Origin: Zanthoxylum bungeanum
Lineage: Eukaryota; Streptophyta; Magnoliopsida; Sapindales; Rutaceae
DNA: 64,000 bases
NCBI GenBank assembly: GCA_019454045.1
Contig: SKCR01038151.1
Span: 124,001 to 188,000 of the forward strand
Direction of reading: 5' to 3'
Below the pieces are notes generated by a model. It was not told where the DNA came from. It saw only the letters and a program-made list of their open reading frames with translations, and made no database searches. Positions 1 to 64,000 of this stretch are shown piece by piece; the stretch's first letter is position 1; each line of letters opens with the position of its first letter. Made by a program: the position numbers and the translations under genes.

Positions 1-597
1 CGAAATTATAAAAACCTGGAGCTGGCCGCGGTAGAGGCTCTTGTAACGAATAAATCTCTCAGGACCGCCGCCTCCCTGGAAAGGAAAAATGCTGAGGCTG
101 CCAAGAAAGATTTGGAGGCTGCCCAGGCTGACAATAGGATCCTGAGGGTGGAGGTGCGAGGGCGAGTCCAATATGAGGGCCAGATGAAGAGATGGAATGA
201 GTTGGGAGGAGCTCATTCAGAGGAAAATGAAGGAGAAATTGAGTGGAGTGGATCCAGAGTGGGATCAAGAGTGGCTTGAGGGGGCCGGACCTACCTATAT
301 GGAGCCTATTCATGCGCCGCCATCCAGTTCTGAAGGGAGCTCTCAAAAGAGGAATTCAAAAAATGGCTCCCCACCCGACCAGAAGAAGTGCTGGATCCTG
401 AGCCCATTTCAACCGCTCCAATGTCCCCAGCCCCTAAAGAGAACTAACCCGAGGCTCATGCTCCCGAAGCTACAACTACCGAAACCCCTCCAACCATCCA
501 GGTGGAAGCCATTATCCCTCCTCCCCAGACCGAGCCAAGCCAGCTGCCATCCGGGCCCGTGGAAAAAGAAGCAATTACCCTTGCGCGGGCTGATTAG
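1..597 (+). pseudogene. Antisense ORF of a Tat/Retand-type element, 3' part, disrupted
   Basis: Frame 1 is open from the window edge for about 90 codons and reads as an Ala/Glu/Lys/Leu-rich, coiled-coil-like chain. A downstream Pro/Glu/Thr-rich tail, again in frame 1, ends at TAG 595-597. Between about 200 and 340 the sensible protein text moves into frame 2 (WDQEW-like stretch near 260), so two compensating indels are inferred; the tail also has an in-frame TAA at 445-447. The frame runs opposite to the pol remnant at 2290-5131 and converges with it across a tandem-repeat region. That is the arrangement described for antisense ORFs of Tat/Retand-type Ty3 elements, whose function is unknown. 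The N-terminal part lies outside the window. A host gene fragment is the alternative. Confidence 0.5.
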
Positions 598-789
598 TAA
601 AAGGGTAACCCGAATAGGGCCCTATGTAAACTTAGATCAAATACATTTTACTTTACTTTTTTTTTGTAATAACTACAATAACTTCTTCCCATAATGCACT
701 TTGCATTCCATCTTCTGCCTTTGTGACTCATTTTGCATGTGATCCTACAACCGACCAACTAGAGTCTGGCCACGCGGGGATGGTCCGTC
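598..789. other. Spacer between antisense ORF and tandem repeats
   Basis: AT-rich, with a T-run near 650-670 that could hold the 3' end of the antisense ORF transcript. No gene is seen. Confidence 0.3.
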
Positions 790-1190
790 CCTGAGTCAAA
801 ATTAAATACATACGGTGGGACGTAACCCGACCCCGAGCTGAGAAGAACACTTGGCTCTGGGGAACGCTATGTCCCCAGACCGATGAGATAGCCTCGATGG
901 GACGTAACATGACCCCGATATGAGAAGAACACTTGGCTCTGGGGGAATGCCACATCCCCAGACCAATGAGATAGCCTTGGTGGGAGGTAACCCGACCCCG
1001 AGCTGAGAAGAACACTTGGCTCTGGGGGAATGCTACGTCCCCATACCGATGAGATAGCCTCGGTGGGACGTAACCCGACCCCGAGCTGAGAATAACACTT
1101 GGCTTTTGGGGAATGCTACATCCCCAGACCGATGAGATAGCCTTGGTGGGACGTAACCCGACCCCGAGCTAAGAAGAACATTTGGCCTCG
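790..1190. repeat. Tandem repeat, about 83-bp unit, five copies
   Basis: The marker AGAAGAACAC (variants AGAATAACAC, AGAAGAACAT) recurs at about 841, 923, 1006, 1089 and 1172, giving a period of 82-83 bp. Each unit also carries GACGTAACCCGACCCCGAG and a CCCCAGACCGATGAGATAG-like stretch. Tandem arrays in the non-coding 3' region are typical of Tat/Ogre-like elements. Open frames across it are only a result of the repetition. Confidence 0.9.
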
Positions 1191-1312
1191 GCGGGACAAA
1201 TCCAGCCCCGAGCCCAATAAACAATAAGGCCTCGGCAGAACGAATCCAACCCCGAGCCAAATAAACAATAAGGCCTCGGCGGAACGAATCCAGCCCCGAG
1301 CCGAATTCTAGC
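1184..1312. repeat. Tandem repeat, 44-bp unit, three copies
   Basis: GGCCTCGG starts at 1184, 1228 and 1272 (period 44), followed in each unit by a AATCCAGCCCCGAGCC-like stretch and AATAAACAATAAG. The array abuts and partly grades out of the 83-bp array, sharing the CCCCGAGC core. Confidence 0.85.
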
Positions 1313-2290
1313 TGAGACTTATACATAAGGGAAGAAACTCAACCTTTGAGGCTCTGCGGGTCCTGGTACGGGCGTCCCTTTGCCAGGTACCGGCGAAAAA
1401 TAAAACAGAAGTAAAGCAAGGTCAAAACAGTAGAGTTGACTTAGCACATACTCCCTAAAGAGAGAAAAAAGATAACACTAGCACCCTGAGGTAGCGTCCT
1501 ACCTGGTGCCTCCAAACTCCAAAACATAATTCTGAACCTTACAATTCAACGTCCCGGTAAGCCGGGATACGGATCGGTGAGCGGCCGAGACCCTAAGGGC
1601 AAAAACCTCTTCATGGTGGGCCGCTCTAGAGCCTGTATACGTCACGAGGGCAGAAACCTACCTGTGCCATGCTTCTCCTGATCTGAGCGGTCAAGCTAAA
1701 CCTACGAGGACACACTCCCCGCAGTCGCCTCCCTTAAACAGGTTAGGCAGATTGCTTCACGGGGGAACACCCTCTCCGCGGTCGCCATCCTTGGGTGATA
1801 CTGCTGACTCGGTTAGGCCGATTGCTTCAAGGGGGAAACAACCTCCCCGCGGTCCACATCCCAAGGTTCTCCACAAAAATAAAAGTTATGGGGTAGTAAC
1901 GCTCCGGCCTCGGGGGTTTGATAACGACACCCGTGATTGGCGTACCACGAGGGGTTCGTGCTTTTCCCACATGCACTCCATCCCTTGAAGCGTTCCAGAT
2001 CCTCTAAAATGTAAAGAGCTAGGTCGGAACACTTCCGCCTGGGAGTTTGATAATGACGCCCGTGATTGGCGTGCCGTGTCACGGTTCGCCGTCTTCCCGA
2101 CCTCAAATCATCCTACGCATCGAGCATTTCCCCAGAATATTGAACATAGCTTTCGGGTCTAATTAAAAAATAAGTAAAATGGACAAGTTTCTTAATTCAA
2201 AAGAGAAAGTTCTATTCATATTCTTGGGATCTACTGCCCTTCTACAACTCTTTGTGGGTCATTTAAAGAGTGGCTTTACAGTAAGGTTCT
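1313..2290 (-). other. Non-coding 3' region of the Tat-type element with further duplications
   Basis: No coding sequence is recognised. A GGTTAGGC[AC]GATTGCTTCA block occurs at 1741 and 1811 (period 70), each followed by a CCGCGGTC stretch. A second pair of blocks centred on CCCGTGATTGGCGT lies about 130 bp apart, near 1930 and 2060. The region sits between the end of integrase and the antisense ORF, where Tat-lineage elements carry long non-coding sequence. Confidence 0.6.
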
Positions 2291-5131
2291 AACCATGATC
2301 GGGTCGTCTATGGATCTTCTCAGCTCGATGAAGAGGTCTACTGGAAGTATTTTCTCAACATCTCGGCATTCCAAGGCTTCTTTAGCCGGGTACCGTCCAG
2401 CTGTTCAAAAAGATAGGTACTTGGCCTCACAATCTCCACAACTCTATACTGCCATTCCCACTTGGCACCCAACGAGCCCTCCTCTGGTTTTCGGGTGTTA
2501 TGGGTAACCCTTCATAATACTAGGTCGCCGGAAGGAAGGACCGGGTCCGAACCTTCTTGTCATAGAAATGGGCCATTCTTTGCTGATAGATCACTGTCTT
2601 TATAGTCGACTTTTCCCTATTTTATTCGATCAGGTCGAGGTGATTCCTGGCGAGCTCTTCATTCTACCTGTTTTCAAAATGCCGAACCCAGTGTGTAGTC
2701 ATCCCGATCTCTACTGGAATAACCAATTCACACCCGTAGGCTAAGGAAAATGGAGTTTCCCCTGTGGAATCCTTGCAGGTCGTCCGGTGTGCCCATAATA
2801 CTTTTGGTAGCTCCTCGACCCATATCCCCTTGCAAGTAGTAACGAGTCGGGCCTTAAGATTTGCCTTGATAGGTTTGTTGGTTACCTCATTTGTCCATTA
2901 GACTGGGGGATGGGCAGGTGAAGTGAATCTTATGGAGATTTGAAGGTCCTCAAAGAGCTTCCTGAAACCTTTGTTGTCAAACTGCTTCCCATTATCTGTG
3001 ATGATGGCTCGTGGAATCCCAAACCTGCAGATAATATTCTTCCTTACAAAGTCAATCGCTCTCTTTTCTGTGATTGCGGACAGGGGTTCTGCTTCCACCC
3101 ACTTGGTGAAGTAATCAATGGCAACAATTGCATACTTAGCCTTCCCTCGCCCTGACGGCATCAGCCCAATGATATCCAGCCCCCACAGGGTGAACGGCCA
3201 TGGACTGGATAAAGTAGTCAACGGTTCTGTTGGCTGGTGGTGGATGTTGTCATTTTTCTGGCACCCTTCGCACTTCCGAGCCACCTTTACCCCATCATGA
3301 TGCATGGTTGGCCAGTAGAACCTTTGCCTCAAAGCTTTAAAGGCAATTGATTGTCCCCCGGCATGACTCCCACAAATCTCTGCATGAATTTCTCTAAGCA
3401 CATAGTTAGCTTCCTCATCTGCGAGGCATCTCAAGAGTGGCACCGTATAGCCCATTTGGTACAAAACTCCTTCAATTAGGGAAAACTTTGTGCTTTTGTA
3501 CTTCAACTTCCTTGCCTCCTTCTTTTCCTCGGGTACTTCCCCGGTCTCCAAGTATTTCCCGATCGACTGCATCCAAGAAGAATCATTTTCGGCCTCCAAT
3601 TCCAACACCACGGGATCTCCCACACTCTTCTCTTGAAGACAGATCAGTGGGATTGTTCTAGGATTTTCCGATCTGATTGACGATGCGAGCCGAGCTAAAG
3701 AATCTACCAGATAGTTATCCTCCCGGCCGATCTGCTTAAACTGTACGTTCCCCATTCTTCCAGCCAACTTTTTCACTTCAACCATGTATGCTATCATATT
3801 CGTCTCTTTGGCCTGGAACTCTCCATTCAACTACTGGACGGCCAGCTGGAAGTCACTCTTCACAACCACATCACGAACACCCAACACCGTACACAACCTT
3901 AAACCGGCCAGAATTGCCTCATACTCGGCATCATTGTTCGTGGCCTCGAAGGCGAATCTCAGGGTGTGTACACTACTTCCTCGCCTTCACCATTTTTGAA
4001 TACAATCCCGGCCCCACAACCCTGTGAGCTGACAGATCCGTCCACCAACAACTCCCATCCATTTTCCACAACGGTTAAAATCTAGGACCCTTTGAACACA
4101 GCCACAAAGTCTACTAAGGCTTGACCATTCACCGCTGCCCTTGGCAGGTAAGAAATGTCATGCTCACTAAGCTCTACCGACCAATTCACCAGTCTACCAG
4201 AGACCTCTTGCTTCTGTAGAATCTGTCTCAGAGGATGATCGGTATAAACCCGATGGGATGGGCCTGAGAAAGCAAGGTCGTAATTTTCGGGCGCGCAGTA
4301 ATTAAGTAAGTAAAGAACATTGGCCCACCAATTCAGGATCGGGTATCTGGTTTCAGCATCTAACAAAGATTTACTAAAAAATACATGGCCTCCTTTAGAC
4401 TTTATCGGCCTCTTGCACTAAAACTGAGCTCACAACATGCTCAGAAACAGCTAAATATAGGAACAGAGTCTTACCTGGGATCGACTTAGCCAAGAATGGG
4501 GGCTGTATCAAATATTGCTTCAATTGCAGGAAAGCCACCTCGCACTCCGCCGTCCATTTGACCTCCCTCTTCGCCTTCTTGATGATCTAAAAGAATGGGT
4601 GGCACTTGTCGGTTGCTCATGCATAAACCAATTTAATGCGGCACCCGGATGGATAGGCGTTGAACTTCTTTTACTGTCCCAGGGGATTTTAAATCCAGTA
4701 CAACTTGGATCTTCTGAGGATTCGCTTCTATGCGTCGGGAGCTCACCATGTAACCCAAAAAACTTTCCTGAGGCCACCCCGAAAGCATATTTCTCCGGGT
4801 CTACTATGCTTCCCTCGAGTATGATCATCATAGTCTTCTAACTTCGTTCCTAAGTCAGACATGACAAACCACTCCTCAAATGCATGTATATATCATAACG
4901 TACCCATTGTGTCCTCGAGAATTGTCTCTATTCACCAGCCTCATCTTAAATTTGACTCATACAATTAAACGTAATTGATGTGCCGATGAGAGGCTTGAAA
5001 ATCTTGTTTCACAGCCTCTTAAATGTTGCCTCATCATTTTTAAACCGAAGGGCATCACTTTATAAATATACCCCTAATCGGTGATGAAGGTTGTCTTCTC
5101 CTCATCCCCAGGATGCATCTTGACCTGGTTT
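2290..5131 (-). pseudogene. Ty3 (Tat/Retand-lineage) pol: RT - RNase H - second RNase H - integrase, degenerate
   Basis: Read on the minus strand, the RT palm starts at 5131 (Q-V-K-M-H-P-G-D-E-E-K-T, then MPFGLKN). RNase H lies at about 4366-4082 (YTDHPLRQILQK, SGRLVNW). A second, archaeal-type RNase H lies at about 4075-3690 (DGS...SQGCGAG, NNDAEYEAILAGLRL). Integrase follows, with zinc-binding H-H-C-C near 3386-3261 and catalytic Asp in GLDIIG (about 3176) and TDNGKQF (about 2996). The C-terminal part continues to about 2290 (WAHRTT, STGETPFSLAYG). Dual RNase H is diagnostic of Tat/Ogre/Retand elements. The reading is broken by stops (for example TAG at 2895-2897) and frameshifts. Gag, protease and the start of RT are missing because a copia LTR inserted at 5132. 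Confidence 0.9.
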
Positions 5132-5913
5132 TGTTAGGAAGCGGCGCGAGTGCGCAGCGAAAAATCAAGAAGAAATTATGATGCCGCTATCCCTTTGCCC
5201 AAGACCCATTTGTTTTTATTATTCTATAAGCCTAGGCATGTTACTATATATTCTAAGCATAAAAACTCATAAAATATGCAAAGAACAAAAACCTATACAT
5301 GCTAACTATCATAAGAAATCTAATTAAAATAAAGAAAGAAAAAGACTTACTTGAACCGAAGACTCCTCCAGTCCTCCCTCCAATCTACAAGCTTTTCTCG
5401 AACTCAGCAAGCTCTTCCAAGTTCCAAGGAGCCACCCAAGTGTGTGGCCTCCAAAGATGCACACACCAAAGCGGAACTCAACGGTAAGACTACGCCTTGA
5501 GTGCACGGGTATTTTGCCCTTGGTAATAGCCTAGGAAAATACCTCAAAACTCTTAACTCGAGGTTCCTCTAGTCAATTAGACTTAAGGATCCTCAAAATC
5601 AGTGGCTTACTCTTAAAATTTAGAGTTGTTCACTTATATAAACCCAAGATATGAAAGGTTTGGTGTAAAAATTTGTAAAGAATTCTTTGGGTTTATATAG
5701 GGTCTCCAAAGACAACAAAATTAATTAAGAATCCGATGTGGGATAAATGCTAATTTAATCTTAGCCATTGGATCTTAATTTAGTGGTTTAATGAGATTAT
5801 AAAACCCTAATAAGAGTTTGGGCCGAATTGGAATTCAAAACAAACAACAAATAAATTTTTTTTTACTATTCACATTTTATTATATTTATTTATTCCAATT
5901 CCCAAGTGCCCCC
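5132..5913 (-). repeat. Left piece of a split minus-strand copia LTR (family I)
   Basis: This stretch is the reverse complement of about 7046-7822, the 3' part of the family I LTR. It begins TGTTAGGAAGCGG, which mirrors the LTR end GCTTCCCAACA. It runs into the TGTTAGGG start of a plus-strand element at 5914. The remainder of the same minus-strand LTR is at 14070-15072, so the plus-strand element was inserted into it. This older LTR in turn interrupts the Tat RT domain. Confidence 0.9.
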
Positions 5914-7822
5914 TGTTAGGGATATGCCCTATACCCAACTTGTGGATGGGCTATATGTACATGTATTTGTAATATTTTCATTAATTAATAAAATGGCAAT
6001 GTTTATTATATGTTATGAATCATCAATACTATAATAAAGCCCTTGGAGTAATAAGACGATGGCTTCCACGCCTTATGAGAATCATTACTCTTAAATGTTC
6101 CTAGTAATAGTTTTATGAATAATCTGGGCGTTCACAAAACGGAGAGACTAGCATGATGATATAATTCGCCCTTAAGTGGGGTAGCCGATCTCATAGGCTA
6201 CTAACGGAGATCCATCCGCTTGGTGTATCACATGGATGCATGAGTTGCTCGTGTCCATCGAATTGACCATCGAAAGTTTTCATATGGAGTGTTTATCCCA
6301 TGTGTCTGTGAGAACTTTCATGTATCGATTATATAACTAGTCCTTAGACTTGAGGTCTTTACAATCTTATGTTTGGATCAAATAACTTTGGCATTCTCCT
6401 TCTCCGGTTCAAAAGATCCGGTCATAAGGGTATGATTGGGTCATTTGTTGAAACACATGAAGTTTGTAAAGATACAACAGAGAATCGCCACTCTCTCGGA
6501 TAATATTTTCTTATAAGAGTAGTATTCCAGTTCGCGAGTTGATATGTGTGATCAGTGCTTGATATTGTGGCCACAGTGGAAGAATCATGTGAGATTCTTG
6601 GGTTAGCACAATTCATGACACTATCAACATCATACCTTTGACCATATGGGTAGACACTTTCCGTACCCTAGGTCAATATGTGGGGATACAATGAGGCGAG
6701 GGACCGTATCATATGTAAATCACATATAATATGGTTATATATATATTTCCTTCTCATTTGGGGGCCTTGGCATGTTGCTAGATGTCAACCTTGGTCATTG
6801 AAATCAAACGACCATCTGATGGGGGGATAATTTATGTTCGATTAATTATCACGATTCATTTCATGTCCAACTTGAGGGAAACCCCAAAGGTCACACATAA
6901 CAAAGTCGAATCAATGGTTAACAGTGCACAGTACAAATATAACATCATATATGATTGCTGTGGGATTGTTCATAAATGGTTCAATGTGTTTAATTATTGA
7001 ACAGATCATTTATGAGGTTCCATAGTGGCTTAGGGATTGGTGAATGACGATGGGGGCACTTTGGGAATTGGAATAAAAAAAATTACTATTCACATGAATA
7101 GTGAATTTTTTTATATTTGTTTTGAATTCCAATTCAGCCCAAACTCTTATTAAGGTTTTATAATCTCATTAAACCACTAAATTAAGATCCAATGGCTAAG
7201 ATTAAATTAGCTTTTATCCCACATCGGATTCTTAATTAATTTTGTTGTCTTTGAAGCACTATATAAACCCAAAGAATTCTCCACAAATTTGCTACACCAA
7301 AACCTTTCATATCTTGGGTTTATATAAGTGAGCAACTCTAAAGTTTAAGAGTAAGCCACTGATTTTGAGGATCCTTAAGTCTAATTGACTAGAGGAACCT
7401 CGAGTTAAAAGTTTTGAAGTATTTGCCTAGGCTAGCACCAAGGGCAAAATACCCGTGCACTCAAGGCGTAGTCTTGCCGTTGAGTTTTGGTTTGGTTGTG
7501 CATCTTTGGAGGCCACACTTGGGTGGCTCTTTGAAATGTGGAAGAGCTTGCTGATTTCGAGAAAAGCTTGTAGATTGGAGGGAGGACTGGAGGAGTCTTC
7601 GGTTTAAGTACGTCTTTTTCTTTCTTTATTTTAATTAGAATTCTTAAGATAGTTAGCATGTTTAGGTTTATGTTCTTTTCATGTTTTATGAGTTTTATGC
7701 TTAGAATATATAGTAACATGCCTAGGCTTGTAGAATAATCAAAACAAATAGGTCTTGGGCAAGGGGAAAGAGGCATCATAATTTTTAATTTTCCGTTGCG
7801 CACTCGCGGCCGCTTCCCAACA
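5914..7822 (+). repeat. 5' LTR of copia element I
   Basis: It starts TGTTAGGGATATGCCC and ends CGCTTCCCAACA, one base before the primer site. The first ~920 bp recur at 13133-14069 and the head again at 15137-15277. Inverted pieces lie at 5132-5913 and 14070-15072. Its length is about 1.9 kb. Confidence 0.93.
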
Positions 7823-7823
7823 G

Positions 7824-7835
7824 TGGTATCAGAGC
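7824..7835 (+). other. Primer binding site (tRNA-iMet type)
   Basis: TGGTATCAGAGC lies one base after the LTR end. It is complementary to the 3' end of plant initiator Met tRNA, the usual primer for plant copia elements. Confidence 0.93.
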
Positions 7836-9192
7836 ATCGTTTTTGATTGATTAGTTCTCACTCGTTTGAACTCGAAATTGGGTGTTTAAAAGCTCGTTGG
7901 AAAACTAACACCCTGAACATAATTTTAGGCACAAGTTTTTCATGATTTGGTTAAGAGTTGAATTGTGAAATTGCATTTTAAGTTCACGCGTCTGCAGAAA
8001 AAACGTGTATAGTAAATTTATTTGAATAAAATAAAATGCAATATCATAATTAAATATTATTCAAAGTTATTTAATGCCTAAAATAATTCCAACATATTAA
8101 ACTCATATGCTTGATGATTAGAATTGGCATGATTATTTTAGGGTGCAAACATCTAGAGACTTTCTAAGGAAATAGAGAGTGTATTGCTTATCTCTTAGCT
8201 AAGTAATTATTCCGTGATGAACTTAGAGATTTATTACCTTTAAGGCTAATAAATATAAATCACTTGTTTATAATAAAAGACATTATAAAAGATACAAGTG
8301 GGGTGGGACCAAGGCGTTAATAAAACTTTCCAAACTAAAGTTAATTTAACCAAAGGTATTACTAGAGTTAGATAATGATTTGGTGTCTTCCTTCACTCAC
8401 TACCTTTTTATAGTCAAGAGGAAAAGCTGTGAAGACATCTAGATAATCATTTACTCAAAGCTTACCTTAAAGCATATTTAAAGTATTGGACTAATTTGGA
8501 GGATCTATTGTTTATTCCTGTCACCAAGGCAATAAGAGCCTAAGAGGTAAGGGTATTTAAGAGAGTTCGCTCCACCATCTCTCTGGGGAATTTTTAATGG
8601 AGGAATCCATTTGACAGTTATTCACTTAAATTTGCTAAAATCCTCAATAATAATTTAAGTCTAAAATTTGCCTCCCATTGTAAAGTATAGACCTAAATGG
8701 CTTAAACTGTATTGGCAGGACTAGGCTTTACTAGACTGACCAATACCAATTTGTCCCTAAATCGTACTATTGACAATGGTTTGACTTTTCTGAGTCATAA
8801 GACGCAGCGACCCTTAGGCGTGGTCTTATAACTTAGTGGCAAATATTGGGTGTCCACAAGGACTAGCATAAGCTATGGCATGTTTGATTGCCCAACCTAA
8901 TGATCAGGGAATTGTGATTTATATCATAAATTGGATGGGAACCTACCTAATTATCATATTTTATAACGACCGGCCCTAGTCGGAGTTATGAAATGATGAT
9001 AATATGATCCTTGCCCACAAGAAATCCATCATATTGGGGTTGATGCGATTTGCTTAAAATTTTAAAACAATTGAGTGTGAGCAACTTTATAATAATAAAA
9101 GCCCATGTTATTATAAAACATTAATGAAAACATATTCCTAATTTTAACATTCTCTCTTAACATGTGGGTTAAAATATTTCACAAACATTCAA
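7836..9192 (+). other. Untranslated leader of copia element I
   Basis: About 1.36 kb of AT-rich sequence without a convincing ORF, lying between the PBS and the gag start. It presumably holds packaging/dimerisation signals, but none can be identified. Confidence 0.6.
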
Positions 9193-10060
9193 ATGGCAAA
9201 TAGAATATCACTTATTCCATCCTTGATGAGCATAAGCTCAAATGGGACAACTGCAATGACTGGTTTAGAAACCTTAAAATTGTCTTACGACAAGAAAATA
9301 TTTTCTATGTTCTTGAAAGACCATTTCCCCCTGAACCCACAGAAGATGCTGACCAAAATACATTTGATGCTTGGAAGAAACATGTCGATGATGATGAGCA
9401 AGCTGTTTTCATAATGCTTGGCTCTATGTCAGACGAACTTGAGAAAGCTCATGAAAATATGGATGCTCAAACCATCATCTTTCACTTGAAGGAGTTGTAT
9501 GCATCTTCCGTTCATACCGTGAGATTCCAAGTGTCATGTGCCTTATTCCAAACAAGGTATAATGAAGGATCTGTTAGTGGACATGTGCTTAAGATGATTG
9601 GCCACATTGAAAAATTGGCCAACCTCGGGTTCATCATGGATCACGAGATAGGTCAAGATCTAATTCTTTAGTCCTTACCAAAAGATTTCTCTAACTTTAT
9701 TATGCAGTTTCATCTGTCTGATAAAAAAGCTACTTTAGCAAAATTGCACAATCTGATAAAGCAAGCAGAGAAGGACTTGAAACAGGAGCTTAAAACTTCT
9801 GCCATGCTTACGGGTACGGACCTGAAACCACGAGGCCCAAAGAAAAATAAGGGCAAGGCCAAGGCTCCAGATCACCTAAAGCCTAATGGTAAGGTGGAGA
9901 AGAAAAAGGGAAATGGGAAATGTTTCTTTTGTGGAAAGAAGGGTCATTGGAAGAAAGACTGCAGATCCTTGAAATCCAAGGAAGCTAGGGAAGCCCAAGA
10001 GGCCAAGAAGCCCAATGCTTCAGGTATGTTGTATATGATTGAACTATATTCTCAAAACTA
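9193..10060 (+). pseudogene. copia gag (UBN2-type capsid + zinc knuckle), degenerate
   Basis: ATG at 9193 follows the leader. The reading shifts frame at least twice before 9414 (the capsid stretch with a D-A-W-K-K-H core is in another frame). It continues from 9414 (MLGSMSDELEK) to a TAG at 9669-9671, then resumes (LPKDFSNFIMQF). Near 9921-9962 a CCHC knuckle reads CFFCGKKGHWKKDC, preceded by a Lys-rich basic run. Gag would form the cytoplasmic virus-like particle and bind the element RNA. The frame flows into protease without a break in this part. Confidence 0.85.
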
Positions 10061-11416
10061 TGAACCTTCTACTTGGGTGCTTGACACCGGTTGTGGGACT
10101 CACTTGTGTAACAATGTGCAGGGCCTGAGAAATAGTAGGAGATTCCATCATGGGGAGGTTGACTTACGCATGGGTAATGGAGCAAAATTGGCTGCATTGT
10201 GCGTGGGGACTTATTCATTAGTTTTGCCGAATGGTTTAGTTTTAGACTTAGAAGATTGTGTTTATGTACCTTCTCTAGTAAACAACATCATTTCAATTTC
10301 TTCTTTATGTAATAAAGGCTTTTCATGCCTAATAAGTTGTAATGAATGTTCTATTTATTTCAATGAAATAAAATATGGAGATGGTATTTTGAATAATGGT
10401 ATCTATGTCTTACAAACTGACAAAGAATGTTCAACCTCTAATAAATACAACGTTAACTCGAATAATCTCAATGAATCACTTCTATGGCACAGTCGCTTAG
10501 GTCATATCAATGAAACAAGATTAACTAAGCTACATAAGGATGTGTATTTCAGACCCTTCAAATATAAACCTTATGGAACTTGTGAGTCTTATTTACTTGG
10601 TAAAATGACCAAATTACCCTTCAAAGGTAAAGGACATCGTGCAGCGGAGACATTAGAACTCATACACTCTGATGTATGCAGACCAATATCAGTCACCGCT
10701 AGAGGTGGATTCTCCTACTTCATTACCTTTATCGATGATCATTTGCGATATGGGTATGTGTACCTTATGCAGTACAAATCTGAAGCCTTTGAGAAATTCA
10801 AATACTTCAAGGCTGAAGTAGAAAACCAGCTTAATAAAAGTATTAAGTCACTAAGGTCTGACCGAGGTGGTGAATACTTAAGCAATGAATTTCAAGATTA
10901 CTTGAGTGAAAATGGCATTGTTTCCCAGTGGACTCCTTCGGGAACTCCATAGCATAATGAGGTCTCCGAAATGAGAAATCAGACATTATTAGATATGGTC
11001 CGATCAATGATGCCTGGCACGGATCTACCTCTTTCATTTTGGGTCTTACTTTAGAAACTGCAACACTACTACTAAACCAAGTTCCTTCCAAGACTGTTAG
11101 TCAAACATCATATGAGTTATGGTCTGGGAAACATCCTAGTCTTAGTTATCTAAGAATTTGGGGATGTGACGCATATGTCAAGCTCACACAAACTAACAAA
11201 TTGGATGATAGGGTAGTTAAATATAAGTTTGTAAGATATGCCTTGAACTCAAGAGCATACGTGTTCTACGTCCCAAATGAACAAAGAACATTTGTCTCAC
11301 GAAATGCTAAATTTCTAGAGAATGAATTAGTTCTCAAGAAATATAGTGGGAGTAGACTTGACCTCGATGGGGTACGAGAAGAAAAAACTAACATAGAACT
11401 AAACTCATGCCCCTAA
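10060..11416 (+). pseudogene. copia protease and integrase, degenerate
   Basis: The protease active site is LDTGCGTH near 10080. A pre-integrase zinc domain follows (HSRLGHIN near 10490, then CESY where CESC is expected, so one zinc-binding Cys is lost). The integrase core has HSDV (about 10665) and RSDRGGEY (about 10857). An in-frame TAG at 10950-10952 truncates the core just before the catalytic Glu region. The C-terminal part continues in another frame from about 11039 (TSYELWSGKHP, IWGCDAYVK) to 11416. Confidence 0.88.
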
Positions 11417-11559
11417 AAATGGCAGCGACGGAACAACCATAAGGTTATGAACTCAGAAGGTTTGGTAGGGAAAGACACGAGCCTGAAAAATATGGTTTCT
11501 ATATTGATGAGGAACATGATCAGGTCATTGATAATGACGATCCCACCAGTTATGATGAA

Positions 11560-13085
11560 GCAATGTGTGACATTGATTAAGTCAAGTGGCTTGAGGCCAT
11601 TAAATCTGAAATAGACTCTATGTATCAGAATCAAGTCTGAGACTTGGTAGATGCATCTGAAGGGATAAAACCAAAAGGCTGCGAGTGGATTTACAAGCGT
11701 AAAACTGATGCTGAAGGCAACATCCAAACCTATAAGGCTAGGTTGGTGGGGAAAGGTTATAGACAAATCCAAGGAATTGACTATGACGAAACCTTCTCAC
11801 ATGTTGCAATGATAAAGTCCATTCGAATTTTACTGGCACTAGCTGCACACTTTGATTATGAGATTTGGCAGATGGATGTCAAAACAGCTTTCCTTAATGG
11901 GAACCTCTTAGAGGAAGTCTATATGATACAACCTAATGGGTTTGCATCTAAGGATGATCATAATAAAGTATGCAAGCTTAAACGATCCATTTATGGACTC
12001 AAGAAAGCCTCCGGAAGTTGGAATATACAATTTGATGAGACAATCAAAGAATTTGACTTCATCAAAATGTAGATGAGCCTTGTGTTTACAGGAAAAGTAG
12101 TGGGAGTGCTGTTGTATTTCTGTATTATATGTCGATGACATATTAATCATCGGGAATGATATTCCCATGATGCAAGCCACTAAGCAATGGTTATCTCAGA
12201 ATTTCTCCATGAAAGATTTGGGAGAAGCACCTACATCCTCCTCGACATTAAGATCTATCGTAATAGATCTAAGAGGTTGTTAGGACTTTCTCAATCTACG
12301 TACATAGATAAAGTTTTGAAAAGATTCAAAATGGAAGATTCCAAAAGAGGTAATTTACCTACTTGTCATGGAATCAAATTATCTAAGAGCAATGTCCACA
12401 TACTCATTCAGATAGAGAGCGTATGAGTAGAATCCATTATGCTTCAGTAATAGGATCGATCATGTACGCCATGCCATGTACAAGACATGATGTCTCTTAT
12501 GCTCTTAGCATAACGAGCAGGTATCAGACAAATCCTGGTGATCAACACTGGGTACCTGTCAAAATAATCCTCAAGTATCTGAGAAGAACTAAGGATGTGT
12601 TTTTGACATACGAAGATTGTTCTGAGATGAAAGTCATTGGTTACTGTGATGCGAGCTTTCAGACCGATAAGAATGACAGCAGATCACAAACATGATATCT
12701 ATTTACTTTGAATAGCGGAGCTGTCAGTTGGAAAAGCTCAAAGGAGTCAACTATAGCGGACTCCACCACTGAAGCTGAGTATATTGCAGCATCTGAGGCA
12801 GCTAAAGAAGCAGTCTGGATAAAGAAGTTCATCACGGAACTGTAAGTGCTTCCCGTGATAGAGAATGGCGTCACGATGTATTGTGACAACATGGGCGCCA
12901 TTGCTCAATCAAAGGAACCAAGGTCCCACCAGAAATCCAAGTATGTACTCAGACGATTTCATCTCATCAAGGAGATTGTTGAGAGAAAATAAGTTATTAT
13001 AGAGAAATTACCCACATAAGATAATCTTGCAGATTCTCTAACTAAAGGGTTGACTCAACAAAAGCATGATAGGCACACCCGATAG
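11560..13085 (+). pseudogene. copia reverse transcriptase - RNase H, degenerate
   Basis: RT motifs include GCEWIYKRK, YKARLVGKGY, QMDVKTAFLNG (near 11870) and SIYGLKKAS. The catalytic YVDD-coding bases are present near 12130 but out of frame because of a 1-nt indel. The connection domain (LGLSQSTYIDKVL) and RNase H (DASFQTDKND, TEAEYIAASEA, YCDN) follow, with stops near 12693, 12843 and 12990. The domain ends about 50 bp before the 3' LTR, as expected for Ty1/copia. Confidence 0.88.
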
Positions 13086-13119
13086 TATGGTGTCCAGATT
13101 CATACTAGTTGGTTATAGT

Positions 13120-13132
13120 GCAAGTGAGAGAT
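13120..13132 (+). other. Polypurine tract of copia element I
   Basis: A purine-rich GTGAGAGAT-like stretch lies directly before the TGTTAGGG of the 3' LTR, the position of the plus-strand primer. The related copy at 15126-15136 reads GTGGGAGAT. Confidence 0.7.
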
Positions 13133-14069
13133 TGTTAGGGATATGCCCTATACCCAACTTGTGGATGGGCTATATGTACATGTATTTGTAATATTTTCAT
13201 TAATTAATAAAATGACAATCTTTATTATACATGTCTTACATAACTTATATGAATCATCAACACTGTAATAAAGCCCTTGGAGTAATAAGACGATGGCTTT
13301 CACGCCTTATGAGAATCATTACTCTTAAATGTTCCTAGTCATAGTTTTGTGAATAATCTAGGCATTCACAAAGCGGAGAGACTAGCATGATGATATGATC
13401 CGCCCTTAAGTGGGGTAGCCGATCTCATAGGCTACTAATGGAGATCCGTCCGCTTGGTGTATCACATGGATGCATGAGTTGCTCGTGTCCATCGAACTGA
13501 CCACCGAAAGTTTTCATATGGAGTGTTTATCCCATTTTTCTGTGAGAACTTTCATGTATCGATTATATGATTAGTCCTTAGACTTGAGGTCTTTTCAATC
13601 TTATGTGTGGATCAAATAAATTTGATATTCTCCTTCCCCAGTTCAAAATATCCAGTCATATGGGTATGATTGTGTCATTTGTTGAAACAGATGAAGTTTG
13701 TAAAGATACAATAGAGAATCGCCACTCTCTTGGATAATATTTTCTTATAAGAGGAGTATTCCAGTTCGCGGGTTGATATGTGTGATCAGTGCTTGAGACT
13801 GTGCCCACAACAGAAGAATCATGTGAGATTCTTGGGTTAGCACGATTTATGACACGATCAACATCATACCTTTGACCATATGGGTAGACACTTTCCGTAC
13901 CCTAGGTCAATAGGTGGGGATACAGTGAGGTGATGGATCGTATCAAATGTAAATCACATACAGAATCAGTATATATATCTTTCCTTCTCATTTGGGGGCC
14001 TTGGCATATTGCTAGATGTCAACCTTGGTCATTGAAATCGAACGACCATCTGATCGGAGGATAATTTAC
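13133..14069 (+). repeat. 3' LTR of copia element I, truncated
   Basis: It matches the first ~920 bp of the 5' LTR, then stops after GGATAATTTA and joins inverted LTR sequence at about 14070. The missing part corresponds to roughly 6840-7822. Confidence 0.9.
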
Positions 14070-15072
14070 AAATCCCTAAGCCACTATGGAACCTCATAAA
14101 TGATTTGTTCAATAATTAAACACATTGAACCATTTATGAACAATTCCTACAAGCTCAATATATATGTTGTTAAATTTGTACTGTGCAATGTTAACCATTG
14201 ATTTCGACTTTGTTGTGTGTGACCTTTTGGGTTCCCCTCAAGTTGGACATGAAATGAATCGTGATAATTTAATCGAACATAAATTATCCTCTGATTAGAT
14301 GGTCGTTTGATTTCAATGACCAAGGTTGACATCTAGCAACATGCCAAGGCCCCCAATGAAAAGGAAAGATATATATATACCCATTCTGTATGTGATTTAC
14401 ATATGATACGGTCCCTCGCCTCACTGTATCCCCACCGTTTGACCTAGCGTATGGAAAATGTCTACCCATATAGTCAAAGGTATGATGTTGATAGTGTCTT
14501 GAATCGTGCTAACCCAAGAATCTCACATGATTTTTCCACTGCGGCCACAGTCTTAAGCACTGATCACACATATCAACCCGCGAACTGGAATACTACTCTT
14601 ATAAGAAAATATTATCTGAGAGAGTGGTGATTCTCTGTTGTATCTTTACAAACTTCATTTGTTTCAACAAATGACCCAATCATACCCTTATGACCGGATC
14701 TTTTGAACTAGGGAAGGAGAATATCAAAGTTATTTGATCCACACATAAGATTGTAAAGACCTCAAGTCTAAGGACTAGTCATACAATCGATACATGAAAG
14801 TTCTCACAGACACATGGGATAAACACTCCATGTGAAAACTTTCGGCTGTCAGTTTGATGGACACAAGCAACTCATGCATCAATATGATACACCAAGCAGA
14901 CAGATCTCCACTAGTAGCCTAGGATTATCATATCATCATGCTAGTCTCTCCGCTTTGTGAATGCCCAGATTATTCACAAAACTATGACTAGGAACTTTTA
15001 AGAGTAATGATTCTCATAAGGTGTGGAAGCCATCATCTTATTACTCCAATGGCTTTATTACACTGTTTGATG
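14070..15072 (-). repeat. Right piece of the split minus-strand family I LTR
   Basis: Reverse complement of LTR positions equivalent to about 7030 down to 6050. With 5132-5913 it makes up most of one minus-strand LTR. It ends at an ACTGTTTGATGA stretch, where polarity flips. Confidence 0.88.
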
Positions 15073-15277
15073 ATAGACATACCCAAGAGTATGGTGTCCA
15101 GATTCATACTAGTTGGATATAGTGCATGTGGGAGATTGTTAGGGATATGCCCTATACCCAACTTATGGATGGGCTATATGTACATGTATTTGTAATATTT
15201 TCATTAATTAATAAATTGGCAATCTTTATTATATGTGTCTTACATAACTTATATGAATCATCAAACACTGTATTAAA
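15073..15277 (+). repeat. Inverted segment: internal tail, PPT and LTR head of family I
   Basis: 15073-15136 matches the end of the copia I internal region (GTCCAGATTCATACTAGTTG) plus PPT. 15137-15277 matches the first ~140 bp of the LTR in plus orientation. The left neighbour stops at the same LTR position in minus orientation. Turning this block round would restore a continuous minus-strand LTR plus its internal tail. An inversion of about 200 bp is therefore the simplest reading; an independent plus-strand fragment is the alternative. Confidence 0.7.
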
Positions 15278-15681
15278 ATCTACATCCTCAAAATGAAGAT
15301 TTTGGAGCATGCATTGCACATATGTTTGAAGAAGAGCTACCCAAGCCGTTCATACCAACCACAGAGGATGAAGGCCTACAAACAGACATATCTTTACACA
15401 CTCAGGTTGACACTTATGGAGCATGCATTACGCATATGTCAGATGAAGAGCTGATTGTAGAAATGTTAAAATACATATGTGAAGAAAAGGTGGAGCAAAG
15501 AGCAGGACAAATGGACGAGCAAATGTCTGACCACATTGAAGATCTCATGTATTCAGGAGAAACATCATTGTATTGGGGAGTACAAATAAAAGACACCGCC
15601 CAAAAGCTTGACCAAATGACACTCTCATTCAAAGTCAAGCACCATACGAGACCTCCTGATTTTCTTTCTTTCTTTTCATGA
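15277..15681 (+). CDS. Unrecognised ORF, 5'-truncated, acidic, with two related 38-residue units
   Basis: The open frame starts at the junction with the copia fragment (no upstream Met needed; first ATG 15322, 119 aa) and stops at TGA 15679-15681. GACIAHMFEEEL and GACITHMSDEEL lie 38 codons apart, so the N-terminal part is a diverged duplication. The remainder is rich in Glu, Asp, Met and Gln, with no signal peptide or membrane segment. It lies upstream of the TTAGCGCT...GGGAGGCAAC stretch (15873) also found after integrase in the Athila element at 58 kb, so it is probably element sequence replacing or following pol. The function is unknown. Confidence 0.4.
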   Translation, partial: NLHPQNEDFGACIAHMFEEELPKPFIPTTEDEGLQTDISLHTQVDTYGACITHMSDEELIVEMLKYICEEKVEQRAGQMDEQMSDHIEDLMYSGETSLYWGVQIKDTAQKLDQMTLSFKVKHHTRPPDFLSFFS

Positions 15682-15986
15682 ACCACTGGAGCAACAAAGC
15701 TTAAGAAGGTGGCTCGAGCACCAAGTCAGATAAAATTCTTTTGGCCACCTCACCGTTGGAAGAGACTCTTCAAAAGCAACGCTCATGGATTGTCTTTAAT
15801 AGGACATCCAAAATCACACTGAAACCTCCTTGATGGATGGACTTCAGTCACTGCTGGCTGAAGACGAAAAATTTAGCGCTAGAGGGGAGGCAACCTATGC
15901 AAAATTTTTATTTTTATTTAAAATTCAATTTTTGTATTTTGTTTATACATGCTGTAGAATTTTTAATTTTGTGTGTTATTTTTGTA

Positions 15987-16137
15987 GGAAAAAGCACAAA
16001 CAGAGCATTTAAGGCAGAACAAGACAGAATGAATGGTGTTAGACAATCACAAAGAATAGATGTAATTCATTGGTGGTGGTTGAGTAAGGAATGAATTCTT
16101 GATACACATCCTAATGGATTTATATACCACGAGTGGC
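15987..16137 (+). pseudogene. Decayed copy of the cysteine-rich nucleic-acid-binding-like ORF
   Basis: Aligns by eye with 58339-58550, the second half of the intact ORF. Shared anchors are GGAAAAAGCAC at the start, AATTCATT, TTGAGTAAGGA (16080 vs about 58487) and a CATCC...GGAT end encoding a T-H-P-x-G-like stretch. The first ~200 bp of the ORF are missing, internal bases are deleted and the Cys codons are largely lost. It has the same position and order relative to LOG as at 58 kb. Confidence 0.65.
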
Positions 16138-16377
16138 GTATCGCGTATATAATTCTGTTGCCTTAAATAATTGCTTTGATGTTGTGATTTCCTTTATTCT
16201 CGCCGACAAGATTTATACTTTTTGACTTTCACTTCACGATTTATTTTAACGTTCATCTAATAATTGTCATTTGGCAGGTACTAGTGCTATTATTACTCAC
16301 CCTTTTTCATGATCTATAAATTCAGCTCGTCATTCTTCTCTTCGACACATCCAGATAAAAATTCAGAAAAGAGAGAA

Positions 16378-16740
16378 ATGGAAACTACTTCCAAGCGACA
16401 AGTTACTCATTTCTGTGTGTTTTTTGGATCTAATTGTGGGTCCAAACCAGAATTTATAGAGGCCGTAAAAGAATTGGGAAGAGTTATTGTAGAATGAAAC
16501 ATGCACTTAGTATATGGCAGTGGCAATCTTGGTTTGATGGGATGTGTTTCAAAAGCTGTGCAAGAAGGTGTCATCCATATTTTGGGAATCATTCCAAAAC
16601 CATTAGCAGATACAGACCTCATCAGAGACTCAAATGGTGAGGAATGCATTTTCTCGAGCATGTCTGAACAACTTATTGAAATGGTCAATCATGCTGATGC
16701 TTTCATTGCTTAACCAGGCGGCTAGGCACGTTGGAAGAAT
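16378..16740 (+). pseudogene. LOG-like cytokinin riboside 5'-monophosphate phosphoribohydrolase pseudogene, 3'-truncated
   Basis: The start ATG at 16378 corresponds to the start of the intact copy at 58951. It is collinear without gaps for 115 codons, with about 73 identical residues (roughly 63%, counted by eye). It keeps GNLGLMG and LGIIPKPLA. It is inactivated by a stop at codon 40 (TGA 16495-16497), a stop at codon 112 just before PGG, a 1-nt loss within the PGGxGTxxE motif, loss of the Arg of MSER (reads MSEQ) and truncation at 16740. Introns are absent, as in the intact copy. The gap-free register despite strong divergence suggests a long coding history before decay. Confidence 0.88.
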
Positions 16741-17740
16741 ATTCACCCAATTACATAATACAATAAAGAAACCTCATTAACATTGAGGGGAATTGGTGAG
16801 AAGAGAATTCAAGAGTCATGAGATAAAGGTTGGACACGCAGGTCCAATTTAATAAATTCTAAATTTATTACAACAATTTCCAAAATTGCCCCACCCATCT
16901 AATATACATCCGATATATATTATTCATACAATACATCCATGTATTCACACAAAGCATGTTATTCAATCAATCTAATCCAATTAATTAATCTTTGAATTAA
17001 ATGATCATCCAATGTTCAAACAACGATTTGATTTGCGCGAGTCCAAATCGTTTAAGATAAGTACTCAAAGTGCGTATTCTTAGATTATATCGAACTATAA
17101 TTTTAAATCCGATTTAATTTGTATTCAATACTAATTCCTATTTAATTTCCAATTAAATAATTACACTTTATTATTGTGCTTTACTTACGACTTAGATTCT
17201 AAATCTAATCTTAATGGGTCTCAAAGGCCCAATTAACATCCAATGTCAATTTAATTAAAGTCCAATGGGCTTTTAATTAATTCATAAGGCATGGGCTTTG
17301 GCCAAAGTGGGTTCAACCCAAATGCCAAGGCCCAATAAAGGAATCACCTTATTTGCCATAAAACTAATTTCGGCCCATTTGCCCAATTAAATATTTAAAG
17401 GCCCATTTATTATATTTGGACTTTATGGAATGGTTTTAGGCCCAATTTGGATCCAATCCAATTGTCCTAAACCAACTTGGCCCAACCAAGTCCATAAGAC
17501 CCAAATATTACATCAATAGCCCAATTCCAAATTGAAGCCTAATTAATTAAATTCCAATATTCCAAATATCATAATTTTTTAATTAAAGTATATAGCCATA
17601 ATTAATTAGTTAAATTAACATTTCCAAAACACCAAATTAATTAATTAATCATGCTTTATCATTTTCAGTACATGTCCTACATATTGAAGCAAAAAATCAA
17701 CTCATAACATTCTTCTCCTCATAAGATACAAACTTGTTAG
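16741..17740 (-). other. Leader of a minus-strand copia element (family II/III), fragment
   Basis: Reverse complement of about 48150-49130, the leader of the copia element at 45830. Shared landmarks are CCTCAATGTAAATGAGG-like bases next to 16790, GGACCTGC, and dense GGCCCA motifs. Gag and pol of this element are not present; the fragment is cut at 16740. Confidence 0.8.
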
Positions 17741-18337
17741 GCCATTTTAACGGGACGAGTTTATGTCTTATGCCGATTGAGCCAAAAGTTTTCAAAATGC
17801 CGATGGGCCATTTTGTGTTTGGCCCCCTAACATTTGAAGTTGTTTAGCCACATTATCGCAAAAGTGTAAACAGTTGGGCCTTTTTCAACTGGGGCATTTG
17901 CACCTCGCAATAATGATTGAATGCTTTGAAATGATAATGGGCCAACTTGTATGAAAACCATGATGGGCTTAGAAAGTCCAAACATGATCCAAATATTCCA
18001 GAAGCATGAGTCTGATATCAGCAATGGCTTTCATTTCATTCCAGAAGATACGCCTTGTTATGACTATTTGTATACTTTTGGATATCTGCAAGTCCATCCC
18101 CAAAACCGTGATTACCAAAGGCCCAATTCGGCATTTCTAGACAATGACACGATCCCATAATAGGCTTCGTCCATGTTGTAAATGGGCAGTCTTTGTCTTT
18201 TACTGATTGAATAGACTGAGGTACAAGGTTCACCTTTGTAGCGTAGGAGAGAACGATTTTGCGTACCCTACATTGGTACATAAAATAAGCCATACCTAGG
18301 ACAAAAATGGACTTACCATGAATATGGGAGGAATAAG
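17741..18337. other. Unassigned segment between copia leader and LTR
   Basis: About 600 bp with no match to the other leader copies and no convincing ORF (short frames only). It contains repeated GATGGGCC/AATGGGCC-like words. The primer site expected next to the LTR end at 18338 is not recognisable. It may be diverged leader or a small insertion. Confidence 0.4.
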
Positions 18338-19867
18338 TGTTGGGGTTCTCCTATCCATGCCAAGGATCTATTAAGCATAAATATGTGTGAATAATCAATG
18401 AAGTTTGTGGAAAAATGACTTACATTGATCGCTATTGGATGTTGAGATAATAAAATTTCCAACCGTTATGTAGTGCTCCAAGCTCTCCTTTGTATGAATG
18501 GTTTTAGCTCCAAGCTTGATCTTTGAATTCCAAACACAATGGGATAGTTTCCCTATCACTTTTGTAGACTCTTTAATGTGCTAGCAATGGAAAAATTTTT
18601 GCAACAAATCTTCCCTTTGGTAGAGAGCAACTCTCGGCATCTTGGAGAAAGAGAGGGAGTGAGTTTCGGCCTTGGTGAAAAAAAAATGAGAGAGTGAGAA
18701 GTGTTTTGATTTTCCAAAATCAAGTAAACTAATACCAAACTTCAAAAGTTAGTATAAAGTCAATCACACATCAAAAGAAATAAGGTAATGTGTTTTTACA
18801 AGTCAAACCAACTAACAACTTTCATCACCATAAAGTAAGTGTATTGAAAGTGATGTGACTAGTGGGCCCCACTTTAATTCAAAATCCAAGTGGGCCCTCA
18901 CAAACAAAACACATTTCGGGCTCGGGTTTCGTTAATTCTGAATTACGAATTTTTCAATCCGCGACTTAATTAAATCAATTTAATTAAATAATAATGCCTC
19001 ACAAAATTATTATGAAGTCGCTCGTGAATTAATTCTAAATTAATTCGTTCGCCCGAATTAAAATCCAATTTTAATTCCGCTTTGAAATCTAATTTCATTT
19101 AATATATCGAATATATTATTTAATTGATTAATTCCAATTAATCGTTCTCTCTCTACTAATAGATTTTACCAGATAATTCTTGTCGCAGTTAATCCTAGAT
19201 TAATTTTCTCCTCTCTCATATTATCCTAGATTAAATCTGTTTGAGTCAAACGTCATCGGTTAATCTTTGGGAAGCGACCCAAGAGATCCCTGGATATGTT
19301 GGCAGTAAATACGGTCATCAGACTATCCGAATACGTGCGTACCCGGTACCACGTTCCTACCAATTTACATGACATGGTTGGCTTCTAGCAAAGCATCGTG
19401 CCTTCCCAATTCTCCAGAAATATTCTTTAAAGGAACATATAATCTTTGTCAGGCGTAGTATACATAGTATTGCGTATTACGATCCAGTATCATATGTCAC
19501 ATGCAAGGACTGGGGCTGGAATTGTGTCCTGCCTCGTACGAAGCATATTCGGATCGCTGATAACTAGTCTCTATAATCGGATAATCATGACCTAGTCATA
19601 TTATCCGATGACTACAGTACTTAAGAGTACTAGTTCCGTATCCTACGTGATCATCATCTCCATATGACTGAAGTGATACTCCATCTTGACATCACACCAC
19701 CAATACATTATTCTCAGTATACCCAGAAGAGCGTACACAGAACCTGTTAAAGCCCCGGACGACCAAAACCAAGTATACTGATTGTCGCAAGTATTAGCGA
19801 TGCAAGTCTCAGGTTAAGATCAAATACACCTACCCTGATTCGGATTCCCATAGACACATAGTCACCT
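18338..19867 (-). repeat. Minus-strand copia LTR, left piece (split by insertion)
   Basis: Begins TGTTGGGGTTCTCC, the reverse of an LTR end. It continues through sequences matching the reverse of 47819 back to about 46250, and is interrupted at CATAGTCACCT by another element at 19868. The rest is at 29804-30163; together they give an LTR of about 1.9 kb. Confidence 0.85.
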
Positions 19868-21934
19868 TGTTGGAGTCTCTAAGGTCCAAGGATCATTATC
19901 AAGCAATGAAAACAAGTGAATACACAAAGGAGAATGGCGAAATCATACTCACAATGAACGGATTGGATGCTATGAAGAACAAAACATTTTCTTTCCCTCT
20001 TTTGGAAGTCAGGCAGTGAGCATTCGGCAGTGTGCAGTCCACGGTTTTTCTTCCTCAAAATCGGTCCAAGCTCCAAGCCTTAGGGGTGGTGATTCATGCT
20101 CACAAGTTGGTTTCCCTATCACCTTTGAATGTCCTCATTTGGGTGCTAGCACTAGGTGATTTTGGCCACAAAAACCACCATTTTCTCACTGTAATTTTCG
20201 GTAAAACCAGTAGGTTTTGGAGAAGAAAACTCAGCCCCTTGGGCGTGAGATGCAAGAGAAGAGAGAGAGAGAAAAAGTTTGTTTTTGGCTCCAAAAGAAA
20301 AACGTGAACCAAAAAGAGATAAAATGTGTATATATAGATAAATTGTTTTTCCAAAAAAATTTAAACATATACCTAATACCACTTTCAAAGTCAACAAAAA
20401 TTTGGCTCCAAAAATGGCATTAATTGCTTCCACCAACTCATATCAATCACAAGTGACAACTAGTCACATCACTCAAAGTGACATGTGATTTGACGCTTGA
20501 TGCGACTAGCGATTTGACGCTTGATTTGACTTACGTGCCGCACTCGAATTCGAAATGCGAATGCGCTCGCAAACAATTCCGGGCTCGGGTTCACTAATTC
20601 CAAATTAACAAATTTTCCATTGCGACGCAATTAAATGATTATACCTAGCGAAATCACTATTCACGTCGCTAACGAATTAATTCTAAATTAACTCTTTCGC
20701 CCGAATTAAAATCCGATTTTAATTCCGCGTCGAAATCCAATTTCTTATAATATATCAAATATAATTACTCAATCGATTAATTCCAAATTAATCGTTTCTC
20801 TCTTTATTGATATTTTATCCCAGATAAAATATCTCCGCAATTAATCCCAATTAATTCTTCTCTCGTCTAATTAATCCCAGATTAATTAAAGTGCGAGTCA
20901 TACGTCATCGGTGAATCTTCGGGAAGCGACCCATGAGATCCCTGGATATGTTGGCAGTAAATCGGTCGTCGGACTATCCGAACACGTAAGTACCTATCTA
21001 CTACGTTTTACCGATTTACAAGACAAGGTGGCTTCTAGCAAAGCGCCATGCCTACCCAATTCTCCAGAAACATGCTTACAGGAATAAGCGATCTATATCA
21101 GGCGTAGTATACGTAGTATTGCGTATGTCGATCCAGTATCGGATGATCACGTGCTAGCCTGGGGCTGGAGTTTGTGTCGCCCCGTACGAAGCACATGTCG
21201 GATGTCTGAGTAACTAGTCTCTATAATCGGATAATCATGACCTTGTCATAATATCCCGATAGATGCAGCATTTACGAGACCAGCCCGTATCCTACGTGAC
21301 CATCATCTCCACTATGACTGGAGTGACACTTCCGTCTTGACATCACACCCAACACACTACGATTCTCAATATACCCAGCATAGGCGTACACAGAACCTGT
21401 TAAAGCCCTGGACGACCGCAACCAAAGTATATTGATTGTCGCAAGTATTAGCGGTGCAAGTCTCAGGTTAAGACCAAATACACCTACCCTGATTTCGGAC
21501 TTCCATAGACACATAGTCATACTACCAATGGAATTCCGAGGGGTCTATCCAGAGCGAAGCTGTTTCCCGTACCATCGGTAAAACACAACCTCCTATTACA
21601 CTTGCATGAGTATCCTATAACCCAAATATATGAGAACTATGTTATTGTGCCTCACAACGCGCACAAGTGTAATACTAGTCTTTTACGCATTTATCGATGT
21701 CCAATCTCGATAGCTCTCACTAGGGATATTTAATGATTATATCCTTCGTGGACTGATACTGTCTCATATCATTCTCAATCCAGGAACTAATCATAGGGAC
21801 CTCCTATCATTTATACATCTAGGTGATCTAATCACAAATGATAAGAGTGCAATCTCCTTTGTCACATAGTTAATTTGTACAATAACACCATGATCTGTAT
21901 AAATAGTGACGCTGTGGGTCATAATTGTCCAACA
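19868..21934 (-). repeat. 3' LTR of copia element III
   Basis: Reads TGTTGGAGTCTC ... AATTGTCCAACA on the plus strand, and is closely similar to 27791-29803. Its outer (minus-strand 5') end is followed by the reverse of a purine tract. Confidence 0.92.
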
Positions 21935-21956
21935 ATCTCCCACTTGGCCTATAGCC
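21935..21956 (-). other. Polypurine tract and RNase H end of copia element III
   Basis: ATCTCCCACTTGGCCTATAG on the plus strand is the reverse of the CTATAGGCCAAGTGGGAGAT that precedes the 3' LTR at 63272. Confidence 0.85.
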
Positions 21957-21959
21957 TGT

Positions 21960-24900
21960 CACTCGAGTGTCTTACACCCAAACTATGTACGGTTGGCTCA
22001 AACTGCTGAGAAAATGCTTTCGTCAGCGGATTTGTATGATTATCGTCTAATGTGATTTATTCGATCATCACATCGCCACGATGTATGATCCGAACGAATC
22101 AGATGAATATCGAAGTATTTTCTGGATCGTTGATGAGACCATAATTCTTTAGCCTGTGCTGACGCCTAGCTCAGCTGCTAACAAAATTATATCTAATCTA
22201 ATTAGATTTATTATCGACCCAAATGGCTTCTATTGCTGCCTCAGCTGCAGCAATAACCCGCATTTTTTTTATTCGGTAACAGTATCTTGCTTGGAAGATT
22301 TCCAGCTCACTGTATCGTTATTCAAACTGTATAGTACCGTTTTGCGACTTATAGTCATTTTTCGGGTTAAGAAACTTGCAGTAGTGATCCTAGTCACTTC
22401 AAGTTCTCTTTCTCCACATATTAAGACAACATCCTTAGTTCTCTAAGATACTAACAGATGTTCTTAATATCAATCCAGTGACTATCACATGGATTGGCCT
22501 GTTTGTGAATCCATATGCTCAAAGCGTATGAGACCCAGGTGAGTACATTTTCAATGTACGAGTTCTCGGAGAGTATTAACAACTTTAATCTTTTCCAGAA
22601 GATCTTTATTCCTAGAACAAAGGTTGTTTCTCACAAGAATTCCACGGAAATTTTTCTATGAAAGCCAAGCTTTCGCGATTGTATTATGGGAATATCATTT
22701 CCATGAAATGACATATATTATCATTATTTATAGGATAAGCCACTGTCAGTGCGCTCCCACTAACCTCTTTATATACACAAGAATCATTTCGTTTGAATTA
22801 AATCATAAACCATTATGATTACATCAAAACGATAATTCCAAGAACCTAATGCTTGCTTTCAATCCAAACATGGATCGAATAACCCGCAAACCTTGTTTGC
22901 TAGTTTTGGTACGACAAAACCGTCAGGATGTTGTAAACATCCTCCAAAACGTTTCCTTTTCAGGAAAGCGATTTTCCCGTTAAGCTGACACATTTCATAA
23001 ATGAAACATGCAGCGTTAGCAAGCATTATCCAAATGGATTTACCGTGGCAACAGGTAAAAGGTTGAATCGCAATCAACACAATGTTGATAACGATACCTT
23101 TCCATTACAAGCCTAGCTTAGTATGTTGGTATGTTGTCATCCATGTATGTCTTCCTTGAAGACTTATATAGTACCAGTAGGCACAATGCCTTGCGGTACA
23201 TCAACTAGTATCCAAACTTGTTGATATACATGGAATCCATTTCGGACTCATGACACTTTGCATAATAGGGAGTCGATACCTTGTATCACTTCCTCATACG
23301 TAGTCAGTTGGTATTCCTCAAAAGATTGACATCTTTATGAGGTGAGATCAGAAACCCATACCCACAGGTTGTTTTCTGACTCTCTCCGACTACGCGGTTC
23401 TTGTGTATTCGAAGATTATGGTAATAGTTTCATCCTTGATGAACTATTGATGTTCCATTAAGATCTGTGCCTGAAATAGTATCTACTCCGATTTTCATCG
23501 AGTTTTACTATCCTCCCCCACTTACCACTGCATATCGGTATTCCTCTTAGGAAACCGAATGGTGAGCAACAATTAAATTGTTCTCAAGTGAGTTGTATAA
23601 GTACTATATTTGGTATCCCTAGGATAACCTACAATTGGCACTTATCCAATTTGGGTTTTTAGTTTGGTATCATCCAAACATATGCCTAGCATACCCAAAA
23701 TTCAAGAATGGGAAACCCGTTTCTTTCATGTTCATATCTAATATGAATATCTGTCAACAGATTTTATGGAACCTTATTCAAATAAGTTCTGCACTGTTAA
23801 TGCTTATCCGTTGAAGGAAATGGTAGCTCAGAGCGACTCATGATTACCTTATCATGTCCAACAAAATTCGGTTTATCCGTTCGGACACACCGTCAAAATG
23901 ACGTTTTCGGAGGAGTCCTCATTGAAAGAATACTATACTCTTTTAAGTATTTTAGAAACTTATTGCTTAAGTATTTTCCATTACGGTCTTACCGTGACGG
24001 TTTAATACTTTAGCCGATCTGTTTGTCTATTTCGTGTCGAAACTGTAAAAGTTTCTGATTTGTGTTTTAAAAAGAAACACATAACCATAACGCGATGCCA
24101 CATCCGTAAAGGTCACGAAATATATAATACCACATCTAGCCTAGCTAGACATGGGGCCCACTTGCTTCACTATGAACTAGGGCTAACAGATCGGTGGCAT
24201 TTACACTTTTACCAAGTAAATAGTGTTTTAGGCACTTTGCCCAATAAACTAGATTTGTAGACTTTATTTGAATGGGATCAAATTAGTCCTAGTACCTACT
24301 CTTCGAAAGTGTGGATATACAATTCTTGTTTAATTGTGTCCCCGACAAGAATGCCACAATTAGTTTCTTCTAATCAAATCAGTTTGAGCCATTTGTTTGT
24401 CATGTTATGTTTTTGAGATTTATTCATATTCAAAATATAAATTTTTGTTATTCACATCTAATGTGTTTATCTCAATATCATCTTTATAAATAAAACACTT
24501 TAGTGTTCTAGAATATAAAGGTTCATCCGCAACGGATTAAACACTGATATGGAGATAATGTTTCTAGTCAAACTAGTTACATTATAACAGTTTCCAAATT
24601 TAGGTACACACCTGAAGGTAGTTCCTAAACTTAGGTATCTACGGTTGAAACAGCGACTTTCGTCCCGTTTCCAAATCGCAGATAAATCTCTATTGAAGTC
24701 AGTATCCTGTTCAAAACAGATTCTGAACATCAATACATATATATGTATCACACCAAGTATTTAAAATCCATTTTAATACTAGTAATGAACATAATTATGA
24801 CAGACACATTTGAAGTCGGAGCCTTGCTCGTCATCAATTCCTCATGTCTGCTTTGTCCAAACGGCAGTCACGCTTCCGCGATCCCGTTTGCCACAATTAA

Positions 24901-25720
24901 AGCTACATTTTGGGATTTATCATTTATCTCCTAGAAGAATATAATGATTTTTCCGTTTGCTCATTTTCACATTCCAGTAGCCTTTGGCAAGCCCTGGGTT
25001 TCTAGAATATCGAAGTAAGGTGCGCCTTGCGCTACTTGCCATAATGCAAATTTGACTTTGTCTCCTTGAGAATAGTCATTAACTCTCCAAGAGTTATTAT
25101 TGCAATTTAGTACTTCTAAAATCTAAGCATAGATTTATAAGAATCCTTCAATTTCTTTATCATACTTTAAGGATCTAATCCTTAGTTCTGATTCAGAAAT
25201 TAAGGAGTCTACTGCGACAAGCTTAATGGATTAAGCACTAAAGTTATCATTACATAAATCTTCCAAAGATTATGCTCGACTATTTGCTTAACTCCGGGCT
25301 TAGGCATAATTTGTTATTTATCAAATAAAGCAACTATTATTTTCCAGGACCATCCTGAAATTTTATTCTCAATTTGAAAATTAAACCATTTAAATACATT
25401 TTCCCTAGGATTATGTTTTAATGTCAATCTTTCAATTTAATCTTGATTCTAATAGTCCAACTATTTAATCAACGATTTCGGTACCTTTTATTATAATGAT
25501 TACAGATAAATAGTCCAATATTTAATCAACTATAATTAATTAAATCAAATACATTGATTACTATAATCTAATTATAATAATCAACTATAAATGAAATTTT
25601 GAATATAGTCCAACTATTTAATTGAAACAACAATTTAAATATTAGTCCAACTAACATTTAATTTATTTGGCGAATGATATTTGTTTAGCGCGTATGGCAA
25701 GTAATTAAACGAATATTGCA
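21960..25720 (-). pseudogene. copia III gag-pol, heavily degenerate
   Basis: No long frame remains, but domains can be placed by similarity to the element at 50-53 kb. RNase H lies at about 22000-22330 (reverse of GAGCTGGAAATCTTCCAAGC). RT lies around 22860-23080, where a 73-aa minus frame keeps an HPDGFVVPKLANKVC-like stretch. The integrase core is near 23970-24010 (reverse of the SDRGG-coding bases) and at 24130-24190 (LLALVHSE-like). A zinc-knuckle remnant is near 24870-24900 (CGKR...). The order on the minus strand is gag, integrase, RT, RNase H, as in Ty1/copia. Confidence 0.75.
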
Positions 25721-27790
25721 AATTCAATTCTTGCCTCCCATTATTTTTCGGCGAGCCTTTAAACCTCTGTCGAGTACTCGGGAAACCGTGTTTCCTAGTG
25801 GGCTAGGATCCCGTTAAATATCACACAATCTTGACTTTGGCCAACAAATTGTATGATAATTAATAACTAGGTAGATCTCTAAGATCAATTGGATCCAATC
25901 CAATTCCTAATCCAGTAGGGGAACATCCAAGTCCGAAACATATATCTTATATATGCCAATACATCCAATGTATTACCTAACCTTTTTCCTCTGAATCAAC
26001 TAAGGCATTGGCTTTGGCACAACAAACTTAGTGATCCCAGTTAAGCGTGACCCATTGACCATGGAAAGCTTCGTAATCAATGTCGATGGACAAGAAGTGG
26101 TCTTGACTTTGGCCAACAAACCACAACATGGACAAGACACTGATATGGAACAAAGCTCTCGTGATTCAAACACATCCTCGACAGACAAAGGCCTTGACTT
26201 TGGCCAACAAGCCAATAACAGTCTTGGATCTTGAGTGAGAATCACTCAATGGAAGGAAAGACGCTTAATATTGTTTGAGGGTTTTTCGCGTGTAAATTGG
26301 CAACCAATTTATTATCTTTGTTAAGGTCTCATCATCATACACCCTTAAACATGCATTTTAAACATATAATAAAGCGCATATGAATAAATAATAATGATAT
26401 ACGGATGGATACTTTACACATTGATCCTAGATCAAATCTCTCCATTTCCTCTCTCCGCTAGCACATGTATCACTTCTACCCGTTACACTACACTTCTAAA
26501 GAAACCTCATTTACATTGAGGGGAATAGGTGAGAAGAGAATACAAAGAGTATGGAGGTGATAAGGCTGGACCACGCAGGTCCAATTAATAAATTCCAAAT
26601 TATTACAACAATTTAAAATTGCCCCACCCATCTAATATCATTCCGATATACATTATTCATGCATCGTAACCATGTATTCACACAAGCATATTATCAATCA
26701 ATCTAATCAAATTAATTAATCTGATAATTAGTGATCATCCAATGTTCAAACAATGATTTGATTTTGCTCGAGTCAAACTCGTTTTGCGAATAAGTACTCA
26801 AAGTACGAATTCTCGAATTAAATTAAACAACATAATTAAATCCAATTCAATTTGTATTTAATACTAATTCGTTATTTAATTCCAAATTAAATACTACACT
26901 TATTAATGAACCTTTACGACTTAAATTCCAAATTTAATCGTTACAGGTCTCAAAGCCCGATTAATATCCAATATTAATTTAATTAAAGTCTAATGGGCTT
27001 TTAATTAATTTCTTAAGGCGTGGACTTTTGGTCAACTCGGGTCAAACCGAATAACCAAAATCCAATCCGGGAGTTTACCCCCATAAGCCCAGAAATCAAT
27101 TTGGGTCCTTTAGGCCCAATTAAACTTTAAAGGTCCATTAGTCGCATTTGGGCTTTATGGAAGCGGTTTTGGGCCCAATTGGATCCAATCCATTTGGCCT
27201 AAACCTAACTGGTACAACCAAGCCCAATAAGCTCAATAACAACAATACAAGCCCAAATCCAATTTAAGCCCAAATAATTTAATTCAAAAAATTCCAAATT
27301 TCCCAATTAAATTACATAAGTGTATAACACAATTAATTACCCCAATTAACATTTCCAAAACATCAATTAGCCTAATTAATCATGCTTATCATCATTAAAT
27401 CATGTCCAACACAATTTAATAAAAATCAAACCCAATTACATGCTTCAGGTGTCTCGGCCAAGGGGAAAATTAATGCCCAATCAAATTCAATCCAATTAAA
27501 TTCAATTCAATTCAACATTAAATCAACATCCCCAACATGATTCTAACTCATCCAATGAATCAAAAAATCAAAATCCAAGACATTTAGGGTTCTCCATCAA
27601 TTCGGCCAAGCCTCCAAAATTGGGGAAAAATGTTCCAAACACATTTTCATCAAATTGATCCAATCAATCCTCAATTAAAATCAATTAAGCATATTAAATC
27701 ATCAAATTTCATTATTCATGCTCAAAATCAATTTTGCCCAATTTTTAACCCTAAATCATTTTCATGCTCAATATTAGCTCAAGATACCAT
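25721..27790 (-). other. Leader of copia element III, with PBS
   Basis: About 2.1 kb, collinear with 47820-49900 reversed. AGCTCAAGATACCAT next to 27790 is the reverse of a TGGTATCTTGAGCT primer site. It contains repeated TTGACTTTGGCCAACAA words (about 25832, 26104, 26198) and dense GGCCCA-type motifs around 27000-27270. Confidence 0.8.
26058..26234 (+). other. Small ORF antisense to the copia III leader
   Basis: A 58-codon frame from an ATGGAAAGC start, ending in TGA. The reverse strand of the copia II leader (about 49390-49563) has a frame with the same start, same stop and same length (57 residues); 13-15 residues differ. Most base differences change the residue, which argues against strong protein-level constraint. 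It may be chance, or a real antisense peptide. Confidence 0.25.
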
Positions 27791-29803
27791 TGTTGGAGTC
27801 TCTAAGGTCCAAAGATCATTATCAAGCAATGAAAACAAGTGAATACACAAAGGAGAATGGCGGAATCATACTCACAATGAACGGATTCGATGCTACGAAG
27901 AACAAAACATTTTCTTCCCTCCTTTGGAAGTCACGGCAGTGAGCAGTCCACTGTTTTTCTTCCTCAAAATCGGTCCAAGCTCCAAGCCTTATTGGTGGTG
28001 ATTCCATGCTCACAAGTTGGTTTCCCTATCACCTTTGTATGTCCTCATTTGGTGTGCTAGCACTTGGTGATTTTTGCCACAAAAACCACCATTTTCTCAC
28101 TGTAATTTTCGGTAAAACCAGTAGGTTTTGGAGAAGAAAACTCAGCCCCTTGGGCATGAGATGCAAGAGAAGAGAGAGAGAGAAAAAGTTGGTTTTTGGC
28201 TCCAAAAGAAAAATGTGAACCAAAGAGAGATAAAATGCATATTAGATAAATTGTTTTCCAAAAACAATTTAAACATATACCTAATACCACTTTCAAAATT
28301 CAACAAAAATTTGGCTCCAAAAATGGCATTAAATGCTATCCACCAACTCACATCAATCACAAGTGACAACTAGTCACATCACTCAAAGTGACATGTGATT
28401 TGACGCTTGATGCGACTAGCGATTTGACGCTTGATTTGACTTGCGTGCCGCACTCGAATTCGAAATGCGAATGCGCTCGCAAACAATTCGGGCTCGGGTT
28501 CGCTAATTCCAAATTAACGAATTTTCCGTTGCGACGCAATTAAATGATTATGCCTAGCGAAATCACTATTCACATCGCTAACGAATTAATTCTAAATTAA
28601 CTCGTTCGCCCGAATTAAAATCCGATTTTAATTCCGCATCGAAATCCAATATCTTATAATATATAAAATGTATTATTCAATTGATTAATTCCAAATTAAT
28701 CGTTATCTCTCTTTATTAATATTTTATCCCAGATAAAATATCTCCGTAATTAATCCCATATTAATTCTCTCTCTCGTCTAATTAATCCTAGATTAATTAA
28801 AGTGCGAGTCATACGTCATCGGTGAATCTTCGGGAAGCGACCCATGAGATCCACGGATATGTTGGCAGTAAATACGGTCGTCAGACTATCCGAACACGTA
28901 AGTACCTCGTACTACGTTTATACCGATTTACAAGACAAGGTTGGCTTCTAGCAAAACGCCATGCCTACCCAATTCTCCAGAAATATGCTTACAAGAATAA
29001 GCGATCTATATCAGGCATAGTATACGTAGTATTGCGTATGTCGATCCAGTATCGGATGATCACGTGCTAGGCCTGGGGCTGGAATTGTGTCTGCCCCGTA
29101 CGAAGCACATGTCGGATGTCTGGTAACTAGTCTCTATAATCGGATATACATGACCTTGTCATAATATCCCGATAGCTGCAGCATTTAAGAGAACCAGTCC
29201 CGTATCCTACGTGACCATCATCTCCACTATGACTGGAGTGACACTTCCGTCTTGACATCACACCCAACACACTACGATTCTCAATATACCCAGCATAGGC
29301 GTACACAGAACCTGTTAAAGCCCTGGACGACCGCAACCAAAGTATATTGATTGTCGCAAGTATTAGCGGTGCAAGTCTCAGGTTAAGACCAAATACACCT
29401 ACCCTGATTTCGGACTTCCATAGACACATAGTCATACTACCAATGGAATTCCGATGGGGTCTATCCAGAGCGAAGCTGTTTCCTACCATCGGTAAAACAC
29501 AACCCCTATTACACTTGCATGAGTATCCTATCCTACCAATATATGAGAACTATGTTGTTGTTCCCTCACAACGCGCACAAGTGTAATACTAGTCTTTTAC
29601 GCATTTATCGAAGTCTAATCTCGACAATGCTCTCATATCATTCTCAATCCAGGAACTAATCATAGGGACCTCCTATCATTTATACATCTAGGTGATCTAA
29701 TCACAAATGATAAGAGTGCAATCTCCTTTGTCACATAGTTAATTTGTACAACAACACCATGATCTGTACAAATAGTGACGCTATGGGTCATAATTGTCCA
29801 ACA
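27791..29803 (-). repeat. 5' LTR of copia element III
   Basis: TGTTGGAGTCTCTAAGG ... GTCATAATTGTCCAACA. It matches 19868-21934 almost throughout with small indels. One larger difference near 29630 (about 80 bp missing relative to 21710-21770) distinguishes it. Confidence 0.92.
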
Positions 29804-30163
29804 ATCCTACCAATGGGATTCCGAGGGGTCTATCCAGAGCGAAGCTGTTTCCATACCATCGGCAAACAGAACCTCCTATTATACTTGCATGAGTATGTGT
29901 AATACTAGCCTATTCCGCATTATCGATGTCCATTCTCGATAATACTATGACTATGGATATTTAATGATTAAACCTTACGTGGATTAATATTGTCTTATAT
30001 CTTATTAATCCGGTACTAATCATATGGACTTTTATCATTTATAGATTCCAGGTAATCCAATTATAAATAATAAAAGAGTAATTTCCTTTGTCACATAGTT
30101 AATTTGTTCAACAACGCCATGTCCTATACAAATAGTGATGCTATGGGTCATAATTGTCCAATA
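29804..30163 (-). repeat. Minus-strand copia LTR, right piece (completes 18338-19867)
   Basis: Resumes with CCTACCAATGGGATTCCGAG, exactly the LTR sequence expected after CATAGTCA, and runs to the terminal GGGTCATAATTGTCCAATA (an altered LTR end). Confidence 0.85.
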
Positions 30164-32428
30164 ATAAGATCGAAAGGATATATGTTGTTTTGATAACCAC
30201 TTGCATCTCATGCATCTTATGCATACACACATCATGTTAATTATGTGTCATCAAAGGCATCATATATATCCATTGGGTTGGAGAAGAAAGAAGACTTGTC
30301 AAGAAGAGTTTAACAAATATGATATCAGGAAAAGGAAGCCGAGAAACAGAAAACTTTATGGCAAGAATAGAAAGACCATTGATGGGCCTTCAGAAAAAAA
30401 AAATTTCTAGAAAAAAAAGGAAAAAAAAAAGAGAGAGAAAAAAGAAAAAACTGTTTGTTTTTAGTCATTAATAGTTAGGCATAGTCCGATGATGAAATTG
30501 TGTGCTTTAGGGTGAAACCTTAGAAACCACAAGTCATTGATACATTTTTATCTGATGATTTGAGTAATTGATCTAGGCTAGACTCGTGAGCACTTAATCA
30601 TATGTTTATAGCAGTGGAAACCTGAGTAGTCGGTAAGGTGACTAGTTGAAGAAATTGTAGGTCGATGAATGACCATTTGCTTAGATGTCTATCTTGATTT
30701 GCTTTGATGTGTGGTATGGTTGAAAATAAAAGAAAAGTGTCAAAATAAGAAAATTAAACCACCTATAACCGATAAGCATGAAGCTACCCATGGGCAAGTA
30801 TTAGGACCACCATGAGGAGAAATGCTACCTTAAAGGGTAGGTGTGTTAAAAGAAAAAAAAGAGAAAAAAAGAAAAAAAAAAGAGAGAAAGAAAAGAAAAA
30901 GAGACAAAAGAAATGAAAACAAAATCATACCATATTGAGCACAGAAAAAGCAATTGCAGAGCATAATTGAGACATCTAGGTTGGTTTGACCCATCGATCT
31001 CAATTTTTAAAACGAAATCATTGAGTTGGCTTACCTATGAATTAAGCTGTAAAAGAACCTTGCACGCACGCACTTTAAGTCTGGCTTAGATCATTTATTC
31101 AAAAACTCAGATTTGAGTTACATTTAGTGCTTTCAAAATTCTCTGGTTTCATTACGGGGCATTCTTTGAGGATAATAATATGTATAATTATTGGGACTAC
31201 ATGATGAGGCCGCTTTCAAGAAGGTGTAATCAACCTTGACCTAGTGCAAGCAGTGGAAATCAGAAAGCTAAACCAAGTCTGGGGGCGACCAGTCTACCAC
31301 CTCGAGAATCAGGGACCAATCAATTTGTTCCCGAATTGAGTCATGGGACCCAAGAAAACTGAGCAATCACCAGAGTATAATTGATAGAAGGAAATTATAA
31401 GTAGGCCCGGGGGCGACCGAAGACTTTTATAGTCCGAGGGCACCAAAGAGCGCAAGGAATGAATAACCAAGGATAACATCGAGCCAAAAGGACAAAGAAA
31501 ACCCATCGGAATAGGAAATACATCCATGCATACACATCACATACACGCATTTTTTATTTTGTGTTCGCAGGTTTTTGAAAAAAAAAGAAAAAACGGTAAA
31601 GACGAGCAACTCAATTCGGGAACAAAACCCTCAACTCAATTCGGGAACAAGACCCTCAACTCAATTCGGGAACAAGACCCTCAACTTTATTCGGGAACAA
31701 GACCCTCAACTCAATTCGGAAAAAAGTCCCTCATGTCAATTCGGGAATAAGACCCTAATCTCAATTCGGGAATAAGACCCTCAACTCAATTCGGGAACAA
31801 GACCCTCATCTCAATTCGGGAACAAGACCCTCAACTCAATTCGGGAACAAGACCCTAATCTTAATTCGGTAACAAGACCCTCAACCCAATTCGAGAACAA
31901 GACCCTCAACTCAATTCAGGTACCCTCAACTCAATTCGGGAACAAGTCCCTCAACTCAATTCCAGAACAAGACCCTCAACTCAATTCGGAAACAAGACCA
32001 TCATCTCAATTCGGGAACAAGACCCTCAACTAAATTCGGGAACAAGACCCTCATCTCAATTCTGGAACAAAACCCTCAACTAAATTCGGGAACAAGACCC
32101 TCATCTCAATTCTGGAACAAAACCCTCAACTCAATTCGGGAACAATACCCTCATCTCAATTCAGGAATAAGACCCTCAACTTAAGTCGGGAACAACACCC
32201 TCATCTCAACTCAAGAACGATTTGGGAATGAACCACCTCTCAAGTAACGGTTCGAGAATAAACAATGGGTCGAAGCACCTCACCACCAGATCAACTCAGT
32301 TTGAAGCGTCTCAAAACAACAGCTAAGTTCAGCAACAGCTGGCGAGCCAAGTAAGTAAAAATGCATGCATAACTTTGATAGGATTGTCACTGTTACACAC
32401 TGCATAAGTCCATCAAAGTGGGGACGAC
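30164..32428 (+). other. Non-coding 3' internal region of an LTR element
   Basis: No coding sequence seen. It contains two A/purine-rich tracts (30390-30450, 30845-30910), two GGGGGCGACC words about 130 bp apart (near 31280 and 31410), the minisatellite at 31605-32215, and an AAAGTGGGGACGAC polypurine-like tract directly before the LTR start at 32429. Its left end is cut by the copia LTR at 30163. The lineage is uncertain; Ty3-type is inferred from the tandem repeats near the 3' end. Confidence 0.5.
31605..32215. repeat. 25-bp minisatellite, about 24 units
   Basis: The unit is close to TCAACTCAATTCGGGAACAA followed by GACCC. Variants alternate CTCAAC and CTCATC and include a few truncated units (for example near 31920). 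Because 25 is not a multiple of three, the array is read in all frames, which gives spurious N-S-G-T-R-P and Q-F-G-N-K-style ORFs. One unit-like stretch in reverse orientation (GTTCCCGAATTGAG) lies upstream at about 31327. Confidence 0.95.
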
Positions 32429-33426
32429 TGTAGGCACTGCATTTTTACATGAAGCCCAATGATGAGCCTCATATGGAGGCTCTACCCGATAAGTTGCGGA
32501 AGTGGGGGGAAACAGACGTCGGAAAGGAAAATTAAAAGAAAATAAATACATCATCAAATTTAATTCTTTTGTTTAGCCTCGGGTTCGCTCGATTGATCTC
32601 TATTTAAACGTTATCCTCGACCCAAAACCCCTGCAAACCCATAAAAGCCCACAAGCCTATACACACCCGTCCGTCCAAAACCACATGCCACCACAAATGG
32701 CCACACGCCCAAGGCCACATCACAAAACCCAAGCCCAATCCAAAATATTCAAATCACATTTAACACATGCCAAAATCCCTCCCAAACCCCCTTCCAATTA
32801 AAATATCTTGAATCTAATCCCCACCAAAAATACACAATATTCTTTCCCTAAATAAATTAATTAAATACACCCCTTTATTGGTTGATTTAAATTCAAACAA
32901 ATACATATATGTTTTTAGAATACATATATGTTAGTTGAAGTACATGTGTTGATGATGGTTATGATGTTAGATTTTAGGTGTATTTGAATTATTAGGAGAA
33001 AATTAGAAGTGCTTAGTATTGGTTTGAAGTTAAAAATTGCTCACTGCTTAGGGGAGCGTCGCGACACTGACCTTCCAACATCGCGACACTGAGTATCGGA
33101 CCTCCTATCAGAGCAACGGTCACCCTTGCACGTCGCGATGCATGAAAATTCAACTCACGAATTTTCTCTCGCACTTTGGTGCATCACAACTCCCAACTTC
33201 CGCGCCGCGACACCGAGGGCAGAAGAATCCTAAAAACTTCATTTTCTCCGTTCCGAAGCATCCAGACTCCGATTTGGTCCATATATTTTCCTACGGACTC
33301 GTATCAAAATATAGTTTTCATTTAAATAATTTAAAATACATCTATCCTTGATATCCTTAGGTTAAACCCACTTCCTACCGCGTGGGGCACGCATCCGACC
33401 CTAGGGGTTCCACATCTGCCCCAACA
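32429..33426 (+). repeat. LTR (about 1.0 kb) following the minisatellite region
   Basis: Starts TGTAGGCACTGCATTTTTAC directly after a polypurine tract and ends CATCTGCCCCAACA. TG...CA ends with short inverted TGT/ACA termini support an LTR. No second copy lies in the window. It carries four TCGCGA/CCGCGA-type words between 33058 and 33210. Confidence 0.55.
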
Positions 33427-34350
33427 ATAACAGCTACTAAATGTGACTTAGTTACTTTGATGTCTATATAAATACATCACGTAATTGATTTATAATTTTC
33501 CATAAATGAACTATCATTCAAACTTCATTTTCACATTGACTGGAGCGAGAATCTAAATGAGACATAGTAAACTAATTCTAAGAAATTGTGGGCTTACTTC
33601 AGGAAGCTTCATTTCTTTTAAAGAGGGGAAAAATTGTCTCATTTAAATAACAATATGTATAGATAATCTGTTAGAAGTTCCAATTACTAACAAGATTATG
33701 ACGTTTTCAGGGCCTTCAATTAGGTCAACAAGACCATGTATGATATACAGTTTTTCTCCAAACAGTACTAATATTTTATACGTAAAAATAAAAAAGTACA
33801 CAATATAAAGTACTAATTGACATCGAATTTTCTCTCTTTAATTTCAATAAATTTGACACATTAACATGAATAAGATATGCTAGATCTTTAGTCACTCTAA
33901 TATTTCTTATCTACAGGTTATATCCATTTTTATCACTTTCTCATCATGATGATTCGTGACTATTGTCAAGATATTAATCATGTCATTATTTTATATTTAC
34001 ATACCATTATGATATATTTTATATTCACTTCAGGGAAATGATAAATATCTTATTTCCAAAAAAAAAAATCAACTCACCATTTCAACTGTGAGGTAATGCT
34101 TGATAAAGCTGAGTTACACTCAATAACAATAGACCATCTATGTCTTTTATAGTAGTCAGAGCTTCAAGCTCTCTTGTAAAAATGGCAGAGGAAAATATTC
34201 ATCCTTTATGAATATTTATTTTCCTTAATGGTACATTTCAAACACATAGCTTGAATTCACATTTCAATATCTACACCCCATGAAATAAAACGGTATAATA
34301 AGACATTTAGAATAAAATTTTCATATTAATATATAGAATTTCAGGTTCAT
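33427..34350 (-). other. Unassigned AT-rich segment, possible decayed gene fragment
   Basis: No LTR features. On the minus strand a 38-codon stretch at about 34198-34086 reads like protein (ELEALTTIKDIDG) and is followed by a GTGAGT donor-like sequence, with one stop just before it. A second stretch near 33755-33690 contains GEKLYIIHGLVDLIEGPEN. A third near 33640-33600 contains SLKEMKLPE followed by GTAAGC. These could be exons of a host gene fragment, but no family is recognised and chance is possible. Confidence 0.25.
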
Positions 34351-36918
34351 TGTAACGATCGGGAATTTCAATTACTGCTACATCGTAAGACGGGTTTCAT
34401 AAAATATAAATTATGTTTGGAAACATATACTTTTGTCAGATGACTATCGGTAAATTCTTCGAGAATTCGAAATTAGATGTTACGATATTCAACTTCAGAC
34501 AGTCCATGATATTTGGGCGATAATGCTTTCATACGAACTCTGATTTTTATGAGTTTTATATCGTCAGAAAGCTGAGATGGAGATCTACAACTTTTACGTT
34601 GAACATTTTCCCAAATTAGGAGCAGAAGTGAGTCGAAAACGTAGAACAAAAATTAGGATGAGTAGTACCCGATGGCCATTCTAGAGAATTATCAAAACTT
34701 CTACAAATCTCTAAACTTTCCTTTACCTTTGACAATTTCAAAGAAGCCCAAATATAAAAAAAGGGTTACTATTAGCATTTCACAAAATTAGAGAGAAAAC
34801 AAATAAGAATAAAACGTGAATGAAGGAAGAGAAGAAGAAGAAGAAACAAAAAATGAAGAAAAATAAGAAGAAGAATGAAGAAAAGAAAAAGAGAAGAGAA
34901 AAGAGGCAAAAGAGAATTTGGCATCCATGGAGGCTTGAGATATGAAGTAAAACCAAGAGAATGAAGGTAAGGAAACCTTAACCCAAGTTATGGATATTGG
35001 TGTTTTTGATGATTTATTTGTTGATGATAATGTTGGGGTTATAGTAATTGATATTTATGTGGGTTTAGTGATAAGGAAGTAATGGTTGTAGGAAATCCCC
35101 AAGTTGTTAAATTTTGGAAATGAGATTAAGACTAGATGATAGGTTAAATATAATTTGGCATTGAGAATGATATTGATGGTATTTAGAAATTGGTGAGTTT
35201 AATTACTTGTGTGGAGATATGGGTTAAGTGTTAAGGAAATTGATAAAGGAAAGCATGACAATAAGCCCAGATTTTGGTCATGTGTCGCGACGCATAGAAC
35301 CCCTCATCGCGACACGATCTGGGAATTCTCATAGAAATGCTTCTAGTTTGGTTCGCGTCGCGACCCTCAAGGCAAGAGTTTGGGTACCCCTCTGGACGAT
35401 GCGCGTCGCGACACACCCTGACCTACGTCGCGACGCGAGGTTAAAACATTCCCAAATTAATTTCAAACCATCTCAATTTCACCCGAACACGTTAGAGGCT
35501 ACCTTATAATTCCCGTATCAACTCATATTAATATATTACATTATGATGTGTGTACGATACCCTCAAAGTGAAAATGTTTACTTGAATAAGCAAATTTTAG
35601 TCTGATTCTGAAGTGCATCTCTAATCTAGTTTATCCAATGTAGATCATCGCAGGAACCACAAGTTTCACCAGTAAAGTGAAGAAAGACCAGCGGAACTCC
35701 AAAACAGTGAGTGAATATACTACCTTCTTAAAAAATTCTTTCGTTTTGTTATTTCTATATCATACTTACTTTCATGCTTTAGGGCGTTACATTCTTTTAT
35801 CATTACAATCATTTTATAAAAATTTATCATTTGAGTTTTACATTGAGAGAAACGTTTTTAGAAAATATTTTATATTTTTCGAGGCATGGGGGAAAAATCA
35901 CCTCAATATATAACTTGATTCAGCTTGGGATTGACAGATAGTAGATGTTGCACATGTAGAGGACTGGGGGTTGATGATACGTAACGCCCCCGGATCCTAG
36001 TTCAGGATTAGGGATGACAGATGCCCCTAGATCCTAGTTTCAGAGCTTGGAGGGTATCATAGATCTGCACCCCCAGTTCTAGTTCAGTGGCTTGGGGGAC
36101 GACGATAGGTAACGCCCCAAGACCATTAGTTTTAGGGACATGAGTGGCATGTTTTGGGGGACGACGATACGTCAAAGTCATGGTTTTTCATCCTAGCTCT
36201 AGTTAGGCGTATGGGGGGACGGCGATATGTAATGCCCCCGTACGTCAAGTTTTTCAGATACATACCAGTTTTCAGATTTTCAGAAAAAAAGTTTCCAGAT
36301 ATCAGATTTCCAGAAAATAGTTTTCAGATATTAGAGTTTAGAAATGTTTTCAGAAAATTTCAGAGAGATAGGCTTTATAGAAGAGATTTCAGACAAGGTT
36401 TTCAGGAAAAAAAAGTTTTTTTTTTATATAAAGTTATTCTTGAAATGTGATTTCAGAACCAAGTGTTTTTATATCAGTATTTCAGTTTTTTGTCCACTCG
36501 CTTAGATCGTACATCGATCTAACCCCCACTCTAGTTTTTTGTTGTTACAGGTATTCTCGAAGAACAACCTCGGTAAGATGGATACTGATGCAGTCACTAG
36601 GGTATGGAGTCCACCAGTTCAAGTCAGGATCAGAGTGAGAGCCCAGTTATAGTCAATTAAAGTCATGTATTAGTATTTGGGTTTATCTGTAGTCATTGTA
36701 TAAACATGTGTTTTTATATATACAATTATGGGAGTTGAGTCTCTGCATGTTAAGTTGTTAAGTTTGGGCCACGATCCCATACATACGATATATATGTATA
36801 TATATATAATTAGAGAAAATAGCATTAGTAATTGAATAGTAGTTATCAGAGTCAGAGGCTTATGGGGTTAGTACGATCTATCATTTGTCAGTAACATCTC
36901 CCGAATGGGGATGTTACA
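34351..36918 (+). mobile_element. Solo LTR, about 2.57 kb
   Basis: Begins TGTAACGATCGGGA and ends GGGGATGTTACA, giving TGTAAC/GTTACA inverted ends and CGGGA/TCCCG-like sub-terminal mirror words. TCAT occurs immediately on both sides and may be the target duplication. No PBS, pol or second LTR adjoins, so this is a solo LTR. Length and ends resemble Tekay/Del-type chromovirus LTRs. Inside are GTCGCGAC palindromes (35283-35432), a GAA-rich tract (34815-34915) and imperfect GGGGACGACGATACGTAACG-like repeats (35950-36240). Confidence 0.7.
35950..36240. repeat. Imperfect tandem repeats within the solo LTR
   Basis: The sequence GGGGG...GACGATA[CG]GTAACGCCCC and a CTAGTT[CT]AG-type spacer recur four to five times at 60-90 bp intervals. 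Degenerate. Confidence 0.6.
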
Positions 36919-36979
36919 TCATGTATATGATATTGTAAGTTTAGAACTTTTGGTTTAAATATTTAAAGTTGTAACTTAG
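36919..36979. other. Short unique spacer
   Basis: 61 bp between the solo LTR and the next element; no feature seen. Confidence 0.4.
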
Positions 36980-39666
36980 TGTTAGGGTTGGTGCTCCGAG
37001 TGCCTATTCGGATCGTATTTATGTATGATTCATAATTACAAGCAAATCAAATTTTCCATAATATTACCAATTTTACTGGTAGCACCCTTGTATTTCATAC
37101 GCTTATTCGATCTAATTACGATTAGATATCTGATTACGATTAGATCGAAACTGAATCTGGTTCAGTGATACGTGTATATTAGACAAAGACCCTAGGATTT
37201 ACAGTATAGTGCGCAGTTACAACGTAGTTTGTAATTGACATTGGGAAGCGCACTATTAGTTGTATATCCTTAAATAAAGTTTCTAGTTAAGATTTGCTAA
37301 CATAGGTCGGTTAGTAAAATCCATTGAGACCAGACATGTCGTATATTATGACTTGGTCCGATGGTTTATCCCAGTGAACCATGAGTCTCGGGAGACTCGT
37401 ATAGACATGTAGGTGTTTATTTGATAAGACACTAAACGACTCACTGAAGGTTTCCTAATAGATGGTACACCAACGTCTAGTAATGATCAGACCTCCGCAT
37501 GTTCGTTGGGTGTGGACTGATGGTCATGATATCCTGTGGGTATCAAGATAGGATCCATCAGTCCTGTGTACAAGGCATAGGCATCCAACACGTGTTTATG
37601 ATCAAGTAAATCCATGGCCGTGGTATGGTATAACTTCGGAAATCAGTTCTGAGTGTTATTTAGAGATCGTAAATTGAAAGTCGATTGTATTATACCGACG
37701 ACGAATTTGACGTTCTGATCTATATCCGAGGTATAATACGGATGGCCTGTGACGGAGGGATTATACGTATGCTATGACCTCGACTTGTATAGCTTAGTGA
37801 GATTATCCGTGGTCGTCATAATCCATGAGTGGGTGGATTATGGACACGAAATTAGATTTCGTGACGGATATGGTATAACTTCGGAAATCAGTTCTGAGTG
37901 TTATTTAGAGATCGTAAATTGAAAGTCGATTGTATTATACCGAACGAATTTGACGTTCTGATCTATATCCCAGGTATAATACGGATGGCCTGTGACGGAG
38001 GGATTATACGTATGCTATGACCTCGACTTGTATAGTTTAGCGAGATTATCCGTGGTCGTCATAATCCATGAGTGGGTGGATTATGGACACGAAATTAGAT
38101 TTCGTGACGGATATACCTAAACTTAGAGAGTCCCACAATATGAAGTGTACTCGTTGAGCACTTGGGCAACTCAATATGAATAATACGGATTATTCATAAT
38201 ACTTCATCGGATTAAATGAGTTAATCGGATCGTTTAATCAGTTAAACGATAACAAATGCATTATGGGATTTTGTCCGCTAATAATATTGTGTATTTGTAT
38301 TTGATACATAATACGATTAGATACACATTAATTATTTGTCAAATGAGATTTTGACACATGCCATAAATATATGTATTTGTTATTTATTGTAAATAAAATA
38401 CATATATAATAATAATTACATTAATTAATTATTTGGATATTTAATTGTAAAAAATCTAAATTGTTAATTAATAAGACTTTTTCATAAATGTTATGATTCA
38501 TGTCCAATTATTATTGGAGCATTTGGCATGTATTAAATAAGCTTTATATGTGTCCAATTTTGATAAGTAAATTATAAAGTGTAATTGCATTAATTTGATT
38601 AATTGAAAAAAGATAATAATACCCCTATTCTTGTCAAATTTCGTCCATATAAAAGAGAGAGAAAAATTATTTTTGATCATCTTCTTCACCTCTCCACTTT
38701 GCCGTGAGTTTCACCAAAATTGGGTTTCAAGTTCATTTGATTAATCCATGAAGATTTGAAGCAAAAATCAAGAAAAAAAGTCTAAGGATTTGGGGATTTA
38801 AGGTAAGTCTTCAATACCCTATGCCTAGAAATTAGATTTCTTATTTCTTGATGACTTAGAAATGTTATAGGGTTTACTTCAAATCTGAAAAATGGGGCTT
38901 TGTGGTTTGGTTGATGGATTGGAAGTTTGTAGGCGTGTGTGAAGAAGAAATTGGGTGGAATTAATGTAATTTGCATCCAATTTTGTTCAAATTGTTGTTG
39001 GATAATAAGTTGCCATTCTAGAGTTGTTGATCCACTCTAAATAGCCTAGAATTGTTCTAGAATTGTTCATGTGTGGTGGGACTTCTTTGGTGTAGGATAA
39101 TTAGATTAATCCTAGTGAAAAATTAGATTTAAGCATGAATTTTTAGCATTTTTTGTCACTGTTTCAGATCTGGAATTTTCAGTATATATATTGATGTATT
39201 TGATGTTAAATAAATGTTTTGGATGTAATTTGGGAGTTGGAACAATGGCAGAAAAGTCTTTCTGACTTGAAATAAGCGAAAACGGCCAAAAATGGGGTTA
39301 CCGGGTGGATTTTGAGCCAACCGGGTGACGGCTATCCAAACATTGAATCCGTCACTGTTCGGGCAGCTCATGAACTGCCCTGACACTATTGGAGCTGACC
39401 TGGGTAGTTTCCATAAGTGTCGGGTAGTCAGTTCGGTCAAAAACGCGTTTTAGGTAATTTTGCGGAAAAACGGTTTTCGTAAAAGTTTCGCGAGTTTTTA
39501 ACTTGTTTATGTCAATATTTGATATTGAATAATAGGTTTAGGTGAAATATGAATAAATTATTCATATTAAATATTGAATAATTATTTTGTATTTTAAAAA
39601 GGTTTTAAAATACAATTTCGCCCGAACCCGCGCTTTCGCTGCGCCCCATCGCCCAAAACCCCAACA
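36980..39666 (+). repeat. 5' LTR of element IV
   Basis: TGTTAGGGTTGGTGCTCC ... AAACCCCAACA. Compared with the 3' LTR it has a 245-bp tandem duplication (unit starts 37627 and 37872) and lacks about 100 bp present at 44383-44486. Confidence 0.92.
37627..38116. repeat. 245-bp tandem duplication, two copies
   Basis: GGTATAACTTCGGAAATCAG starts at 37627 and 37872, and the copies are near-identical to each other. The 3' LTR has one copy (about 44636-44877). The duplication therefore arose, or was lost, after insertion. Confidence 0.92.
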
Positions 39667-42600
39667 AAAATGGTATCAGAGCGGGTCTGATGCTTCATTC
39701 ATTACATTATTCATGCTTGATATATGATATATAATCCAATTTTAATGTTCGCACATGCTTGGAATCTATATGTGTTTCTTTACTTCTCGGTTCTTCGCTA
39801 ACGAACACGTAGCAGAAATTTAATTGTTAAATTGAGTTATATGTTCTAAGATAGAATTGAAATGTTTAGAAAATGATTTAGATTAAGATTCTGCATTTGA
39901 TGTAGATTAAAACTTCCATAGGAAAATCCCCGCATTTAAATATGGCTGTAAAGTAACGTGTATTGGATACATATTTCTTGGTCCGTCTTGTCAGTACGGT
40001 TTATAGGTATTTTTCTATAAGTGCATCTGAGATCATGCCAAAGTATGAGGGTGTAGTTATAGGATTTTATCCATACCGATTGTATAATGATACTGGATAA
40101 ATTCAAGTGAAAGTGGAAATCATGAACGTGCCATAGCTGTCAGGATTACACCGGTAGCTTGAGTTTGTCATTGACAAGTGTAGCCTTGATACGCCTCCCT
40201 ATGAACGTGCCAAAGCTGTCACAGCGCGAAACGACCAAGACCAAAACCAGGAGTCACTGGCGAGTGATTGATAAGGAGTTGTCTACCTAATGAATATACG
40301 TAGGCAAGAACGTGACAAAGCTGTAAGTCGAAATATATTCATGGGATCCCACTCTCAATATGAAATTCGATTTAATTATTGAATTCCCGTTGTCCGTTGG
40401 GGATTACGGTATTACGTAAAGTAGTGGGAGACACTGCTGAGTTTAAAATCCATAACTTAAGCAGTGAGTAATATTTTGGAATTTACTCCTTTTGTTTTCC
40501 TTACATTCTATATTGTTTATAGATTTATACTTCTAATCCAGTGCATGTATATTACTTGAATATATAGGTTTTCTATCTTTACTTATGGTTGTGTAGGTTC
40601 TAGAAATAGAATAGACTTAGATATAGTTAGATTGGTTAAAACCATCGGGAACTGTTGTTCTGATTTTCTTTTGAAAATCAAGATGGTTTGTGACTTAGTT
40701 TCTAAGTCACGATTAGGTAATCTAAATATATATGTGTGTTTAGGATATTATTCTAGTTAGAATTGTTTCTTATGCAGTAAGAATTGACTTGAATAGTTCA
40801 TGTCTCGAGATTCTTGACTAGCATTAAGAAAACCCATTTAGTATTTGTTTATCTAATAATGACGTTTCTTTGCTTTTAGTGACTTTTAGAAGTCACGTGC
40901 CTGACACAGTTTGCTAATCGATTATTTACAATTGTTGTAAATAATTGAACGCAAATTATAAAGCTTAAGAAATGAGATGCATATAATTTTGTATAGAGAA
41001 TATTGATTCTCACAATACAACAACTGCAGGTATTGGATACCTGATCTCCCGTCTAGTTACTTAAAATAATGTTTAACAATAGTTTTGATATTTGAAATCA
41101 GAACTTGTGACTATTGGATAGTTACTTGTTCTGTATAAACAGTTGTTGCATATTTTAAGACGACTAGTAGTGTCATTAATGAAAGATAAACATTAAGAAA
41201 TTATTCGGTAATAAATAAATTAGAACTGTGCTTTATGAGATTTTATCATAAAAGCATTAGATGTTCGATCCTTATGGTAAAAGATGGTTTGATACGAGTT
41301 CACACCACGTATCCTTTTGAATATTGTATTCAGGAAGTGATTAAATCTCATTTAACCGATGATTGTCATTGGACCACAGATTTATTAGACTAATACATTG
41401 GATGTATGTAGTTTAATGAATTAGAAATTGCCTTAGATAGTTTTCTATACTCCCTGACTTAGTTGATTAATTTTCATGACTTAGTTACGTGTTTCTAATA
41501 GAGAACATGTTGAACGTCTTGAATTGTTCAAGAACTGTCAATATGATTCTAATGAAACTCAGATAGAGTATTTTGAATAGTTCAAAGATATTTTATCTGT
41601 AATGTTGAAAACTTTGTCTTTAAAATTCATTGCGCGTCTTTAAATTGTTTAAGAAGTTTGATTTGATCAAACACATGAATTTGAGGCAATTAGTTCTAAA
41701 TTATTTAAGGAATATGATTCTTACCCAGTATTAAACTTCCGCGATTCCATTTTGATGGAATTGGTCAGTGGGAGTAATCAGATCTTATATGATTTGATTC
41801 GTTGATATTAAGTGTTACCGAATTATTTTTCAATACTCTTGGGGTTATGCTTCAGTAACGCTAATTCATCTATTTAATTATGGTTCCATTTGTTTCTACA
41901 ATCACACATATGATGTGTATAGTAGAAAATTCGAATCTTGAAAAGTTTTAGATTTGAAACTTTCTTTTGTATAATGGTTATATAATTGAAAATACTTATG
42001 CCTCTGAGGTATGAGTGATAGGTTTATCATTTATTCTATTTAATAGAATATTTTATTCTATTTGATAGAATATCTTTTCTACGATCTCGAATAATGAAAT
42101 TGTTTTGTTACTTGGTGGTTGACATTGGATGTTGACAATTGTAGAAATGACTTGACTTAGTGAAGTCAAATAAGAGAGTGATAAACTGTGATGGAACTAC
42201 ATAATTAATAAGATGAAAAGACCTTTAGATAACTGCCGTATAAGTTTAATAGGAAGTCAGAATCATTTACAAAGTATTTGATACTTAATAATTCTGATGT
42301 TTTCTTATCGAAGAAAAATATCCTATAACTCATAGTGGGAGCGATATTTGATATTGATCCGGAAATTAGCATTGAACCATAGATCTAAGATTGTTCACGG
42401 CTTATGACGATCACATTTTGAACTTGACTAAGCGTTCGTTATGAATAGTTCATAAAATGTGCAAACTTTTTGCGTAGCAAAAGTAAAGTGAGCTTGATAA
42501 AGGTTTGACCTTTATAGTATGACAGTGAGAAAGTTATACTCAGTAGTCTATTGTAGATTCTGAGGAAGCTTGTCTTTTGTCGCACTAATTGAACAATAAA

Positions 42601-43884
42601 AGATGTATTGGTTAATGTCGATATTAAACCGTGTGTTTTGGCTAAAGAATGCAAAGTGGCGTTCTTGAGTGATTTCTTCGAATGAGAAATTCGTTGTGAT
42701 TTCTTTGTTTGAAGAGTTCATTCTAGAATGGCCCTGGAGTTTGTATTCTGCTAATATCACAGTTTGATATACTGGCTTATAGAGCCTACTGTAGACTCAG
42801 ATGAGCTTTCTAGAAATTCGTGTTCTCTGATTTTGATATCAGTCAGATTGTCTGGTTTTATCAAAATATAGAGAATATGTATTTGTCAGTAGGGTCAGTG
42901 GGAGCGTACAAATTTCTTTCTAGTATTATATATCATAAGTCTTCTTCTCTGTGAAAGCAGTGGAAGTAGTCTGTGATATATCTGATATAAAGTTTTTATA
43001 TGATATAAAACTAAGAGACTTGTGAAAGACTCTCATTAATCGCATATTAGATATGATCTAATAAAGGACACAACGAGACTATCTGTATGACAGTTAGTGT
43101 AATTGTTTGACAGTTAACATGTCTTTTATGTATATAGTATTCATCTTTCGTAAATGATGATTCCTTTATCGAAAGAAAGATTGATTGGAATGTCTAGTCA
43201 ATCTTATGCATCATAGGATGATGGCGTGATGAATACCATATTATGTGTGATTATAATATCAATTTAATCGTAATTGTTACGAGTTATTTTGATTTGCTGC
43301 AGACCATATGATGAATCTTGAAACATGTTCTTTGTGATCTTTGAGATATTAAGAATGAGTTTCTAATTCATGGAGAATTTAGTCAGCAACCATAAGGTCA
43401 GATTAGTATTGATTCTAATTATGACATTAGATGGTCTATGTCATATAAAGTCAGAAAGGATGCAATGGGAGTGTCACTATTGATTCTACTGAACTAGTGG
43501 AATCAGTTGCAACTTTTGAAGTATTGACTTATGAAGTTGCAAAGTGACCTCAACAATTAGAGGTGTTGATATTAGTTTTGTGCTTGCGGTTGTCTCAATG
43601 TATTTGGATTTGATTTCTAAATATATAGATAACTTAGTAACTATAGCATAATACTAATATAGCTTCTGAGTCATATTGATGTGGAATTTGGATTCTGCAG
43701 AATATGAATGATGCTGCTTAAGGAAAACAGTTGAGTTTGTTGGACATACTCGATTTGTTAAAGCAGGCTTACTTGTTGTTGCCTACCTCTTGAGTGCTGG
43801 TGAGCTCTGGAGGGCCACGGTATGTGATACACATTAGATGTGTAATGGATACTGGGGATTGGCACTAGAGCAAGTAGGAGAAAT
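39667..43884 (+). other. Internal region of element IV, no coding capacity
   Basis: PBS at 39671-39682. Three short GAACGTG[CA]CA[AT]AGCTGT repeats occur at 40125-40325. AGTGGGAG-type words recur near 40428, 41768, 42333, 42897 and 43469. No gag or pol motif could be found on either strand and all frames are short, so the internal sequence is either non-coding by descent or decayed past recognition. Confidence 0.65.
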
Positions 43885-45829
43885 TGTTAGGGTTGGTGCT
43901 CCGAGTGCCTATCCGGATCGTATTTATGTCTGATTCATAATTATGAGCAATTCAATTTTCCATAATATTACCAATTTTATTGGTAGCACCCTTGTCTTTT
44001 ATACGCTTATTCGATCTAATTACGATTAGATATCTGATTACGATTAGATCGAAACTGAATCCGGTTCAGTGATACGTGTATATTAGACAAAGACCTTAGG
44101 ATTTACAGTATAGTGCGTAGTTACAACGTAGTTTGTAATTGACATTGGGAAGCGCAATATTAGTTGTATATCCTTAAATAAAGTTCCTGGTGAAGATTTG
44201 CTAACATAGGTCGGTTAGTAAAATCCGTTGAGACCAGTACATGTCGTATATTATGACTTGGTCCGATGGTTTATCCCAGTGAACCATGAGTCTTGGGAGA
44301 CTCGTATAGATATGTAGGTGTTTATTTGATAAGACACTAAATGACTCACTGAAGGTTTCCTAATAGATGGTACACCAACGTCAATAGGAACCTTCATGAG
44401 TTGAGCGAGCATAGTGGTCATTTGACTTAAGATACCACTATGGATATATGAGCTATCCTCCACACTTTGATGGCAGTCACGTCAACGATCTAGTCATGAT
44501 CAGACCTCCGTTTGTTCGTTGGGTGTGGACTGATGCTCATGATATCATGTGCAAATCAATATAGGATCTGTTAGTCCTATATACAAGGCATAGGCATCCA
44601 ACATGTGTTTACGATCTAGTAAATCCATGGCTGTGGTATAACTTCGGAAATCAGTTCCGAGTGTTATTTAGAGATCGTAAATTGAAAGTCGATTGTATTA
44701 TACCGAACGGATTTGACGTTTGGATCTATATCCCAGGTATAATACGGATGGCCTGTGGCGGAGGGATTATACGTATGATATGACCTCGCTTGTATAGTTT
44801 ATCGAGATTATCCGTGGTCGTCATAATCCATGAGTGGGTGGATTATGGACACGAAATTAGATTTCGTGACGGATATACCTAAACTTAGAGAGTCCCACAA
44901 TATGAAGTGTACTCGTTGAGCACTTGGGCAACTCAATATGAATAATACAGATTATTCATAATACTTCATCGGATTAAATGAGTTAATTGAGATCGTTTAA
45001 TCGGTTAAACGATAACACATGCATTAGGGATTTTCTCCGCTAATAATTATTGTGTATTTATATTTGATACATAATACGATTAGATACACATTAATTATTT
45101 GTCAAATGAGATTTTGACACATGCCATAAATATATGTATTTTTTATTTATTGTAAATAAAATACATATATAATAATAATTACAATAATTAATTATTTGGA
45201 TATTTAATTGTTAAATATCTAAATTGTTAATTAATAAGAATTTTTCATAAATGTTATGATTCATGTCCAATTATTATTGGAGCATTTGGCATGTATTAAA
45301 TAAGCTTTATATGTGTCCAATTTTGATTGGTAAATTATAAAGTGTAATTGCATTAATTTGATTAATTGAAAAAAGACAATAATACCCATACTCTTGTCAA
45401 ATTTCGTCCATATAAAAGAGAGAGAGAAAAATTATTTTTGATCATCTTCTTCACCTCTCCACTTTGCCGTGAGTTTCACCAAAAATGGGTTTCAAGTTCA
45501 TTTTATTAATCCATGAAGATTTGAAGCAAAAATCAAAGAAAAAAGGGTAAGGATTTGGGGATTTAAGGTAAGTCTTCAATACCCTAAGCCTAGAAATTAG
45601 ATTTCTTATTTCTTGATGACATAGAAATGTTCTAGGGTTTACTTCAAATCTAAAAAATGGGGATTTGTGGTTTGTTCGATGGATTGGAAGTTTGTAGGCA
45701 TGTGTGAAGTAGAAATTGGGTGGAATTAAAGTAATTTGCATCCAATTTTTTTCAAATTGTTGTTGGACAATAATTGCCATTCTATATTTGTTGATCCACT
45801 CTAAATAGCCTAGAATTGTTCTAGGGTTG
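43885..45829 (+). repeat. 3' LTR of element IV, interrupted
   Basis: Matches the 5' LTR from its first base to a position equivalent to about 39058, where copia II (TGTTAGAC) begins. The remaining ~600 bp should lie beyond the right window edge, after copia II. Confidence 0.9.
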
Positions 45830-47819
45830 TGTTAGACAATTATGACCCATAGCGTCACTGTTTGTAAAAGTCATTGTGTTTTTGTACAAAATTAACTATG
45901 TTGTAATGAAATTGCCTTTTACCGTTTTGTAATTTATTTACTTTGATATATAAATGGTAAGTGTCCTTACGATTAGTTCCGGATTGAGATGATATGAGAC
46001 AATATCAATCCATAAAGGTTTAATCATTAAATATCCATAGTCGTAGTATTATCGAGATTGGACATCGATAATGCGGAATAGACTAGTATTGCACTTGTAC
46101 GCGTTATGAGGGCATAATGGCATAGTTCTCATTTATTTAAGTATTGGATACTTATGCAAGTGCGATAGGAGGTTGTGTTTTACCGATGGTATGGAAAACA
46201 GCTTCGCTCTGGATAGACCCCGCGGAATCCCATTGGTAGTATGTATATGTGTCTATGGGAGTCCGCTTCAGGGTAGGTGTATTTGGTCTTAACCTGAGAC
46301 TTGCATCGCTACTACTTGCGACAATCAGTAAACTTTGGTTTTGGTCGTCCAGGGCTTTAATAGGTTCTGTGTACGCCTCTATTGGGTTTATTGAGAATCG
46401 TAGTGTATTGGATGTGATGTCAAGATGGAAGTATCACTTCAGACATATGGAGATGATGATCACGCAGGGATTCAGAACTAGTTCTCTATTGTGTTGCAAC
46501 CATCGAGATAATATGACAAGGTCATGATTATCCGATTTAAAGAGACTAGTTGTTTGATATCTGATATGTGCTTCGTACGGGGCAGACATTATTCCAGCCC
46601 CAGGCCTTGGACGTGACATCTGATACTGGATCGCTATACGCAATACTACGTATACTACGCCTGACATAGATTGTATATTCCAGTAAGAATATTTCTGGAG
46701 AATTGGGTAGGCACGGTTCTTTGCTAGAAGCCAACCATGTCTTGTAAATCGGTAAGCACATGGTACGAGGTACTCACTTTATCGGATAGTCCGATAACCG
46801 GATTTACTGCCAACATATCCAGAGGTCTCTTGGGTCGCTTCCCAAAGTTTCACCGATGACAGTTGACTCGATTAGAATTAATCTAGGATTAATTAAGAGA
46901 GAGAAAATTAATCTGGGATTAATTGAAGCATTATTTAATCTGGGATTAAATGTGTTCGAAAGAGAGAGAGCATGATTAATTTGGAATTAATCGGTAAAAT
47001 AAATTTAATAGTTAAATTTGATTTTCCTATTTAATTTATTGACATGGGCTAAAATTAATATATCAGATATATTAATATTAATTGGATTTCACTACGAAAT
47101 TAAAGTCGGACTTCAATATGAACGAACAGACTAATTTAGAATTAAGTCATTAACGGCATTCGTAAAAAATTTACGAGACGTCGTTATTTAATTAAATTAG
47201 ATTTAATTATTTAGCGACGAGAATTCGTTTAATCAGATTAAACGAATCCGAGCCGCGGAAAACATTCGTAGAATCCATTTGAATTTTGAATTCAAATGTG
47301 GGGCCCACTTTAAATGTGGTAGTTGGGAGAGTGGTTGGCATTTTATGCCAAACCATCTACTTTCCAACCACCTTGGAATGGTTTTGGTGAAACCATTTAC
47401 CCAACCACCTTGTTTAGGTGAAAAGGGTAAATTGGTTTTTACCAAAAGGCATCTCTCTCTCTCATTTGGTAACATATCTCACAAACACAAACCCTAGCAC
47501 ACATGGCTTTGGGCGTGAGCTTCTCCATCTTCTCTCTTTGATTTTGTGGCAAAATCAAGTTAGCTAGCACTTCAAAGAATCAACAAAGGTGATAGGGAAA
47601 CAACTCAAAGCTTGGAATCAACACAAAGGTTGGATCTTGGAGATCTTCATTCACAACTCAAAGCTTGGAATCAACACAAATGAAGGATCTTGGAGATCTT
47701 CTTCTCAAAATTTTAAGAGCTCAAATCCATTCAATGTAAGTAATTCCACAACTTATAATGAATTTATGAACACCTTTTCTTGCTTATTAGATCCTTGGCA
47801 TGTTCTAGGAACACTAACA
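45830..47819 (+). repeat. 5' LTR of copia element II
   Basis: TGTTAGACAATTATGACCC ... GGAACACTAACA, 1990 bp. From 46869 to 46990 it carries four interrupted palindromes of the form TTAATCTGGGATTAA. The reverse-oriented relatives are at 18338, 19868 and 27791. Confidence 0.93.
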
Positions 47820-47820
47820 A

Positions 47821-47834
47821 TGGTATCAAGAGCC
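47821..47834 (+). other. Primer binding site of copia element II
   Basis: TGGTATCAAGAGCC, one base after the LTR; a variant of the iMet-type primer site with one extra A. Confidence 0.88.
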
Positions 47835-50037
47835 AATTTTAAGCATGAAAATTTTAGGGTTCATGAGACTAAAATTTGGGGCTTTTATGTTTTGAATATG
47901 ATTTCTTCAAATTGATGCTTTGAGCATGCTTAGATTATGTTAACTTAGAGTTGTGCATGATTAGATTTGAGAAAAATTGATTGGATCAAATTTTTTAATT
48001 TTCCTTAGTGTGGCCGAATGTAATGTAGTCCACTGTAGTGTGATTTTGTTTTTTGTTTTTTACAACATTGGATGTGTTTAAAGCATGATATAAATGTTGA
48101 TTGTTGGTTTGATTTGATTAGTATCAAAGTCAATAATGTTTATGTTAAATTCAAGAGCATGTTGAACATGAAATGATGTGTTTTGGCTTCAATTTGTGTT
48201 GAGCATAAATTGATGGATTAAGCATGATTAATTAAGTTAATTGGTATTTTGGAAATATTGAATTTAATTAATTAATCATGGCTAATACACTTTAATTAAA
48301 ATAATTGTGATATTTGGAATATTATAATTATGTTAATAAGCCTTTAAATTATGAATTGGGCTAAAAGTGTGTATTTGGGCTTAATGGGCTTGGTTTGACA
48401 AAGTTTGGTTTTGGACTTTTGGATTGGATCCAATTGGGCCCAAAACCATTTCCATAAAGTCCAAATACATCACTTGGCCTTTTAAAGAATATAATTGGGC
48501 CTAATGGGCCTAAATTGATTTGTTGGCAATATGGTGATTCCTATTGGGCCTTGGCATTTTGGGTTTGATCCATTTTGGCCAAAGCCCATGCCTTAAGAAT
48601 CAATTAAAAGCCCATTGGACTTTAATTAAAATGACATTGGATGTTATTGGGCCTTTGAGACCCATTATGATTGGATTTGGAATCCAAGTCTTTAAGGCAA
48701 ATAAATAAGTGTAAATATTTAATTTGGAATTAAATTGGAATTAGTATTGAATACAAATAAATTGGATTTACAGTTGTAGTTCAATATAATTCAAGAATAC
48801 TTACTTTGAGTATTTATTCTTAAACGAGTTTGACTCGCGCAAATCAAATCGTTGTTTGAACATTGGATGATCATTAATTCAAAGATTAATTAATTGGATT
48901 AGATTGATTGAATAACATGATTTGAATGAATACATGAATGTGTTGTATAAATAATGTATATCAGATGGATATTAGAAGGGCGGGGGCAATTTTGGAAATT
49001 GTAATGAATTTAGAATTTATTAAATTGGACCTGCGTGTCCAGCCTTTTATCTCATTATTCTTTGTATTTCTCTTCTCACCAATTCCCCTCAATGTAAATG
49101 AGGTTTCTTTATTGTATTATGTTATTGGGTAGAAGTTAGAATAGTTCTAGCCGGGGAGAGGAAAGTGAGTGATTTGTTCTAGGAACAATTTGTGACATAT
49201 CCATCCGCATATCATTATTAATTTATTATTTATACGCGCTTTATTATGTTTTAGAATGCATGCTTAAGGGTGTATGATGAGACCTAATCAAAGATAATAA
49301 ATTGGTTGCCAATTTACGCGAAAAAACCCTCAAAAAATATTAAGCGTTTTTCCTTCCGTTGAGTGATTCTTACTCAAGATCCAAAGTTGGCATTTGTTTG
49401 TTGGCCACAGTCAAGACCTTTGTCAATTGCAGATGTGTTTGAATCATGAGAGTTTTGTTCCATATCGGTGTCTTGTCCAAGTCGTGATTTGTTGACCAAA
49501 GTCAAGATCACTTCTTGTCCATCGACATTGATTACGAAGCTTTCCATGTCAATGGGTCCCGCTTAACTGGAATCATTAAGCTTGTTGTGCCAAAGCCAGG
49601 GTTTAGTTGATTCAGAGGAAAAAGGTTAGGAAAATATATTGGATATATTGGCATATATATTGTATATATGTTTCGGACTTGGATGTCCACCTACCGGATC
49701 TAGGAATTGGATGAGATCCAATTGATCTTCGAGATCTACCTAGTTAAATATCATACAGCTTGTTGGCCAAAGTCAAAGTTGTGTGTTATTTAACGGGATC
49801 CTAGCCCACTAGGAAATTGGGTTTCCCGAGTACTCGACAGAGGGTTAGAGGCTCGCCAAAAATAGTGGGAGGCTAGTATTGAATTTGCAATTTCATTCAG
49901 ATACTTAGCTTTACACGCTTTCAAATTATTTCGTCAAAATTATTTTATTAGTTGGACTAATACAATGTTATTTTTCTTGTAACAGTTAGACTGTACCCAA
50001 ATATCGTTGACTAGATAGTTGGACTATCGTAGTCAAG
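47835..50037 (+). other. Leader of copia element II
   Basis: 2.2 kb without sense-strand coding capacity. It holds several TGGGCC/GGCCCA motifs (48425-48660) and repeated GGCCAAAGTCAA-type words (near 49403, 49493, 49765), plus the reverse-strand small frame at about 49390-49563. Confidence 0.7.
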
Positions 50038-50960
50038 ATGACTGGAAAGGGAAATGTCCGAGACATTATCATGGGCGAAAATGTCTTTAAGGGCACGAAC
50101 TTTGCCGATTGGGAAATCAATCTAAGGATAGTCCTTGGAGCCGAGAGGCTGCTATACATCATACAGACACCTCTTGGGCCTAAGCCCAAACCTGATCAGT
50201 TACTTGAGCTGGAGCTTTGGAAGACTCACATCAGTTACTGCTCAGTCTATTATGCTTGCTTCCATGACTCAGCATTTCCGTCGACAGAACAGGGACTTGG
50301 ATCCCTATAACATGTTGGCGAGGTTGCATGATCTTCACCGATCTAACCGAAGGTCGCAGAGATATGAGTTAGTAAATAAGCTCTTCCGTTCACGTATATC
50401 AGAATGCATGTCTATTGAGTCTCATGTGGCACAGATGATTGCTGACATAGATGAGCTGACTGAGATGGGGATAGTCTTTGAGGCTGAGATTACCATAGAT
50501 ATGGTCTTGCAATCTCTCCCCGACACTTGGAGACAGTTCATCATAAACTATAATTTGATGAACACTGATGATACTCTTGGAGACTTATTGTCAATTCTCA
50601 AGGAAGCTGAGAAAGAGCTGCTTAAGGGCAACAAGCGCGAGGCGCACTTTTCTTCGACATCTCAGACACCGAGGGCTGGGCCCAAGGCGACTGGAGGTGT
50701 GAAGAAGAAGAAGCATAAAAGAAAGGGCAAAGCCAAATCGTCAAAGGCTTATGGGAAGCCTAAGGAAAAATCTCAGGATGTTTGCATCCAGTGCGGCAAG
50801 CGGGGTCACTGGAAGCGTGACTGCCACGAGTACAAGGCGCTCCAGAAGGAGATTAAAGTAGGCAAGGCACCGACTTCAGGTATGTTTGTTATTGAAATAA
50901 ACATGACTACTTCTAGTTTTAAAAATTGGATTTTTGATTCTGGTTGTGGTACTCACATGT
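50038..50960 (+). pseudogene. copia II gag and protease start, frameshifted
   Basis: ATG 50038 opens a frame with a GENVFKGTNFADWEINLR capsid start. Near 50220-50240 the coding sense moves to another frame (MLASMTQHF, YNMLARLHDL), which stays open to 50989. The basic Lys-rich tract and zinc knuckle CIQCGKRGHWKRDC (50783-50824) and the protease motif FDSGCGTH (about 50934) are in that frame. A second frameshift follows the protease motif. Gag would package the RNA and protease would mature the polyprotein. Confidence 0.87.
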
Positions 50961-52203
50961 GCAGGATCTGCAGATTAGCAGGAGACTGACCTCAGGGGAG
51001 ATTGATCTACGCGTCGGAAATGGGGCACCAATCGCCGTTTTGGCCGTTGGCATTTTTGTTTTAGAACTGCCTTCGGGGCATGTACTTAAACTTTCAGATT
51101 GTTATTATGTACCTAGTTTGACTAGGAATATTATCTCTGTATCTTGTTTGACCCAATACGGGTATACTTTTGTATTCCGAAACACTGGGTGTTTTGTTAT
51201 AAAGATGATTTTGAGATATGTTCTGCTGATGCTAATAATGGTCTTTATATTTTGAATATAAATCAATCTCAAACATATAATGTAACAAACAAAAGGCTCA
51301 AAATGAGTAACAAAGATGAAACTTATATGTGGCATTGTCGTCTGGGACATATAAATAATACTCGCATATCCACACTTTCGAAGAGTGGCTACTTGGACGT
51401 ATTTGATCCAAATTCATATGACGTATGCGAATCTTGCTTATTAGGCAAAATGCCTAAATCACCTTTTAGTTGTAAGGGTGAACGCGCCACCGAACTGTTA
51501 GCCCTGGTTCATAGTGACGTATGTGGGCCCATGTTTAGCCAGGCTAGAGGTGGATACGACTACTTCGTAACCTTTACGGATGATGCATCGCGTTATGGTT
51601 ATGTGTATCTTATGAGACACAAGTCGGAAACTTTTGAGAAATTCAAAGAGTTTCGACACGAAGTTGAAAAACACACAGGCAAGAGTATAAAGACATTACG
51701 GTCAGACCGTGGTGGCGAATACTTGAGCAATGAGTTTCTAGACTACTTGAAAGAATATGGTATTCTTTCACAGTGGACTCCTCCTGGAACACCGCAATTA
51801 AACGGTGTGTCCGAACTGAGAAACCAAACTTTGTTGGACATGGTAAGGTCTATGATGAGTCGCACAGAGCTACCTATTTCCTTATGGGGATATGCATTAA
51901 ACAGTGCAATTTTTATTTTGAATAAGGTTCCGTCAAAGTCTGTACAACAGACTCCGTATGAGATATGGACAGGAAAGAAACCGGGTTTCTCATTCCTGAA
52001 GATTGGGGATGCTGGGCATACGTCAAACGTTTGGAAGGTACCAAACTTGAGCCCAAATTGGATAAATGCCTATTCGTAGGATATCCTAGGGAAACCAAAG
52101 GATATTACTTCTATCACCCACGAGAGAACAAAGTATTTGTTGCTCTACATGCGGTTTTCCTTGAGAAGGAATTCCTAAATGCAGTGGTTAGTGGGAGGAA
52201 GTA
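50944..52203 (+). pseudogene. copia II integrase, frameshifted
   Basis: The pre-integrase zinc domain reads HCRLGHIN ... CESCLLGK (about 51335-51450), complete HHCC. Core Asp residues are in HSDVCGP (51511) and LRSDRGGEY (about 51700); the Glu region reads GVSELRNQTL (about 51810). An open 311-aa frame covers 51144-52079; the C-terminal part (AYVKRLEGTKLEP, FVGYPRETKGY) is in another frame to 52203. This is the best-preserved domain of the element. Confidence 0.9.
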
Positions 52204-52439
52204 GAACTCGATGAAAATCGGAGTGATACTGTTCCTGGCATAGAATCCTCAACGGAACAAGAACAGTCCATCCGAGATGAGACTGTACCACAATCTTCTA
52301 TTACACAAGGACCGCGTAGGTCGGAGAGAGTCAGGAAACAACCTGACAGGTATGGGTTTCTAATCTCACCTCATGTAGATATTAATCTCATTGAGGATAA
52401 TGAACCGGCTACGTATGAGGAAGCGATACAAGATATCGA

Positions 52440-53396
52440 TCCGCTTTATGGAAAGAGGCCATGAAGTCCAAAATGGATTCCATGTACACCAATCAGGTTT
52501 GGACACTGGTTAATGCACCAGAAGGCGTAAAGCCTATGGATGCAAATGGGTCTTCAGAAGAAGACCGACATGGATGGCAACGTACAATGTACAAAGCTAG
52601 GCTTGTAGCGAAGGGGTATCGAAACCGACATGGTGTCGATTATGACGAAACTTTCTCACCCGTTGCCATGATTAAATTCATTCGGATAATGCTTGCTATT
52701 GCTGCATATTTCGATTACGAGATATCGCAGATGGACGTTAAAACCGCTTTCCTTAACGAAAACCTTTTGAAGGATGTTTATATGCAACAGCCTGATGGTT
52801 TTATCGTGCCTAGACTTGCAAATAAGGTTTGTAAGTTAAATCGGTCCATTTATGGACTGAATCAAGCATCGCAGTCATGGAACCAACGTTTTGATGAGAT
52901 CATAAAAGAATATGATTTCATTAAAAACGAAGATGATCCTTGTGTATATAAGAAGGTTAATGGGAGAGCACTGACTTTTATTGTCCTTTATATTGATGAT
53001 GTATTGCTTATGGGAAATGATATTCCCATGTTAACATATGTGAAAGCTTGGCTTTCATTAAAATTCTCCATGAAAGATCTGGGAGAAGCAGCCTATATTC
53101 TGGAATAAAGATCTACCGGGATAGATGTAGAAAGCTGCTTGGACTCTCCCAGAGCACGTACATTGACAAAGTGTTGAAAATATTCAACATGGATCAGTCC
53201 AAGAGGGGACTGTTACCAGTGTCACATGGCATCACTCTATCTAAGGACATGTGTCCTAAAACTCAAGATGAGAGAAACAGCATGAGTCGGATACCGTTCG
53301 CCTCGGCAGTCGGATCGATCATGTATGCCATGATATGTACGCGACCTGATGTCTCGTATGCTTTGAGCATGTGTAGTCACTACCAGCCGATCCAGG
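52440..53396 (+). pseudogene. copia II reverse transcriptase, interrupted
   Basis: A 215-aa frame (52461-53108) has YKARLVAKGY, QMDVKTAFLNE, SIYGLNQAS and the catalytic YIDD at about 52991-53002. A frameshift near 53100 leads into the connection domain (LLGLSQSTYIDKVL, TRPDVSYALSM). The sequence is then broken at 53396 by the Athila element. The domain resumes at 62683. Confidence 0.9.
53392..53396. repeat. Target site duplication, left (CCAGG)
   Basis: CCAGG precedes the Athila LTR; CTAGG follows it at 62678-62682. It is a 5-bp duplication with one mismatch, within the RT-RNase H coding sequence. Confidence 0.85.
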
Positions 53397-55149
53397 TGAT
53401 GAGCGGAAAATATATCAATATTTACCGCCCCTTTTACTTAATATTTTGTTTAGTTTCTCGGGTTTGATGAACGTTTTGATATGTTTTAGTTTATTTTGCA
53501 GACAAAATAATATTGGGACTTAATGAAATCATTTAGGATGAAATATGGGTCAAATAAGGGAAAAAATTGGACTTTACATATTAATTTTGGAGATTGGAAA
53601 CTTGAAATGGCGTTTTTTACGAAGTGCAGTTTTGGAAATTCCAGTATTGCGCATCTGTCGTATTTTGGACATAACTGTTTACTCCGATATCGGATTGAGC
53701 TGATTCAAGTTCCAGATTAAAGAAGACTCAAAGATCTATAGCTTTGAAAGACAAAATAATTTCGAATTCTGATTATATCATGCCCGAAATTGATGAATCA
53801 TCCAGAAGTGTGTTGTGTGTAATTATTAAAGTCACTTTCAATCATTTTCAAAGAAAAAAATAAATTAATAAATAGATAATAAAAATTATCAAATCATCAC
53901 CAAACATGATAAGAGATTAGTAAAGCAATTAATAATGGATTTGGTGGAGCAATTAGTGGAGCAATTAGTGGAGCAATTAATAATTGATTTGGTGGATGAT
54001 TTGATGGAGGCAAAATTTTGCCTATAAATACCAAGCCATTTCATTTGTAAAATTCATACTTTCTTCTAAGGAATTCCTTAAGAATACTAAGAAGATTGTA
54101 TCTTGTTTGTTTATTTATAGCTTTTAGTAATTAATTTCCGCTTTCGCACTTTCTTTTCTTTACTTTTCAGTTTTTACTTTCCGCAATTTACTTTTACGCA
54201 CAATACTTTTCTTTCTTTAATTTTCAGTTTTTACTTTTCAGCAATTTACTTTCAGCTTTTACTTTTCAGTAATTTACTTTCAGCATTTACTTTTCAGCAT
54301 TTAATTTTCAGTATTTAATTTCAGCATTTACTTTCCGTCATTTACTTTTCAGCAATTTACTTTTGAGCATTTTACTTTATGCCTTTTATTTTATTTAAGT
54401 TTTTACTACCCGTAAATATGTGTCGTAACTAAGCCAGTTATCTGGGATTGTGAATGAAATCCAATATCACCGATTTATAAAGGGGTTTAATTATAGTTTG
54501 GGTAATTTAAAGGTTTACTTATTTAGTCTTAAGCTTAATGCGTCTTGTTAATTGGCCATTAATAAGATTGATCTGGTAAATCTAAAATAAACTTGACAAA
54601 GGAATTTTAGGTTTCAGCCTTAGACTTAATAGCCCACGATCTTCCTGAGGATAGATAACCCTTTAATAGATTTCCTTACATGATAGACATATACCTGTCG
54701 GGTGGGGTAGCCATAATTGGAACTTAAACTTAATGAATCCAGATAATTTGGTTGACATAGACATATGGTTCAATTGGGTTAAACTGGGTATTTGCGTCTG
54801 ACCATCGACAGAGGCTTACACATAATTTAGTGTTCCAGGTTAATAAATCAATATATACCCAACTTTAAGATAACCACTTCATCTTTAAAATGATATGGAA
54901 GAAATCACAACCCTAGATAGTTTTTAATATTGAATTTTCTTAAAACCTACTTTCGAACAATTTTATTTACTTGTTTTTAAATTTAGAATCGTCACCATTT
55001 CAAATCAATCAAACAACCTGTTAGATACTAGTAATCATTTGGCCTCATAAAATTAATAGATTAGATATTAAGTCTTCGTGGGATCGATATTTTTATACTA
55101 CTTAAACGATACGTGCGCTTGCGTTATACGTGTGTGTTTACGCCGGTCA
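53397..55149 (+). repeat. 5' LTR of the Athila derivative
   Basis: TGATGAGCGGAAAATATATC ... GTTTACGCCGGTCA, 1753 bp. It is very similar to 60934-62677. It contains GGAGCAATTAGTGG direct repeats (53945-53990; one unit more than the 3' LTR) and a pyrimidine-rich array of TTTACTTTTCAGC-like units. Confidence 0.94.
54150..54385. repeat. Short pyrimidine-rich repeat array in the Athila LTR
   Basis: Repeats of a roughly 13-16 bp unit, (A/C)TTTACTTT(T)CAGC. The equivalent array is at 61690-61905 in the 3' LTR. Confidence 0.8.
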
Positions 55150-55155
55150 AGTTTT

Positions 55156-55173
55156 TGGTGCCTTTGGCGGGGA
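55156..55173 (+). other. Primer binding site (tRNA-Asp-like)
   Basis: TGGTGCCTTTGGCGGGGA, six bases after the LTR; resembles the TGGCGCC...GGGGA site of Athila elements with a few substitutions. Confidence 0.85.
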
Positions 55174-55280
55174 CTTATTTATCTTTCACTATTTGTTGTG
55201 GGGTTAGATACGTTACTTGTATCTAATTTCTTTTTACTTATTATTACTATTTTCTTGTGTTTCAGGTTCTCAGAAACTAC

Positions 55281-57589
55281 ATGAAACGAACCAGAAGCTT
55301 TGAAATCCGACCGCTTGACCCAGAAATTGAAAGAACTATCAGACAGTTGAGAAGGGAAAGGCGAGAAGGCCAAGAAGCAATCATTAACATGGAACCTGAA
55401 CCGTTGGAGGTTGCACCACCAATTCCCATTCGAGACAGAACCATTCCGGTGGTTGACAGACTCATTTCCTGTATTGTACTTCCTCCCTTACCAGCAAATA
55501 CGTGTGACGTCAAAACATGCATTCAGATGATTCAGAAGCCAGTTCAGTTCGGGGGGAATGCAACTGAAGATCCGAATGCCCACATCAGTAACTTCCTGGA
55601 AGTTTGCGGTACTTTCAACTACAACAGAGCATCAGAAGAAGCAATGAGACTGCGTGTTTTCCCATACTCCTTGAAGGACAGAGCTAAAGCTTGGCTACAT
55701 TCACTACCAGCAGGTTCTATCACAACTTGGAACACTTTAGCCACCAAATTTCTTGCAAAGTACTTTCCACCACCAGCCAACGGAAAGCTGAGAATGACAT
55801 CACATCCTTTGTGCAACAAGACTCAGAAACTCTCTACGAAGATTGGGAAAGGTACAAAGATTTTCTTCGAAAATGTCATCACCATGAATTTCCAAAATGG
55901 CTTCAAGTCCAAACATTCTATAATGGACTTTCTGGAATAATGAGAACCACAATCGATGCTGCTGCTGGAGGAGCTTTATTGGTAAAATGAGAAGATGAAG
56001 CTTGGGACCTAATCGAAGAAATGGCCAACAACAATTATTTATGGCCAACAGAAAGGAGCATGATCCAAAGAATTGCAGGAATTTATGAAGTTGGAGCCAA
56101 CACAGCACTGAATTCCAAGCTGGATGTGATTTGTAAAAATCTGGAAACTCTTAACATAAAAGTTAATGGTGGATCCACAAGTTCACCATTTGGAGGAGCA
56201 CCCAAGTCAGAATCTTTCAACCAACATAAAGAAACGGTGAATTATGTCAATAATTTCAACAGATAAGGGAACAATCCATATTCCAACACCTACAACCCAG
56301 GGTGGAGGAATCATCCCAATTTCGCATGGAGCAACAATTCAGGGCAAATAAACAATCCACCACTCGGATTCCAACAACAGAACAAAAGTCAGGAACAAGC
56401 AAATGAACCAGGAATAACAGAAGTGTTGACCCACTTGAAAAAGATAGAAGCAAAACACGACTCTCAAGCAGCAAGATATGATGCTATGTTTCAATCTCAA
56501 GCAGCAAGATATGATGCTATGTTTCAATCCCAAGCATCATTAATTCAAAGTCAATCAGCTTCTATTAAAGCACTGGAGAATCAAATTGGACAACTGGCCA
56601 ATGCTCAGAGTTACAGACCGCCAGGTACCATTCCTAGCAACACAGAGCCAAATCCAAGGAACATGGGGAAGGAGCAATGTCATGCCATCATGTTAAAAAG
56701 CGGTACTGAAATCAACAAAGATGTTGGAGCCAAAACAGCTGCTGAGGAAGTTCCAAAAGAAACAAAGCAACAGATGGAGGAAAAAGATTCAAAGGAAAAA
56801 GAACAGATCATTCCACCTCCACCTTTTCCTCAACGTCTTCAGAAGAACAAATTAGACAAGCAGTTTTCTCGGTTCCTGGAGATCTTCAAAAAGCTGCATA
56901 TCAACATTCCATTCGCAGAAGCGTTGGAACAAATGCCCAGCTATGCCAAAATCATGAAAGACATTCTTTCACGAAAGCGGAGATTGGGAGATTACGAGAT
57001 AGTAGCATTATCAGAAGAATGCAGCGCTATCATTCAGAGGAAACTTCCCCCAAAGTTGAAAGATCCTGGCAGTTTTACTGTACCTTACGTCATAGGAGAA
57101 CATGACTTCGGTAAGGCTCTGTGTGATCTAGGTGCCAGTGTTAACTTGATGTCTTTTTCCATTTTCAGGAAATTACAGATTGGAGAAACAATGCCAACTT
57201 CAGTCTCACTACAACTTGCTGATAGAACGCTCGTATTTCCAAGAGGCGTAGTTGAGGATGTGCTGGTCAAGGTTGACAAATTCATTTTCCCAGCATATTT
57301 TATTGTCCTTGATATGGAGGAAGACGCAGACATGCCAATAATCTTTGGGAGACCATTCTTGGCTACAAGTCGAACCATTATTGATGTACATAAAGGAGAA
57401 TTAACCATGAGGGTACATGACCAAGAAGTAACATTCAATGTTTTCAAGGCCATGAATTTCCCAGATGATGAAAAGAAGGAGGAATGTTTCAGACTTGATG
57501 TGATACACAGTACCATTCAGAACTCCAATGCATACAAAGTTCTACTGACAAACTTAAAACATGTCAATTGCCTGTGGAGCCTAAGATAA
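55281..57589 (+). pseudogene. Athila gag-protease, broken
   Basis: The start ATG at 55281 gives MKRTRSFEIRPLDPEIERT. The capsid region has DPNAHISNFLEVC, RVFPYSLKDRAKAWL and SLPAGSITTW. Around 55790 the frame shifts and then stays constant to 57589, with stops at 55988-55990 and 56264-56266. A 36-bp tandem duplication encodes two AARYDAMFQSQ units (56466-56537). The aspartic protease motif ALCDLGASVNLM (about 57115-57150) has Leu for the usual Ser/Thr; IIFGRPFLATSR is the flap/alpha-D region. No RT follows; the frame ends at TAA 57587-57589, next to a deletion point. Confidence 0.9.
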
Positions 57590-57618
57590 AGCGTCTTTTG
57601 CACTGAAAGAACCTATTC

Positions 57619-57996
57619 TTGCACTACAAGCAACAGAATAGAAAAAGTTCCACCAGCTCAACGAATTGGAGGAATTTCACTACACCTTTTGAGAATGCCA
57701 AATTGTACAAAGAAAAGGGCAATAAAAGACATGATGAGAAGTTAGTGCGCATACAACTGGAACCAGGGCAGAAGGTACTGTTAAACAAATCAAGGGTGAA
57801 AATTTTCCCATGGAAGCCAAAATCACGGTGGTCAGGTCCATTTGTGATCACCAAGGTTTTAACAGAGAGAGCCGTTGAGATACATGATCTTGACTCCAAC
57901 AAAACTTTCAAGGTTAAAAACAAGCGTGTTAAGCACTACTGGGGAGAATCATTTGAGCGACAAAAAGAAAGTGTCACACTTTCAGATCTAGCCTAA
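57619..57996 (+). pseudogene. Athila integrase C-terminal remnant
   Basis: An open frame includes EKGNKRHDEKL, LEPGQKVLLNKSRVKIFP and SRWSGPFVITKV, the typical C-terminal beta-barrel of Athila integrase, ending with TAA at 57994-57996. The whole of RT, RNase H and integrase catalytic core that should precede it is absent; the join with the protease part lies between about 57585 and 57640. Confidence 0.88.
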
Positions 57997-58029
57997 CTTT
58001 CGAGAAGTCATTTCTAGCTGACGACTTAA

Positions 58030-58055
58030 ACTTAGCGCTCGCAGGGAGGCAACTA
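58030..58055 (+). other. Conserved Athila post-integrase sequence
   Basis: TTAGCGCTCGCAGGGAGGCA and the following AC. The counterpart at 15873-15893 reads TTAGCGCTAGAGGGGAGGCA. It marks the end of pol in Athila-like elements. Confidence 0.7.
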
Positions 58056-58098
58056 ATGTATTTTTTGTATATATTGTGATTTGGTGTGATTTAATTTG

Positions 58099-58117
58099 GT
58101 GTATTTAGTTTTTGCAG
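58099..58117 (+). promoter_or_regulatory. Candidate 3' splice acceptor before the cysteine-rich ORF
   Basis: GTATTTAGTTTTTGCAG, a T-rich tract ending in CAG, 16 bp before the ATG at 58134. Splicing of env-like ORFs has been proposed for Athila-type elements; use here is inferred. Confidence 0.4.
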
Positions 58118-58133
58118 ATTAAGACATTTCAAG

Positions 58134-58589
58134 ATGGAAGAAGCTCTCACAAATCTTCACAAGCAATTTCCTTCTCTCCCTCAAAAATCTCTGATGAAAG
58201 TTTACAAAGTTCGCTTGGAACGAATGAGATTACTGATGATTAAAGGTATTCCTACTAACATTCGTTGGTTAATTGAAGCACGGGTTCGATTGGCAGGTGA
58301 GTCTTCTGACTCTTTTATTTCACATCTGCATGGTTTTGGAAAAAGCACTTATGCAAAGAAATGTAGAGCTAAGCAAATGGGTGTTTGTTACAAATGTGCA
58401 CGCTGGAATTGCAATACTCGTTATCGTTCTTTAGGAATGGTGTCTGATAATCGCGAAGACAAAATTAAATTCATTAGGGATGGCTTGAGTAAGGAGTCTT
58501 TAGATGATATATCTTCAACTCTTGAGACGCATCCCAGTGGATATGTTCACAAAGCCATTCGCAAATTACATACACAATTCCAAAAATAA
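58134..58589 (+). CDS. Cysteine-rich basic protein, similar to plant-virus nucleic-acid-binding proteins
   Basis: 151 aa, intact, ATG at 58134 (AAGATGG context). The N-terminal two thirds is helix-like and basic. A Lys/Arg-rich stretch at residues 70-80 leads into Cys77, Cys85, Cys88 and Cys93 (C-x2-C-x4-C with an upstream Cys), followed by a conserved-looking NREDKIKFIRDG and a Ser/Thr/His-Pro tail. The pattern of a basic run, small Cys cluster and downstream VxxFIxxG-like element resembles the Viral_NABP family of carlavirus-type RNA viruses, where such proteins bind nucleic acid and affect host gene expression. That assignment is from memory of the family pattern and unverified. No signal peptide or membrane segment. 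It occupies the env-like position, followed by LOG. Confidence 0.6.
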   Translation: MEEALTNLHKQFPSLPQKSLMKVYKVRLERMRLLMIKGIPTNIRWLIEARVRLAGESSDSFISHLHGFGKSTYAKKCRAKQMGVCYKCARWNCNTRYRSLGMVSDNREDKIKFIRDGLSKESLDDISSTLETHPSGYVHKAIRKLHTQFQK

Positions 58590-58950
58590 AGACAACAATT
58601 AAGTCTTGGGAATCTGACTCAAAAAGACCCTGTTTGCCAGTTTATAAGAAAATTGGATGGGAAGCTTGTCCCTGACGCATAGACGTCAATCAAGCCGCTT
58701 CTTTTCTTGTACATATTATATTTCTTTGTCTTTTTCTAATAATTGTAAATTGTTTTGTTGTTTTCTTTTATTTTCTCCGACATGATCCAGACCTTTTTGA
58801 CTATCACGATTTATTTTACTGTTAACTAATAATTGTCATTTGGCAGATACTAGTGCTATTTTTACTCACCCTTTTCAGGTACTATAAATTCAGCCCGTCA
58901 TTGCACTTTTGAAGGCAGCCAGAGTTGAGAAAGAAATACATAAAAAAAAA
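58590..58950 (+). promoter_or_regulatory. Conserved intergenic region between cysteine-rich ORF and LOG
   Basis: Contains CTAATAATTGTCATTTGGCA plus G (58825-58846), a branch-point plus 3' splice-acceptor-like block, then CTATAAATTCAGC (TATA-like, 58882-58894) about 65 bp before the LOG ATG. Both elements recur at 16257-16277 and 16313-16325 before the LOG pseudogene although much else has diverged. It may be a splice acceptor, an internal promoter, or both. Confidence 0.45.
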
Positions 58951-59604
58951 ATGGAAGCCACTTCAAGAAGACGAGTTGAAAACATCTGTGTGTTTTGTGG
59001 TACTAGTGTTGGTGTTAAGCCACAATACGTAGAAGCAGCACAAGAATTGGGTCGAGTCTTAGCTGCAAAGAATATGCACTTAATATATGGCGGAGGCAAT
59101 CTTGGACTTATGGGGATCGTTTCAAAAGCCGTACAAGAAGGAGGTAGTCACGTTTTGGGAATCATCCCAAAACCCTTGGCAGAGGCAAATCTTAGTGAAC
59201 CATCAAACGGAGAGGAACTGATCGTGCCAAGTATGTCTGAACGTTTGGTAGAAATGATTAACCGTGATGATGCTTTTATTGTTTTGCCAGGTGGCTTGGG
59301 TACATTGGAGGAAATTTTTATTGTGCTATCTTGGGCGAACCTGAACATACACCAGAAACCAATTGGGCTGTACAACGTTGATGGATTTTATGATTTTCTT
59401 TGTGTGTTTCTTGATGATGCCCGGAGAAATGGCTTCGTGTCAAAACCGTTGAAAGAACTCCTATTTACTGCCAGAACTGCTCCAGATCTAATAGACCAAC
59501 TCATAGCCTATGAACCACGAGTTGACCCTATCCTTTCAAAGATAAATTGGTCTGAGGACGATCGTGGTAAGAGGAGTAGGATTAATCTGGATCTTAACCT
59601 TTAA
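58951..59604 (+). CDS. LOG-like: LOG-like cytokinin riboside 5'-monophosphate phosphoribohydrolase, intact
   Basis: 217 aa from ATG 58951 (AAAATGGAAG context; same start as the relic at 16378; a 14-codon upstream extension to 58909 is possible). Rossmann-type LOG domain over nearly the whole length: ICVFCGTSVG (11-20), YGGGNLGLMG (46-55), LGIIPKPLA (69-77), MSERLVEM with Arg98 (95-102), PGGLGTLEE (113-121). Arg and Glu of the last two motifs are the catalytic pair in the family, which splits cytokinin nucleotides into free cytokinin and ribose 5-phosphate in the cytosol or nucleus. MSERL departs from the usual MHxRK. Plant LOG genes normally have several introns; this has none. The C-terminus is basic (KRSR) and ends in LDLNL. 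It lies inside a retrotransposon in the sense direction. Confidence 0.9.
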   Translation: MEATSRRRVENICVFCGTSVGVKPQYVEAAQELGRVLAAKNMHLIYGGGNLGLMGIVSKAVQEGGSHVLGIIPKPLAEANLSEPSNGEELIVPSMSERLVEMINRDDAFIVLPGGLGTLEEIFIVLSWANLNIHQKPIGLYNVDGFYDFLCVFLDDARRNGFVSKPLKELLFTARTAPDLIDQLIAYEPRVDPILSKINWSEDDRGKRSRINLDLNL

Positions 59605-60140
59605 TTTCCTGTAGATTTTCAGCTAACCAGGTATTATTTTCTAACTCTCTTCTTCTACTTTTTAAGACATTTGGGACAATGTCTCATTTAGGTTTGGGGG
59701 AGGGAATTAGTTGATCAGTACCTTGTTTTTAGTTTGTGTGTTGTTTTTATTTTTAGTCCAAATTTTTTCGAAAAATACAAAAAAATTGAAAAATTTTCAA
59801 AAATTACAAAAATATTTTGCATTTTTTGTTTTTATTTTGACTAAAAAGGTGAAATTGGTAAGAGATAGATGAGTAAGGAGTTTCCACTCCTGAGACGTAT
59901 CTCAAACCATTTTTGAAACAAGTTAATTTTTTTGTTTATTTCATTTTGAATTATTTAATTTGTGAATTCTCCTCAACGACTACAAATGAATCTTTATATG
60001 CTCAGTTGACAGATATTATCAACATTTATAGTAACATACGGACATGAGCTAAAATTGAACAGTTTGTAATATTCAGTGCTTTAGTTTAATTGGAGGAAGC
60101 ATCTCGAAAAGCAATGGAGTAAAAAAAAATTCCGAGATCC

Positions 60141-60385
60141 GAGTTATTAAGTCTGTAAGGGTGTTTTAACACATAGTGCCCTAAAACCAACTGGTTTGGG
60201 AGTCATTGGCCCAAAGCTCGCTACATGGATCAAAGATGCTGCAAAAATATATATATATGAAGTCTGAGTAATTAAGTCTGTAGGGGTGTCTTAACATCTG
60301 GTGCCCTAAAGCCACTGGTTTGGGAGCCACAGACCCAACACTCGCTACATAGATGGAAGATATTGTTTATAAATAAAAAAATAGA
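60141..60385. repeat. 125-bp direct repeat, two copies
   Basis: ATTAAGTCTGTAAGGGTGT at 60146 and ATTAAGTCTGTAGGGGTGT at 60271, each followed by GTGCCCTAAA, CACTGGTTTGGGAG-like and CTCGCTACAT stretches. Confidence 0.88.
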
Positions 60386-60920
60386 GAAAAAAAATCAAAG
60401 AAAAAAATCTGAAAAATCAGAAAAATTATTCCATTGCTACAAAAAGGTGTGAAATCTGATAGAACTTTAGGACAAAAACATATTACTCTCTTATCAACTG
60501 CACTTATGACTGTTGTGGGCAAAAATGAGTTGATTAATATTTTGTCGACTGTGTATATGGAGAATGGTAAAAATAATCGGAGAATTTACTTATTCGGTAA
60601 TTTAGAAAGAAAGAAAACAACTAGTAACTTGGAGTAGAGTTTCACCTGATTAGTCACTAACTTCTTTATTCTCTTTTCTCTTGTCTTTTTGCTTTTGTGT
60701 GCATTAGTTTTATTATCTTTTTACTTTTGTAAAACGTTTGTGGGTATCGTAACTGTAAGCCCTCACGAGACTATAACTCGTCCACTAGGGACACCTAGAG
60801 GTTTAAAGGCTTGTTGCATATGCTAAATGCAACCGTGATCCCTACGAAAGTGGCTTAGTTTAATTTTAATTATTTCTTGTATTTTATTTTGTTGTTTTTC
60901 TCGAGGACTAGCAAAATGTT

Positions 60921-60933
60921 AGGTTTGGGGGTG
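60921..60933 (+). other. Polypurine tract of the Athila derivative
   Basis: AGGTTTGGGGGTG, immediately before the 3' LTR start TGATGAGC. Confidence 0.9.
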
Positions 60934-62677
60934 TGATGAGCGGAAAATATATCAATTTTTACCGCCCCTTTTACTTAATATTTTGTTTAGTTTCTCGGGT
61001 TTAATAAACATTTTGATATGTTTTAGTTTATTTTGCAGATAAAATAATATTGGGACTTAATGAAATCATTTAGGACGAAATATGGGTCAAATAAGGGCAA
61101 AAATTGGACTTGACATATTAATTTTGGAGATTGGAAACTTGAAAGGGCGTTTTTTACGAAGTGCAGTTTTGGAAATTCCAGTTTTGTGCATCTGTCGTAT
61201 TTTAGACATAACTTTTTACTCCGATATCGGATTGAGCTGATTCAAGTTCCAGATTAAATAAGACTCAAATATCTACATCTTTGAAAGACAAACGAAGTTC
61301 GAATTCTGACGATTTTATGCCCGAAATTGATGAATCATCCAGAAGTGTGTTGTGTGTAATTATTAAAGTCACTTTCAATCATTTTCAAAGCAAAAAAATA
61401 AATTAATAAATAAATAATAAAAATTATCAATTCATCACCAAACATGATAAGAGATTAGTGGAGTAATTAATAATGGATTTGGTGGAGCACTTAGTGGAGC
61501 AATTAATAATTGATTTGGTAGATGATTTGATGGAGGCAAAATTTTGCCTATAAATACCAAGCCATTTCATTTGTAAAATTCATACTATCTTCTAAGGAAT
61601 TCCTTAAGAATACTAAGAAGATTGTATCTTGTTTGTTTATTTATACCTTTTAGTAATTAATTTCCGCTTTCGCACTTTCTTTTCTTTACTTTTCAGTTTT
61701 TACTTTCCGCAATTTACTTTTACGCACAATACTTTTCTTTCTTTAATTTTCAGTTTTTACTTTTCAGCAATTTACTTTCAGCTTTTACTTTTTCAGTATT
61801 TACTTTCACAATTTACTTTTTAGCATTTAATTTTCAGTATTTAATTTCAGCATTTACTTTCCGTCATTTACTTTTCAGCAATTTACTTTTCAGCATTTTA
61901 CTTTATGTCTTTTATTTTATTTAAGTTTTTACTACCCGTAAATATGTGTCGTAACTAAGCCAGTTATCTGGGGTTGTGATGAAATCCAATATCACCGATT
62001 TATAAGGGGTTAAATTATAGTTTGGGTAATTTAAAGGTTTACTTATTTAGTCTTAAGCTTAATGCGTCTTGTTAATTGGCCATTAATAAGATTGATCTGG
62101 TAAATCTAAAGTAAACTTGACAAATGAATTTTAGGTTTCAGCCTTAGACTTAATAGCCCACGATCTTCCTTGAGGATAGATAACCCTTTAATAGATTTCA
62201 TTACAGGATAGACATATACCTGTCGGGCGGGGGTAGCCATAATTGGAACTTAAACTTAATGAATCCAGATAATTTGGTTGACATAGACATATGGTTCAAT
62301 TGGGTTAAACTGGGTATTTGTGTCTGACCATCGACAGAGGCTTACACATAATTTAGTGTTCCAGGTTAATTAATTAATATATTACCCAACTTTAAGATAA
62401 CCACTTCATCTTTAAAATGATATTGGAAGAAATCACAACCCTAGATAGTTTTTAATATTGAATTTTCTTAAAACCTACTTTCGAACAATTTTATTTACTT
62501 GTTTTTAAATTTAGAATCGTCACCATTTCAAATCAATCAAACAACCTGTTAGATACTAGTAATCATTTGACCTTATAAAATTAATAGATTAGATATTAAG
62601 TCCTCGTGGGATCGATATTTTTATACTACTTGAACGATATGTGCGCTTGCGTTATACGTGTGTGTTTACGCCGGTCA
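60934..62677 (+). repeat. 3' LTR of the Athila derivative
   Basis: 1744 bp, same ends as the 5' LTR, scattered substitutions and small indels. Followed by CTAGG, then copia II RT sequence. Confidence 0.94.
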
Positions 62678-62682
62678 CTAGG

Positions 62683-63257
62683 TGATGCCACTGGATGGCG
62701 GTTAAGAACATCCTTAAGTATCTTAGACGAACTAAGGATGCTTTCTTAGTTTATGGAGATGGAGAACTTGAGGTAACTGGGTATACCGATGCAAGTTTCC
62801 AAACCGATAAAGACGAATCTAAGTCACAATCCGGGTACATATTTTTTTGAACAACGGAGCAGTAAGCTGGAAATCTTCCAAGCAATAGACTGTTGCCGAT
62901 TCAACAACAGAAGCGGAGTATATTGCAATAGCTGAAGCACCAAAAGAGGCAGTTTGGATCCGTAAATTCCTAATTGGATTAGGAGTAGTCCCGTTAGCAG
63001 CTGAACCCGTTCCATTGTATTGTGACAATAACGGGGCTATAGCGCAGGCTAAGGAACCGCGGTCTCATCAACGATCCAAACATGTTCTTCGACGTTTCCA
63101 TCTGATTCGTGAGATCATACATCGTGGCGATGTGAAGATCGAGAAGGTCACATCAGATGACAACATTGCAGATCCGCTGACGAAAGCTATTTCACAGCAA
63201 AAGTTTGACAAACATATACATAGTTCAGATATTAGATGCTTGAGTGACTGGCTATAG
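62683..63257 (+). pseudogene. copia II RT end and RNase H, continuation after the Athila insertion
   Basis: Resumes with bases that complete the interrupted RT connection (VKNILKYLRRTKDAFLVYG-like, one frameshift near 62700). RNase H follows: DASFQTDKDESKSQ (about 62790), TEAEYIAIAEA (about 62915), YCDNNGAIAQAKEPRS (63018) and HLIREIIHRGDVKIEKV (63098), ending TAG at 63255-63257. A stop after the GYIFF stretch and another before TVADSTTEAE break it. Confidence 0.9.
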
Positions 63258-63258
63258 G

Positions 63259-63271
63259 CCAAGTGGGAGAT
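63259..63271 (+). other. Polypurine tract of copia element II
   Basis: CCAAGTGGGAGAT, directly before TGTTAGAC at 63272. Confidence 0.85.
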
Positions 63272-64000
63272 TGTTAGACAATTATGACCCATAGCTTTAT
63301 GGATATTACTGATATCAGTAAAATTTGGTTTTGGTCGTCCAGGGCTTTAATAGGTTCTGTGTACGCCTGTATTGGGTTTATTGAGAATCGTAGTGTATTG
63401 GATGTGATGTCAAGACGGAAGTATCACTTCAGACATATGGAGATGATGATCACGCAGCGATTCAGAACTAGTTCTCTATTGTGTTGCAACCATCGAGATA
63501 ATATGACAAGGTCATGATTATCCGATTTAAAAAGACTAGTTGCTTGATATCCGATATGTGCTTCGTACGGGGCAGACATTATTCCAGCCCCAGGCCTTGC
63601 ACGTGACATCTGATACTGGATCGCTATACGCAATACTACGTATACTACGCCTGACATAGATTGTATATTCCAGTAAGAATATTTCTGGAGAATTGGGTAA
63701 GCACGGTACTTTGTTAGAAGCCAACCATGTCTTGTAAATCGGTAAGCACGTGGTACGAGGTACTCACTTTATCGGATAGTCCGATAACCGGATTTACTGC
63801 CAACATATCCAAAGGTCTCTTGGGTCTCTTCCCAAAGATTCACCGATGACAGTTGACTCGATTAGAATTAATCTGGGATTAATTAAGAGAGAGAAAATTA
63901 ATCTGGGATTAATTGAAGCATTATTTAATCTGGGATTAAATGTGTTCGAAAGAGAGAGAGCATGATTAATTTGGAATTAATCGGTAAATAAATTTAATAG
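63272..64000 (+). repeat. 3' LTR of copia element II, partial
   Basis: The first 24 bp equal the 5' LTR start. Then about 470 bp are missing (equivalent to about 45854-46325) and replaced by a ~20-bp filler before CAGTAAAATTTGG, after which it matches the 5' LTR closely to the window edge. Confidence 0.9.

Follow-up and report, generated by a model that had tools for sequence, protein, structure and literature searches.

The locus analysed here raises the question of why a retrotransposon that has lost its polymerase should still carry an open frame for a LOG-family enzyme, and whether any selection on that frame would have acted for the element or for its host. An earlier note, made from the sequence, had proposed that a host gene was captured through its mRNA and had perhaps come under selection as cargo, or been neofunctionalised. 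In the 64-kb stretch of DNA that we analysed (the window), the carrier is an LTR element of ca. 9.3 kb (53397-62677) nested in a Copia element, and the features relevant to the analysis are the following.

16180-16722, plus strand: second, broken LOG copy with its upstream block (coding 16378-16722; two stops, 3' part missing), from sequence comparison
53392-53396, no strand: target-site duplication on the left flank, CCAGG, from flank reading
53397-55149, plus strand: 5' LTR, from LTR self-comparison
55227-55990, plus strand: gag, with a frame change near 55.8 kb and an in-frame stop at its end (PF03732, E 3.7e-8; three-frame translation)
56267-57589, plus strand: late-gag/protease-like open frame after the second stop, from translation (RVP_2, E 0.056, under the Pfam cut-off)
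57556-57996, plus strand: integrase C-terminus remnant (tblastn; 100 aa align at 42% identity with the C-terminal part of the integrase of contig L002, see below)
58134-58589, plus strand: 151-codon ORF resembling the nucleic-acid-binding proteins of carlaviruses (NABP; PF01623, 23.8 bits, cut-off 20.9)
58740-58950, plus strand: conserved non-coding stretch that includes a splice-acceptor-like motif (last base 58846), from comparison with the second copy
58951-59604, plus strand: LOG gene, 217 codons, intact, from ORF reading, PF03641, TIGR00730 and a structure match
59569-59601, plus strand: C-terminal tail of LOG (codons 207-217), basic and with LxLxL, from tail comparison
60919-60933, plus strand: purine-rich, PPT-like stretch ahead of the 3' LTR, by eye
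60934-62677, plus strand: 3' LTR, from LTR self-comparison
62678-62682, no strand: target-site duplication on the right flank, CTAGG, from flank reading

The two LTRs are 95.8% identical over ca. 1760 columns in Blast comparisons, and differ by 61 mismatches in 1742 ungapped columns, with 8 gap openings (K2P 0.036), in an alignment that took in three flanking bases per side. The flanking 5-mers are alike at four of five positions and, when the flanks are rejoined without the element, the Copia RT region reads on, with a frame shift of the Copia itself at the site. The LTR match, the flanking 5-mers and the rejoined flanks together place LOG within one LTR pair, and the possibility raised in the earlier note that the gene lies outside the pair is ruled out. 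Substitution rates of 1.3e-8 or 7e-9 per site per year give an insertion age of about 1.4 or 2.6 million years, respectively. The long stretch between LOG and the 3' LTR holds no listed ORF of 90 codons.

Ahead of LOG, gag-pro is broken and the polymerase genes are missing, as had been described. By three-frame translation, gag-pro changes frame once and is interrupted by two in-frame stops, and no Pfam match to RT, RNase H or the integrase core was obtained among the element frames scanned; likewise, in tblastn the integrase ORF of L002 matches the element with residues 318-461 only, at 57556-57987. The gypsy-type gag (PF03732), the integrase tail and the two sense ORFs starting at 58134 and 58951 behind pol correspond to an Athila-type layout, and resemblance suggests Athila rather than Tat. 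ATHILA ORF-1 (PF03078) had no match among the element frames scanned; the presence of this domain does not define the clade, because the figures given in the REXdb survey assign it to only 16% of Athila elements (PMC6317226).

The LOG frame runs without lesion or intron from an ATG at 58951 to a stop at 59602-59604. It scores 124.9 bits against PF03641 (E 3.1e-36, cut-off 27), 164.8 bits against TIGR00730 (cut-off 96.35) and, far below the cut-off of 300, 112.7 against the equivalog CtkRMPhLog. Comparison with AtLOG3 (2a33) gives an E of 8.8e-59, and the structural model (mean pLDDT 82.7) has the LOG fold with AtLOG3 2a33 as its best match. Chromosomal plant LOGs generally have introns, and an mRNA-mediated capture would fit the intron-free frame. 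LOG lies in sense behind the pol remnant, as the env-like position attributed to it implies, but it is not the first ORF there, being preceded by that at 58134-58589. With AtLOG3 and AtLOG8 (1ydh) the element LOG shares the fold, the PGGxGTxxE motif and the catalytic Arg/Glu pair; it differs from them in being intron-free and mobile, in its basic LxLxL tail and in its pocket, where Met and Trp are kept and His, Lys and Glu are replaced. The statement that it has every family motif therefore holds for PGGxGTxxE and the catalytic pair, but not for the pocket, since three of its five residues differ from all 113 canonical LOGs described below.

These differences are not peculiar to the copy in the window. 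We compared element-type LOGs, defined as the best 120 of 1768 matches to the element LOG, with canonical LOGs, defined as the best 120 of 7997 matches to AtLOG3 and AtLOG8; length filtering left 93 and 100 sequences, respectively, for the tail and 96 and 113 for the pocket and conservation, with other LOG subfamilies outside the sample. Most element-type sequences are on short contigs, and they were assigned to this class by kinship, not from their flanks. Within the best 120 of 1768, the four nearest relatives show 82-87% identity and are on short contigs, and the named hosts are Xanthoceras and Populus. In a tree of 71 rows, a single branch with support 98/98 separates 42 element-type sequences, including both window copies, from 28 canonical ones; the root of this tree is unsure because of the long bacterial outgroup branch.

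At the C-terminus, LxLxL falls within the final ten residues of 77 of 93 full-length element-type LOGs, and 88 of 93 have a basic cluster near the end, against none of 100 canonical LOGs in either case (each from its best-120 set). LxLxL is the EAR repressor-recruiting pattern, and its distribution takes four changes on a 65-row tree made without the tail and pocket columns. For the active site, the description of CgLOG in PMC4979012 proposes Arg99 and Glu122 as catalytic residues, and gives an adenine/prenyl site, common to AtLOG3, that includes Met96, His97, Lys100, Glu125 and Trp129; in chain numbers of the AtLOG3 row, as mapped by us, these are 98 and 121 (catalytic) and 95, 96, 99, 124 and 128 (pocket). 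All 113 canonical LOGs retained from the best 120 of 7997 are identical at these columns. Among the 96 element-type LOGs retained from the best 120 of 1768, 86 have the full catalytic pair and 10 do not; of the canonical pocket residues, Met is found in 93 rows, Trp in 95, His in 19, Lys in nine and Glu in nine. Lys and Glu are both lost in 87/96 of these, which weakens the earlier statement that LOG makes active cytokinin, and the altered pocket makes such production by the element LOG less certain. Each of the two losses maps as one change on the 65-row tree. The whole canonical pocket occurs in nine element-type rows, eight of which lack the LxLxL tail, and this distribution would fit the capture of an ordinary LOG that was remodelled later, in an order that depends on the unsure root. 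Neofunctionalisation is thus plausible for the element-type LOG family, given its altered pocket and added tail, but not for this single locus.

The second LOG copy allows selection to be evaluated. It is the sole other copy in the window and it is broken, but its comparison with the element copy does not give the dN/dS near 1 that the earlier note had associated with a lack of selection: the ratio is 0.18 (113 codons; bootstrap 95% 0.09-0.32 from 1962 usable of 2000 replicates), with a dS of 1.27 that, as in our other pairwise value, is near saturation. Third positions hold 50 of the 100 differences between the copies. As one of the two copies is dead, the ratio is, if anything, too high, and we regard it as good evidence, drawn from sequence comparison, of constraint during the mobile phase. 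Over the ca. 200 bases upstream of LOG, identity to the second copy is 83% (161 of 194 aligned), the figure for fourfold sites being 17 of 32; this block, with its splice-acceptor-like motif, also looks constrained. The open frame itself says little on selection at the element locus. Under neutrality, it would have stayed stop-free since insertion with a probability of 0.65, and free of both stops and indels with one of ca. 0.15-0.45, depending on the indel rate, so that its intactness is unremarkable and domestication of the element LOG is unsupported. The proposed selection on the cargo consequently stands for the mobile lineage but not for the element copy.

The ORF that precedes LOG resembles carlavirus NABPs, a relation suggested by modest Pfam scores. 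The Pfam scan did not report PF05515 for the 151-codon ORF; its relative P0121 passes both PF01623 and PF05515, and these domains appear in 43 and 42, respectively, of 47 aligned relatives, taken with E up to 0.01. Searches retrieved 276 relatives, one of them a cluster with 566 members, and the named hosts among the best 120 of these 276 are Xanthoceras, Acer, Populus, Rhamnella and Orobanche. The ORF is C-terminally shorter than many relatives of ca. 182 aa among the matches listed, and its model (mean pLDDT 59.6) is too weak for fold assignment. It has PF01623, and its relatives also PF05515, in common with the NABP/cysteine-rich proteins of carlaviruses such as CVB p12, which presumably belongs to PF05515/PF01623; unlike them, it sits behind an integrase in an LTR element, aligns in its central part only and has no viral neighbours. 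CVB p12 is described as a cytoplasmic suppressor of RNA silencing that also serves as a transcriptional activator in the nucleus (PMC7588395); hyperplasia has been attributed to it as well (PMC12172455).

An NABP-like ORF behind an integrase is also found in L002. The content of this 3.3-kb contig is plant-like, although it is filed under a bacterial MAG; its integrase ORF (rve and H2C2) is directly followed by a 186-codon NABP relative that scores above the cut-off for PF05515 and narrowly misses that for PF01623. No LOG occurs in the 983 bases left after this relative, indicating that the LOG and NABP-like pair is not universal and that LOG may have been added later, behind a 3' ORF that is older. 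The NABP-like ORF and its L002 relative show a dN/dS of 0.23 (95% 0.13-0.38; 151 codons), and in pairwise copy comparisons there is purifying selection on both the LOG and the NABP-like ORFs. Linkage of the two genes elsewhere receives indirect support from carrier-contig sizes: 1558, 4511 and 8723 are common to the LOG and NABP match lists, among the matches listed, and at least three equal sizes arose in 65 of 5000 jittered sets, using 117 of 120 NABP rows and a range (1500-20000) picked after viewing the lists, outside which fall the equal sizes 905 and 1022 and one Xanthoceras chromosome. Single LOG and NABP queries retrieved no relatives from viral contigs; one viral match to the NABP alignment (L001) has neighbouring ORFs that look phage-like by eye and was taken as a chance match. 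A possible NABP remnant seen by eye before the second LOG copy was left uncounted, tblastn at E 0.01 having found no match there.

Steinbauerova et al. (2011) reportedly described two Athila-like elements similar to LOGL4. In PMC9289625, where 121 angiosperm genomes were screened, LTR-element consensuses from Citrus sinensis and C. clementina contain a YgdH (LOG) domain, which is also seen in those from Populus trichocarpa when no copy filter is applied, in agreement with a 2011 report. A LOG-family gene in gypsy LTR elements of woody rosids is therefore common to that screen and our element, and our data support the earlier view that an Athila-like element contains a LOG gene of host type, a trait that is, however, lineage-wide and already published for Citrus and poplar gypsy elements. 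The passages of PMC9289625 on the Citrus and Populus LOG make no mention of an NABP-like partner, a pocket change or a tail. They are accompanied by an account of an AlkB-type domain in Phalaenopsis gypsy elements, likewise a host-like enzyme gene in a gypsy element, although of a different enzyme, an RNA demethylase active in vitro. In the REXdb survey (PMC6317226), the count of extra ORFs began at 250 codons, so that those of 151 and 217 codons in our element fall under its threshold. Among the titles and abstract starts covered by our literature search, we found none describing an ORF like the carlavirus NABPs in a retrotransposon, and the one plus-strand sequence named in the relevant part of an RNA-virus endogenisation survey is betaflexivirus replicase-like, from cucumber (PMC3136472). 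Hence, LOG in such elements is known, while its pairing with an NABP-like ORF, the altered pocket and the tail look new.

We consider it probable that the locus is a decaying, non-autonomous Athila-like copy with an effector cassette, in which a suppressor-like protein and a retooled LOG would act on the host cell in favour of the element. An Athila-like lineage would carry two extra genes behind pol, the NABP-like one first and the LOG-family enzyme second, both likely expressed from a spliced subgenomic RNA. The NABP-like protein would dampen host silencing, and the enzyme would shift the pool of cytokinin or another nucleotide, each to the benefit of the element; the pair might act in the nucleus, and the copy without its own polymerase would have moved in trans. 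That LOG is open in this copy is best explained by a fairly young insertion (ca. 1.4-2.6 million years) and not by adoption by the host. The latter, with host selection holding LOG amid a decaying element, could invoke the open frame beside a broken gag-pro, and a departure at only one of 59 sites conserved at 95% or more, where one relative has the same residue; nevertheless, the neutral survival calculated above, the location of LOG in a nested insertion and a constraint that predates this insertion make it very improbable. Even harder to sustain is the idea that a host LOG mRNA was captured once, and recently, in the source genome. An intron-free, sense-oriented gene is usual for transduced genes, as outlined in PMC7264820, but a second copy diverged to a dS of 1.27, the broad array of relatives that the 98/98 branch sets apart and the earlier reports in Citrus and poplar (PMC9289625) disfavour this scenario to the point that we hardly credit it.

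How the cassette would work is less clear. The element-type LOG could be an ordinary cytokinin activator, so that more division in the meristem or germline would lead to the transmission of more copies; the LOG fold, PGGxGTxxE and the catalytic pair kept in the element copy, together with the nine element-type rows with a whole canonical pocket, are in line with this, but 87 of 96 element-type rows, the element copy among them, have altered the Lys and Glu that are kept in 113 of 113 canonical LOGs, and we see it as possible, though doubtful. Within the effector-cassette reading, we would propose, quite tentatively and as an unlikely specific form, that a remodelled LOG, with catalysis retained, the base pocket rebuilt and a nuclear, EAR-type repressor-recruiting tail, might join a virus-type suppressor in disarming silencing or nucleotide signalling, rather than simply making cytokinin.

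The analysis bears on what extra ORFs behind pol do in plant LTR retrotransposons, a question that becomes testable here because two of them can be assigned to families and seem to be under constraint: does the NABP-like ORF suppress silencing, and which substrate does LOG hydrolyse? Finally, some annotated plant genes of the 'LOGL10' type, for instance in Populus, cluster with the element-type LOGs and could themselves belong to transposons, an origin that, if true, bears on hormone-gene catalogues.

Within the element, the interval between the LOG gene and the 3' LTR contains a stretch of about 100 bases that is present twice (60138-60361), its two copies being 82% alike. Elsewhere in the window, additional long repeats, direct and inverted, resemble LTR pairs in appearance (5173-15264, 19867-29806 and 37045-45711), and the first of these encloses Copia-type gag and integrase frames. 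The window also holds a fragment of a Gypsy integrase (rve and H2C2) on the minus strand at 2526-3830, as well as a tandem-repeat array at 31502-32316, whose period is roughly 25 bases.

The 3.3-kb contig encoding an integrase and, after it, a 186-codon relative of the element's carlavirus NABP-like ORF (DAIEQH010000041.1) is a plant-like retrotransposon contig placed in a Candidatus Nomurabacteria MAG, where its presence probably reflects contamination.
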